64,000 nt of DNA from Liolophura sinensis (taxonomy: Eukaryota; Mollusca; Polyplacophora; Chitonida; Chitonidae): assembly GCF_032854445.1 (NCBI RefSeq), contig NC_088301.1:49215187-49279186 (forward strand), given 5' to 3'. This document shows positions 1 through 64,000 of the stretch, one piece after another; positions within the stretch are counted from its first letter, which is position 1, and each line of letters starts with the position of its first letter. The position numbers and the translations under genes were made by a program. The notes beneath the pieces are model-generated. The model ran no database searches and had not been told where the DNA came from. It worked only from the letters and a program-made list of their open reading frames with translations.

Positions 1-298
1 TCGACCTATAGGCCAGACAGGTACAGGCTACAGACTGAACCACGGTGTACACTTGGTATTACCAGCAGCAGAGAAACCGAGGGGAAGGGAAAAAAATTAT
101 AAATACGGTCGGTGTCTGCAGGAAATGCCCAGTGGGTTATTTCTACGTTAACTGGTGTGCGTGTGTGAGAGCGTGCATGTTGGTCACGTGATAGCTGCGA
201 TTTATTCAGTAAACCGTTAAAAGAGGGGTTTGTGTGTGTCACAGAATCACATGGGGAACTGTCAACGATTGTACACTGTCACAATCTTTGCCTTGCAG
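1..298. other. Left edge, upstream of the first transporter
   Basis: No protein-coding signal is recognised here. A pyrimidine-rich tract followed by CAG at 296-298 looks like a 3' splice site, so the first coding exon of the transporter may begin at 299 with untranslated leader, the promoter lying further upstream or outside the window. The in-frame TGA at 403-405 supports 299-450 being non-coding leader. Confidence 0.4.
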
Positions 299-450
299 CG
301 AACTGCAAGTCTCCAGTTCTTCGGTTGGTTGCAGATATGTAGCGAGTCTCGTTTGAGGAAACCATCATACACGCCGTCCAGTACGTGTCCGAGTTCCATT
401 GGTGATATATTGCCCGTGCCGGGATAGTGGGAAGGGGAACGGGAGTCAGG

Positions 451-3400
451 ATGAAAAAATCACATCGGACTGAGAAATTCATGGTGCTCTTTGGTGCCTT
501 TATATCCCAACTGTTCAGCGCTGGATTCGCCAACACCCTTGGGCTCTTCTATGTGGAGTTTCTGGAGACGTTTGACACCAGCAGAGTACAAGTGGGCTGG
601 GCCACTTCTATCTGCAGCGGGCTAGTTTTTGGCGCGGGTGAGTTTTTGTCAGTGTGGACTAACAGGCATTTGTTGTATATTTGCTTATGCAACATGTGCG
701 AATAAGTAATATGTGACATTTGACGTCTATAGGCCAGGACTACAAGTGTAGCTACAAGTGAGAGGGCCGTCCTTTCATTAGGCATTTAGTACATTAGTAT
801 GTTAAAAGGGGTTTTCTGCATTTCCACCAGACTACACATCCTGTTCATATCTGTCCATTAGGACTGGCACAAGAATATACCATGGCGTTCACAGAAATGG
901 ACCAGTGAAATCATACACCTTATACGGTTCACTGACCTTATTTTCAGCCGTTTTTTCCATTTGTTTGCATTTGAAACCTAATTTATGTGTGCTTATGTGT
1001 CTCTCGAATTATGCTGGGAGGGAAGGGGAGAGACATACTGTGTTAATGCATTCGTCTTCTCTCCAAACCAGAGCTTGTTTGCTAAATATCTTTAAAACTT
1101 CTTGGCGAAACACCTTAATATCTACTTAGATTTTGGTGTTTGCTATTTCTCAGCTGGGAGATGTTTTAGCATAATTCTGACTGGTTATTGCTTGTCTGCA
1201 AGCTATCCCTCAAGGTCCTTGTCTGAGACATTTAATAAAATTTCATTTCACGCCTTCTTATTAAGAACTTAATAAATGATTACACTTTGGAATATTTTCG
1301 CCAATTCGTTTGTCCATCTTTTAGCCGGTTTAGTTGCCTACTGCTTGCCTACTAGATATATCCTAAACTATACTTGATCCCTCAAAGTTGGCTTTTTTCG
1401 GGGAGGGGGATGGGAGACTTTGGTTTTGGGAATTTTCTATTTTATTTATGATTTGATTTGTTTTATTTATCCCGACGATTCACAGCGTTTATAAACTGTA
1501 TATTATTGCCACCCACAGTGATAGTGTTCATTTTTGTCATACTTTCCTAAACTCTCTAGGTAATGCATTTTATGATGTCGTATTTTTTTCCTGTGGGAAG
1601 ACATCCTGCCACTGTATGTGCGACCTATATTTCTAGCGTGTCGACTGTTCTGATAAGTCTACTGAATATTTATGTAACATATCGAGGTCAAATAGCCAAG
1701 GGAGAACACTGTTAAAATGTCTTTTCCGACATTAGCAGAATACCTGTTTATCACACAAGACGTCTTGGCACCAACTCATTTCAAAGCAACAGTTCATGAC
1801 GCTCTGATAACATAAAAATCAAGGGGTATTCCTCAGACCCGAATTACTTTCCATAGTTGCTCAAGCTGAAGTCAAGAGTAAAAGAATGTAAGCATGTAAG
1901 CACTGTGCCAATGTAGAAAAAAACTTATACAGCTCCTAGATCCAGGCTATGCGAAATTAGACACAGCCGTGGGACTGACGTCAGAGATCTCAAGCCTTTT
2001 TATCCATATGCGTACAACAATGATTAACGTATAGATAATAGCTAATGCAAAGAATCCACGACATGATTTACTGGAATAAGCATGCAAAGTAATTGCAGAT
2101 GTTAAAATATCAATTGAGACTGGTAATCCTTGATGGAGGTAAAAAGAATCAATCTGCGCAGATTTTGAGTATGAGCTAATGACAACTTATACGATATATA
2201 TTGCGTGGATCTATATAATTATAGGAGTCGAATGGAATTATTTAAATTAGGATTATTCAAAAGCCCTTATTATAATTTCAAGTACGCTATGTCCAACAAA
2301 CTTGTTGAGTATTATGTTCCTGGAAGTAATTCCCCTATTAAAATGGGATCGTTCGTTGATGTAAATGGATTTACCGGCTTTGAGAAATCATGAAAGGAAA
2401 AAAAGCAAAACAAATTGTCTTGTTTGAAAGAGGGGATTGAATTCAGATACAAAAACGTGGTGCATACTTTTCGTCATCTGCATGAGTAAAAGCTTTTCCT
2501 TCATTGAGTACTTGAGCGTTGCTTTGTGGAACTGTATGGCGACGAAGCTAACAAATCCTGAGATGAAAAGGAAGCATATTAAAATAATTGTACAGCGGTA
2601 TTGTCCGTGAGCATATGAAAGGGAGGTCCAGAGAAAAGTCTCGCTTTTAAAAATCTTGTATGCATTCTCTCATTCGACTTATATTTGTCACAGTAACCTT
2701 TTATTCTTGCCTGTGATCTCAATACAACCATGCTTTCTTATAATGGGGATGGCCGTTTGGGGGACATCTATATTTTTTCGAACATGCTGTCGACTTCACT
2801 TGCAATTGACATCAGTGACGTTTTGACGTAATTCTACTTAACCCAGCGTGCCACTGGTTAAGAATTTGCATAAACAGTTATAGAATAAAACTCTTTCAGA
2901 GGTAAATGGACCAACTTGCGAATATTACCGTTAACGTGTGGCCATTTGCCAACTATCACACTGTCGTCGCTGCTCTGGTTATACTCTCCATGCTCTTTAA
3001 AGAGGCGTCCTTAAAACAAGGAGTTGCGCAGTTGTCTTCCGGACATGATGAAATGAGACAATGTTTAGCCCAGGACAGCCATCGTGGAATTAGCACTATG
3101 ATTATTGGAAGCCACGTTTAATGCGTGCATAAAGTCAAAAATAATGCTAATACTTAAATTAATAAAATTGTTTTTTACATCTTTTACCAATTCAGAAAAA
3201 TCTAGTGTTTTTAAGATGGGACCACACTTTCCAATGGTTTTTCGCATTATTTTGAGCGCGTGAGAATCCATTAAGGCAAAGGTTCTAAGGTAGGAAAATA
3301 ACTACTTTCCCTTTTATGATATCACGCCATATAACTTAGGGTACAGTCTTTCACTGCGCATTGAATAGCATTGACTTTGTCACATCGGTTATGTGCATTT

Positions 3401-6400
3401 AATGTGTTAATATTTAATATTTAAGCCTCCTCGTTTTAATCTAAAATGCAAGATGTATGGCAATTATCTCTCACCAGGATAGGCCACCTCCAGTACACAC
3501 CAAGTGACCATCATTTTCTTGATGTTATGCATCCCAAATTTTTATTTAGTTAGCTGTGTACGGCAGTTTTATTTATCCATCTATCATCTACGGCTTTTTC
3601 AGTTACTTATAAATGTAAAAAAGTCACCTCTCAAAAAGTACCATTTTAAAGAGCCCCTAAGCGGACATTTTCATGTCAAAGTAAAATGGTTTGTCTATTT
3701 AAAGTAGCATAAATATCAACTACTTTTATTTCAACTATTTTTAGTAACATTATGATAAAAAAGTAAACAGTTTGGTTAGAATAAAAAATAATCAAGCTGC
3801 ATTTAGGAACATGAGCAAAAGGGTCAGTGTTTCTTTACATAAACAAATACTTTTTCTTTGACATCAACATTTTTAAAAAAGATGTAAATGTCTGCTTAGC
3901 GGCTCCGTACAATTTCATTGTTTTAGAATATTCTTTCATTTCGTTTTGCTCATGTTGGCCCATTCTTGTTTATCATGGGTGTATATGTTGATGACCTGAT
4001 TTGAACATTATTTTTCAGGTATTCACTTACGATCGCCGTTGGCTTCTTCAAACTGATGTTATTTGGCATTATTTCCTTGTTCACAAGATTGTACAAGCTG
4101 TCAATGCAAATTAATCAAACATTGTATTATGTTCACCTTAAAAGGCCTAAATTTTATGTAATCTAAAATACACCCGAAGTCAAAGTTCTTTGTCCCTTAT
4201 ATTAATCTTACAGTCACATGACGCACTATTCACAGTGGTTTTACAGCGAAATGGTTGTTTTTTTAAATGACTTGATGTGTAGCAAATGTCCTTGGAAAAG
4301 CAGGTTAATCGGGTTTATCAGGACGTGCGCTGGCTGTTCCAACTGCTTACACTTTTCTTTTGTTTAATTGTCGTGTCATGAAGCAAAAATACGACTGTAG
4401 ACAGGCTTTTGTTCGTTATGCATTTATTGTAGCTACGTAATGTATGTTAACTGAACCTGTTTTGGGAGAGTACGTAACCTACAACAGTGACACGGTTGGT
4501 TTAGTCGTGGCTACCACAAAAGTGACTTAACGTTAAACATATACAAAAAATAACCAACAAATTGTACACCTTAATGATCAAAACTTTAATAATGTTAAAT
4601 CCGATATTTTGTCAGCAGTTATGAGAACGTTAACATGTTAAGTTAAAATTTACAAACATTTACAAAATCGTTTATCAGTCATGTTTACTGTTTTGATTTT
4701 TTAATTGATTGGTGTTTCAAGAATGTTTCATTTATATCAGTGCGATCAGGAGTATTGTTGGTGAAAACCAGGCAAGTAAAGGGGAAAACCATGCGCCTGG
4801 CCAGGTACCTGGCAAGCCGAATGATTTAGATGCCGTCACGGCAGTGGGAGCTGGAATTAAGTCTGCATGAAAGACTTACCTGGCCCAGTGCTAGTGGGCT
4901 TCCGAAAACGCCATTAAACCCGTCCAAGGTGTAAGCTTTTTTCACCAAAACAGCCATCAAAAATGTCTTTATGTAGTTGGTTGAGAAGTATTTTTGCGCA
5001 CATGTTATTTCTTGATTGGAAGCTATATAATTGCTTTATATCCAATGTGGTTTTTAATCCCTAAGGCATTACACGTAGTAAAGGTGAAAGGTTATATAAG
5101 TGAAACTTCATGAGTATAGCGTAAGACATCAATCAAATAAATAAAATAATCTGTCGCAATGAAAAAAACAATAAAGTAAACTGTCGCAATACAAACACAC
5201 AATAAAAGAAAATTCCACAAATAGAAACACAGAATGTAGGAAACAAGAACATCCGTATGTGGGAAGGTCAACAACCTGTGGATGGTCGCAGGTTTCCCCC
5301 GAGCTCTGCCCGATTGCCTGCCAACATAATGCTGACCGTTGTCATATGAGTGAAACTTCTTGAGTATAGCGTAAAACATCAATCAAATAAATAAAATAAT
5401 CTGTCGCAGTGGAAAAAACAATAAAGGAAACAGTCGCAATACAAATACACAATTAAGGAGACGTGGTGTGGTCCCATCTTAAAAACATTGGGAGCACAAA
5501 ATAAAGGAAACCATTGCATCAGAAAAACACAGGAAAGAATATCTGATTATTAAATGGCTACTGTTCTAGACTGTTTAGACCTCCTTGTAGCAACCCTAGT
5601 AACATTTCTTGATTAACATCCTAATTTGTTTTCTTTTTCGCAATGTTTTCTTCAACAGGACTGGTAGCTGGAATAATTGTTCACAAACTAGGAGTTAGAC
5701 TATCTTCAGGAATAGGCGGAATATTGTCCTTTGCTGGCCTGCTATCTTCGTCCTTTGCTCCGTCCATCACCGCCATATATCTCACATTTGGAACCATAGG
5801 TTGGTATTCATTTATACGATTCCTTTTACTAAACCTTTTAGGCATATCAAAGGGTATGCACAGAATCACAGATATAATCGTACCGCGGTTGTTTGGTGTG
5901 GGCATGTTTATATCATTATCTTGTGCAGATGGTTATTATTTGCAGACTTTAAGTATTTACCCAGGTTAAAGTGGACAGCGTTCGACCAAAAAGAAAGGAC
6001 GCTCAATAAAGAACAGTGGAAAGAAAATTTTGAGCACAGTAATTAGAGGGACAAATCTCCGGAAACAATGTCATAGTAACAGTTTCCTAAACGTAGCTTA
6101 ATTGCAGCAATTACGTACAAGCACATGCAAAGAAACTGTGGTGTTGAACTGAAGCGAATGCCTTTGATAATCATCATGTTTATTGATTAAACATGATGAA
6201 TGTTATGGCAACGTTTTGAGTGATGTCTAATATAATACTCTTAACATCACCGCGTTTATACCTAGTTCTTCTTAAGCGATGGTGCAAGGGGTTTGTCAGT
6301 GGCTAATGTTTAAGCATTTACACGAACAGGCTCAATACGCCTCACGAAAGAGGCTAGATTTCATCACTTATGTGCGAGTATTTACCAACTATCACACTGA

Positions 6401-9237
6401 CGTCGCTGCTATGTTTTGAACCTCTATGTTACACTGAGGATTGATTTGGTTGTACATGCATGTATGCCCGTCCGGTTGCAAATGTCTGTATCTGGAACCG
6501 ATGCCACATAGCCATTTCTGACTTAAATTAAACTTTGAAACGCAATCTTAAAACTTATTTTGGGGCTTAACACCTTACAGTTTTTTCAACCTTATCAATG
6601 TTATATTAAGACAAACGTGTCCAAATTTCAACTTCCTTTACCAACAACCATACATCGTGTAAAGAGAACTAAAATTCTAAAGTCAGAAAGGGCTTTACGG
6701 AATTGGCCCCTCTTCATTAAGAGACTATATGTTCAATGTAATGCCATACTGTACCATACCTTTTGCTTTCCTGGGTCATCATCTATAACCTAGAGGAAAA
6801 TATATGTACGACACACCCATAAGCGTCCTCTCATGTGGAACAGTCCAACTCGCTCCTGCTGTCGTCGAAGTGTAAAAGCGCTGCCCCTATCCCCTGGGGG
6901 AAGCGTCTAGATTTTAGATATCTGAACAGCTTATACTCATCCCATTATTATACGCAGGTTATTTCTACACGTGTGTGTAGAAATATTACGAAGATGTGAT
7001 ATTCATAAGTCAGATAATTGTAACAACTGTAGCAAGATAGTGTGAAGGTGATTGTCAGTTTTTTCCCAAGGATTCGTTCACAATTATCTAACATAATTTG
7101 TACACAGATTTGTGTCAACGGAGAGGAAAAAGCGGCACAGTAGACAGTTCTCGGGTCCGTTTCATAAAGCGTGTATATATTTACGTCCATAGCACTGGAG
7201 GTATTACGTACGTGTATTGTATTTAGGCGCAGACCTTTTCGTAACCTCAATACGGAGTTTTACAGAGCTGAAGGAGTTGATTGGTCGATGCAGAAGCCAG
7301 GGATGAAAATTGTCTCCTGGGGTCTTTAATCATTTATTATATGACTCATTTAAGCACCCAAACCTTTTTCATGGCATTGCTAGATGCCTTTCATTTCATC
7401 GCTGCCACTGAAACTGCAGTAAAACGAAAGACAATGTCCGAATATATAACTGTAATTATATGTTTGCTTTTGCGAGATCTGAACGAGTTGCGAATTAAGG
7501 TTTACGTCTTGTAAATATAAAATTAGAGTCAGCGTGTATTTGTTCAGTAGTCTATTTATTATGCACCAAACACCAAACAATTCGAAAACAAATGTTCCAT
7601 GGACACTGTAAAAGTTTTTGTCAGGTAGATAACGATGGCTTCCGTTTTAGAGATTGTAACGCTTACACTTTTATTGAAACTCACCCATACCGCAGTTTGG
7701 CTTTAAACGGTGATTGAGTCATTGTCCAATTGGGAAACGTTGCCCGTCTTCAATTCTTCGGCCTTGTGTCTTCTTTACAGCGTTTCATTGTAGCAGCACT
7801 ATACATACGTCAATGTTGGGATCAGCCTGCTATGCAGAGAGACACCATTACGATAGGCTTGATCTAGACTTGAAATAGATACAAACTAGGCAAAGAAGGC
7901 AAAAGATCGATCCACCGATCCATTAGTCAAACAACTAATTAAGAATCAGTTTGACTTGTGCCATTTCAGGTCTAGGATGCTGCCTGGTGTGTGTTTCGTC
8001 TGTGGTGGCGGTTGGACATCAGTTTGGCAAAAGTCGCGGCGCGGCCTCTGCCTTGGCGGTTGTCGGGACTGGGGTTGGCGCCTTGATATTCCCCATCATC
8101 ATCCGGGAGCTCACGGATTACTACGGATGGAGAGGCGCCATTATGATACTGTCTGCGCTTATGTTAAACACTCTTCCAGCAGCTGGGATGTTTGTAACAC
8201 CAAGGGAAACTGAAAACAACAAGAAAGAGGGATTGCACTTGAAGAAAGCTCTATGCAGTTCCGCACTAAGGAAAAATGCTGGTTATATATGTTATCTTCT
8301 GATTTGTCCCGTTGCTGGCATCGGTTACAAATACACCTACATAGTCATCGTTGATATGGGCATGCTCCTGGGCTTTAACAAAGCATTGAGCACATATCTG
8401 TTGGTGTACATTAGTTTGGCCAACACCATTTCCACACTGTGTTTTGGTTTGTTGCTTAAGGTCGTCTGGAGGCACAATATTTTATTACTTTGTTGCTGCT
8501 GGGTATCAATGGGTGCCATTATGTTTGCTTTCCCGTTACTTACATCATATGCTGCTGTGGTTGCTGGCACGGTGCTGTACGGCGTTGCAATGGGCGGGAA
8601 CATAGCTCTCTACGCCGTCGTAACAGCGGATTTGATTGGACTTAAATACTACTCCACGGGACTCGGATTTGTTTGTACATCATATGGTATAGGGTACCTC
8701 CTCAGCGCACCAATGGCAGGCAAGTAAAATCTCTTTCAGTTTGTATTTCATTATTTATGAATCTGATTGTGAACTGCTGTAAGATGAATATGTAAGGAGT
8801 CTTTTACACATAGTATCTACATTCAGGAAATGTTTTCGGCAGCATGACTGCGGTTGATTCAGAAATAATACACAGGTTATAGCTATGGCATGTAAAGTTC
8901 ATTTTCGTTTATGGACCAGCATATCGAGTTCAACATCTCCTATTCCTGTCTGCTGTTATCTCTTAATACGATTTATCAAGAGAAGAAAGTTATTGATAAT
9001 GTTTGACATTTCTTTTATGTTTATTTCTCTTTTTTTTTAGGTCTGATTAACGATGCTACGGGCAGCTACAATATATCATTTTATATCGCTGGGTGCTTGT
9101 GTTTCTTTAGTGTGATAACCTTTGCTACTGTGTTAAAGCTTTCAAAATGCTGTGGCAAACCTCAATCGATTGAGCAGACAATGGAGGCCATTGAAGTAGA
9201 AGTGAAGGAAGTTATCGAAAAGGTGACCACTGCTTGA
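451..9237 (+). CDS. SLC16 family (monocarboxylate transporter-like) gene, copy 1, four coding exons
   Basis: Predicted plasma-membrane major facilitator superfamily transporter of the SLC16 type. Coding exons are 451-637, 5659-5799, 7970-8719 and 9041-9237, joining into 424 codons plus a stop; all three introns are phase 1. The start is the ATG at 451, because an in-frame TGA lies at 403. Helix 1 (GAFISQLFSAGF) is followed by a hydrophobic run typical of the family. A helix 4/5 segment reads SRGAASALAVVGTGVGALIF, and the strongest family signature spans the exon 3/4 junction, with STGLG, YGIGYLLSAPMAG, then DATGSYNISFY. A hydrophilic loop (PRETENNKKEG) separates the two six-helix halves. The acidic-Gly-Gly-Trp motif usual before helix 1 of proton-linked members is absent, so the substrate cannot be predicted. 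The tail is short and charged. A paralog follows at 30807-33572. Confidence 0.88.
2879..3001 (+). repeat. Dispersed repeat family A, copy 1
   Basis: This segment has the core GTGTGGCCATTTGCCAACTA then CACTGTCGTCGCTGCTCTGG and a TACTCTC-ATGCT end, preceded by AGAATAAAAC. The same order of words recurs at 17491-17604, 19289-19398, 19440-19556 and, in part, at 6369-6412 and 28640-28722. No coding potential is apparent. Confidence 0.7.
5088..5470 (+). repeat. Doubled SINE-like element tail
   Basis: Two similar blocks, about 5090-5206 and 5340-5460, each contain a GTGAAACTTC-TGAGTATAGCGTAA core, then AATCAAATAAATAAAATAA and a CTGTCGCA-rich tail. Between them, 5252-5340 carries the GC-rich head of the same element (GGTTTCCCCCGAGCTCTGCCC). 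The arrangement suggests a local duplication of about 250 bp that carried the tail of one insertion. Confidence 0.7.
8720..9040 (+). other. GC-AG intron 3 of SLC16 copy 1
   Basis: Exon 3 ends in GCAG and is followed by GCAAGTAA, where the paralog at the same position has GTGAGC. A GC donor with otherwise perfect consensus (AG/GCAAGT) is the commonest non-GT donor class in animals. Reading through instead would give a stop directly after APMAGK and lose helices 11-12. The acceptor is a long T-run ending in TTTAG at 9040, and the two exons join in phase 1 to restore the conserved GLINDATGSYN segment. Confidence 0.8.
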
Positions 9238-9862
9238 AAGCACCGTGTGGTCGAAATTCTGAGGAGGTTTTGAAGATAAACCGCACCCTTGCATATTTAC
9301 ATCACTACTTCTCCATCCCCGACACGCCACGTCAACTGGTGGTACTGCCCAGTCCAAACTTGGGGACACAGTGGAGCATACATATGATTTAACAACAGAT
9401 CACTGTTGCCCACTGAATAGTTACGCGTTCCTGGATTCAGTGGCATGGAATCCACGATTCTACTGCATCGGGTTTTGGTGTATGCAAATAATGGTTTTAC
9501 AGAAAGGTTTTTCATAGCAGTGTAAATAACTTACACCTAGATTTTAAAATCTATTTCAGATATTTTCATATTAATACTTCACATGCGTTTTCCACAATGA
9601 ATGTAAAGGCCTCAAACTTGCACGTTTTAGTGTGTGGTAGTCGGTGGGGTAAAATTAAGTGCTGTATTATCAATCACTTGTGAACTCAATCTTTTGCATA
9701 TATATTGAACTAAATGTACATCTTGTGTTGAGTTTATCAAAGTCATTCCTGTATACATTTACCTCAACATTCTACTCTAATATGAGTTCTCGATGTTAAT
9801 TTTTATAGCACAGTGATGTTGGTGCAAAAACCATAGTAATTGCTTTAAATTGTAACATTAAG

Positions 9863-9868
9863 AATAAA
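9863..9868 (+). terminator. Candidate polyadenylation signal of SLC16 copy 1
   Basis: AATAAA lies about 625 bases after the stop codon, the first convincing hexamer in an AT-rich 3' region. Another lies near 10003. Transcript data would be needed to choose between them. Confidence 0.35.
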
Positions 9869-12800
9869 AGTCTCTGAGACTAATTCGTAAGGTAAAGCAG
9901 AGATGTGATCAGGTGTTTAGAAAACAGTTTAAAAGTTTAATTAAAGATCTCAGAAAATGAATATTGTTAGTCTAGTTGTTCACGTTGGTGTTTCTGCATA
10001 TTAATAAAAACTTCAATTGGCAACATTTAAAGCTCCTAAACGTCTTTTCGGTTTTAAGAGTGATGGTATTCTGTTGAAAGCGCTCGATTGCTTCGTTCTG
10101 CATGAATTTCTGTATTAATTTAATAGTTTACACAGGCTGCTTAGTTCTTGGTGATTTATTTGTAACATTTGTCCATGCGATTATTAACCCGCAACGTCCA
10201 GTTTGACAGCTGGTATATGAATGTCTGTCTTAACGCCTAAATGCAATGCAAACCTCTTTTTTTCAGATAGGTCTAAAACATTGATCATGTGAAAGATCAA
10301 AGAAATATAAAAGACTACAGTATAAGGGTAACAACAAAGCACTTGAGTGAGGCGTAAAACACCAATCAAATAAATAAATACGTAAGTAAAACCAGAAGAA
10401 ATGGTCAGACGTAACTGGTCCGGTGAAATGTGGTCTTTTTAGCTCAGGCAGCAACTTACATTACAGCGTGGGGAGAATTGGGTAAATAAAATGCAGTCAT
10501 GTTAACATAGTACCGATAATCAGTGAACACGGTGGAAAGGGAACATGTCTCGGGGATGCTTTGTCCATCATCAGAACCCTGTTATCATGGAGAGTGAAAA
10601 AAGAGCATAGACGATAATGTGATGACGGTTGGCCAGTGAAATCCGAACTCTCATTTATTTCAGGTAGGGTTGAGTTCTAACTGTTCATATAAAACATCTA
10701 CCGACGTTGTATTACGCTCGCACATCGAATGTCGATTTATCAGAAATAATCCTGTACAATTCTGTTGGTAGGGCGAACATGTCTTTGCTTGTGGAGTGAA
10801 TCGCAATCAGACAGAAAATCAAAAGTAAGGATATTCTGACAAAATCAATCCTAATTAGCCAAAAGACATAACTGCACTAAAAAGAAACTTCTCTGCAAAA
10901 CAGTGTTCTTAATTGCTTTTGATGTTTACTGAAGGTTTGAAATAGCTAACTCTTTGTAGGGTAGCATGTGTATTCATTCGCACGGTGTTTTTGAAGGACA
11001 CGTAGTAATGCTTAATATTGAGATAACGCTTCCCACCTTGAACTCGTGGTATCAACTGATATAGGCTTTAAGAGGTGTGAAAACACGAGCACATCAGCTG
11101 ACAGCGTTGTTCTGCGCGAACCAGTGAACCAGTGAACTAGTGGCAGATGGATGCACCAGATTGGAGATACCTGAGATATGGCCTTATGTATAAACAGAAA
11201 GTAGGCAGAGTGATGTGAAGAATCTCTTCCATTGTGTACAGGGAACCGTACGTCATGCAGAAGGCGAGTCTGTCTCAAGGGATATAGGATAAATAAAGCA
11301 GTTCCTCCTTTCCACAAACGTGGACAAAGCTTCAGTGTACCACGCCATTTTAAGGCCATGCCATATCACCGTGACCATGCCATATCACGGACTACGAGTT
11401 TGAAAATGAAATTGGATTTCTAGAATATCGAGTATAATGGAAATGACTCATCAAAAAATAGGCCAAACATTTCCGATGTCGAACGGAAAATCCGTGATCG
11501 GGGAATATTTTGAATCCTTGGACTTCGTTGATTATTTCCTGATGGATTAAATGACAATGTTATGGATACTGACACAACGTAACTGCCATCTTTTTCGTGG
11601 ATATATCTAAGACAACAAACATTATGCACGCTCCACGGACAGATTTATATGCACTTCCTCTTACAATATTAAATAAAATGACGTGATTACAGTGATTCCA
11701 CTTTTACATTTTCTGTACCAACCCATGTGATACGTCTCTGTCAAGACATATAAATTCGAAAACATATTTTCGAATTTATCAACCAATCAGAACAGTTCAA
11801 GCTGCTGAAAATATACTTTGCCGAATTACAGAACCTGTGCATTTCCTACCAGTATACTAAGCCAATCGCTTTCGAAGTCTTCAATTACACAAAAGCAGTA
11901 ATGATTTTGAGATGTGTGAATACACTTCTGTTTGATACAGCTGTGACTTTAAATCATCAGGTTTTACTCGCAATCCGTGTAAACCTATCATGACTGGTAA
12001 CCTTAATATTGTCAAAAAATTATGATCTTCGAAATTTGCGTGTGAGTTTCGAAAAACAGAGATCCGAGAAACATACAGAGCTTGAAGGCCTTATCTGGGC
12101 ATGTATTTATACCAAAACGACCAAAACGGTTCCCTTCCAGTGTAAAAGACTGAGGAACCAACGTTACTACACGATTAGGGTTTCAGTTTTGACGTGAACA
12201 TATCTCGCCTTGTGACATATCTCGTGTATTAAGTGTATTATGAGACCATTTTAATCAACGTCACAAATTATTAGTGCAAAAACTGGTGTTCCAATGTTAT
12301 TCTATCAAACGCCTTCACCTTAAGTCTGTAATGTTTTACAATGATTATTATTCCCTTTTAAGTAAATATGGACAGAGCGTGCAGAATCTCTGTCTCTCTG
12401 CTTCACGATTGTCTAATTCCGCTTAACCTGGGGCTAGGAGTTGTATATTCATCGTGTTGGATTAGACTGGATATATGGTGTAATCAAGGCGGAACTGAGA
12501 TACTCATTCCTTTGGGAACTGTTGCTTTAGGTCGTTTTGGAAAAGGATGTTCATATATTCGACTTGAAACGGACCTTCATTGTTTACGAGTGGTATACTA
12601 TAGGGACGGAGTCAATGCTTAAAACAAATAGGACTTGTTTTAGGCATTTATTGTCGCCATGTTCTAACAAATAGACGATAACAAACAACATTTAGCAAAC
12701 TCTCTGAAAAGTGTTGCGCTCAATTAAATTCACCTCATCTCTTATCTGTTAAACCCTACGGGTATGAGGAAGTATGTGAATCCTCAGATTTCCAGCACAG

Positions 12801-14185
12801 TAAGGTAACTACCGGCCTGTCCTTCGGTAGGTTTGGTACCTTCGGGAAATGTCATTAATGTATGAATGGAGGGAAGAAGCAAAGATTTAGTATTTATTGT
12901 TTATTATGGAACAAACTGATGGTTTCTTTGGCCTATTGCATCCTGAAGGTGAGTGTAGGTGAGAGCATGTGTGATTGATGTAGTGAGTTTATTGTCCATA
13001 TTTACCAGTCAGATGTTGAAATGGTATTCTCACATACCTGTCATTCACTTGTCATTTTCTGATATACACAGTTTCAAAGCACAACGATAAAAAATATAAG
13101 GATGATTGAGTCTTAGGTTGGTAGACCATTTTGCCTCTGTGAATCGTTACCGTTTCATATGTATGCATCACCTTGATTATACACCTTACAGCGCACGCGC
13201 CGCTTTCCATGTTTGCTTTATGTCGCTGACTCAACTAGTCAAGATTGTACAAAAATCCTCAACATCGCCGAGGTCACTGAGTTTATGGTCATAAGGCAGG
13301 ATGTTATGTCAGAAAACACAAACAATCCGTCCCAACCTTTGTCTTTAATAATCCTTTGTTCACGGGCATTTTCTTTATCAAAAGCATGCACAACACGACT
13401 CTAATCAACACCTGACACAAATTTGTTGATGAATGGGGATTATATAATTCCGCGCGAAGACACCAGTGTCATGTTTGTCAAGTGATGGCAATGATGTAAG
13501 GTGAGCGGAGAGAGTGACATATGCACTGTGAGAAGTATGCAGCATGGTTTTAATCCACACCATTCACGAAACTATCTTTCCTCAGATGATGCCGAGTGCA
13601 TGCAACGGCGATCCGACTCTGTTCCAAAATGGAGGTTAGAACACTGTTGAACTGTTGAAGATGTGACAAATAAACTTGTTTACTATGATTTGACGGTCTT
13701 CATTTTTCAGAAATAACCAGATCATGAATAAAGCCAGAATTACTTCAGGATTAACGGAAACATATTTTTGTAGTGTAAAGCCTTTGACACCCTTTGACAA
13801 GGACAGAAACTTCGAAAGGACCTAGTTTCAGGTTAGTGATGAATGGATGATGTGAGTTTCTGAACGCAAACCTATCAAGATTAAAACTGACATTTCAGAT
13901 TTTGGGCACCCAGTGGCCGTCTTGTATGTAAGAAAGGGTTTTTTAAACATAAACTTTCGCGAGGAAATATGGAGGATAATACAGAACCGCTCCGTATAAA
14001 TGATTGTGTATTTGGCTCTTTCAGTCATTCAGTTTCAAATCTGCGTATGAATTATCTCGCCCAAATGTGTTCTGCGTCAAATGGGTAAAGAAAAAGGTGT
14101 TTTCAAATCATTGTTCATATCTCAAGTTTGTTAATTGTGACAAGTTACAGTGGAAATGAACGATTTGTGGCCGTGACACCTTTTA

Positions 14186-14186
<1 letters not shown>

Positions 14187-14237
<51 letters not shown>

Positions 14238-14330
14238 CACTTATACCACGGCGGCCAGCATTATGGTGGGAGGAAACCGTGCAGAGCCCGGGGGAAACCC
14301 ACGACCATCCGCAGGTTGTATATATAGACT
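14187..14330 (-). repeat. (TA)n microsatellite fused to a SINE-like element
   Basis: A pure TA run (14187-14235) is followed by ATTTCACTTATACCACGGCG then the reverse complement of the SINE-like head (GGGAGGAAACCGTGCAGAGC, CCCGGGGGAAACCC). The TA tract stands where the A/T-rich tail of other copies would lie, so it probably expanded from that tail. Confidence 0.75.
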
Positions 14331-15147
14331 ACAATATGGTCCTTCAACTAGTCCGTTGAAGGAAGGCCATTTCGAAACATCAAATTCTCACTGCAACGTG
14401 ATTCATTAGCATCAGAATTACGATGCTACCCACTGAAATATTTTAACACATTCCTAATGCAATCTTCATGAATTTGTATTGAATGGGACAGAGGTACGGG
14501 GGTACAAAAAGTATGCCAAATTAAGCTGATTAATGGGCAAACTAGAATTCGGACGTCCGAAATACCCCCTTCCACCACCAGTATAGAAATTAACTACTCT
14601 TATCAAATGTAACTCGTTCAACACCATGAAGATATAACTCATGAGAGTAAACCAACAAAGACTGTAAAAAGATAGAAATATATACGTACTGAAATATTAT
14701 ATAGAAATTTGAGTACAACATCACAATAATGAAATGTGTCTTCAGCTGGCCATTCATCTGTATGCATTAAAAGCAATATTACGTCATGGACTTGAATTTG
14801 GGGTAACTATGAAAATAAAAAAAAACAATGATACTGTTGTTGTTATTAAGCGTGTAAATTTTGATATAAAAGACACACATAAAGTTTCATGGAAATTGAT
14901 GCAATACTTTAGCAGGAGTTACATGGACAAAATCTGTGTAGATGAAAATGTATTATTGCACTTCGTACCTGGACGGGAGTAATGATGAAAATAATTACCC
15001 AATTGCAATTAAACTCATGCATGGACAAGGCTAGATGAAAAGGACGATGTATGCTAAGTTTTATGGAAATACGTTCAGACTTTTAGGAGGGTTTTCATGG
15101 CCAAAATCTGAATATATAAGAAAGCACAATTATGCAAAGCCCTAAAT

Positions 15148-15162
15148 GGGGGGGGGGGGGGG
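15148..15162. repeat. Poly-G tract
   Basis: A run of about 15 G residues, an unusual homopolymer in this AT-rich region; a shorter G run lies at about 34732-34741. Length in an assembly is likely to be imprecise. Confidence 0.8.
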
Positions 15163-15359
15163 TTAATTTAAACAAACGTATGCACAAGATCAGATGATGA
15201 ACAAGATGTATTGTAACGTAAATCAAAATCGACGCTTTTGTTTGGGAATAGATGCATGGACAAAATCGTGTCTACAGACAGACGGACAGACAGGGTGATT
15301 CCAGACAGGTTTAGATGCCATTTTTAGAAAGTGGATTAAGTTCCAGTATTGCCATTAAT

Positions 15360-15860
15360 AGGGATTAATTGATACATTCAGCCAAGGGAATGGTGTCATT
15401 TGTGATCATCAGAGGGGTAATGCGTCCTCCAGCTAACTCCATTGAGTTTGGTATAATTAAGATAAGCATGGATATGAAACTCCCAAAGGCAGGTGTAATT
15501 GTTGCGATGACCATTTCTGCAACATCACCTTTAAATAGGTTTAGAGATAAAGTGCTTGCAGATATACTGATTAATGCAGGGGTAGGCCTATATCTGAAAA
15601 GGCCATACTACACAAGTATCAGTCCTAATGATCATCTCGATGAAAGTTTTGGGGTTTCCTGTTAACAGGTTCAGAGATACGAAAGTCACAAAGAGGGGAA
15701 TATACAGAAAGGCCGAAGACAATGCTCCTTATACTTCTTATTAACATTACAGAGTTCGTCGCTTCAATGGATGGACCAGCTGTTGGGAGTGTAAAGCAAA
15801 CATAAGTTATATTTACGCACGGTGGCTGTATTACACAGGCCTGCTCACTCAAACAGAGGC
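15360..15860. other. Unidentified block with unusually long open frames on both strands
   Basis: Across about 500 bases both strands read fairly open. The + strand contains two related words, CCATTGAG...GGTTTAGAGATA and CCTGTTAACAGGTTCAGAGATA, about 130 bases apart, suggesting an internal repeat. The - strand reads a hydrophobic segment (AFGSFISMLILIIPNSMELA) that could be a membrane-protein remnant. I do not recognise a family, and no complete frame or splice structure is evident. Confidence 0.25.
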
Positions 15861-17360
15861 ATCTGCAAAAACCGTGAATGGAAATTCCCCAAAGTATAAC
15901 GAATTGTTAATTGGACTGTTCACGAAGAAGTACACAAATAGCCGTTATAGACAAAGCCTGGTGCCGAGAAGTTTACATGTAAGGTCAAAACCTGGAACAC
16001 ATACAAGTTTGTCACCATCACTGGATACTGTTTACAAGCATTTCGGTATCATCGCCAAAGCCAATCTGAAATCAACAATACACAGAAAGAAGATTAACTC
16101 TTCGCTGGTTCGTCTGATACATAGCCCCCGACACGGGTTACTGGTTTGGCCTAGAGAAACAGGTCAACAGGGCACATTCAGCACCGGGAATAGACGAGAA
16201 ACTGGGTCAAAAAAAAAAAACTAACCTAATGTACGTCATAGTATTTTCTGTGTCTTGGTAAGCATCCTCCCTGTGTGCATAGAGAGGGTAACTATAATTA
16301 CCATCTCTCTGATGACTGTTAGCAACTCGACCCAAGTATAAGGCTTTCTTCTTGGCCTTCGTCGTAAAACCTTTAGCTCCAGAGTATGATCATTTGAAAA
16401 CCATCCCTCGCAATTGCAACACTTTTGTGCAACAATTCACATGTGCAGTTTGACTGTACTTAAAATATACCCGTTGATATAAAATGTTTTAGGTGTGAAC
16501 ACATTCGTCCTCAAAGGATTCATAATAAAATTAACTGGTAAAAATCAATAAAAATTAAAAGGTAGTTTGATCTTAACTCATCATCAACAATAAGACAGAT
16601 AAAGAAAGATGCAATTGTATAACATTTTGCTTACAATTCTTTTGCTTAATTTTCTAGAAGCCACGGGTTATACGCGCACACCATACTAAACAAACTGGCG
16701 ATTGTCAGATCCTATATAACTGCGCGCCAAACTGCTTCGTCAGCATATTTACAACAGCAGACGATATCAGCTCCCAAGGTCAAACCGGCACGACCTAAAT
16801 AGACTTGACCCGGGGGCGAAATAATCTTGTGTCAGCCTAAACCGTCCAGTTGAAACAAACTTTTACTGTTGTACTGTTTACAGCAATTTTCTATGGTCAA
16901 TAAACATAAGCAATCTTACTGCATTAAATCCGGAAAGCAACATTTAGCACACATGGGGGAGCACAATTATACGTATATGATTAGTACATTTCATCCTTAG
17001 TATAGACCACAATGTACAAACCGTCGTATTTCTTCATGACCTATTAGACTAGTGTTAGAAGGTTAGAAGGTTGAAAGTCTCCTATATATATGGTAAGGCC
17101 GATAATACCAATTGCAGCAACTATATTCCCGATTCTTATTGCATATAGCAAAATATAAGTACATATGCATAATATAACCCTTGCCGATTACAGGGATAAA
17201 CTGCAGAGGAAGGTAAAGTCAGCCAAACCATCGATAGCAATGTGACTTAGTGTGTGCCACACTATTTCATAATGTAATATGAATCTGGAGGTCAGTTAAT
17301 GCCAAACTTAGCCACAAAAGCGCTTTCGTCGATCTCATAGTATAGGAATTCGTCGGTCTT

Positions 17361-17491
17361 ATGGTATAGGAATGTCGGACTTGACGCTTATATTTATGGT
17401 ACAGGAATATTTATGGTATAGGATTTATACCATATTTATGGTATATTTATGGTATAGGAATGTCGGACTTGACGCTTATATTTATGGTACC
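17361..17491. repeat. Local tandem duplication
   Basis: The 40-base word beginning ATGGTATAGGAATGTCGGAC and ending TTATATTTATGGTAC occurs at 17361-17403 and again at 17450-17491. Between them are shorter TTTATGGTATAGGA iterations. A family A repeat follows directly at 17491. Confidence 0.75.
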
Positions 17492-17604
17492 CTAACTGAG
17501 GTAAATTAACAATAGACCACATTTCAGACGTTACGTGTGACAATTTGTCAACTGTTACACTGTCGTCGCTGCTCTGGTTTTTACTCTCTATGCTGTAGTC
17601 TTTC
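17491..17604 (+). repeat. Dispersed repeat family A, most complete copy
   Basis: Starts CCTAACTGAGGTAAATTAAC, passes through ACAATAGACCACATTTCA and GTGTGACAATTTGTCAACTG, and ends CGTCGCTGCTCTGGTTTTTA and CTATGCTGTAGTCTTT. It agrees with the copies at 2879, 19289, 19440 and 28640 and can serve as a working consensus. Confidence 0.75.
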
Positions 17605-19288
17605 ATTTTCATCGGGGGAAATGACAATAAAATCAGGATATGTGATTTACAGTAAACGTTTCAAATCAATACAATCATCAAATCAGAATAGTGTTTAAGA
17701 GAGGGAAAAACTCATCGCAAAGCGATGAAAAGATTATCTCAATGCCATGGTTCGTTGAAACGTTAGTTGTCAAATCACCCAGTTCTGGAATGGACTCAAC
17801 AGTGCCTCATTAAAGGGCATGTTTTGAATGCGAATGTATAAAACTTGAAAGTTATTCTTTTACATTTTCTTTGAAACATCAGTATGGGATTATTTAGGTT
17901 TCAGTTTAATGGTTTTTTAGTTCTTTTATTTTGTTTCAAAATCTTTATAAACACTTGTACAAATTTTACTTGGCATGTATAAGATGATGCAATGACTCAA
18001 ATGTTACATTATTGTCTGCTAGACACGCTTAAATTTATGTTCTTACAAATTATGTCATATATATTTCAGTAACAAATTTCATGAAAAGATAAATCTTGAA
18101 TACAGATTTTATTATTTTTATCTCTCCTCTTGGTCGTCTTAAAGTAACATGACAGATTTTAAATTTATTTAATAGTTGCTTAACAACATGCTCAAGAATG
18201 TTTCACATGCACGCTAGCGGTCAGTTTTATGGATGGTGGATCTCTGATACTGGTACTGGTGTCTAGGAATAGTGTTTTTATCCGAACGATATATTGCGCA
18301 ATCATCCACCAATGTACAAACAAAACGGGGGAAGTAGTATGGTAGATGGTGCGGGGGCATCGGATTTGCTTGCCTGTCTATGATTTTATCACGATGCTTC
18401 ACATGGTTTCAGTGACTTAATCCTAATACTAAATATACCAGACACTGATTGATATGTAAGATCTTGACGAGAAGGATATGATGACCTACCATGGAGATTG
18501 GTGTTCATTAGTGATAAATGAGTATGAGAACATAAGAGAACAAATACAACGTATGAATTCTACCACTCAGCCACTCCACTGTGCATTTTAAAAAACCAAA
18601 TATATGTACACCCAAAACCTGACTTTGTTCCAGTTTTACAGACATATTGGGTATGCTGCATATATGTAGTAAGAATGCAGTGTACTTCGCGGTATAATGT
18701 ACATGAGCACTATACCACAACTGGAGAACTCTCCTCCGAACCTTGACTGGGGTTTCCAAAGGGAATTATATATCAATTCGGATGATCTGACCAGAGCTAA
18801 CTATGCGCAGATCACAATGCGCGGATACACTGTGAAGCATATATGGCCGGAAGACAATCTTATTTCAATTATTTGCATTTTCTAATCGACTCGGGAATAA
18901 CGCTCCTGATGAGGTTCTGCGTACAATGAATACTAGAATAGACAGGCCGTCATCTGCTGTTCAACGCGGTGTATACATGTTGTAAATATTTATCAAAGTA
19001 AACTGATTTCTGTGATGTACAAAGAGAAATTAATGCTTTTGTGTGGGTAAGCTTGTGTCACAATATGAAGATAGCTTATACACCTATAACCACACAATCA
19101 TGCCATCAACCAAACAAAGAGTATGGTCTTGCCTTGTTGAGCATATCTTTTTCCACATACATTACATAATTCTTGGCTACTTTCAGATAACATTTCATCA
19201 AATCAGTCAGCAGAAAAGTTAATAAAGACGGTACTCAGTTATTCACGAAACAAAAGCCGCAGGTCTTTATTAACGTGAACAATCGCAA

Positions 19289-19556
19289 TAAAACCCTAAC
19301 TGAGGTAACAAGAGGCTGTATTTCACCCGTTACTTCACCCGTGAAGTATCACATGTCGTGGATGCTCTGGTTTTACTCTTTTTGGTGTAAGCCTGATTAT
19401 GTTGCTACTATTTAAGCATTTACTTGAGCAGATTTAAACATAGCTGAGCTAAATTGAGAAGCCGCCCTATTTCACCGGTTAGGTGTGACCATCTGACAAC
19501 TACCACACAGTCGTCACTGCTCTAATTTTACTCTCTTTGTTGTAGTCTTTGATATT
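19289..19556 (+). repeat. Dispersed repeat family A, two copies in tandem
   Basis: Copies at 19289-19398 and 19440-19556 share ATTTCACC-GTTA, the CGTGGATGCTCTGG / CGTCACTGCTCTAA words and TTTACTCT-TTG-TGTA. Between them lies TTGCTACTATTTAAGCATTT, a word also seen near 6320. The tandem arrangement implies a unit of about 150 bp. Confidence 0.7.
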
Positions 19557-19704
19557 TTATTCCCTATTATATATTACAGGTACCAAAGCATGATTTCAGT
19601 TTACATAGGTAATGAGGCTTACCAGCTGCTCTCTACAATGGGAAGCAAATCTCAGTTGTAACTGATGGAACTCCGATGCCATTTGCCTACTTGAATAAGA
19701 GTTT

Positions 19705-19790
19705 CAGTGTTTTATTTGTTTGTTTATTAGGTGTTTTACGCCGCACTCAAGAATATTTTACTTATACATCCGCGGCCAGCATTATGGTGA
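19705..19790 (-). repeat. SINE-like element, reverse orientation
   Basis: TTATTTGTTTGTTTATTAGG, then TGTTTTACGCCGCACTCAAG and AATATTTTACTTATACATCC are the reverse complement of the tail seen at 20735-20795. The GC-rich head stops at GCCAGCATTATGGTGAGAAG, so the copy is truncated. Confidence 0.75.
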
Positions 19791-20599
19791 GAAGAATGCG
19801 GGTAGTTTCAGTGATTTTAATAATAATACAAGTGGCTAACAAAATGCATAACTGGTAATGTTATTTAAGTAGGCAGCACCCCTGCTCTATCAGTTACAAG
19901 AACTGAAATCATCGATGTCCCTCGCTTCCACTCTTCTCAGGGATTTGACTGCAACAATCGATTGACACCGTTCGCTAGGGAATTTTGGTATTGTATTATA
20001 TTATGCTGGTGACTTTTCCATCCAACTGTATGGCCTGCAAAGTTTTTACCCAGACCTTTCGGTTTCCATAATGACAGACCGTCCTCTGACACTAAAAAAA
20101 TTCTTAAATGCGGTGCCAAACACCCATCACGGTGATAAATCAATCCCGGCGTGATGAGAGGACAAATGTCAAACATCCATTTTCCAAATACAAAGACCTA
20201 GCCCATTTGTGGACAGTAGACATAAGCATGCTTGGTATATTAATTGTGACACAGAAGGTGAACACCCATGATTTAGATGATATTCCTGTAGGCACATGTG
20301 TATTTGCTCTCGCTGACTCCTAATTTTTGACTCCTAATTTGGAGGCGATTCCGCCTCCAAATCCATGCTTCGACTTACAAGGAATTCGGAAAGTTTCTAT
20401 ACTCAAAGAATTTACACATTTCGTTCCAGTTCATTTGTATCAGTGTTCTGTATGAATTCGTTTGATCATTAGAACTCTATGAAGCTGGCAAAATGTGTAA
20501 CTTAGACATGAGGAAACTTTAGATAATTTACGGTATACTCTTTGAACAGAGGCTCTGGATGAAACATAATATTTATTTTATAAATACTCCTATCACCAA

Positions 20600-20800
20600 T
20601 GGGATTGGTGACTTCAAGTCCAGCTCATGCTGCCTTCCTCTCCGGCCGTACGTGGGAAGGTCTGTCAGCAGCCAGCGGATGATTTTGGGTTCCCCCGGGC
20701 TCTGCCCGGTTTCCTCCCACCACAATGCTGACCGCCTTCATATAAGTGAAATATTCTTGAGTACGGCGTAAAGCACCAATCAATTAAATAAATAAATTTT
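20600..20800 (+). repeat. SINE-like element, longest copy
   Basis: From left to right: CTTCCTCTCCGGCCGTACGT, a GGAAGGTCTGTCAGCAGCC segment, the GC-rich GGTTCCCCCGGGCTCTGCCC block, CCTCCCACCACAATGCTGAC, then ATAAGTGAAATATTCTTGAG, TACGGCGTAAAGCACCAATC and an (AAAT)n tail. The short length, GC-rich head and AT-repeat tail fit a SINE. I see no clear polymerase III A and B boxes within the copy, so it may be 5'-truncated. Confidence 0.75.
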
Positions 20801-23800
20801 AAAAATATTTGTACACGTAATATTTATCGAGCTGTAGTCGCGTTGTTAGAGATACTGCTTTTCCACTTTCCCTTTGCGCGTGGCAACAGCCCTGATAGAC
20901 AAGGAGTGGGAATCTTTCATCTTTTGGATAAAGCTCCTGCTAACACTGGGCAAGTCATCAGTCCATCTATACAAATAGTTCATATCACCAAATATTGTTA
21001 TAAACTTATATCATAACTGTATAATTTATGTACTAAAATAACATACATTTGCACACATAATTAAGCACGATTATTGTCCCCTAGTAAATCGTTTCTGCAA
21101 TCGTCTGCTGAATAAGAGCGAATCATTGTCCCCGTGCATGGGGTCTGCTATGACGTCATTCGTCCACCATCAGCAAAGCCTCTCCGTGTGTGTCGTAACT
21201 TTTAAAGGACACCCACACATGGATACGGCCTTCATATTACATGTCCATCATCTACTGTTAAGGCCTCATCTTCCATCAGACTTTTTCTTATGTAAACCTA
21301 TAACAACAACAACACCATCGAGATGTTTTCACAAGAAGATGGTGGGGGTATCGTAGACAAAACCTCGGCACATATTGCCAATGAGATGTCCATTCGCCAA
21401 AACTCTGAAGCATCTGGTAAGTTCAATAACTTTGTCTATTTTCCCCTTCAGGAGAAGCAGTCCTGCGCCCAAGCATTTGTGAATGGGAAATTTTCATTCC
21501 GTTAATTTTTGTTCGGGATTTGTAATTTGTGGTTATGCATTTAATCTCTGTCATATTATGAATGTCAGAGCTCAGTTGTTAGGGAAAAGTTTCACAAATT
21601 AAAAAAAGCCAGCACACCATTAAAAACGTTTTATGCTAATTTTAGCTTTAATTGCTAGCGATAGAAGGATATGGATGTTGCTGAAAAGATGCATTACTTC
21701 TCGTTCAGGTGTCGAAAAACAACAACATCAGCGTGATAAAAGGTTAAAGCGGATTTTGTGTTGACTCTAACTGGTTAAAAAGATAAACAAGGACACGATC
21801 CGCTCACGAATATTTGTGAGGAAACACACATTTTTTTCCGACCACGTGTCCGCAAGTTCTAACACCAGCACGGACAAGATTATTTGTTTTTGTTTCATTC
21901 TGCATTTACAAACATAACACATGCTTCATCATTTAAGCTTTTTTCTAACAAGCACTCACACCGTAAATATATTTAAAACCATAATTTTTTATATGTCTCC
22001 AAAACATTACAGGTTTATTGAATATAAAAGCTACGTCATTCAGCTACAAATCACAAGCAAGGAGTGTATGGAAATTCATGGGAAAAAATCCACTTATTTG
22101 AACACACTTGGGATTTTTTTTTGAAATGAGCTCAGGTAAGCAATATTTCAGAATTCTTCGTCATATAGTTAACTTACATTTATATTATAGCATATGTACA
22201 TGGCAAAATATTACATGAACAGTATGAAACTATACTTCAGTTTTTACAACTGGTCACCCGTTGGGTAAAAATAAACAATTTCTTCTCATGTTTATACACG
22301 TCTACAAAATATGTGGCATTATGTTAATAATCAGATAGCACTGTTTATGTGAGGATATATACATATACCAAACTCACTTGTTGTGGAAATAATGTCGAAC
22401 ATAAAAGCATTTTGCAAAAAACAAAAATACGACACAACACTACACCTACAATGTAAATAGTCCGTAGTGTAATAAAAAATTCAATTAGACAGAGAGGAAC
22501 TATTTTTGACGATAGAAATAATACAAATAGTATGTTTCATTTACTAAAAATACACGTCGCGAGTAAAAAAAAAAAACAAAGATTGTTCGTTAAAAGACCC
22601 TATAAACAAGATTCAACCAGAACTGTTAGGCTTTGATGCCTTCTTAACTTTAAACGTGTTGCCGCCAACTGTATCTATACTAGGCCTTTACTTCATGTAG
22701 TCGAGGCAGGATGTTGCTCACTGAACATGGGGTTACCGGTCATTCCTTCACGTTTATTTTGACATAATGACATATTATAGGTGAGATGCCAGTATATTTC
22801 AGTGCTTTTGGAAAGGTATTTAAGGTTAATATGCTCAGCAAGAGAGGTTCATTAAGGTTTTCTCCCTTTCGGTTATGTCAAGGTATAAATATATTAAAAA
22901 ATATCATAGTTCAGCTGTTCACACAACGCGGCTGGTCACATATTACAGCTGTTTAACTTATGGCCCTTCATTATACCAACAATCGTGAAAATTCAATCTT
23001 CTCTCTTAAAAATTGCCAAACCAAGTAGAAAATGAGCTGTCAGTGGGGAACAGCATTTGCTTTTTAACGGCTTTTCTGGATGAAATCTCTTCCTACTGAT
23101 ATCTGACATTGAAACACACAGATAAAATGTTCACTATTACGATTCACTAAATGAAATACCGAAGTGCAAGCTTTTCCTGCATGTCTATATATGTGAACTG
23201 GGCCACCGGGTATTTTGGAGATTATATGTTATTAAAAAAGTTTTTCATCAAATGCAAAACTTATTACTTCCTTGTTTAGACAGTACACCTGAGTTGCACG
23301 CACCATGTTTTCACCTGTTTTACTGCCTTCTTTTCCTCGAGGATGCAGCGCAACGATATTAGCACCAGCCGCAATCGCACCGATGTATGTTTGCTATTGA
23401 GTGCACGCTGTTTGTCATTGGGGAACACTGGACAACAGCATCGTTCCCGAAAGCCTGAAAAGATGTTAATACGTCACGATTCTACAAGTAATGGAGTTGA
23501 AGTCAGTGACTTTACGAAAGTAGTTTTGTTTAGATTTTAATTAACGTATTCCAGAAGAATAAAACAATACTGCTTTTGAATAGCATGTTTATTCTAACGA
23601 AAAAGCCATATAAAAATTGAAGCCTATAAAATGCCATTGCATATTCTCGGGGTAGGACATTCTGCCAAGATATTCCGTAAAGTAAAATTTATTGTTATAA
23701 CACTCAGTCCATATCAAGAAATTACTTTTTTAAGTAGGATAGATATAGTATTGCACATGCATTCTTACACTCTAAAGACGTGCACGGATGTGACAAAGTG

Positions 23801-25429
23801 TTTGGTTAACTTTAGTATGCATATTTTTCTTGACATTTGTATTAAATAAGTATCGTGAAAAAAGACGTAGTATGTTCACTTGTCATTTTGGCCTCTGAAC
23901 CATCCATTCTGTCTTTTGATGCAACTTAACATGATATAAACGCACATTACATTTTTTATATATAAAAAGCAGACCACAAACCGCTAAAACTTAGACGTTA
24001 TTATAAATATTACCACAAACGTGACCTGACGTATTACTGAGGGCTGTTTCAGCACGATGAAGCGTGCATTGTGAGCGCTGACCAGTCAAGCAATGGGCGT
24101 ATTCCAGCTATACTGTGTAAATGGGCATATTGATAACCTAATGTGTTCACACGTTTGATTAATGCATTAAAATACTCAAGTACAGTCTGATCGGTTGTCT
24201 ACACCATTCAGTATCGTACGTGACGATGAATCATTCCTTCAGGTGTCATGTGAAAGCCGGCATAGTGTGTACTTCTCAAAGTATTCAACACGAGACGCAT
24301 TATACGTAACACGTGCTCTTGTTCTTCCAGTGAGTCAAGCTATTTTAATCGGAACAACCACCTTAAACGTCCATATAAAAATTGACGGTAACATTTAATA
24401 CACAACGATGGTGGTGCGCCTCATGAAATCCATGGTTTTATATTTAGCAGTTTACAGTCACATGAAATACATGTGGTTGGAACCTCAGGTTGGAACTATT
24501 GGCGCTATTGTTCTGTTAAAAGTTAAGTGAACATATTTATTGAATTAGCATCCATGTCACAGCTCATTTTATTATTGCTGTGTAAATTTTGTTATCAACG
24601 TTTTCATTTTGAAAGGGATATCATCTAAATCTATCTAAATAAACGATACATCAATTGAATGTAAATGGAAAATATGATTCTGTAATGGTATTCTATTCAT
24701 CTATTCATCACTTTTCTAACTAGCAGAATATTGTTATAGGTGAGGAAGCCTTTCAATTCAGCATATATATATATGTATGTTTGATTCCAATAACCTTAAC
24801 GAACATTATGTCCCAATTCAGTTAACACTGGAATTGTGCTCAATTTTTCTTGGCTAAAGTAATCTAAGATGCCGTTGGCTGAAATCTGCATGTTTTATTC
24901 GTCCGTTTTAAGGGTCTGCAATAAAGACTGGGAAACAAGGGCAAGGTGTTTTTTCCCGTCAATATGCCGCAAAATTGACACATGGACAAAGGCAACTACG
25001 CGCTTTGTCCATCGCTCTTTGTCTTTTCGTTTAAAGGAGATTAGAAGCAGTGAATACTTTCAGTGTAATTAAATTCGTTCAGTCTAGAGAAAAAGTTTAG
25101 TTGTTAAGGCGCAGAGAATGACGAAAAGACACAGCCATCAAAGGTACACGATAGCTCATGTGATAACTAGATGTACATACAGCCTCAGCCTCTTGTACGC
25201 TGATATGTATAACGACAACGTAGGCTTATACTAACCGTAATTATCTGCATCGTCCAATGTATAATCTCTTCCTAATAAATTGTTACGTTTGCATGTCATC
25301 TACAAGCCGTTTCAAATCCGATTGTATCAGCGGGTCTGATGTTTCAGTAATCTGTTGGCTTATAAGAAATTACATTTATTAACATTAACATTTATTAGAC
25401 ACCACATGCCGTCATTCCTGAGGCATTCC

Positions 25430-25500
25430 TGAGTGAGTGAGTGCTTGGGGTTTAACGTCGTACTGAGACATAGAAAGTCACACAAAAAACCAATGACACA
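25430..25500 (+). repeat. Fragment of a second widespread repeat
   Basis: GAGTGAGTGAGTGCTTGGGG followed by TTTAACGTCGTACTGAGACA. I recall this head from other molluscan genomes, where it precedes an ATATGACGACGA segment. That second segment occurs here at 44335-44350 as part of another partial copy. Confidence 0.5.
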
Positions 25501-26114
25501 ACAGTTAGTTACCCTGGTATTTACATGTATAGACTGTATAGCATCTTGTCTTAATATTTCAACATACAACTGTATATTAAAGTGACTACAGAAGATTATT
25601 TAAGAAGGTTCTCAACATCCAACTTAACACTGTTGGGCTATGTAAGGAAAATGAAAGTTATATACTATACTCGGAGCCTGAAATGATCGTATCACCTCAG
25701 TAGATGACTCAGTGAAAGATTTCTAACTTTATCAGATGATTTTACTGTCATATGACAAAGAAGATGATATCTCTTGAAACAAAGTTATCTCAAATGAACC
25801 AAAGTCATGTGTTTTTTTTAAATCGACAGTAAATTATATTTTTTAAATTTCTGTAGACCAATAAATTAAGGCTTGAAATGAGGTTAACATCAGCTCACAT
25901 TGATTCCACTCTGAACAACAATCAACGCATGTAAATGACGTCAATAGGTGACGTACAAAGACATTCCCTATATCCTTCAGCTCACTTCGTCGAACTGGAA
26001 AAAAAAACACATGAATGACAAACGACTTCTTACTTGTTTACTTTTTAAGCGGAACGAACTGACACGGTTTGTTTGTTCTTTCCTCATTTGTAAATACCTC
26101 AATATTTTGCCTGT

Positions 26115-26172
26115 GTTAATTATGCTTTGTATAAAACACAAATTTATAGGTTTTATACAAAGCATAATTAAC
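26115..26172. repeat. Perfect short hairpin
   Basis: A 23-base arm (26115-26137) starting GTTAATTATGCTTTG is repeated exactly as its reverse complement at 26150-26172, with a 12-base loop ACAAATTTATAG. The perfect match suggests recent origin or constraint. It could be a small inverted-repeat element or the stem of a small RNA precursor; neither is supported further. Confidence 0.8.
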
Positions 26173-26779
26173 CTAATTTTTAAACAAAAAATGTCAAAAC
26201 GTCTTTAATGACTTTTACGATCGGCTATAAAAATTGTTATAATTGCATTACGGCTGCTCTGGCGAGATGACGTTTCTCGCGGGCGGCAGCGTGTTAAAGT
26301 ACTCTATTTTTATTCAATTATTTATTTTTTTAAAGTCAACCCTTGAACAACTACCGTGTGTCTATAAGTAAATTCAATGGATATTGAGTGGAAATAACTT
26401 AAGGCGCTTTAAACTGACTCATTTTAAAAATGAAATAGTGTCCACTTTGCACGTCGCTCTTAAAAACGATAGTGACCTTAATTCGTCGTAGCTATTCCCA
26501 TGTGCAGAAATTTCACTAGCATGACTAAACTCATTTGAGCAAGTGTGTCAAATCAGACAACACACATACACCGCTGTGAGACCCCGAGTACTACTACCCT
26601 CCGGGTCACTACTGACCCAGAGGTCTGGGTTAATTATGCTGATGTTTTAAAACCATTTTACTCGGTTGGCAAAATTGTAAAAGAAATATAACTATTTTCA
26701 TTGACAGTGTTTAATGGTCTTTCATCTAATATATTCTTCATTTTAGTCATGTCTTTGCCTTTGACTACGGCTTGAAGCA

Positions 26780-26846
26780 GCAATGAATAAATGAATGAAT
26801 GACTAAATGAATGAATGAATGAATGAATAAATCAATCAATCAACTA
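26780..26846. repeat. (ATGA)n microsatellite
   Basis: AATGAATAAATGAATGAATG and continuing ATGA/ATCA units, about 65 bases. No coding context. Confidence 0.85.
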
Positions 26847-27104
26847 CACCTGTTAATTTTCATTGATGAAATTACCTACTGTAACGAATAATGGATGAAT
26901 ACAGAAGACAGTGGATACAAAGGTAGGCCTAATTGGCAAAACTGATTCAAAACAATTGCCTTATGCTGTGGCGTAGGAAGCTGACGGTGGGCACGTATCC
27001 GGTGCTCCCGCACACTCAAAAGTTAACATATGTTATGCCCCAGCTTTACCCCCACCCCACCTCCTCCACAATCCATGTTTTGCTTTGCTCACTTAACACT
27101 TGTT

Positions 27105-27236
27105 AAATATGTTCGGTTTCCCTCGGTTTTCATCCCACCATAAAACTGGCAGCCGTCGTATAAGTGAAATATTCTTGAGTACTGCGTAAAACATCAATCG
27201 AATAAATAAATAAATAAATAAATAAATAAGAAATAA
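27105..27236 (+). repeat. SINE-like element
   Basis: A degraded head (GGTTTCCCTCGGTTTTCATC, CCACCATAAAACTGGCAGCC) is followed by the conserved tail GTCGTATAAGTGAAATATTC, TTGAGTACTGCGTAAAACAT and an eight-fold AAAT run. Confidence 0.8.
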
Positions 27237-27840
27237 ATTTGTTCAAATCAATGCAGTGCAAATTTTAAAGGTCATTTACTGTTATGTCGGAAAAATGGGA
27301 ACTGGTATATCAAATTTCGTAATTTGCAATATCGAGTAACTCGTACATGTAACCCCTCTTCAAACGATCTCATTCGCTTATGACGATGGTAGCAATTGAG
27401 TATAAGTTCCCAGTGCTATACTTAACGCAACGTCTTAATTTCTTTGCAGAAGAAGTGTGGTTGTCTGTCCGTGAACTGTACAAGCATGACAGTTTACAGG
27501 AAAGACACGAGTTATCGTCCTTTCCTCCAATACTGTCTGAAGAGATGCTTCCCACAAAAAGTTCCTCAAGAGAAAGCAGAGCCGTAACGCTTAATGACAA
27601 CAGGTAAATTGTACTACTTAACGCCCATGAGTGTTACGGACGAGGTCTCATGAACAGGGTCGTTATTCGCGATAGGTAATGCATCGCGCAACCATGTTCC
27701 TTTTGGAATAAGCTTCAAACCTGTTTTTTTTTTTTTGCTCAAACATGATGGTGTCCCAGTCATTTGAGAGCCTCATTCGCTTAGAACACTTCTTGCGTCT
27801 TTCCAGTAATATTAAAACTTGTTGACTACGTCTCTTTGCA

Positions 27841-28342
27841 TTAAAGGGGAAGAAAACTTTAAAAAAATGACATTATAGGCTGAAAAGAGCGCATTTTTTT
27901 TATCTGGCGTTGCCTGCTGCATATCGGCAGAGTCCATCGCGTCCTCCATTTTTAACACACTGTAATTTATGCTGGGGGTGTTTTGCCTCTCAGCCCACAA
28001 GAGCCGTTAAAACAGCCGGCTTGTTCGTGTAAACTCGGAACCTACGTCCAAGATTCCGGTTTCCCTATCGTCAAGCGGAAAACGAACTGTACTGTTCGCT
28101 ACCTTCTGGGAAGAGGAGTTCTACCGGAAATGTACGAAGCCTGTCCGATGGCAATTCTCCTAACAAAGAAGACATCAGGACTAGTTCGTAGACAAAATGG
28201 AGTCGCCCACAGCGGATTTTGAATTTATTTATAGTTGGTCAACTTGAGGTACATATTAGAATTTTTTTGCCATGCACCTGCGAGGAAATACATACTCTTT
28301 TAAATGATATTTGATTGATGTTTAAATTTTCTTCTCCTTTAA
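27841..28342. mobile_element. Non-autonomous terminal-inverted-repeat element flanked by TTAA
   Basis: The left end reads TTAAAGGGGAAGAAAACTTT and the right end, read on the other strand, TTAAAGGAGAAGAAAATTTA. The inverted ends of about 20 bases begin directly after TTAA on each side, which would be the target duplication. Total length is about 502 bases with no transposase. TTAA targets are used by piggyBac-type transposases, but the terminal bases do not match the piggyBac ends I know, so the superfamily is left open. Confidence 0.65.
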
Positions 28343-28384
28343 TTTTTATTAATTTCATATTTATATACTTTCTTAGCTCCTCTG

Positions 28385-28440
28385 CGGTTGGCTGTGGGTT
28401 TCCCCCGGGCTCTTTACGTTAAGGCATCAACTACCAATAT
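28385..28440 (+). repeat. SINE-like fragment
   Basis: GGTTGGCTGTGGGTTTCCCC and CGGGCTCTTTACG, then a jump to AAGGCATCAACTACC. It carries the GC-rich head fused to a shortened tail, so an internal deletion is likely. Confidence 0.55.
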
Positions 28441-28571
28441 ATCAGTCAGTCAATCGAAGTGACAACGTTACCCATGCATGTACGAATTTGTTTTTATGTG
28501 AATATTAATTGTGATGACAACACTGCATTTTGAGGAATTCTAGAGCAGTTATCACTGCATTTTTTAAACTA

Positions 28572-28722
28572 ATTCTCCTTAAGCCATGGTGCTAGGGAGC
28601 GCGTAATTTTCTACCATTTATCCAGTTATATGAACAGTTAGAATAAAACCATAACTGAGGTAAACTGACAAGAGACCATATTTCACCTTTTGCGTGTGAC
28701 CATTTGCCAACTATCACGGTCA
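28572..28722 (+). repeat. Dispersed repeat family A with 5' extension
   Basis: Starts AATTCTCCTTAAGCCATGGT, continues GCTAGGGAGCGCGTAATTTT and GAACAGTTAGAATAAAACCA, then enters the family A core at about 28650 and breaks off in CAACTATCACGGTCA. The 5' extension occurs inverted at 40612-40688, which shows that it belongs to the repeat. Confidence 0.65.
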
Positions 28723-29540
28723 TCCAATTAATGCAGATTTTCTCCACATAAATGAATTCCCGTATAATCTTCACATCACCTTTATGTCCTGTTGACAATT
28801 TCGAGTATTTAAAACTTTAATTGTTCCTTTAAATACTGTTCAGGTGGCCAGGTATAATGCGAGAAAGATTAGGTTTTACTACACTAAGATATCACACGAT
28901 TGGCAGCATTATCCTTATTTTCGTACTGTACATCTCTGAGTACATTCTAGTGCTGTCAATTTGCCCTATAGGATCATCGCTGTAGAATCTGTGAAATACC
29001 AGAAAAGTTCAATCCAACCGAAAGTACTGTCTGATGTTACTCAGGTCGATTTTTAAATGATCTCCACTAATTTGAGTTTTTCATGAACCATGAAAGACAG
29101 ACAAAATGCACCGTCAGTCACATAATTAACTTCACTGAAGGACAACACAACACCCGGCTAAAACATATTTCAATCGAAAGCAGGATACTAAAGCTTTCTA
29201 TTAACTATCACACTTGATTATTTCAATGAGATTTCACCGAATAACGTGTAGAACAAAATGACAAAACTGCACAAATGGCTGGTGTCAGTAGAGGGAGCCA
29301 TCTTGAGAATTTTATCCATTCAATTACGTTGCTATCAGATTGCGAGGCCTAAGCTGTGAGGTAGCCTGTGACTAAGCTGTGACATCACTCCATGAAGTGA
29401 CATATGATAAGACAGAACTATTGCATAACACATCCTTTTTAAATTGTATACAACGACTTAGTGACGTGTAGGCGAAGAGCCATTTCACAAAATGTTGTTG
29501 GGCAGGTCTGTATCACTCACGGACCACCACAGACGTAAAA

Positions 29541-29955
29541 TCAGTTGTAGTTGCAAGAATGTACCTCTCGCCTCTGCGAGTGGCGCGTAAGCGCCTCGAG
29601 AGTTACAATGTGCTACGGGTTCTAAAATATCGATCTTCTGATTGAGGAGATTTGTCAGTAAATATCTTCAAAAATAGGCCACGCAGTCATCCCAAAGTTG
29701 CACAGAATATCGCTAGTGTAAACACGAACTTACCGACACCAAAAAATCCCACTGACCAGCTCGTGCGTGTTTACGCGCAAACACGCACGAGCTGGTCAGT
29801 GGGATTTTTTGGCTGCGTGGCCTATTTTTGAAGATATTTATTGATAAATCTCCTCAATTAGAAGATCGATATTTTAGAACCCGTAACACATTGTAACTCT
29901 CGAGGCGCTTACGCGCCACCCGCAGAAGCGAGAGGTACAATATTGCAACTAAATC
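29541..29955. repeat. Nested fold-back structure
   Basis: Outer arms of about 145 bases (29541-29686 and 29813-29955) are inverted copies differing at roughly ten positions, mostly transitions. Between them lie a 52-base unpaired segment (29687-29738) and an inner perfect palindrome (29739-29772 and 29779-29812, 34-base arms, 6-base loop ACGCGC). The right outer arm begins immediately after the inner palindrome. No transposase frame is present. Foldback-type elements and non-autonomous inverted-repeat elements are the nearest described categories. Confidence 0.85.
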
Positions 29956-30806
29956 AGATAATTTACAAGCCGTGTAATATTCAACGATGGTATCACAAAT
30001 TATGTCAGACAGTAGCATACCGTTTAGTCCCAAACGGCATCCATCTTCCCAAATACGTTTTTTGTCGTTCATTTTAGCGTTTGGTCAGCAATTTCTAAAT
30101 AGCAAATGTCTGAGTTCGTGCAAAATTCATTAGGGAAACCGAAGGTTTATGAGAATGAGAAGACGGCATCTCACTGGACAATGCTTAAACTGAACAATGA
30201 TTAATTAGGATAGAATTTCTTTCTCAAAATTTATTACAGCTGAAGATTTAGATTTTGGTCTTTCGCCTTTCTCGCACACAGGTGATGTTTTTTTTTCTGT
30301 TCTCGTTTATAAAATGCAACAAAATTATTGAAACGCCATGTTGAAGACGAGGTACTTTCACTGACGCCCGCGATAATGCCCAAGATAACTAGGTCAGCAC
30401 ATCTCTCATCTTAGGAGCTACCACAACAAAACTGAAGCATAAAATCCAGCGACACTCGGATGCACAGATCAGCCTCAGTGATACTTAAATTTAGTTCCAT
30501 TTTTTTCATAATTGAGCACTGATCTATTTTTACAACAGTCCTATTGTAATTTTGTAAACATTTAACTGGAGTCAAAATCCCCAGCACAATCACTCCAGAG
30601 GCTTCGACCTGAACCAGGACTACTATGGCTGTGCATCTGCATCTGCAGCTAGGCTGTTGAAACATGGTCACTGGAGTTCCTGGTAAATAATATAGTAGGC
30701 CTGCTGTATCCAGTTCTCATTTTGGGCTTCATCTTCGAAGGTTTTGTTATGAAGTAAAATGGTCAACTAGACTGGAAATTTATCAATACTTATTGTATCT
30801 TTACAG

Positions 30807-33572
30807 TTGCTCTCCTCTGCGTGGTAAGGACATCGTTCAATCTGGGAAAGCAGCCATTGAACTATTCTGCAGGCAAATTGTCACCGGAAAGGTAAAGAGA
30901 AAATGGTTGGTTCTTGTGGGTGCCTTCGTTTGCCAGGTCTTCAGTGCCGGTTTTGGAAACTCAGTTGGAGTGTTTTTTGTGGAATTCCTAGAGACGTTTC
31001 ACACCGGCAGAGCAGTCGTGGGCTGGGCAACATCCATATGTAGTGGGCTTGTATTTGGAGCTGGTAAGGTTTTACTATCTTCACCCATCGTTTTAGCAGA
31101 AGTGTCATATTCTTGCTAGACCCGTATGTTTTGTTGAATTCGCCTTGTCTTTAAACATAGAGGTCAGTTTAAGCATTCTTATTTCAACCTTGAGAACAAA
31201 ACAAAGGTATCTGAGCAATATTAGATGACAGATGTAAGAAATTAGTTAAAAACTCACATCATTGCATGCGTTGGTTAAAAGCACAGTATCAGGTGGAAAC
31301 CTGTCATCTGATTGGAGGAAATGATTTTGGGTAAATTGGACAAATTTTGTGCAAAAACAGCATTATGTGAATGAGATCAATTCCAAATTACAGGTATGTT
31401 TGTTGGAATTCTGGTTCACGAATTTGGCCCTCGGTCGTCCACGGTAATGGGAGCCTTCTTATCCTTTGCTGGACTGCTGGCTTGTTCGTTGGCTCCAAAT
31501 ATTGCTGTGATTTTCATTACCTTCGGTATTTTAACCGGTAAGTTTTGCCTTTGTATTATGTATTCGCACCCATTCTAAGATGCACAATTTAAGTTCACTG
31601 TAATACGTATGTATTTTTCGCACATTTCTAAGGACACTGGTATCACCGGTTTAGTTTCCCTGTTGTGGATGATTTAATTTGTACCTCGAGGTTACAGAGT
31701 ATGAGTCACAATTCATTTTATGTTTCCTAAGGTTTTTGTAATATTTGCAGCACGTATCATTTAACAGTTGACTGATAATGGTGCACCCTTTCGGTCACAG
31801 TAAGTTTAGCTTTAGCTGTATAGTCTATTGTTCATTCGTTGCCTTTGCCCTGACGTCTTGTGGGCAAACTGGTAAAGTTTTACACTCAAAAAGAAATAAT
31901 CTGTTAAATTTAACAGAAAGGCTGTAGTCTGAGTGATGGTAGAATTCTATTAGACTACGGAAAATTATGTTGAATATGTCTGAATATTGTGTTATAATAA
32001 CAGAATACATTTTAGCATCACTCAGACTACAGACTTTCTGTTAAAATCAGAAGATTAATTTTTTGAGTGTATTCTTGCACAGCAAGAAAACAATGGCCAT
32101 TTCAGTTTTTGCGCGGGAAAGGATACCACGTTATCTTGAAATTCACATGGCTTTTATATTTGTATTGCTTTTTCCTTTTTGTACAAAGGAACTGGATGCT
32201 GTCTCGTGTGTGTTGCCTCTTTCGTCGCTGTGGGACAGCACTTTGACAAAGGCCGTGGAGCGGCGTCATCCATAGCTGTGGCTGGGTCAGGAACAGGTGC
32301 TCTGATCTTCCCAATGATTCTTAGAACAATCATTGACGAGTTTGGATGGAGAGGGACGATGATTATTCTGTCCGCCATGATGCTTCATACCATTCCGGCT
32401 GCGGTTCTTTTCACTTCACCAAGGAGCAAAAAAGCTGTTAAGCAAAAAGCAGAGCCTATGCAACTGAGGAGTGCTATGTGTGGTTCGAAACTGTGGAAAA
32501 ATCCTGCATACGTGTGTTACATTATAATATGCCCTATTATTGCTATCGGATATAAGTACACCTACATTGTTATAGTCGACTTAGGCATACTGAAAGGTTT
32601 CAGCAAAGATGACAGTACCATGCTGCTTGTGTATATTGGCTTAGCGTACACCGTATCCACTGTAGTGTTTGGCCTTGTCCTGAAAGTTTTCTGGTCGCAC
32701 AGCGTTTTACTGTTTAACGCTTGCCTGGTTTTTATGAGTGCCATAATGTTTCTTTTCTCTGGGCTCACGTCGTATGGGGCGCTGCTTTTCGGCGCCTTGG
32801 CTTATGGTGCCGCGGTAGGTGGAATAAGTGGACTGTACGCTGTAGTGACGGTGGATTTACTTGGATTAGAGAGGTACTCTACGGGCCTTGGCATCGTCTG
32901 TACAGCTTACGGAATTGGTTATCTTCTGAGTGCTCCAATGGCAGGTGAGCTAAGATAACCTATAATTAGCAGAGACAAACTTCTCTTATAGAATACATGC
33001 ATATAGCATCAAAATTACAACTACACACGTCTAACCGGCCACGCTCTACAAGAAGTCGCGTAATAATTGTACAAAGAATCCGTGATTTTCAAAGGAAATA
33101 ATGTTTTAAAGCAAACACGCGTGCAACTAATGTTACTTTACTTCATGACATTTACAATATCTACACGTGGGACTAGCAGTACATGTACATTTTACGTGGT
33201 CGTATAAAAAAAAAACAAGAAAATAAAATTAAGATCCAAATACTGACAGACCCAATGATTTCCATTTTATAATAAGCAAATCACTAACTTGTAACGTGGT
33301 ATCGCTTTGTAACTTAGTACTATAAGGGGAAACTGTCTCTACTGAAAGTCATACTTTTCACATACAGGTAAACAAATTTTGTGTAATTTTTCTTTGTCCA
33401 AGAAACCAAATCTTTTTTGTTTCTTATGTCCACAGGCCTCATCAACGATACCACTGGCAGCTACAACATTTCATTTTACGTTGCCGGAACATTGTGTCTT
33501 TGTGGTGCAGTGCCATTCGCAATTCTTTACAAAATTGTGCAACGCAAAAGAAAGTGGAAAGTATCAACATGA
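30807..33572 (+). CDS. SLC16 family (monocarboxylate transporter-like) gene, copy 2, 5' end missing
   Basis: Second SLC16-type membrane transporter. Exons found are 30807-31063, 31394-31537, 32189-32944 and 33436-33572 (stop 33570-33572), giving about 430 residues. Introns 1-3 of this set are phase 1 and at the same positions as in the copy at 451-9237. The first exon listed begins in phase 2 after TTTACAG and contains no Met before helix 1, so an upstream coding exon must supply the start. Helix 1 reads VGAFVCQVFSAGFGNSVGVF, helices 4-5 carry RGAASSIAVAGSGTGALIFP, and the C-terminal half has YSTGLG, YGIGYLLSAPMAG and DTTGSYNISFYVAG. The family's acidic-Gly-Gly-Trp motif before helix 1 is absent here too. 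The tail (RKRKWKVST) is shorter than that of copy 1. Confidence 0.88.
31881..32071. mobile_element. TA-flanked MITE in intron 2 of SLC16 copy 2
   Basis: A 191-base element bounded by TA. Its left end TACACTCAAAAAGAAATAAT matches, as reverse complement, the right end near 32071. The arms extend about 58 bases, including CTGTAGTCTGAGTGATG and its complement CATCACTCAGACTACAG. TA target, terminal CACTCAAAAA and small size fit a Tc1/mariner-type MITE. Its right end lies about 118 bases before the exon acceptor at 32188. Confidence 0.8.
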
Positions 33573-36500
33573 AATCAAGAAATCGTCACCTTAAAACTGT
33601 TAAATTATACCCAGCTACTCCAATATGTGTTTGTTTCCTATCCAATAGGCAAACTTCGCGGAAAATCTTGACTGGCCGATTTTGGCGACTGTTTCTGAAT
33701 TGATTCAAGTATAGATTTAATTTGTTTTCAATATGGCTTTTACCTAAAAGGACGTCATATCTGAAAGACTGCAATGGACTCTTCAAAACTCACTATCAAC
33801 TGTATTTTGCATTTTGATTTGTTTATTATCTTAATTATGTGATTGTAACCTTAATTATGTGATTCATGTGTTGTTGAGGCACTACTGAGCATTTGTAAGG
33901 AGTTACTGGGCGTAAGCATGATTTCGGTAAATGCACAAGGGTTAAACGGACCCAGTATAACGAATCGATTGTTGTGAATATCAAATGTGAAAAAAATCCA
34001 GAGGTTTGGAATTTTATAACAAGATAGTACATTTACATATTACCTAATTCGTCACATATATAAATTGTTTACTGTGATAAAGATGTATTAATTATCAGTT
34101 TGACTATATTTAAGACATCATCGTTTTAAGTGACCCTGTCAGTATTTATGCCTTATCCAAGCTTTACTTATGATAATACAGCATTAAAGTACATTAATCT
34201 ATCATATCTTAACATAGATTGTTTTCTACACATTCGTGCGTATGAGTTAATAAACTGAAAATAATTTAAGTTGTGTAAAGACATTTTGGTAGTGTCTTTG
34301 AGGTCTGTAATTCTATTAGTTCCAGGTAACTAATGGAATCATTAAAATTTTAGCCAATGGCGTCTGCTTGACGTTGAAAAAGGATGTCGCATGTTCGAAT
34401 CAAGTTCTAGCTGCTTTGGGTGTGGCTAAATGTCACGCACTGTCACGCACATGACGCAACCATCTCGAGTCTGTTCACTTTGTCCCAGTCATAAACACGA
34501 GCCCCGTGGAAATAAATATATTTATAAAAACTTGCTCCAAATTGTTTCCTTGACAGCTGCGACCTAAAGTAAAGCCACAGCCGATTACTTTGTGGCCAAT
34601 GACTATATTGAAAACGCATTCATATTTAACTATTTTTTGTTCCTGCTTAAGTAGTATATCGATATAAAAAATGAACATTGTGGGCAATGATAAACGTATG
34701 ATTTGAAAGAGGCTATATACCCTGAGATTTTGGGGGGGGGGCGGAAATCGATCAGCGCAAATTATTCAAACTTTTACAGTTATTTTAGAATACCCCAAAT
34801 AATTGCCTTTCCGAAATATCAACCTAGCTTGTGTACATGTTATAATAAAGTTTCTAAAATTTATTAACCTGGTTGTATTAAAAGTTTTTTCAAACTTTAC
34901 AACAATTTAACACTATAAATATTACGTTTACGAGTCTGATATTAATATAAGGCAATAATTTGAACTAGTTTTGGTAAACGTAGAAACTTCGACTGTCAGT
35001 GAAATGTTTTTTATCGAACATTGCATGACAAGAAAGTTTTATCGTTACATACAGAAGAGAGTTTCCACGGGCTCAATGATATTCTATCATTCAATATCCA
35101 AGTAACAAGTGCAAAACGAAATCTCACCTTTCATTTCGGGACAACTACAAATCGCGCTTGTTTGAAAATAAGACGCTATTTTCAAGTTAATTGAACAAAT
35201 GCATTTGCAATACCTCTTATTTTACCGCGAAAGTAATTGAACTGTTGAATATGTGCAGGTACAAGAGGGTTTGAATAATCATACAGGTATTCTATATCTA
35301 ATCCCGATAAAATCAGGGCATATAGAGCTTCTTTCTGTGGAATTATCAAAATTATGGAAAAGATGATTTTGGAAAAGTAATGATTTTGATCTTACAAAGA
35401 CAAGAGGCATACCAAAATCAGAATTAAGGCTTCCCATATTTGCTTTATATATTTAGACCATTACATGCCCTCTATTTTTAATGAATCACGGAAGACGAAA
35501 CCATCGTTATTTAGATATACAAATGCACAAGATATATCTTTGAGGTGTTTAGTGAACTTTCGCCATTCTGCTTTGTTTCCATTGTACTATTTACACGTTC
35601 TTCAGAACGACCAAAGTGATTCTTTTAAAGGTGTTCAAATTCAAGGATGGCGACATACTCGTTGCTATCCTTTTTAGTTTTTATGCTTATACGTGTACAT
35701 GTATTTATATCGATTTCCTTCTGCCTCTGGCGCAGTGACCCTTGTGTAGACTATCTGGAGATTCACTGCATGCATCAATCGATAAATGAGTCAGTTACGA
35801 GTATTGTCAAATAACCCATGTATTAAGTCAACTGTGACGTTTCCTCGCCGTATCTATATGGATAACTCAAATTCGTGCTCCATAGGACGGCTTAAAGTCT
35901 ACACTGCCAGAACCTATAATAAAGAGAAAAGAACAGGAACTGTGCGTAATGCCAAGATCTAGATTTTTATTTTCCCATGAGTGCATGGCATTGAGTGGCA
36001 TCATGAACCTTATTTATTTCAAAGTACTTCAAAAATACATGTTACATTACGCGAAAAAAGTACATGACGGAAAAATTCTAACAGGCAGTTAGTACTTAAT
36101 AACAACATTACCGGGCCGGTACCTATAGTAAAATGATGTGTGTGTCTGACCAGCCACCTTGGGTTTTTATTTATCTATGATAAAGATATCAGGCATTTTC
36201 AGTTCTTTGCTATGATTTAATTCGTCATTGGGAGTTCAATTTCAGGTATTATACAATTTTTTACCAGGTGGTACAAAGGCCAGAAAACTGTGTCAATGCC
36301 GTGACGATGACAGCTAGCTACATGTTGCTTACGTCTGGTTGTAGGCTAGTCATATATATACATGCCTCTGCCTTATGTTGCTTATAATGAATACGGCAGC
36401 CATTATCTACCACTCGAGCAAGGGCAGAAGCATGTATGACTATAAGAATAAGCCTACGTTCGGTATGTTTTGTATTGCGACGAAAAGTAAATCACTAATC

Positions 36501-36968
36501 ACAAATAAATCACTAGGTTGGCAGATTTGAGTGACCTTTATTGTAGTAAAGTGAATTATATTGTTAATCTCGGTCTAGCTTTTGGGATCGAAAGGGTAGG
36601 ACATACAAGTATAGTAGCTGTGCCTGGCTCAACGAGTAATGCACATACAGAAGGCTTCGCTGTGTATTACACATACAACCTGTCTATGTAGGTCACGGTT
36701 AAAATAAGATATATCTGAGCATAACTCTTGTTGCAGTTAGCGCAGCCCCGAGGACATGGTTTATTAGCAGATGGTTTATTAAACGCAAACTATAACGTAG
36801 GCTTTGAATTATGCAGAGCTTCAAGTCAACATAACCTTAGAAAGACAGTGATCAAGAGAAGTATAGTCTACATGCTAAATACATAATTTATAAAAATGTT
36901 CCGTCCATTACTCAGCTAACTCACATCCACTGTTTTGCTTTCTTTTTACGTCATCAGATAATAAAAAT
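33573..36968. other. Spacer between SLC16 copy 2 and the IDO relic
   Basis: About 3.4 kb, AT-rich. Apart from the probable 3' untranslated region of the transporter and a G-run at about 34732, I see no gene, RNA or known repeat. Confidence 0.5.
34249..34254 (+). terminator. Candidate polyadenylation signal of SLC16 copy 2
   Basis: AATAAA about 680 bases after the stop at 33572, a distance similar to that in copy 1. Confidence 0.3.
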
Positions 36969-37622
36969 ATGCTTTCTGTCTCTGTTCTACCATTGTCTGA
37001 ATTTGACATTTCTGAGCTCACAGGCTTCCTCCTGGAAAACACATTGGTAAGCCTCGTTGTTGATTGCATAGAATCCTAATGTGAGTATGCCTTGAATGAA
37101 GTAATGCCTTGGTAGGCAAGCTGAATAAAGGGAGGTAATTTTGAGACTTTCATCGAGATTTTGTTAAACCTGGTGTATTCGACTCTGATATTTACATAAA
37201 CTAATATGTTGAATTTACTAATGTATCACAATATCTGGTGATGTCATAATTATTTAATTACAAAACACTTTCTTTTAAAATGTACGTATTGTTTATATTT
37301 CCCAAATTTGAAGACAAAGTTACCACACAACTTTGATCCTTGGCATGTCTTTTCTTTGGTGAGAAAGCGAGAAAAGGTTAAAGAGGTAAGTTATTCTCTA
37401 CACTCTCAAGTATCTCAGGTTGCATTTAACAGATGGTCCACATTGTATACCAATGGAGGCATATCCGCATACAGCGGAAGGTGGTCACTTGAATGCAGAC
37501 ACACGAAGAGCAATAGCTGGTGATATAAAATGAAAAATATGTAAAGCAGTGATGCCGGGTTTCAAGCAAGCATTTCCGGCCTGTGTGGCGTCATTTCCGC
37601 TCGACTTAATGGTGTCTTTATG

Positions 37623-37624
<2 letters not shown>

Positions 37625-37664
<40 letters not shown>
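37625..37664. repeat. (ATT)n microsatellite
   Basis: About 13 perfect ATT units in intron 2 of the IDO relic. Confidence 0.9.
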
Positions 37665-38696
37665 GAGATATTATTAGAAAGCGTATATTCTTCCTAGTCA
37701 TCAATGTTTCGTATATAGACTATATAGCATCTACATGTAAAATGTATCAAATTTAGTATTTTGTTTTTTAACACAGGTGAACGATATTTTGGCATGTCTG
37801 TCTAAAACACACTGAAGTTTCATAAATGTATGATTGATTATTTTCTCAAAAAACGCTCCACAACTTAAGTGAGAATAATAATAATCCGAACAGGTGCAAT
37901 ATGGATTCAAGCATGAATGGCGTGCACTCATATTAATACATAAGACAGAGAGTAATACCAGAGCAGCGATAACCGTATGATGGTTTCATATGTACGTTTT
38001 AGTACACTTTCACTATTTCGTATGTAGTAAGGCACTTATACAGGTGTTTGACTCTATCATTTGTATTTTACCTATCCATCACGAACAAATGATATTTAAA
38101 ATGGACGTATTCCAATCAACCGAGTGGATTAACCCGTACATTGATTCTACCACCACGTTCCCGTCCGAGATAGCTCCGTGTTACAGGACAAGCGACGACA
38201 ACGCTTGGCTCATCTCCAGCTCTCTGTCATTGCTTCCGGCTATGTCTGGCAGGAGGGTAAGGATAATGTCGCAAAGGTATAGAATTCAGATATTAGATAT
38301 ACACTTTACTCTCTCCGCACGTTTTTGTGTCAAATTTCGCTTGTAGTAAAAGTTTATAACATTTAGCTTTGGCGCTCATGGTCAGCTGAATTGTGCATAT
38401 TTACAGATATTGTTCAGTGTGTGAACAAAAAAGAGAATAGACATCCTTTGAAGGTGACGTTTTCGTATTGGCTAAGCACCAACAAATCTATCATCTAATC
38501 CAGATAAATATTTATTTAATGACATGGCTCGTGCATTTGAGTACTTGCGAGTTCTGTTTTCCAGAAAAATATTAACGTATTGATTAAAGCTGGAGCCAAA
38601 TATAAAATAAGAAGCTTGTCGATTTGATTATAACAGATAATAAGGTGGATATTTAAGAAGACGTATATATAAAAATGATGATTTGATTGTAAAATA

Positions 38697-39040
38697 GATA
38701 TGTTACAGCATGAACATTCTGCTCGGAAGCCGGGTGAGGTAGGCTAGGTAGGGAAGGCGGAGAGTCAGACTTTGTATTGAGTATCATACCATTGCATTCA
38801 CGTACTCCCTACTCACTTTCCAGTAATGAGAACACATAAAAGCTGATAGTGAAGTTCATACTGAAGTTTTGCTAACAAAACTAATATAGAAAAGACAGTT
38901 TTATAGAACTGAAAAATATAGATATGTTACAGCATGAACATTCTTTTTGGAGGCGGTGTGAGGCCGGCTAGGTAGAGGAGGTGGAGAGTCAATCTTTGAT
39001 TTGAATGTCATACCATTGTATATTTTCAGGTACTCCCTGC
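38697..39040 (+). repeat. Duplicated exon 4 approach in the IDO relic
   Basis: Two copies begin GATATGTTACAGCATGAACA (38697 and 38921), run through GGCTAGGTAG and GGAGAGTCA, and reach GTACTCCCT. In the second copy this is the start of exon 4 after TTTTCAG. In the first copy the splice site has become CATTCAC and the exon breaks off after CTCCCTAC. Intron sequence after the exon (CCA-TAATGAGAA) is also shared, so the first copy is a duplicated exon region that lost most of its exon. Confidence 0.7.
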
Positions 39041-39191
39041 TGGTGTAACTATACCGCTACTCCCTGCTGGTGTAACTATACCGCTACTCCCTGCTGGTGT
39101 AACTATACCGCTACTCCCTGCTGGTGTAACTATACCGCTACTCCCTGCTGGTGTAACTATACCGCTACTCCCTGCTGGTGTAACTATACCG
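39030..39191 (+). repeat. Six-copy 27 bp in-frame tandem repeat inside exon 4 of the IDO relic
   Basis: Exactly six units of 27 bases, starting at the exon's first base, each encoding LPAGVTIPL in the ancestral frame. The intact gene has one unit here (LPVCVAIPL before WNVS). Units are nearly identical, so the expansion is recent and probably followed loss of function. Confidence 0.9.
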
Positions 39192-40609
39192 CTTTGGAAT
39201 GTTTCAATGAATCTTTTTGGAATGAATCTTTCTGGCAAACTGGCAGCTTGAAGATCCATCGTAGTACGTATATGTAAACCTACAGCATTCCAATCCCTTG
39301 CATATACTAAGTACTAAAGGCCATTGTGTAATGTATGTTTCCATGACTAATTTAACGCCAAGGCCCGTTTACATAACAAATTTTAAAAGAAAGTCAAATT
39401 CCAATAATGAGAAGGCATAAAAACTTTAGGAAAGTATCTGTGGTGGTTGCATTTGCTTCAATTTGCTTTCAAGTACTTCCAATGTTTTCCAACAGTGAAG
39501 TTGTGTAAATGTTCATGCGTTTTAATTTTTATTTGTTGTATTGTAATTCTTCAATCTGCTGTTATTATTTTTGGCCAGCTGTGAGTAAGTCCCTCATTTC
39601 TCTTTGTAGGCCAATATCCACTAGGTAAGCAGACACACTTTTTCTGATGTATGTATTATAACACAGCATATTGCTTCACAGCTTTAAAAGTACTTACGAT
39701 ACGAAAACTACAATACGATGTAAAGCCTGCTTTATTTTGAGAACAACCCAAGATTTTCAGTGATTTTGGAGGTAAACTATCCATTTAACACGTAATTAAA
39801 TTCATACGGAACTATAGGCGTGGCATTTCTCTTTCAGTAACGTGGTTGTCTTGTGCAGTTTGACTGGCAGGGAAGACGGTGACTGTCATTATTACCAACG
39901 TCATGGAGACGTAACTTGCAACTCCAATACATTGATATTTCAAGGCCACACTTCTAGCTCTATGTGTTCAGTTTATTTGTTTTTGTAATAAAATATATAT
40001 TTAAAATGTTTGTCGTTCTTCGTAGCAGTGGAGTGTAAAGGAAGCCTACTTTGTAGATACCGGCGACAGTGATGGTCTGTCGTGAGCATTGATAGCAATA
40101 AGAGACTCTCTAGTGATGATGAAAGAATCATTCTCTTAATTCCAAAGTATGTATGATTTTAGCATACACTTATACAAAACTGCATGTGATGTTATGTGCG
40201 CAAAAATGTTCTTAAAATGATATTTCCAAAACAAGAAAATGATTTTATTGGTGGAAAGATTGTAAACAATGTGTTAAGGGGACCAGGTTTCACGTAAGGT
40301 TAGTTTTGTTCGAAGAGTTTGTTCCGTTTCTAGTATGGTCAGTACATAGTTATTCACTCTTCGCACGCTGTTAGATATATTTAGTATGGCAAAGTATCTT
40401 TGAAAGAGCTAGATAGTAAAGATTGTATGCGATACAAAGGTGCATAGAAGTTACTATGTACGTCTTAATTATATCGTAAGTTTCAGACTTGAAAGCCTAG
40501 ATATATCTCATCAGAATGCAAATGGCCTGGTATGAATTGTTTTATCTATTTGATTATTGTTTTTCGCCCTTCTCAAGAATATTTCACATTCTCTTGTCAA
40601 ATTACGTCA

Positions 40610-40790
40610 GGTAGGGTTTTATTCTAACTATTCATATAAATAGTAGCAAATTACATGCACCCTAGCACCATGGCTTAAGCAGAATTAGGTAAAAACAATG
40701 CAGCGATATTAATTGCAATTTATTAGACCTCAATGGTCTATAATTACTCATCCATGGTTTTACTCTCTATACTGTAGGCATAAATAAGAA
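40610..40790 (-). repeat. Family A repeat with one arm inverted
   Basis: 40612-40688 is the reverse complement of the 5' extension seen at 28572-28647 (CCTAGCACCATGGCTTAAGC). Then 40755-40785 carries the forward 3' end (CCATGGTTTTACTCTCTATA, CTGTAGG). The copy lies where exons 8-9 of the IDO relic should be. Confidence 0.6.
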
Positions 40791-43700
40791 TATAATATTA
40801 TCATAAACATGTTGTTAGAAATGGACATTTATTCCTTGCCTGTTCCGGCAGCTATTCAGCGTATATTTATTTGTTACAGTGTGTGAGTGCCTCGGTCGGT
40901 CAAACTTCCACTGTGTCCAGCGCCAACGTCTTCCTGGACATTCAGCGTGAATTGGGTAAATATATTTACGGCTAGTCGGCTGGAACTTGTCATTTCACCA
41001 CAAGTGAATTATTTCCGAAATACGTATATGTAGGTACCATAGATAGACAGAAACATTGGTAAATTAGGTAAATGTCTTAATGCAGATGAAAAAAATCTTA
41101 ATTCTCCTATATTTCTGAAGTTAAAATTAACTGCTTCAGATGTTAGAAGTACAATGGGATGTTCTAGGGGATGCATCATTATTGTGTGAATGGGCAATTA
41201 AATATCTATACTTGTATTATGCACACCAGACCTATGGAAAGAATGTAGCGGTTGAATAGTTGAGCATCAGCATCAATCAATGCATATATACAATATAGAG
41301 TAATAATCGACTGGATGAACATATTCAGCGTTGGATTCGATTGGCAGGAAATCGCTTTGTGACACGCATCCCTTTTGGGAGTGACATCAATACTGGCGTG
41401 TTTCGTAACACTGGAGATATGTCGGCATTGACAACAGTTTGATGCTGACGGGCATCTCCGTCAAGTAACCAAATACGAATTCAGTACCAACCAACCAATC
41501 AACCACAGAAAAACCACAGTATATTTTGAAAAAAAAGAAGACAAGCTATACAAGATTTATGCAGCTGTTTTAGGATCGTCCCTCAACAAGAGAATTCCGT
41601 ATGCAACATATTTAAGTATTATTTAACAGAAATTCGGTTAATTAAAAAAGTCAGACTTTTAAATGAAATTTTAAATTTTAAACTGTATTTCTTTCCTTAT
41701 GGTGGTGTTATTGATCATACATTATTCGTCGAGACGTAGTACTACTTCTGCTTCTTTTCAGTAATGAATAGTTGGGATGAAGAGCTTCACAAAGCATACA
41801 ATCAGTGTCTGGCTGCTTTAATCGAGTTTAGGAATTACCAATCCGAATTTTGAAGTAAGTATCCATCAACTGATTTACAGTCTTACGGTTTACGGAGTAT
41901 TGTATATCAGTATAGGTGCTCTTGTCATAATCAGAATTTAACAATATTTTAGTATTTTTCTCTCTCTGCCTGTAGCTCCGCCTTTAGCTTTTTAGAGGAG
42001 GAAGTTGCTGGTGGAACGAGGGATAAGAAGCGTATGCAATTATAACCTCATGGCCCCTGGCAGTCGAGAATCAAAAATAAAAAAAATTCTACATTATAAT
42101 GATTCCGCAATTCATTGTCAGTATTATGTCGGCTTTGTGCCAATGAACTTTTGCCCAATAAAAATTGCCCGAATAGCTCATATTTAGGCAAGGGAATTTG
42201 GACAATAATCGGGGAAAGCGATAGCAAAGTATGCAAAAATAAATTAGTTCCACTGTTTATTAGGTGATTTCAGGGAAATTCCAACTTTCTTAACAACATT
42301 TACATTCAATTATCTCTACTTATATTGTTGTAATAGCTAACAAAAAAGGACCCGAAAAGAAAGCTGTCAAAGGTGATAAAAAGAACATTAGTTTACATTT
42401 TTTCCGTATTATTTTATTTTTTTGAGAAATGTTTGAGAACGCTTTTGGAACTGTTGAAGGAATTTGTATAAAATTGATGCTCTTTTTTAATTTCCATTCT
42501 GTTACCAGTCAAATAATAAAGGTGACTTTCTCTCTTGGTTGCAGAGGTTATGGAACAGCTCATGGGCTTTGGAACATGAGGATTACATCATACCGTGATA
42601 GCAACGCGTTAGGCATACATCAATTAATTTCATACCAGTGTACCATTTAACTGAATCATGTTATAGATTTCTTATTAATTAATCGTCTCCCGAGCTTATA
42701 GGTTAAGGATAAGTTCAGCAGTACAAAGTTTTTGTCGTTTTTTTTTTCTTTCTGGAATATATGTTGTCTATATACGAAGACAATATTATAATGCTAAACA
42801 GAAAAAGGAAATTCTGCACATGAAAATGTTGTTAATTTTCCCAAGCGCTGGTTTCCCTGCATAATGCATTTTCTTGTGAATCATTATAATGCCATTATTA
42901 TACTACTAAATTAGATAGCAGCTGGTGAAAAGTCACCTATTCATAGAACACGTACAGCAAAAAAACTTACTTTACTTTATGTGTCTTTAAACTTTGAAAG
43001 GTATTTTGATTGTATAAGAATTTATATTACAGTCTCAAACATTGTAATCCTGTGTCTTAGGAGTATCTGTTAAAATTAGCCGATTGTTATTGTTTGAAAA
43101 TCTATCATGATGAATTTGTGGTATTACTGTTGTTAAAACTTTTTAAAAATATGCTGCAAATAAACTTTTTCATGATTTTTTTTTTGTAAAACGTATTCTC
43201 AGTTGTTACTTCGAAGTAGCAAATTTTCTTTACTGAGATAGTTACCAGTCACACATTCTATACCAAAAGAGGATAGCTTCAATATTTACATTGTTAAGTG
43301 TTCTTCTTTGGATAGAAAGATACCAAAGAATCCTGCATATAGCGTGTACAGATTTCGCCTTGTAACATTTGTTATATCCTATGCGTTGTGTGACGAATTT
43401 AATCTTTACTCCATCAAACACCCAAAACATCGAAAGTTTCTGACATTTTATTGTGATTATAACATAGACTGAAGACTGTGTGCAATGTATTCTACGTCAC
43501 TGGTCTGGAAATACTCAAAATGCTCTGCCGTCATCTACAATCTATCAAAAGTTCAGTCAAACGACGGAATGGTTGTCGTAGCATTTTGCTACCATGGTAA
43601 CAATCAAGCGGGGTATGGATAGTAACAATAGGCAAAAAGTTTTTAGTTCTATCTAAAATAGACAAAATTCTAAAAAGTTAAAAACTAACAGTACAGAAAG

Positions 43701-44294
43701 TTACAGTGAATCATCAAGCTATTAATGCCCGTGAGATAATATCAACCAATCAGTGATCTGCACTCCCCAGCTCAGAGGCAAGACTGAGAGTGCATCGCCC
43801 TAAATAATTCGTAACTTGCACGTGACGTCATACCCGGCTAAATAGTTGTGTGACGTGGGTTAAATACTCTTCCCTGACGGGAATTTTCGAGACTCCGATC
43901 AGCTTTTACTATTTGGCGTTGTTTTACATGAAGTTCACTAGTGACGACTTGCTTGCCACCAATATAAATTCCGATTTCCTCCAAGTCCTATAACATTAAA
44001 GAATAGAATAGACCAGCCGCCATCTTAATAGTGAGAAATTCTTCAGAATGGCGTTAAGGCAACAATAAAAAAAATTGTGCATGTCACCAATACAACAGAC
44101 GAACAGAGGAAGGGCGAGTTAAGAGTTAAGGTTTGCTTGCCATTCTCTGTTTTTCCAAAAAAAAAGGTTCGATGGACATCAAATTAACTCATTTTAGAAA
44201 ATGAGAACTCCTCGAAATGTCCTCGAAACCGCTAATTAACTTATTTGGCGATACTGTCCATCCGATTTGAATGTGTTTATTAAGGAGAGTACGG

Positions 44295-44530
44295 ATGTAT
44301 GTTACGTGTTCTACGTCATACTATGCAATTTTTCAGTCATATGACGACGAGCAGTCATTAGATACGTATACATAGACTGTGTCTTTTTGTGGCAGAGTGA
44401 GTCCATGGCGTCAGTCATCCACTGAAGTATCATGCCAAATACACCAGACACGACACCCCACCCTTCAGTCACATTAGACCGACACCGGGTCAGCCAGTTC
44501 CAGTTCCTTGTTCAAGGCTCTCAGTGCTGA
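44295..44530 (+). repeat. Partial copy of a widespread repeat
   Basis: CAGTCATATGACGACGAGCA, GTGGCAGAGTGAGTCCATGG, CGTCAGTCATCCACTGAAGT, ACACCCCACCCTTCAGTCAC and CGACACCGGGTCAGCCAGTT. I recall these words in this order from other molluscan genomes, after a TGCTTGGGGTTTAACGTCGT head. That head appears separately here at 25442. Confidence 0.5.
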
Positions 44531-44857
44531 AGGCGTTAAGGTCCGTATGCACCAACAGGGATTAAGTTTTGGGTTAAGTCAGGATATACTAAACGCTACA
44601 TAATAATCTTAATCGTATCTGCGCCAAGTTTGAATTAACTAATCTTGAGATTATCTCTTTGGCTCAAGCCTAACTTCATATCACTTAACAGTGATCAGAT
44701 GATTCCATTGCTGACTCATGTCATTGGTATTTAATTTAAGGATGGCTTTGCCGCATATATATGACTGATCGTTTGGTATGATATAGCGCATTTTTAACAT
44801 CGCTGTATTCCATGCACAGCATCAGAATATCTGTCTATAGTATAATGTATTTTTAAA

Positions 44858-45240
44858 GGAAAACGCATCAAAACTTTATCTAAACTAGACGAAAAATTGC
44901 TACTAGATTTGATTGAATATCATAAATCTGTGATTGAAAACAAATGACATGACGGTGAAGCAATGGTGCAGAAAGAGCACGCCTGGACATTGATAGCGAG
45001 GCGTTGCAAAATGGGGCGTATCCCAATTAAAAACCCAATAGGAAAATGCAAGAGCAAATGCAAAGAAAGAAATTACCACCAAAACAACACGAAAGACACC
45101 AAACAGGAGGAGGTACAATGAGTAGTTCAGAGGCATATCTCCATACACAACTAACTTCTGCTAACATCGCTTGATAACCCTTCTGATGACGGAAATGGGT
45201 CATCTACGCTTGAAACTAACGCGAAACCATGAGTTAAATT
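44858..45240 (+). pseudogene. Broken Myb/SANT-like DNA-binding domain gene
   Basis: The first frame reads LDEKLLLDLIEYHKSVIENK, then a stop at 44945-44947 where the family continues with a charged segment, then KEHAWTLIA. A frame change gives RKMQEQMQRKK and RHQTGGGTMSSSE. The last part ends in DNPSDDGNGSSTLETNAKP. The order of a helical EKxLLLxLIExHK-IENK start, a W-x-x-IA helix and a TGGG end is that of the Myb/SANT-like domain often found in animal regulatory or Harbinger-associated proteins. At least one stop and one frameshift make it non-functional. A transposon origin is possible, but no nuclease partner was found. Confidence 0.6.
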
Positions 45241-47084
45241 CTGACCGGCATGTAACAACTGCGTGAAATAAGGGTTTTTTCGCTGTTCATTAAAAGCCCA
45301 TAATTTATCCTTTCTCCAGTCAATTTTAATCCAGCTCATGTCGATTTTTCCTTGACCTGACTTACACATGATAGAAAACAACTTTATACATGGATGGCTT
45401 TTATCGGGTTCTGCTACGCGTGGACAATCTTTCAAAAGTTATAGCAGAAAAAATGACCATATTCAAATAGAACTGCAGAATATGATATTGTTGGCAAGTG
45501 ATATAAAAATATCTGGATACTACTTAACAGCCAAAACTGTTAAATGAACAGAAACCCGGCTGAACCATGAGCCGCGAAGAGAAAAATCCCCAGCATGCAA
45601 AACTCCGAATGAAAAAATGAAATTGTTCAACATTAAAATTAAAATATGCCACAGAGCAACACAACCTAACATGGAAATATTGCGTACACAGATAAAGGCC
45701 GTGTCTACTAGACCTGTGTCTGAGACAAAGTGCGATATCGTGTGTGGATGTCGACGCTTGAAAACAGGTCAAAGAGATTTGAACGATCACGCTCATGTGG
45801 TTCTGTTCGATCTTGTGCGTCGAGAGCGTATAGAAAATCCACCCTTCCAATTTGGAAGCAAACAGCCAAATGCTCATCTCAAAGTTAAATCTACCTCAGG
45901 GGAAGTTCAAGAAATATTCAAGCTCTTTAAACAATAACTTAAACTAATCGAGGTTGGTGTATCACGAATTACCTTTTTATCTCAACTTAAGGCAAACTTA
46001 AACCGAGTGACGACTTAAACCATTTTCTTGCATACGGGCCTAAAGTCTATTTTTAGTCTTAAGTATGACTGGGAAAGGAGTAAGACATAGTAAGGTGTAG
46101 ACGCAATATAGACTGACTTGTTACTCATATGAAAACAAATCTGACGGAGAAAAGAACAACTCTCAATTGTGAAATTGGAATTTTCAAACTGTATTCAGGC
46201 ATGTATAACATCTATTTGTTTCGTACGCTCGCCGGGGGGAACGAATCAACGCATGGCACGACTGAACTCCCATAGTTCAGGCAGTGACCTATTTTTGAAC
46301 GCACTATGCAAAGTTAACAGGATTCAAACACGCACTGTGCGGCATATAGGTATCGCCTCAGCGCACTTTTGTCGTGGGGATATAGGGCATTCGGGTATCA
46401 ACACTGGTAAGACACGTAGACTAGATGTAGATAGTCCTATAACATGCAGATATTACATCTAAGTAAGGTGAAAGTGCTTAAGAAATCTTCTATAACGGCC
46501 TACTCTGTCACAACAAAGGCACTCTTATACATGAGCTCTCGGATAAGATGGTGTAAACGTTCTAGAGCTTTTGGTCAGCTATCATCATCCAAGAGAGCCT
46601 CACTCACACTGGTGTAGTCGCTCTATACCTTGGTAGCCGCATACTGCCACCGTTCATATGCTGATCCGATTGTGTCAGCTGAAGTAACGGCTCACGATCC
46701 TCTCAATATGTAATATTGGACCTTACGTTGTGTGCAATGATATGATTGGCCAGACGTGGTTTGGAAAAGTCGACACAAGGCACAGTGAGATTATTTCGTG
46801 AGTGCCCTGTTTTTGAACCTGGAATTATCAAGACTTAGCACTGATACGAGTATTCTTGTGTCATAAATGATAGTGTATCAGTAACAGAGCTTGGGAGAAG
46901 TTTTCCACAGCTTTTCTGCGTAGCCTTGACCAAATTTGTTTATCATAAGTTTAATTCTAATAGATAACAAATATATTTACACGGTAGTATATTTCACCAG
47001 GTAATAAAAATTCATCAGGTTGTAAGTTTTAATAGTTAGCAAAAATAAGTAGAATTAACCTGATTTCTTTCCAACCAGTTTCAC

Positions 47085-47480
47085 AACCATGACCGTTTTT
47101 AGCAGATGGCCAGTTTCACCGAACACAGCCAGTTTTCATCAGATGACAGGTTTCACAAGTTGGTCAGGTTTTATCACATGACAAGTTTCAACTGATGCAG
47201 TAAATTTCAGTCACAAGCCAATTTTCATCAGATGACAAGTTAAACTACAGACAGTTTTCATCATATCGGAGATTTCAATAATTAGACAGTTTCTATTAGA
47301 TGGCAAGTTTGAGCTAAAGATGCATTTTTCATGAAATTGCAAGTTTCATTAGAGAGCCAAATTTAATCACATCAGAAGGTACACTAGGTAGCCAGTTTTC
47401 ATCAGATGACACGTTTCACTGGGTAGCCAGTTTTCATCAAATGGCAAGCCTGACGTGGTTAGTTTCACCAGATACTAGCT
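47085..47480. repeat. Degenerate minisatellite upstream of the IDO gene
   Basis: About ten units of 35-40 bases built on TAGCCAGTTTTCATCAGATG followed by ACAAGTTTCAC. The best preserved units are at about 47130-47165, 47215-47245 and 47390-47450. It ends about 300 bases before the start codon. Confidence 0.8.
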
Positions 47481-47570
47481 CTGTCATAACAAATGTCATT
47501 TGATCATGTCAATATTCAGCTTTTTAGACTGATCACAAAATAATGGCCTTATACCAAGAGTATAAATTTA

Positions 47571-47578
47571 CGTTAAAA
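47571..47578 (+). promoter_or_regulatory. Possible TATA box of the IDO gene
   Basis: TATAAATT lies about 200 bases before the ATG at 47774. No initiator or start-site evidence is available, and the region is AT-rich, so this may be chance. Confidence 0.2.
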
Positions 47579-47773
47579 ATAGCTAGTAAATTATACCGTG
47601 ATGATTATGCAAATATTCGTTAAGCACCAATGAACCTGACATACGTCGAATAAGTTTAAAATTTTAGACTACACCTGTAAACATTTATCACATAAATCAC
47701 ACAATTTTACAATTGCCTGTATAACTATGTTTTAGACATAAACATATTCCTGAAATCATTCCAAAGCGGAGTT

Positions 47774-50700
47774 ATGTCGACAGTCGTTCCACTTAAACTG
47801 TCTGAGTTCAACATTTCTGACTGCACGGGTTTTCTTATCGAAGATCCCTTGGTAAGTAAGTTCTAAGCTCAAAAGGCATTGATGTTTAGCACAGAGAGTA
47901 AAAGCAAAGCATGGACGACAGTGTGTTAATTGTCAAATAGTCATACGCAACCGGTGAAATATGGCCTATTAAATAATTCATCACGCTCAGCCGACTGGTT
48001 TATTTTAAATACCGTTCTGATATATTTTGACAATCGATGAAAATACTGATTAATTTTAGAAGTACGAGTCAGTATTAATTTGAAAAATTAATACTTCAGT
48101 CAACATATTTATTTAATTCGATTTCTATAAACATTCATGGCATTTGTTGAAAGGAAAGATTACCAGAACCATTTGAAGTATGGCATAAGTTGGCCAAATC
48201 ATTACCAGAATTGGTCAAGAAGGGAGTGTTCCGAGATGCAGTCGACGAGGTAGGAACATTTTTGTGTAAACATATTGTGTAAGAATAATCATTCATCCGT
48301 GAATAATTTTTTTTACTAAAACCGTATTGTATATATTTTGTCTCTTTGATGTTGCGAGAGCCTAGGATACGAATTAGTTCGCTTTTATTTTGACTAAACT
48401 TTTTTGTTGTTCCATTTCAGGAGTTTACATTTTGTCACAATCATAAAATGACGTAAAACTTCTACTTCTTATCAGCCTAATACGTCCCTTGCTGTTTATA
48501 GTCTGGAAATTCTCCTCTTCTCTGTTGGCATCTTTCACCAGCTTCCTATCCTAGATAGTTCCGTGTTGAAGGACGAGCGACAACAACGCTTGGCTCATCT
48601 CCAACTCTCTGTTATTGCTTCCGGATATGTCTGGCAGGACGAGAACGTACCAAAGGTATATTGCTATGCCGATGTGTACGGGTTTCAGTTTTAGGCATTA
48701 AGAAGGCTTTTCTGAAGATTTACATGACTAATCTTGTCAACAGATGCAACAGAAAAAGTGTTCCTGTTATACATTAATAATTTATAACACATATATGCGT
48801 TGCTGTTTATTAGTTCCCTACGGGTATCAGACCAGATTATAGGTGTGTCCGTCTGTCAGTTCATCAGTCGGTCGGGCCGTCACGAAATAGTTTTCCGGAC
48901 ATTTTTTTCATAACGTTCTGGGTAGAAACATCATGTTGTTTTGTTCATTCTCAACGAAAATATGGCCGCTTTGTGCAATTATGGACACTGATATACTTAT
49001 GAGGGCTCAGATCATTTGGGACATCTATTGTAAGAGCAGAATTTCCAGATCTTGTGTAAGACCCGTGCCACTTATATCAAAAGCATTTTAGGCGAAATGC
49101 ACTGAATTCTATTTTTATTCTGTTTCTTCTAGAAACTCCCAGTTTGTGTGGCAATACCACTTTGGAACGTCTCAGAAACTCTTGGTGTAAAGCCTGTCGT
49201 CAGTCACCCAGGATTGTTTCTAGCTAACTGGCAGCGTAAAGATACATCAGAGTAAATGCGTTTATCGTTTATAATGGTTCCAGCTAAGGAACGATCAATT
49301 GAATAAATATAAATAAATGATACTTAACGACTGTCACTCAGTGCTCAGACATCAGTGGAGGCTTCCAAACACAGGAATTTCCTTTTTCGTTTTTAGAAGT
49401 GAGTTGGTTGATAATTAGCTTACCATAGCAATTATTTAAGACTTCGCCCCGCGTCGTAACAGAAAAGTTGCGGATGGTCGTGGGTTTCCCCCGGCTCTGC
49501 CCGGTTTCCTCCCACCATAATGCTGGCCGCTGTTGTATAAGTGAAATATTCTTGAGTACGGCGAAAAACACCAATCAAATAAATAAATAAATAATTCATA
49601 ATAGAAAAACAATAATTTGTCCTGACCTTGATGTGAAATTAAACTAACCTGATATCCTGTAATCTTTACTATAAACAGCCATAAAATGTATCACCTGCAT
49701 AACAAATGCTTGTTCTCACGTTTATACTACTAAGTGTTTTTTTATTTGCTATTCACATTATTTTTTTTTAGATTACCGTCGCTTAGGTATGTATCCCAGC
49801 TCTATATATTGTGAGGACTAGCGATTCTATTATGTAATTTGCTTTGTTTGTAGTAACTACTCTGTGCCACAAGTAAACATCATTCTGTCTTTTAAGTAGT
49901 AATTATTCTGTGTCTCATGTAATAACCTTTCTTTCTTGTAACTAGTAACTATTCTGCTATGTAATCATTTTCTTAAGAAAGTAGAAACCATTTAGTCGTT
50001 TTAATTGTAGTTATTCTATTTCGTAAGCACTAATCAATATGCCTTGTAAGAAATAACCATTCTAGCTTCTAGATATACATTTTTGCAGCGGAATTTCTAG
50101 TAATTTTCCTGTATGCATTACTCATATTTAAGAAAGAAAAACATGACGGTGAAAAATGTTACTGCAAGCAACTTGTTTTCTTTTCAGTAACATGCGTTGT
50201 CTGTACAGTCTTCCAGGAGGAGAAGATGCGGATTGGTTTCTTATAATTACCAATGCCGTTGAGTTGGAGTTTGCACCAGCTCTTAAGGTAATTAAATACA
50301 TAATTCAATCATTAGTTTGTATTTTTAATCTATTGACATGAGACAAGTCACACTTGCTTTCAAATTTGTAAACATACTGTTGTACTAATGACAAAAATGA
50401 CACCATGACATAGGTACACGGGGAGAGAAGTCTAAGCATATGTTTGCTTCGTAATGTTCATGAACGTGCTATTTGGAAACCACCAGAGAGTCTGACATTA
50501 GCTGCTGTTTAACTCAGGGAAATGGGACACCGGACTGGGGGCCACGTGCCAGCTCAGCTAGTCTACCCAGATGAACGGGACACCAGGCTGGACGCGATGT
50601 GGCCGTAAAGCTGGATGGCCTAGGGGAAAGAGACACCGGGCTGGATGTCACATGGCCAGTTCAGGTCGGGTCGACCCAGAGGAACGGGACACCCGCCTGT

Positions 50701-53700
50701 ACAGCACATGGCGGGCTTAGCTGCATGTTCGACCAGTGGGTCACAGTGGGTGGGTTATCGTCCACTTGCTGTACAACTGCTGTGTCTGATGCGCAAGTCC
50801 TTTTAGCAAAATTAATAAGTTTTCCAATGTATGTTTCTATTTCAAATCTATGCTTCGAAACATACATTCGTATACATTCGATACGTAATACAAACATTTT
50901 ATCTATATTTAAATGCAGGCACCTTAAAACACACGGTTTCACTCCTTATAGTTTAAGCAGATTAAAACCGTACGAATAACAAATGTAATTTTTTGTATCA
51001 GTGCATTGTAAATGGCGCTTACTCTATGGATATTGGGGACATGGATGGTCTGGCATCGGAACTCATTGGAATACGAGATGCTCTTGTAAATATGAAGGAA
51101 ACCTTCACTAATATACACGGTACGTTCTGACATGCCTTAATCTGAAAAACAAATGTTGCCTATATTATGAATATTTAGTTGTATCTGAAAATCGTTGTCT
51201 CACAAAATAGAAAATAGAGGTATAAATAGGCATTAAACGATTCAAAACCATCAGATAATTATCTTCAAATAACAAGCTTGTTAATATTTTCCAGATAAAG
51301 TTAGCCCAGCAGCTTTCTACAACGATTTACGTCCTTTTCTAGGAGGGTAAGCATCATGATTGTTAATTGAAGTGAATTGAACCGAATTGAATGTTTCTTC
51401 ACCATACCTAAATATACGTATAATGACATATCTCTTAAATGGCGGGAATAAAGTCCGATGGTCTTGTTCAATCACTGACTCATCAGTATCAAATAATAAC
51501 ACGTTTGTTAACACGTAACAAGTTTGTTCCCAAAAGTGTTGTCTGTGTAATTTCTATAAATGTTTTGAAGCCAAACTTATTCAGTGGTGTTTAAAAGTGT
51601 TGGCTTTTGTGATTTGGTACCTTCTATTAAGTATTGTCATTATTTGACCTTCAACCTCTTATTAATGGTTTTGACTCGAACCTTTGAATTGGTTTAATTT
51701 GAAGCCTTTATGTTATTCGTGTACAAGCCCTGTTAGTCTTTTATTTACAGATGGGGTAAGGAAGGGTCTGCTTTACCAGATGGTCTGTTGTTTGAGGGTG
51801 TCAGTGATGTGCCTGTCAAAGTAAGCCAGCTTGCGATTTATTTGTATACATTTATATTTCGTGTTATATTCCTAAAATACGCAAAAGATCAAAACTAGCA
51901 AAGCGCGTGGATCTGTTTCAGCTTTATTTGGTAACTGTTTACTTCTTTCGACCTACTCGCTTAGGCGTTGGAGTAACATTCCAAGAAATGTACACTTGTT
52001 TTATGATCAAAAATTCCGCATTCAGATCATGCAATCGAACGTGAACGTACACTTTCCTTTGCTTATTTGGAAGAACTATTTGTCTTAGAAAATTGTTTCA
52101 CTAGCGAAAATTGGTGATGGGGCATATATATATATTGTATATATATATATTGTGTAAGCTCTGCGTGTCTGTATTCTTATATAGTGCATTGGTGACACTG
52201 GGGCTCAAACATCGATATTTGCCTGCCTGGATGCCTTCTTGGGCATACAGCACTCACAACCAGGTAGGAAGGCGCACTGTCTCTCATAAAACAGTAAGAT
52301 GGCCAATTGGACAATTTCGAAAAGCACACATCGCCTAAGAAATGACAAAGTCAGATATTTTAATTTTATTTCACGTAAAATTAATTACATAAAAGAATTT
52401 ACAAATTTTAAAAAAATATATTCTATTAACTGAATACATGTACATTGAGTATATATATTATCGGCGACACTGAAGAGTCAAACGGACCGAGGTATTATTT
52501 GATTGTAATTTATCGTCCTACTCATAAGGATGTCAAAAGAAGAAAAATGGGTACAGATCAGAGGAAATTACTTCTTTTTTCTCGGAATGTGACGAATCAA
52601 TACTATAAAAATCCAGCCGTAGAATTGGAAGCTATATTTTACAGTCACATAAAGTTTATTTACCATTTGGTTTTGTCCGTCACAGAATCCAAAACATTCC
52701 TCCTGCTAATGAAGGACTACATGGTACGTGAACACAGAATGTTTGTTGAAGCCTTGGAGAAACGACCGTCCACTCGGGAATTTGGTAAAACTGTAGTTGT
52801 TTCTGTATATGTAGCATATACTGATCCAATTTTAGGTTATAAACAAAAACGAAGAAGCCATAACTACTTTACCTTCCAAATTTAGCCCAATATATATATA
52901 TATATATAGAAACGACTCCAACTCAAGAAAGCATACCCTATACACTTAGGGTTTGATGAACCATATATAGGCAATTCACCTAGCTTGAACATACACAAAT
53001 CATTTGTTAAGAAAATATATGCTAACAAGTAACAATTAACATTGACAGTGGAACGCCATATTAAAGTTTCATAAGTGGAGACCTAATTTCCACAATGTAA
53101 CAAAACGTATTCAGTGCTTATCAAGCAAGTTGATAATCCACAAATATCCTCTAATACGCTCGTCACTTTTATTTCTTTTCAGTAGTGTCTAGCTGTGATG
53201 AAAAGTTAAAGGGCGCCTATAATGACTGTTTGACTGCGGCTGCAGATTTCCGAAGCTTCCACATCCAAGTTGTAGCCAAGTAATTTCGATTTATTTTTTT
53301 ACTGGTGTTCAAATTGAAAAAAAGTCTGCTTATAGTCATGGGTATCAGGGAAAATATATAAAAGGCAAGAAAATAGAATTATACATAAGGGATTGACAAT
53401 ATTTCGCACACGTAGCCATAGTGTAGAAGCTCTTAAGGACTTGGCCAATCACAAGCCATGAAATCGTCACGTGAACATTGGCATCGAAGTCACATAATTT
53501 GTCGGCTCTTGATTGTTAGTTTTTCTTCAAATGGTTCTTCAAAAACCGCCACTGATGTACAAATTAAGGCTTGAGGTTCTTTTAAGAGTTAAATGGAAGC
53601 ATTTTGGTCTGGATAATCATAAATTTATGTAGAACTTAGAGCAAGTACCAGTGTCGCCATGTCTACATGCTGGACAGAGGGCTGGAGTAATTTGTCAGGG

Positions 53701-55365
53701 CGAGCTGACAATAAGAAAATTTCGTTGCATACTTTTTCCTCAGCCAGAATTATTCTTCACAACATTGGCAGAAATGAATCTAATCTATATGAAAGGCCCT
53801 ACTGTGTACATTCCTTGATGCATACAGCCAGGTAATGTTGAAACCCCTGCAGGCGGAGATGAAAATGTAAACGACCATTGAAAGATATTTTTATTTGTAT
53901 ATTTCCCTATCAAAATGTTGATGTCTGATCATGTCGCGCGACCTTGTTTAATACAAAATGGCACAGGAGAACTCCAGTGTAATGAGAAGTCAGTCTGGAC
54001 AGATGCATCACAAAATGTCGCCCACAAATGAGTGACTAGGTAATTTGCTATTTATTCTGTTCACTGGCCTTGGGGAATGAATTAAACGTTTTAAGAACAC
54101 CTCTTGAATACTTCTTTGGGAATTGATTCATATTTAGTAGTTGACTTTATTTTTACATTACTTCGGACTGGAGAAATTTTCACTAACAGGACGGTGGTAA
54201 GGTTTTTGGATAGAGAAACCCGGAGTAATCGGAACATTCTCGACTACTTGTTTCATTGATAACTATGGATGATATCGAAATTGGATGGATGATATCGATA
54301 TCGCGGTGCAAGATAAATCCCGATTTTGATGTCTCCGTAACGACTGCGTAGATATCAGGGGGGTTTTGTCAAACATTCATTTAACAAAACTGTAGACAAA
54401 TTATTACTCACAAAGGTTAAACACGTGTAGACATTGTCTAGAGGGAGTGTGTTCAAGACAAGCAATTTATCCACGTACGCAAGTTTGTGCTGAGACTGAT
54501 CTTCCCTAAGCGTGATGCCGTACCAGCCGTAGTTATGCCCCTTGAACAACTTTTCTCCACTCGATGGAATGAGAAATGTTACGTTTCCCGTTAATAATTA
54601 TAATAACTCTTTTTAATATTTAATATTAAGCGTTTTTTGCCAACGTTTGTTTTCCAGATATATTGTGTCAATGGCAAATAAGGATCAGCAGGACAGTAAG
54701 GAGAAATCAGAAGATAAAGGCACCGGAGGAACAAGTAATACTCTTTTAATCAAACCTGAATAAAAGTATTCAATTCCATTTAAATTCAATGTTTTAAATA
54801 GTACAATTATCACAACTCTTCTACCTTTACAATTCAGGTAGTATGTATTACATTGTGAGCTCAAGCTTTTTTGCATTTGCTACTTCTTGTCATATATATC
54901 AAACCCCATAACATAAAACATAATTTTCACCCGAAATAAAAAAGTATCCAAAAGACACCCTGAATCAAAGGAAGTTGACATTCCAATATAGCAGCCGCGA
55001 AGGGTAGTAGGCGTAAAGTATTGATACATTATAAGACGGAAAAGGTTTACCTGATGAAATATCAGACTGTGGCAGCTGCTCTGGAGCTATAACATGGTAA
55101 TGTATTTAGGACAGGTGCATATTTTCCAGACTCACTATTTTAATCCATCGGACCGGACAGATTGCTAATATATGCTGAAGATGCAACGGTGTTTTTTTGT
55201 CTAATTCATTAGGTGAAAGTCCACTTATCTAAATAATATCAGGTATCTGGATGAAGCCATTGTTTAGTGCCGCTGAAGTAATCAATCTTTTTCATGTTTC
55301 CAGATGTCATGCCGTTTTTGAAGGGTTTAAGGACTGAAACTAAAGACAGCGTCATAACGAAGTGA
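47774..55365 (+). CDS. IDO: Indoleamine 2,3-dioxygenase family haem protein, 14 exons, complete
   Basis: IDO cleaves the indole ring of tryptophan to N-formylkynurenine in the cytosol; in abalone and relatives an IDO-derived protein serves as myoglobin. Exons: 47774-47851, 48154-48249, 48542-48655, 49133-49251, 49772-49786, 50188-50287, 51002-51119, 51295-51346, 51751-51820, 52185-52263, 52686-52784, 53183-53279, 54658-54734, 55304-55365. All introns are GT-AG, and the join is 391 codons plus TGA with no frame conflict. Landmarks: QRLAHLQLSVIASGYVW; LFLANWQRKD; Phe158 and Thr162 at the positions of human IDO1 Phe163 and Ser167; Phe221, Tyr222, Arg226 for Phe226, Phe227, Arg231; GDTGAQTS for the human GGSAGQSS loop; proximal haem ligand His340 (SFHIQ); and mobile-loop KGTGGT at 366-371. 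Length matches the family (about 400). These features favour an enzyme. Known family members are interferon- or substrate-regulated, but nothing here shows regulation. Confidence 0.93.
49465..49600 (+). repeat. SINE-like element in intron 4 of the IDO gene
   Basis: GGATGGTCGTGGGTTTCCCC, CGGCTCTGCCCGGTTTCCTC, CCACCATAATGCTGGCCGCT, then GTATAAGTGAAATATTCTTG, AGTACGGCGAAAAACACCAA and an (AAAT)n tail. It is the copy closest to 20600-20800. Confidence 0.8.
49772..49786 (+). other. IDO: 15-nt micro-exon 5 of the IDO gene
   Basis: ATTACCGTCGCTTAG lies between a long T-run ending AG and GTATGT. It takes phase 2 from exon 4 and passes phase 2 to exon 6, restoring residues ELPSLS between KDTS and NMRC. 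Human IDO1 has a few extra residues here (PNKPLTYE), so a direct exon 4 to exon 6 splice would leave a gap. The relic copy keeps an equivalent 15-nt exon at 39610-39624 with intact splice sites. Confidence 0.8.
49850..50075. repeat. Degenerate short tandem repeat in IDO intron 5
   Basis: Repeated words of the type GTAGTAACTACTCTGTG, GTAGTAATTATTCTGTG, CTAGTAACTATTCTG and GTAGTTATTCTATTTCGTAA, spaced roughly 45-60 bases apart between micro-exon 5 and exon 6. Confidence 0.6.
50515..50740. repeat. GC-rich minisatellite in IDO intron 6
   Basis: About four units of 55-65 bases with the core ACGGGACACCAGGCTGGA and CACATGGCCAGTTCAG. The GC content is strikingly above that of the surrounding intron. 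The last unit is the most diverged. Confidence 0.75.
52115..52155. repeat. (TA)n tract just before IDO exon 10
   Basis: Two TA runs separated by TTGTATATAT end about 30 bases upstream of the exon 10 acceptor at 52184. Another TA run lies at 52889-52910 after exon 11. Confidence 0.8.
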
Positions 55366-55447
55366 TAATGCTTATGGATCGGTTCCAGGATGTTTTGTTT
55401 CGGGAAAGGCAACAAATGCAAAGTGGCAAATAGCGGTCGTTGTCAGA

Positions 55448-55453
55448 AATAAA
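55448..55453 (+). terminator. IDO: Polyadenylation signal of the IDO gene
   Basis: AATAAA 83 bases after the stop codon, followed by the GT-rich GCTGTGGACTGGATTGCTTG. This spacing and order fit a cleavage and polyadenylation site, giving a short 3' untranslated region. Confidence 0.55.
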
Positions 55454-58400
55454 GCTGTGGACTGGATTGCTTGCGATATAGTGACGTGGATTATCTGTGC
55501 AACCATCAGTCCGATTTGTCATGTATATAATAATTCACTAATCAAGGAAGCAATCCTTGCGAAATATAGACATATTTTAACAATATTTTGTAACTCATTA
55601 TGTGGCTTTACTTATTTATTGTTGCATAGCATCAAACTCAAGATTGATTTACTTTAATAAATCGTGAAATTCAGTTTTATGGATAGATGGCTATCGTTAT
55701 GTTTATTTAATACTGATGTGCCATGGTGATTTATACAATCTACGAACAATTTACAACGTGACGGTCAATGTATCAAATTTAAAATGGGATCGTATCTATA
55801 TTATCAGAGACTAATTAAACTGGATTAAGGTAATATTCTGAATTATGGTTTTCCTCTTCACATCAGGTGAGGCGGATAGCTGCAGCGTTGACACATCCAT
55901 TCACATCTTATTATTTGGTATGAGCAGCTGCGTTTGCTGTAAATATCCGTATGGAATACTAGTATACAAGCAGTATACAAAGGTACGGTAACGAATTGAC
56001 TGAAATCTATCCCAAAGCTTAGGTACGTTTTTAAGTAAGTCTTTTTCAGGCCAATGTGAAGTGCATGTCAGTCTGTAAATGTTCACTTCACTAGCAAAAC
56101 ATGGGGAGTAACTCTTGCTGCTGTCGACAAAATCAGCATCAAAAAAGTGGTGAATGTACGTGGCCTGTTAAACATAATTGTTGGCTTTCACTCTATTTAC
56201 TTTAGAGCTAGAACCTGGCAACAGGAAATTAACCCGTTACAAGCATATCAAGATTTTTGCAGTCATGGAAGACGATCTGAGCTCGAATCCAGTTTAGACT
56301 GCGGCTTTAGGTCAGGACTTTTTGTCAGGTAACTGATGGCTTCCTCGGAAGATTTAACAACCTTGTTCATTGACGAGTTAAACAAAAAATTCGATTTACT
56401 CAACCAATAGATAAATAAATAAATTCTATTGAGTTTTATATGGCGTAAAATATTTTATTTACACCACTTTAGTGAAAAATGCAGGTGGGCAGAGGAAAGC
56501 GGACATATTTACCCTCCTGTTATGTATATCAGTCGTAAGCCTTTAATCAGCAGATGTTAAGAAATCAGGAAACTATGTTAATCTTTATTGGGTAAGGCGA
56601 TTTTTATTTACTTATCTCTGAGGTACAGATATCAAAAAGAGCTTTGATATACAGCAGATTACGACATCCATGTCGAAAGAAAAATCAGCACAAAACATGA
56701 CTTCCACCGAAAGATGATCCGAAGATCACTACAGTAAGGTATATGTTTCTCTTATCGGTACAGCATTACACGCGAACATGTTTGGTGCCCCGTGCCTAAC
56801 GTTTATATTATTTAATATATTTATGTATATGTTTTATTTATTTATAATACATTTATGTATGTTTTAATTGGTATTTTGCGCAGTTTCAAGAATATTTGAC
56901 AGCGGCTATGTTTATGAGGTTGAGAACAGGGCCGATGGGAACTAAATGCACCTCGTCAAGTACTGATTTGTTACTACTAATCACTTGGACTAGAACTCCC
57001 GACTATTGACCTTCTGGCAGAAGCCTTTACAGTCTGAAGTCTCATTGTATGGCCACCCGAATTTGTACACGCCCATAAAGTAGATGTGAATATGTTACCG
57101 GCATGCCTGGTGATCACACCATATGGATCTGACATGTCTGACTCCAACCATTTACGTATAGGTCTGCGGGTGAAGATAATGTGAAATTCATGCAGGTTGG
57201 ATAGAGAACCAGACACATCGGATAAGTCTACCTCCTGTCTTTCGAAACCCCAAAGCCATATGTTACACGCAAAGGACGAAACGAAAATCATTGGCAGATT
57301 TGCATTCAATTAAGTGATAACATCTGGGATGCAGTCGGTAAAAATTTGATTACTCCAGTTCCCCACTAGCTTTTACATTTCAAGCAAATACTCCAGGGAC
57401 CCATTCTAAAATGCGCACGTAACTTTGCGACAAGTACAACTATTATGGCAAGGTATCTCATCAGTATGTGTTACCATATGGCAGTTACCCTCCCGCAAGT
57501 TTGTGCACGCTTTGTAGAACGGTCCCCTGACCATAGATAATGTCCAGGTTGTCCTTCGTTAAATTATTCTTACAGCCTTTGTATCGCATAACATTCTATG
57601 TTGGATACTAACGTCTACAGTTACTTCTCCAGACTAAGAGTTCGAGGCAACACTGTTTATTTAGGCAAGAATAATTTACTGTCTTTAGTGTGGTCAGTTT
57701 TATGAGTTAGTCCGCCCTGATTTGTGTTTAACTTTATAACAATGTATTGGTCAATTCGATTTGCAACTTGTACCTTAAATTAGTGATTTTAGGGTTTTAT
57801 GTCCACAGATGATCTATAAGGATGCACAGTCTGAAGGGATCCATTTATGCTATATAAAATATTTTACTAGCACTGATAATTCGATTTGCAAGCACGACGT
57901 CGGAGGAAATCAAAAGTTAGAGCGATGTAAAACAGCAATTACTTTATTCAAGTTTTAAAGTAACGGATATCGACCGATCGATGCTTGAATGCTGAGATGT
58001 GTCGTGTGTGGGGAACATTAACTCTTATCACCGCACGAGTTTATCTTAAGTCTCTCTAACCGCTTGGTGTAACCTTTGGAAACAAACGCTAATTTAAGCC
58101 ATACTAATGTATTGATGTCTTTGTTGTCAATGATACCACCTTGGTTTAACTGAAGCTGAGCTGATGCGATGGTGGAGTAACCTTGAGCACTACTGTAGGT
58201 TTCACTTTTTAATTGGCATTTTTTTCAAACTCTTTATACGGATTAGCTCCGTTATCGCTTAAAACTGACTGACTAATTTGATATAAAGTGCAGAAATCAA
58301 ACAGACTTGTCGCCATCTATTGTACGTTGCTTTATACTCATCTTGCTTTGTATATTAAAGGCAAACTGATTTGACACTCACCACCCCGCTCTTGTATGCT

Positions 58401-59963
58401 GCAGACTAACGGACATGACACTCCCCAACCCAGACTTGTACGTTACAAACTAACCTATTACAGACACTCGAGGCATCACTGTTTTTTTTTAAATGACTGG
58501 TATTTAAATGATTTCGATGTGCAACTGGTACCTTAGACTTGTCGAGAGGCCAGGTCTTTCTCCCCAACCCAGACTTGTGTGTTACAGACTATCCGATTTG
58601 ATACTCACCACGCCGGTTCTTACCATTGTTACAGGCGTGTTTTGTAATTACAGGCGTGTTTCTGGTCAAAGCCATCTGTTCTGCTGTTCGTACCTTACTT
58701 TGCAATGAAATTCAGTGGGAAAACTGACAATATTGCACTCATTCCTTGCAAAAGAACAATGGACAAGTCAGCTTGGAACCGAGTAGCCATTGACATGTAT
58801 GTTTGGCGATTTGTTTTTATGACTGTCATAGTTGTATCATAACCTTTGTTTGTGGAAGTATAAGCATGCTGATCATATGAACTTGGTGGTTTTATGAACA
58901 GTAGGAACATGTGCAACCATATTTGCATTTAGCCTGGACATTATTCATGGACTACAAGTTTGAAATTTGAATTGCATGCCATGACAAGAAGATCTTCCCT
59001 GCATGCGTGGGTGAAAACTGACGACTGCTTTTCTTAAGCTACATGTTACCAAGTTCACATACTATTTATGTATTACCTCTTGCATATTCCTTTTGTAACG
59101 AGATTTTTACGCTGTTTTGGAAATTAATCTTGCGATTATCAGATTGAAAAGCCCCTTCATGATTTACAAGTTTATATACGAATTTTAGATTTGACACTTA
59201 GACTTTACTCACAACCCAAGCGAGGACCCACATTGCTATTTGTCCGTAACTCGTACTCATCACTGGGTTTTAGATTGGCATTTGTCTGAAACTTGAAATC
59301 AGGCGCGAAGGACACTTTACAAGCATCTGTGGTACTTCGATCCCTTACATGGATCATGTTTCTCAGAGCTTATAATTATACAGGTTATAGGCAAATGTTT
59401 GGCTTATCCATGGATTTTCTGACATGACCTTTGGATACGTTATCAGTGCTCAAGCTTTTTGTTTTACGGCTGACTGAATCCATTCCGACCTTTTCAAGTG
59501 ACATACTCGATCACAGATTAGTTCTTCTGAAAAAGGAGTCGAGCTTTGCCTATTGATGCTTCTGGTTGCTGGCCATTATGAACCTCCTAGAAATTCCTGC
59601 TCCAAAGTATACACACTTATTTTTCTTGTTATCGACCGAGCATGGGCTGCCACAGTTGGAGAAACTCATTTTTGTTATTGGGGCGAGCTCAGATGAAAGC
59701 CGTGTGATGATATCAAGCATTTATGGACGGTGAAGATGGCTTCATTGAGCTGGAAGCAGCCTGGGCAGCGTCGGCAGGATCACGTGACTGTAGTCAATAT
59801 CTAAGCATCTTAACAATACTATAGGCAAAAACACACGACGAGCGAGCAGTAGAGGATACGGCGATGAAGTGAATCGGGTATAAGGTGGCCCATATCCGAG
59901 GATTACGGAGAAGTTCAACAGATGATATAACACTATACAGGGTAGATTCAAAAATAACACAAC
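55454..59963. other. Spacer between the IDO gene and the stress-protein exon
   Basis: No gene is recognised. A 110-codon open frame on the - strand (56977-57309) begins with ATG but shows no family motif. The stretch 56865-56945 is a worn reverse-oriented SINE-like tail. Short tandem repeats occur at 58366-58612. Confidence 0.5.
58366..58612. repeat. Imperfect tandem repeat, about 45 bp unit
   Basis: Three related units contain TTGACACTCACCACCCCGCT, TGACACTCCCCAACCCAGAC and TCTCCCCAACCCAGACTTGT, each followed by a GTTACA-type word and ACTAACC or ACTATCC. The first two are adjacent (58366-58455); the third is separated by about 110 bases. Confidence 0.65.
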
Positions 59964-60036
59964 ATGGCTGCGGCTGGCGCAAGAGTCGTTTTGATCGCAG
60001 TGGACGACAGCGAGCCTTCGGAGTTAGCCTTTCAAT
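59964..60036 (+). CDS. First coding exon of a universal stress protein-like gene
   Basis: The ATG at 59964 opens MAAAGARVVLIAVDDSEPSE then LAFQ, ending in phase 1 (T) before the donor GTAAGT. A hydrophobic strand followed by a conserved AVDDSE and a helix starting SELAF is the N-terminal nucleotide-binding strand and loop of the universal stress protein (UspA) family, where the Asp after VAVD contacts ATP. Families of such proteins are common in molluscs. The next residue would begin with T (Tyr or Trp), as expected. No further exons were found before 64000, so the remainder is probably beyond the window or behind a long intron. Confidence 0.65.
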
Positions 60037-63000
60037 GTAAGTAGTCATATCGAACCATTAACCATTGCTCCTTTAAAACCGAACAGCAGTTACCGCCTGT
60101 GACTTGGTATCGGGTCTCAATGCTAAACATTGTTGCAGCCCTCGTGGTTGGCTGTGTACGACATCAAGTCTCCATAATACCAATAGACCGCTAACGAAGC
60201 AGCGTGCATCTTTGTAATTGCTTAGGTTTACCACACTCAGCTTTGTTCTCCTACTGGTATATACACCTATGAGGTTTTTAACATAGCGATTTCATCAGCA
60301 GTGTATTATACTGCAATATTTGACATGGTACGGTCATCAGAGACTACATTAAATCAGGTTATTACATTAATTTCCTTCACTACAGTCAGTAGTGAAAAAT
60401 GCCTACGTAAGACCCGAATGTCACAGAATATGACATTGGAATTAAACATGATAATACACTTTTTGAACAGAAATGCATGAAAACTGCAGCATTGCTATGG
60501 AAATGTGCATATTCTGAATATGCAGTCAGCTGGAATTACTCTTTTGCCAATTAAGAAAAATATACTATCTCTAAGTCGCCAGTTGAATGAATATAGTTAA
60601 TCTGTAGAGTAAAATGATGAAAATTGACAACTATAATTGGACATAGTTAACTGATGGCAACTTATATTTGAAAGCCCTAGTACTGGGACAACACAATATG
60701 GCCAGCGGAGCTCCGTGGCTCATCATTCTAGCCAGGCCTGACATTCTAGGAGGTTTCTTGTAAACATATCGGAAGTGATAAAGGGGAACACGATGAAGCA
60801 TCCGCGTGGCATTTACTAGATGCCTTGAAAATATATACGAAGAGTCGTCCACAGTGGGAGAGGGGAATCCTCAAGGATGTACTCGAGAAGGTTAACCGTT
60901 GCTATCTGTGGTGCCACAGCCCTGGGCTCAAAGATAGCACTGCCGCCAGCCATCCCTCACCATGGAGCAAAACTCTACACTAGTTTCGTCTTACATACAT
61001 CGTCCGAGAGCAAGTATTGAGCGCTTACTGACTGGAGTCTTAGCAGTCCAGTGTTACTAGTCCATCGATTCATGTAGAGACTGCAATGCTCAAAGAAAAG
61101 TATGTTTGTTGAGACAATACTTGTTAGATTTCTTGAAAACCAAGCATGATTGATACAGAATCTCTAGCTTCGTACAGCTGCAATGGCATAGACATGTTCG
61201 GCTATTATTTTATTCGTCTTAATTTCAGGACGATTTAGTGAGTAATCCTGAAATTTAATGCTTTGACATCTACAAACTGTTTCTGTGGCAGTCTTTCTGT
61301 AAGTCCTTGTAGATGTGACGCAAGTCTACACTTTGGTATGCAGAGCACGTTGGAATTGATTACTCCAAGGCAGAAAAACCTTCTCATTCAGAACAAACAC
61401 TAATCCCATCTGATGGAAGTCCGTGTCGCTTTAAGTGACGCGCTGAAGGAGATTCTGATAAATTCCCAATTCCATAAATTCGTGTGTAATGCCTGCTTGG
61501 GATAAGCTCTCTTGATATCACCATTTATTCCTGGCAATTGAAGGTCAATGGGTCATGGGACTGCTCTTTTATTATGTGGCTGATATGCTGCATATCACTC
61601 ATAGGAATGATATATAGGGAACGGAATCTTGTGATGTGTACGTTAACTAAGTAGTCATACATGTTGCAGTAGCGCTCTAGACGGGGAAGAATTGAGAAGA
61701 GTTTTCCGAAAGCTTAGCCTAACATAGATGAGCTGGCATTTTGGAGCATTCCCAAATCACATGGCAGTGAAATTGGCCAGCTAGATGTGCTAGACGGACG
61801 AGATGAAATGGGCTCTACTTTCAAGGGTTTAACAACTAGTGAAATGAATGAAGCCAGCATCTGTCCCAAAATATCTGTATACCCAACGACCCAGACGTAC
61901 GTTTAAGACACTTAAGAATGGCTTTGATTATACTTGGGGATGTACTTGCTAGTTTAAGACTAGATCATGGCGCCGTGAGGGTTTGAAATGATTCCCTTAT
62001 TCGCAAACGTTTATATATAATATAACAAATATTATAATTAATTCAAATATTATAATTAATATTGAATATTCAAATCAATATTTAATTTAATAAACTCCAT
62101 CCATCCAGGTAATTTGCACATAACGTTTCACAGTGCGTTGCGAGAAGACCGTAGAGTAGACCGTAATAATGTGTCACAATCTGGCTACAGGACTTTGGTT
62201 TATGCGGTTAATGAAGGCGTGAAGAGGAAAGGGATGAATTTGAAGTTTTCTTGTGTGTTGGTCGTGTTTCATGTCTTAATGACCTTCACTTCAAATTAGT
62301 ATAATGACTATAGTCAGATCACGGGCACAGAAAAAAGATTGGTTCGTTAACGAATCACGTGTCAGTGGAATTTGTTACATGCTTCCTGTGATAAAACCGG
62401 GGAGGGGATTCGGTTTGCTTTTGCCTTCTGCCAAATACCGTTATGGCAATGATTACGTTTCCAGGCACGACATCCTTTATGACACCTCCGCACCCATCTC
62501 TTCTTCAACATGTAGCTTTTATTAGCGTTTTATCATGTTATTGATTTGCGGTCAAATCTAGCTATAGGGGCCTATTTACACCTGTTATTTTCCGTTGAAA
62601 CTATTGATTTTGTGCTGTAGTTTGGCCCTTGATGACGCATCCAACTAGATTTCCAATCGGTATCGGTCTGAATCATCTTGTTTGTTAACTACGTCCATGA
62701 TATGAAGCGTAAAGTTTATAAGTACAGATGAAACGAGATAATTTTACCAAGAAGTGACAATGACAATCCGAGTCCATCTAAACCCATGGATGTTGATATT
62801 GACTGTATGCGAAAGTAAACCATTTTAGGATTAAACATTTAGCAATGAGCCTTTACAAAAGTTGTAAAAGATCATGTTAGAAAATGACATAGAACATGGA
62901 AGTCTATGAATTGTCGCCTAAAAGGTAAAACAATGACATAGGGGGCCTACATGTAGGAGACATTTGTTAATTTCTCTTGAAAAAGGGCGATAATACGCGT

Positions 63001-64000
63001 CATGTCCGACATACGTATACCATTCGTAGCCCGTAAAGGGCGCTCCAAGTCGATAATCGCAAGATCCATTTCCAAAACAACGTTTAACACTAGCTCCCAA
63101 AGACAAAGGTAGGTAAGAAGTTATGCAAATAGAAAATAAAGCGGGTAACACACAAGAGAGAAGCGGTCATTAGTTTTCAATGATGCCGGGCAGACAGTTG
63201 ATATTTCAGGCATGAATTCCATATCACAGTTCAAATTCGTAGTCCATAAATGAGTTACAGGTCAAATAACAATTAAACAAGGTATCTCAGTCGCGCTTTG
63301 ATTGCAACAGTTCATAAAGGAATCATGCAGACATGAGCATGGCTGCCTTTACTGCCCCTATCCCCAGGTTAAGCGGTATTAGATACGTCTTTCCCGTTAA
63401 TGTGTAAGGATCTCATATTACAAGAGGCGCCATCTATGATGTTACACATGACATGCTGGTCTGTATAAAAGCTGTTTACAAGACAGACGGTTACATTCGG
63501 CAACCAGCGCCATCTATGTTGTTAAATACCATGTACGCGATAGATATGTACATAAGGATAACAGCGCCGTCTATGTGGTTGATCACAATGCGGATCGCTA
63601 GAGATTCTAACGCCCTTGTAATACTTGTTCGTACTTCTGGCTTTTCGACTGCGGAGGTCCCTAGACCTGGAATGTCTCTTGCTGCCGTAACAATGACATG
63701 CACCACCAGCGGGGAAGCTTGTTGACTGAAAACCTACGGGCTAAACCCATTTATCAAAAGCCGACAGTATGAAGTAGGAAATACCGTTAGCGCCATGCAG
63801 GTTCTGTCTCCTGTCGAGCTCTACAAACATAGATCGGACGTGGGAATGTACCATGCACGCTGGCAAAGGGAAAAAAATGCACATTCGCAATAGCTACGAC
63901 ATCCTACAAAAAGTCGATGTCTTGCGCTCAGCTCACGTACCCAGTTAAGTGAATGGCCCATAGTGAAAGATAGAATGTCCAAACTTTATTCGACAGCCCG
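60037..64000. other. Presumed intron or spacer to the right edge
   Basis: About 4 kb after the stress-protein exon. There is an extremely AT-rich patch at 62010-62095 and a cluster of GCGCC-TCTATG motifs at 63427-63576. Short open frames (62114-62299, 63453-63725) show no family motif. I find no exon with stress-protein features. Confidence 0.45.
63427..63576. promoter_or_regulatory. Three CTCF-like motifs in a cluster
   Basis: GCGCCATCTATG at 63427, GCGCCATCTATG at 63507 and GCGCCGTCTATG at 63564, all in the same orientation. Their reverse complement, AGATGGCGC (or AGACGGCGC), resembles the invertebrate CTCF core. Extended similarity downstream (GTTG-TTA, CATG) suggests that the cluster arose by short tandem duplication. 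Binding is unproven. Confidence 0.35.

What the first reader, a model, noticed from the sequence alone, without database searches (positions are those of the whole stretch)
36969..55365. Tandem IDO pair: one complete gene, one relic with shared intron positions
Seen: at least ten exons of the relic line up with exons of the intact gene, including a 15-nt micro-exon, and most keep the same phase. This shows duplication of genomic DNA. Known: in some gastropods an IDO copy became an oxygen-binding myoglobin. Inference: one copy degraded here while its sister was kept, so this locus may record an early or failed step in that gene family's history.
Basis: partly seen in the sequence, partly recalled or inferred. 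Interest (0 to 1): 0.75.

Follow-up and report, generated by a model that had tools for sequence, protein, structure and literature searches.

The report
Chiton IDO gene beside dead twin
A complete tryptophan-degrading-type gene in a chiton sits next to a broken old copy of itself, which looks like an ordinary duplicated pseudogene and gives no support to a link with the abalone muscle oxygen protein.

Summary
The window has a complete 14-exon indoleamine 2,3-dioxygenase gene (A, 47774-55365, 391 aa) and, 10.8 kb upstream on the same strand, a relic (R, 36969 to about 42600). With A masked, R is the best place in the window for 10 of A's 14 exons: five strongly, five marginally. The 15-nt micro-exon is supported by splice geometry; exons 8 and 14 are tentative; exon 9 was not found. 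R carries stops, frameshifts and lost splice sites. Assembly statistics identify the chiton Liolophura japonica. Two more intact 14-exon IDO genes (B, C) lie elsewhere. A and R are sisters (100/97) against B, C and human IDO. Their silent sites differ strongly (dS 1.36) while the protein stays 58% alike, so R probably worked long before it died. Exon 3 looks gene-converted. The myoglobin link is not supported: this species has a published globin myoglobin, and A/R split after the lines to B and C; no gastropod sequence was available for a direct tree. The one unusual lead is paralogue B, which has lost Arg231.

The parts
47774..55365 (+). Gene A: complete 14-exon IDO gene, 391 aa. Exons 47774-47851, 48154-48249, 48542-48655, 49133-49251, 49772-49786, 50188-50287, 51002-51119, 51295-51346, 51751-51820, 52185-52263, 52686-52784, 53183-53279, 54658-54734, 55304-55365
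   Evidence: the spliced aligner gives the same exons up to 55362
49772..49786 (+). Gene A exon 5, 15-nt micro-exon (phase 2 in, phase 2 out); same length and phase in B and C
36969..37046 (+). Relic exon 1: open, 78 nt as in A, donor kept
37314..37385 (+). Relic exon 2: 72 nt against 96 (24 nt shorter, frame kept), both splice sites kept
   Evidence: (marginal, 36 v 34)
38157..38276 (+). Relic exon 3: open, 120 nt as in B and C (A has 114); acceptor AG is AC; 95/111 aligned bases equal A, candidate gene conversion
39030..39263 (+). Relic exon 4: holds a perfect 27-nt x 6 array in its 5' part and a net 20-nt loss that shifts the frame; 3' border uncertain (39260 or 39263)
39031..39193 (+). 27-nt minisatellite (6 identical copies, 9 codons each, in frame) made from the start of relic exon 4; no other match in the genome at up to 2 mismatches
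39610..39624 (+). Relic exon 5: 15-nt micro-exon placed by its two splice sites, length and position
39838..39932 (+). Relic exon 6: acceptor kept, 5-nt loss, TAA in the aligned frame after it, donor lost
   Evidence: (marginal, 33 v 32)
40029..40146 (+). Relic exon 7: 118 nt as in A, both splice sites kept, in-frame TGA and TAA
40300..40333 (+). Relic exon 8, tentative trace (start approximate)
   Evidence: 2 of 60 shuffles as good; not in the top 3
40880..40955 (+). Relic exon 10: open, 76 nt as in B and C (A has 79), both splice sites kept
   Evidence: (38 v 31)
41556..41598 (+). Relic exon 11, recognisable 3' part, TAG in the aligned frame, GT kept
   Evidence: (40 v 35); nucleotide test not significant (48 of 60)
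41762..41854 (+). Relic exon 12: 93 nt against 97; by my alignment one base is missing in the codon of the heme-ligand His, and three further on
42320..42381 (+). Relic exon 13, partial, acceptor lost
   Evidence: 38 v 29; nucleotide test 8 of 60 shuffles as good
42545..42602 (+). Relic exon 14, tentative, acceptor AG kept
   Evidence: reading; not in the top 3, nucleotide test 14 of 60

Best explanation
A tandem, DNA-level duplication gave two IDO genes in the same orientation, after the lines to paralogues B and C had split off and most likely within the chiton lineage. Both stayed under purifying selection for a long time, while introns diverged beyond recognition and silent sites diverged strongly; during that time exon 3 was probably homogenised by a short gene conversion. 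Later the upstream copy (R) lost function and is now an unprocessed (duplicated) pseudogene. The downstream copy (A) is intact and probably an IDO2-like, low-affinity tryptophan or indole dioxygenase: the heme-ligand His, Phe226, Arg231 and the distal Thr are present, but the 262-264 loop is altered. Shown: gene anatomy, lesions, A+R sister relation, divergence. Inferred: order of events, gene conversion, chiton-lineage origin, A's activity.
For: Intact A. R matches A's exons in order, with micro-exon geometry. Lesions: 4 stops in 245 aligned codons, two of them in the strong exon 7; frameshifts in e4, e6, e12 (read); e3 acceptor lost. A+R 100/97; R branch 0.72 v A 0.061. Relative-rate counts R-unique v A-unique: 35 v 18 (B), 38 v 8 (C), 24 v 13 (hIDO2), 27 v 13 (hIDO1). 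dS 1.36, dN 0.30 against neutral simulation: at d 0.68 mean identity 0.28, 0 of 1000 reach the observed 0.577. At 80 sites where A=B=C, R agrees at 59. Exon 3 silent differences 8/26.7 v 94/135.7 elsewhere, p 1.7e-4. Residues.
Against: No RNA data: R could still be transcribed. The relic blocks were picked because they were recognisable, which inflates identity. In the simulation, d 0.30 gives 8.6% and d 0.19 gives 99.8% of runs at or above the observed identity, so long constraint depends on the dS estimate. The relative-rate test with hIDO2 is weak (chi2 3.27). The best high-identity segment runs from the end of e2 through e3 and e4 into e6, not e3 alone, so lineage-specific constraint is an alternative to conversion. 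Five of the ten matched exons lead by little and lose rank 1 with B or C as query; two of the four stops lie in such exons (e6, e11).
Confidence: 0.85

Rival explanations
1. One reading: the locus records an early or failed step of the IDO-to-myoglobin change known from abalones.
For: IDO-derived myoglobins exist in vetigastropods (PMC4191572 passages). A has a changed 262-264 loop. No gastropod sequence was compared, so it is not formally excluded.
Against: The animal is a chiton. A and R split after the lines to B and C. A keeps His346, Phe226, Arg231 and GTGG. L. japonica has a published globin myoglobin (PMC6351634 passages) and globin matches.
Confidence: 0.03
2. R died at once after duplication (classical immediate loss).
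For: R has many lesions and changes faster than A.
Against: With the divergence implied by dS, neutral decay gives about 28% identity, not 58% (0 of 1000 simulations). dN/dS about 0.22.
Confidence: 0.07
3. R is still a functional locus: a truncated protein, a regulatory RNA, or a source of variable repeats (the 27-nt array keeps the frame).
For: 13 of 14 listed splice junctions keep GT/AG; exons 1-3 are open; the array is a multiple of three.
Against: The e3 acceptor is lost, which breaks the open e1-e2-e3 chain. Stops in e6, e7, e11, frameshifts in e4, e6, e12, no trace of e9. No transcript evidence could be sought.
Confidence: 0.04
4. R is an assembly artefact or a haplotype copy of A.
For: Heterozygosity of this genome is reported as 1.24% and the assembly was purged of haplotypic duplicates (PMC11068029 passages), so a left-over copy is conceivable.
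Against: R and A differ at 246 of 735 aligned coding bases and show no aligned intron sequence, far beyond allelic difference.
Confidence: 0.01

Closest known systems
Vertebrate IDO1/IDO2 tandem pair
   Same: Two neighbouring IDO genes from duplication (PMC11593294 passages). A scores closer to PDB IDO2 (295 bits) than to IDO1 (about 254) and has the distal Thr that the same review ties to low tryptophan affinity.
   Different: Here one of the two is dead; the tree puts the IDO1/IDO2 pair on the other side of a 100/98 branch, so the duplication is independent.
Abalone IDO-like myoglobin (Haliotis/Sulculus diversicolor)
   Same: IDO family; its introns are drawn in figure 4 of PMC4191572 (legend seen only).
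   Different: Reported from vetigastropods lacking conventional myoglobin; this chiton has a globin myoglobin.
Ordinary duplicated (unprocessed) pseudogenes (from general knowledge)
   Same: Intron-bearing copy next to an intact relative with stops, frameshifts and splice losses.
   Different: Probably a long functional life before loss, an exon-sized high-identity block, and an in-frame minisatellite born in an exon.

Membership tests
IDO family (PF01231), gene A | Whole-length family match | tested here: met
   353 bits over residues 9-386, cut-off 26
IDO family (PF01231), gene A | Heme-ligand His346 and residues Phe226, Arg231 of human IDO1 | tested here: met
   H, F, R in A; position 227 is Tyr as in IDO2
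IDO family (PF01231), gene A | GGSA loop (261-264); bears on activity, not taken as defining the family | tested here: not met
   GDTG in A, GGSA in C and in IDO1/2, RASG in B
IDO family (PF01231), gene A | Tryptophan dioxygenase activity | not testable with these tools
   needs expressed protein
Unprocessed (duplicated) pseudogene, relic R | Keeps exon-intron structure of its relative | tested here: met
   10 of 14 exons found apart and in order, micro-exon geometry and 13 of 14 listed junctions
Unprocessed (duplicated) pseudogene, relic R | Disabling lesions | tested here: met
   4 stops in 245 codons, frameshifts (read), e3 acceptor lost
Unprocessed (duplicated) pseudogene, relic R | No full-length open transcript | not testable with these tools
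   no RNA reads available
Gastropod IDO-like myoglobin | Nests with gastropod IDO-like myoglobins in a tree | not tested
   I had no gastropod IDO sequence
Gastropod IDO-like myoglobin | Occurs where conventional myoglobin is missing | tested here: not met
   25 globin matches, exon by exon; L. japonica globin myoglobin in print (PMC6351634 passages)
Gastropod IDO-like myoglobin | Reversible oxygen binding without tryptophan turnover | not testable with these tools
   needs spectroscopy

The most novel reading that the evidence does not exclude
This chiton has four IDO loci, and the intact distant paralogue B (C7:39665834-39675595) is no longer a tryptophan dioxygenase: Arg231 is Val, the GGSA loop and the GTGG motif are gone, but the heme ligand His346 and Arg343 remain. 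B would be a heme protein derived from IDO outside gastropods, an independent parallel to abalone myoglobin, while A/R show the family's turnover on the same chromosome.
Probability: 0.3. Interest if true: 0.5.

Novelty: new member of a known kind. Interest (0 to 1): 0.27.

Why it matters
It adds to IDO family history a case in which an order of events can be inferred (long shared function, exon-scale homogenisation, then loss), and gives the IDO complement found in one chiton genome: three intact 14-exon genes and one pseudogene. It takes away the support for a tempting link to abalone myoglobin. Paralogue B offers a direct test of whether IDO has given rise to non-enzymatic heme proteins more than once.

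Tried and rejected
Rejected: retrocopy (exons lie apart); haplotype artefact (246 of 735 coding bases differ; introns do not align); support for the myoglobin link. The first exon-2 boundary of A was wrong and gave a broken frame; corrected. The spliced aligner missed B's micro-exon; I found it by reading and checked it. On R its strict mode cut exon 4 short inside the 27-nt array, and both modes proposed exons around e7-e10 that I did not accept; R's exons were placed by hand and the scan. One search stopped on a length check and was redone. The clade test used a wrong method name, so no AU test was run; support is bootstrap/SH-aLRT only. Paper searches for a molluscan IDO pseudogene (4 papers, none on it by title or abstract start) and for chiton plus indoleamine (1 paper, on a scallop by title) found nothing on this locus; they cover only the held open-licence library. 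No fold was predicted: that tool asks for proteins read letter for letter from the DNA, and these are spliced.

Rows dropped before counting: relic e5, e8, e9 and parts of e1, e2, e3, e4, e11, e12 and e13, e14 outside the listed blocks were left out of the 245 aligned codons; 4 stop codons were set to X for the tree and left out of the dN/dS count (241 codons).

Full report
What is there. The window is G000:C7:49215187-49279186 of a 609-Mb assembly of 632 contigs. Gene A was assembled from the sequence: 14 exons, 47774 to 55365, 13 introns all GT-AG, one open frame of 391 aa. Pfam gives IDO alone at E <= 0.001, 353 bits; the best PDB relatives are IDO2 (295 bits) and then IDO1 (about 254). The PDB rows print no species; I take them as human, and their mutual identity of 44% in my alignment equals that given for human IDO1/IDO2 in PMC4191572.

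Is the relic more than chance? With 47001-56000 masked, each exon of A was scanned over all six frames of the window. R was rank 1 for 10 of 14 exons: e1, e2, e3, e4, e6, e7, e10, e11, e12, e13, all in order on one strand. Five of the ten (e1, e3, e4, e7, e12) are far ahead of the next place; e2, e6, e10, e11 and e13 lead by less, and these five are not rank 1 when B's or C's exons are the query. Exon 5 is a 15-nt micro-exon; similarity cannot judge it (6 of 15 bases), but at least 70% pyrimidines before AG, exactly 15 nt and GTRAG occur together once in the window, both strands, and that place is 39610, between e4 and e6; without the pyrimidine demand there are five such places. A cruder nucleotide shuffle test supports e8 (2 of 60 shuffles as good), but not e9 (53 of 60), e11 (48), e13 (8) or e14 (14). 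Phase: e1, e5 and e7 have A's length, e2, e3 and e10 differ by multiples of three, e4, e6 and e12 have lost the frame.

Lesions of R. Exon 3 has AC where A has AG at the acceptor; 13 of 14 junctions listed keep GT or AG, though some exons were placed with their help. Outside that list the e6 donor and e13 acceptor are lost, the e4 donor is unclear, and the e11 donor, e12 donor and e14 acceptor are kept. There are four stops in 245 aligned codons: one in e6, two in e7, one in e11; those of e7 are the firm ones. From the sequence itself I read a net 20-nt loss in e4, a 5-nt loss in e6, and in e12 one base missing within the codon of the heme-ligand His plus three further on. Exon 2 is 24 nt shorter in frame. 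The start of exon 4 has grown into six identical copies of a 27-nt unit, which is in frame; a genome-wide pattern search at up to 2 mismatches found these 6 copies only.

Organism. Eight mollusc-type hemocyanin matches in a row on C8 (that this Pfam domain is molluscan is recalled) fit a mollusc. The contig lengths 96,433,062 (C1) and 60,359,117 (C7), printed, and the 632 contigs equal those of the Liolophura japonica assembly in PMC11068029 (passages). The total here is 609,464,459 bases against 609,495,693 in the paper. It is a chiton, not a gastropod.

The family in this genome. A protein search at E <= 1 gave 22 matches, which fall at four loci: A, R, C7:39.67 Mb (B) and C1:18.24 Mb (C); gaps and withheld stretches of the assembly were not searched. 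B and C were fetched and modelled. Each has 14 exons with the same order and start phases as A, with the 15-nt micro-exon; B's exon 4 uses a GC donor. B is 394 aa and C 395 aa; both match Pfam IDO (292 and 383 bits). So shared intron positions are ancestral to the family here; they rule out a retrocopy but say nothing about age. R keeps the B/C lengths of e3 (120 nt) and e10 (76 nt), whereas A has 114 and 79; by parsimony those two indels arose in A after the split, and R is not a copy of A as A is now. TDO matches are also present (3, two over the cut-off).

Relationship and history. On 245 codons R is 139/241 identical to A, 99/241 to B, 85/241 to C. The tree joins A and R at 100/97, with R's branch 0.72 and A's 0.061; the order of B, C and A+R among themselves is open. 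Relative-rate counts show a smaller asymmetry: 35 v 18, 38 v 8, 24 v 13, 27 v 13 with B, C, hIDO2 and hIDO1 as outgroup. dS between R and A is 1.36 and dN 0.30; without exon 3, 1.93 and 0.34. If R had decayed freely from the start, at half the dS of 1.36 the protein identity would be about 0.28; 0 of 1000 simulations reached 0.577, and the same held at d 0.40, 0.50 and 0.95, but at d 0.30 8.6% and at d 0.19 99.8% did. At 80 sites where A, B and C agree, R still agrees at 59; at 65 sites where R, B and C agree, A agrees at 59. R was therefore probably kept by selection for much of its life. A rough calculation from these numbers (inference) puts its free decay in about the last fifth to third of the time since the duplication. 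The simulation starts from A rather than the ancestor, uses one substitution rate, and the blocks were chosen for being recognisable. That the duplication happened within chitons is inferred; no other molluscan sequence was compared.

Exon 3. It is 95/111 identical to A against 394/624 elsewhere; silent differences are 8 of 26.7 sites against 94 of 135.7, p 1.7e-4. A-B and A-C silent differences in exon 3 are about as high as overall, so the exon is not generally constrained at silent sites. The similarity starts within a few bases of the exon border and is weaker after the A-specific 6-nt gap; the introns show none. A short gene conversion is the likeliest cause. Against it: the best high-identity segment runs from the end of e2 through e3 and e4 into e6 (0 of 20000 permutations as good), so special constraint on this part in the A/R line is possible.

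Function. In human IDO1 numbering, A has His346, Arg343, Phe163, Phe226, Tyr227, Arg231 and Thr167; C has the same with an intact GGSA loop; B has Val at 231 and lacks the loop and the GTGG motif. The review PMC11593294 (passages) names Phe226, Phe227 and Arg231 as critical for IDO1 and ties a distal Thr in place of Ser167 to low tryptophan affinity. I infer that C is the standard IDO of this chiton, A a relative of unknown but plausible low-affinity activity, and B probably not a tryptophan dioxygenase. The numbering was fixed by recall (Lys13 as the first aligned residue); the letters that the review names (Ser167, Phe226, Phe227, Arg231) fall in place.

Myoglobin. PMC4191572 (section 10 part 1 read, other passages) says IDO-like myoglobins occur in several vetigastropod families that lack the conventional one. 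Chitons have a globin myoglobin in radular muscle, and that of L. japonica itself was sequenced (text and reference seen in PMC6351634); 25 globin matches, exon by exon, lie in this genome. The pair A/R therefore gives no support to an early or failed step of the gastropod change. A direct tree with gastropod sequences remains to be done.

Verdict. A correct observation of an ordinary thing, a duplicated pseudogene beside its intact sister, with two less usual details (probable late death, probable exon-scale conversion) and one lead outside the window (paralogue B).

Noticed in passing
G000:C7:39665834-39675595 (L001, L002): Intact 14-exon IDO paralogue B has Val at the Arg231 position, RASG for the GGSA loop and no GTGG motif, with the heme ligand kept; its exon 4 uses a GC donor. 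Candidate non-enzymatic IDO-type heme protein.
   Followed up: partly
window 39031-39193: Six identical 27-nt copies, in frame (9 codons), grown out of the first codons of relic exon 4; no other match in the genome at up to 2 mismatches. Perfect identity suggests a recent expansion inside a pseudogene exon.
   Followed up: yes
window 7951-8727 and 32179-32958: Two Major Facilitator Superfamily open frames (258 and 259 aa), about 65% DNA identity to each other over 760 aligned bases: a second pair of relatives in the same window.
   Followed up: partly
window 49469-49620, also about 5091, 5277, 10342, 14232, 19711, 20675, 27128, 40531: A roughly 130-bp interspersed repeat, with a copy in intron 4 of A and an inverted piece inside the relic; 41 matches listed genome-wide, with 2916 first-look candidates of which 40 were scored.
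   Followed up: partly
G000:C8:37880506-37891931: Eight hemocyanin beta-sandwich matches in a row, about 1.4-2.0 kb apart, possibly one eight-unit hemocyanin gene.
   Followed up: no
window 38691-38813 and 38915-39041: A direct duplication of about 125 bases, 80% identical, between relic exons 3 and 4, reaching the start of the exon 4 array.
   Followed up: no
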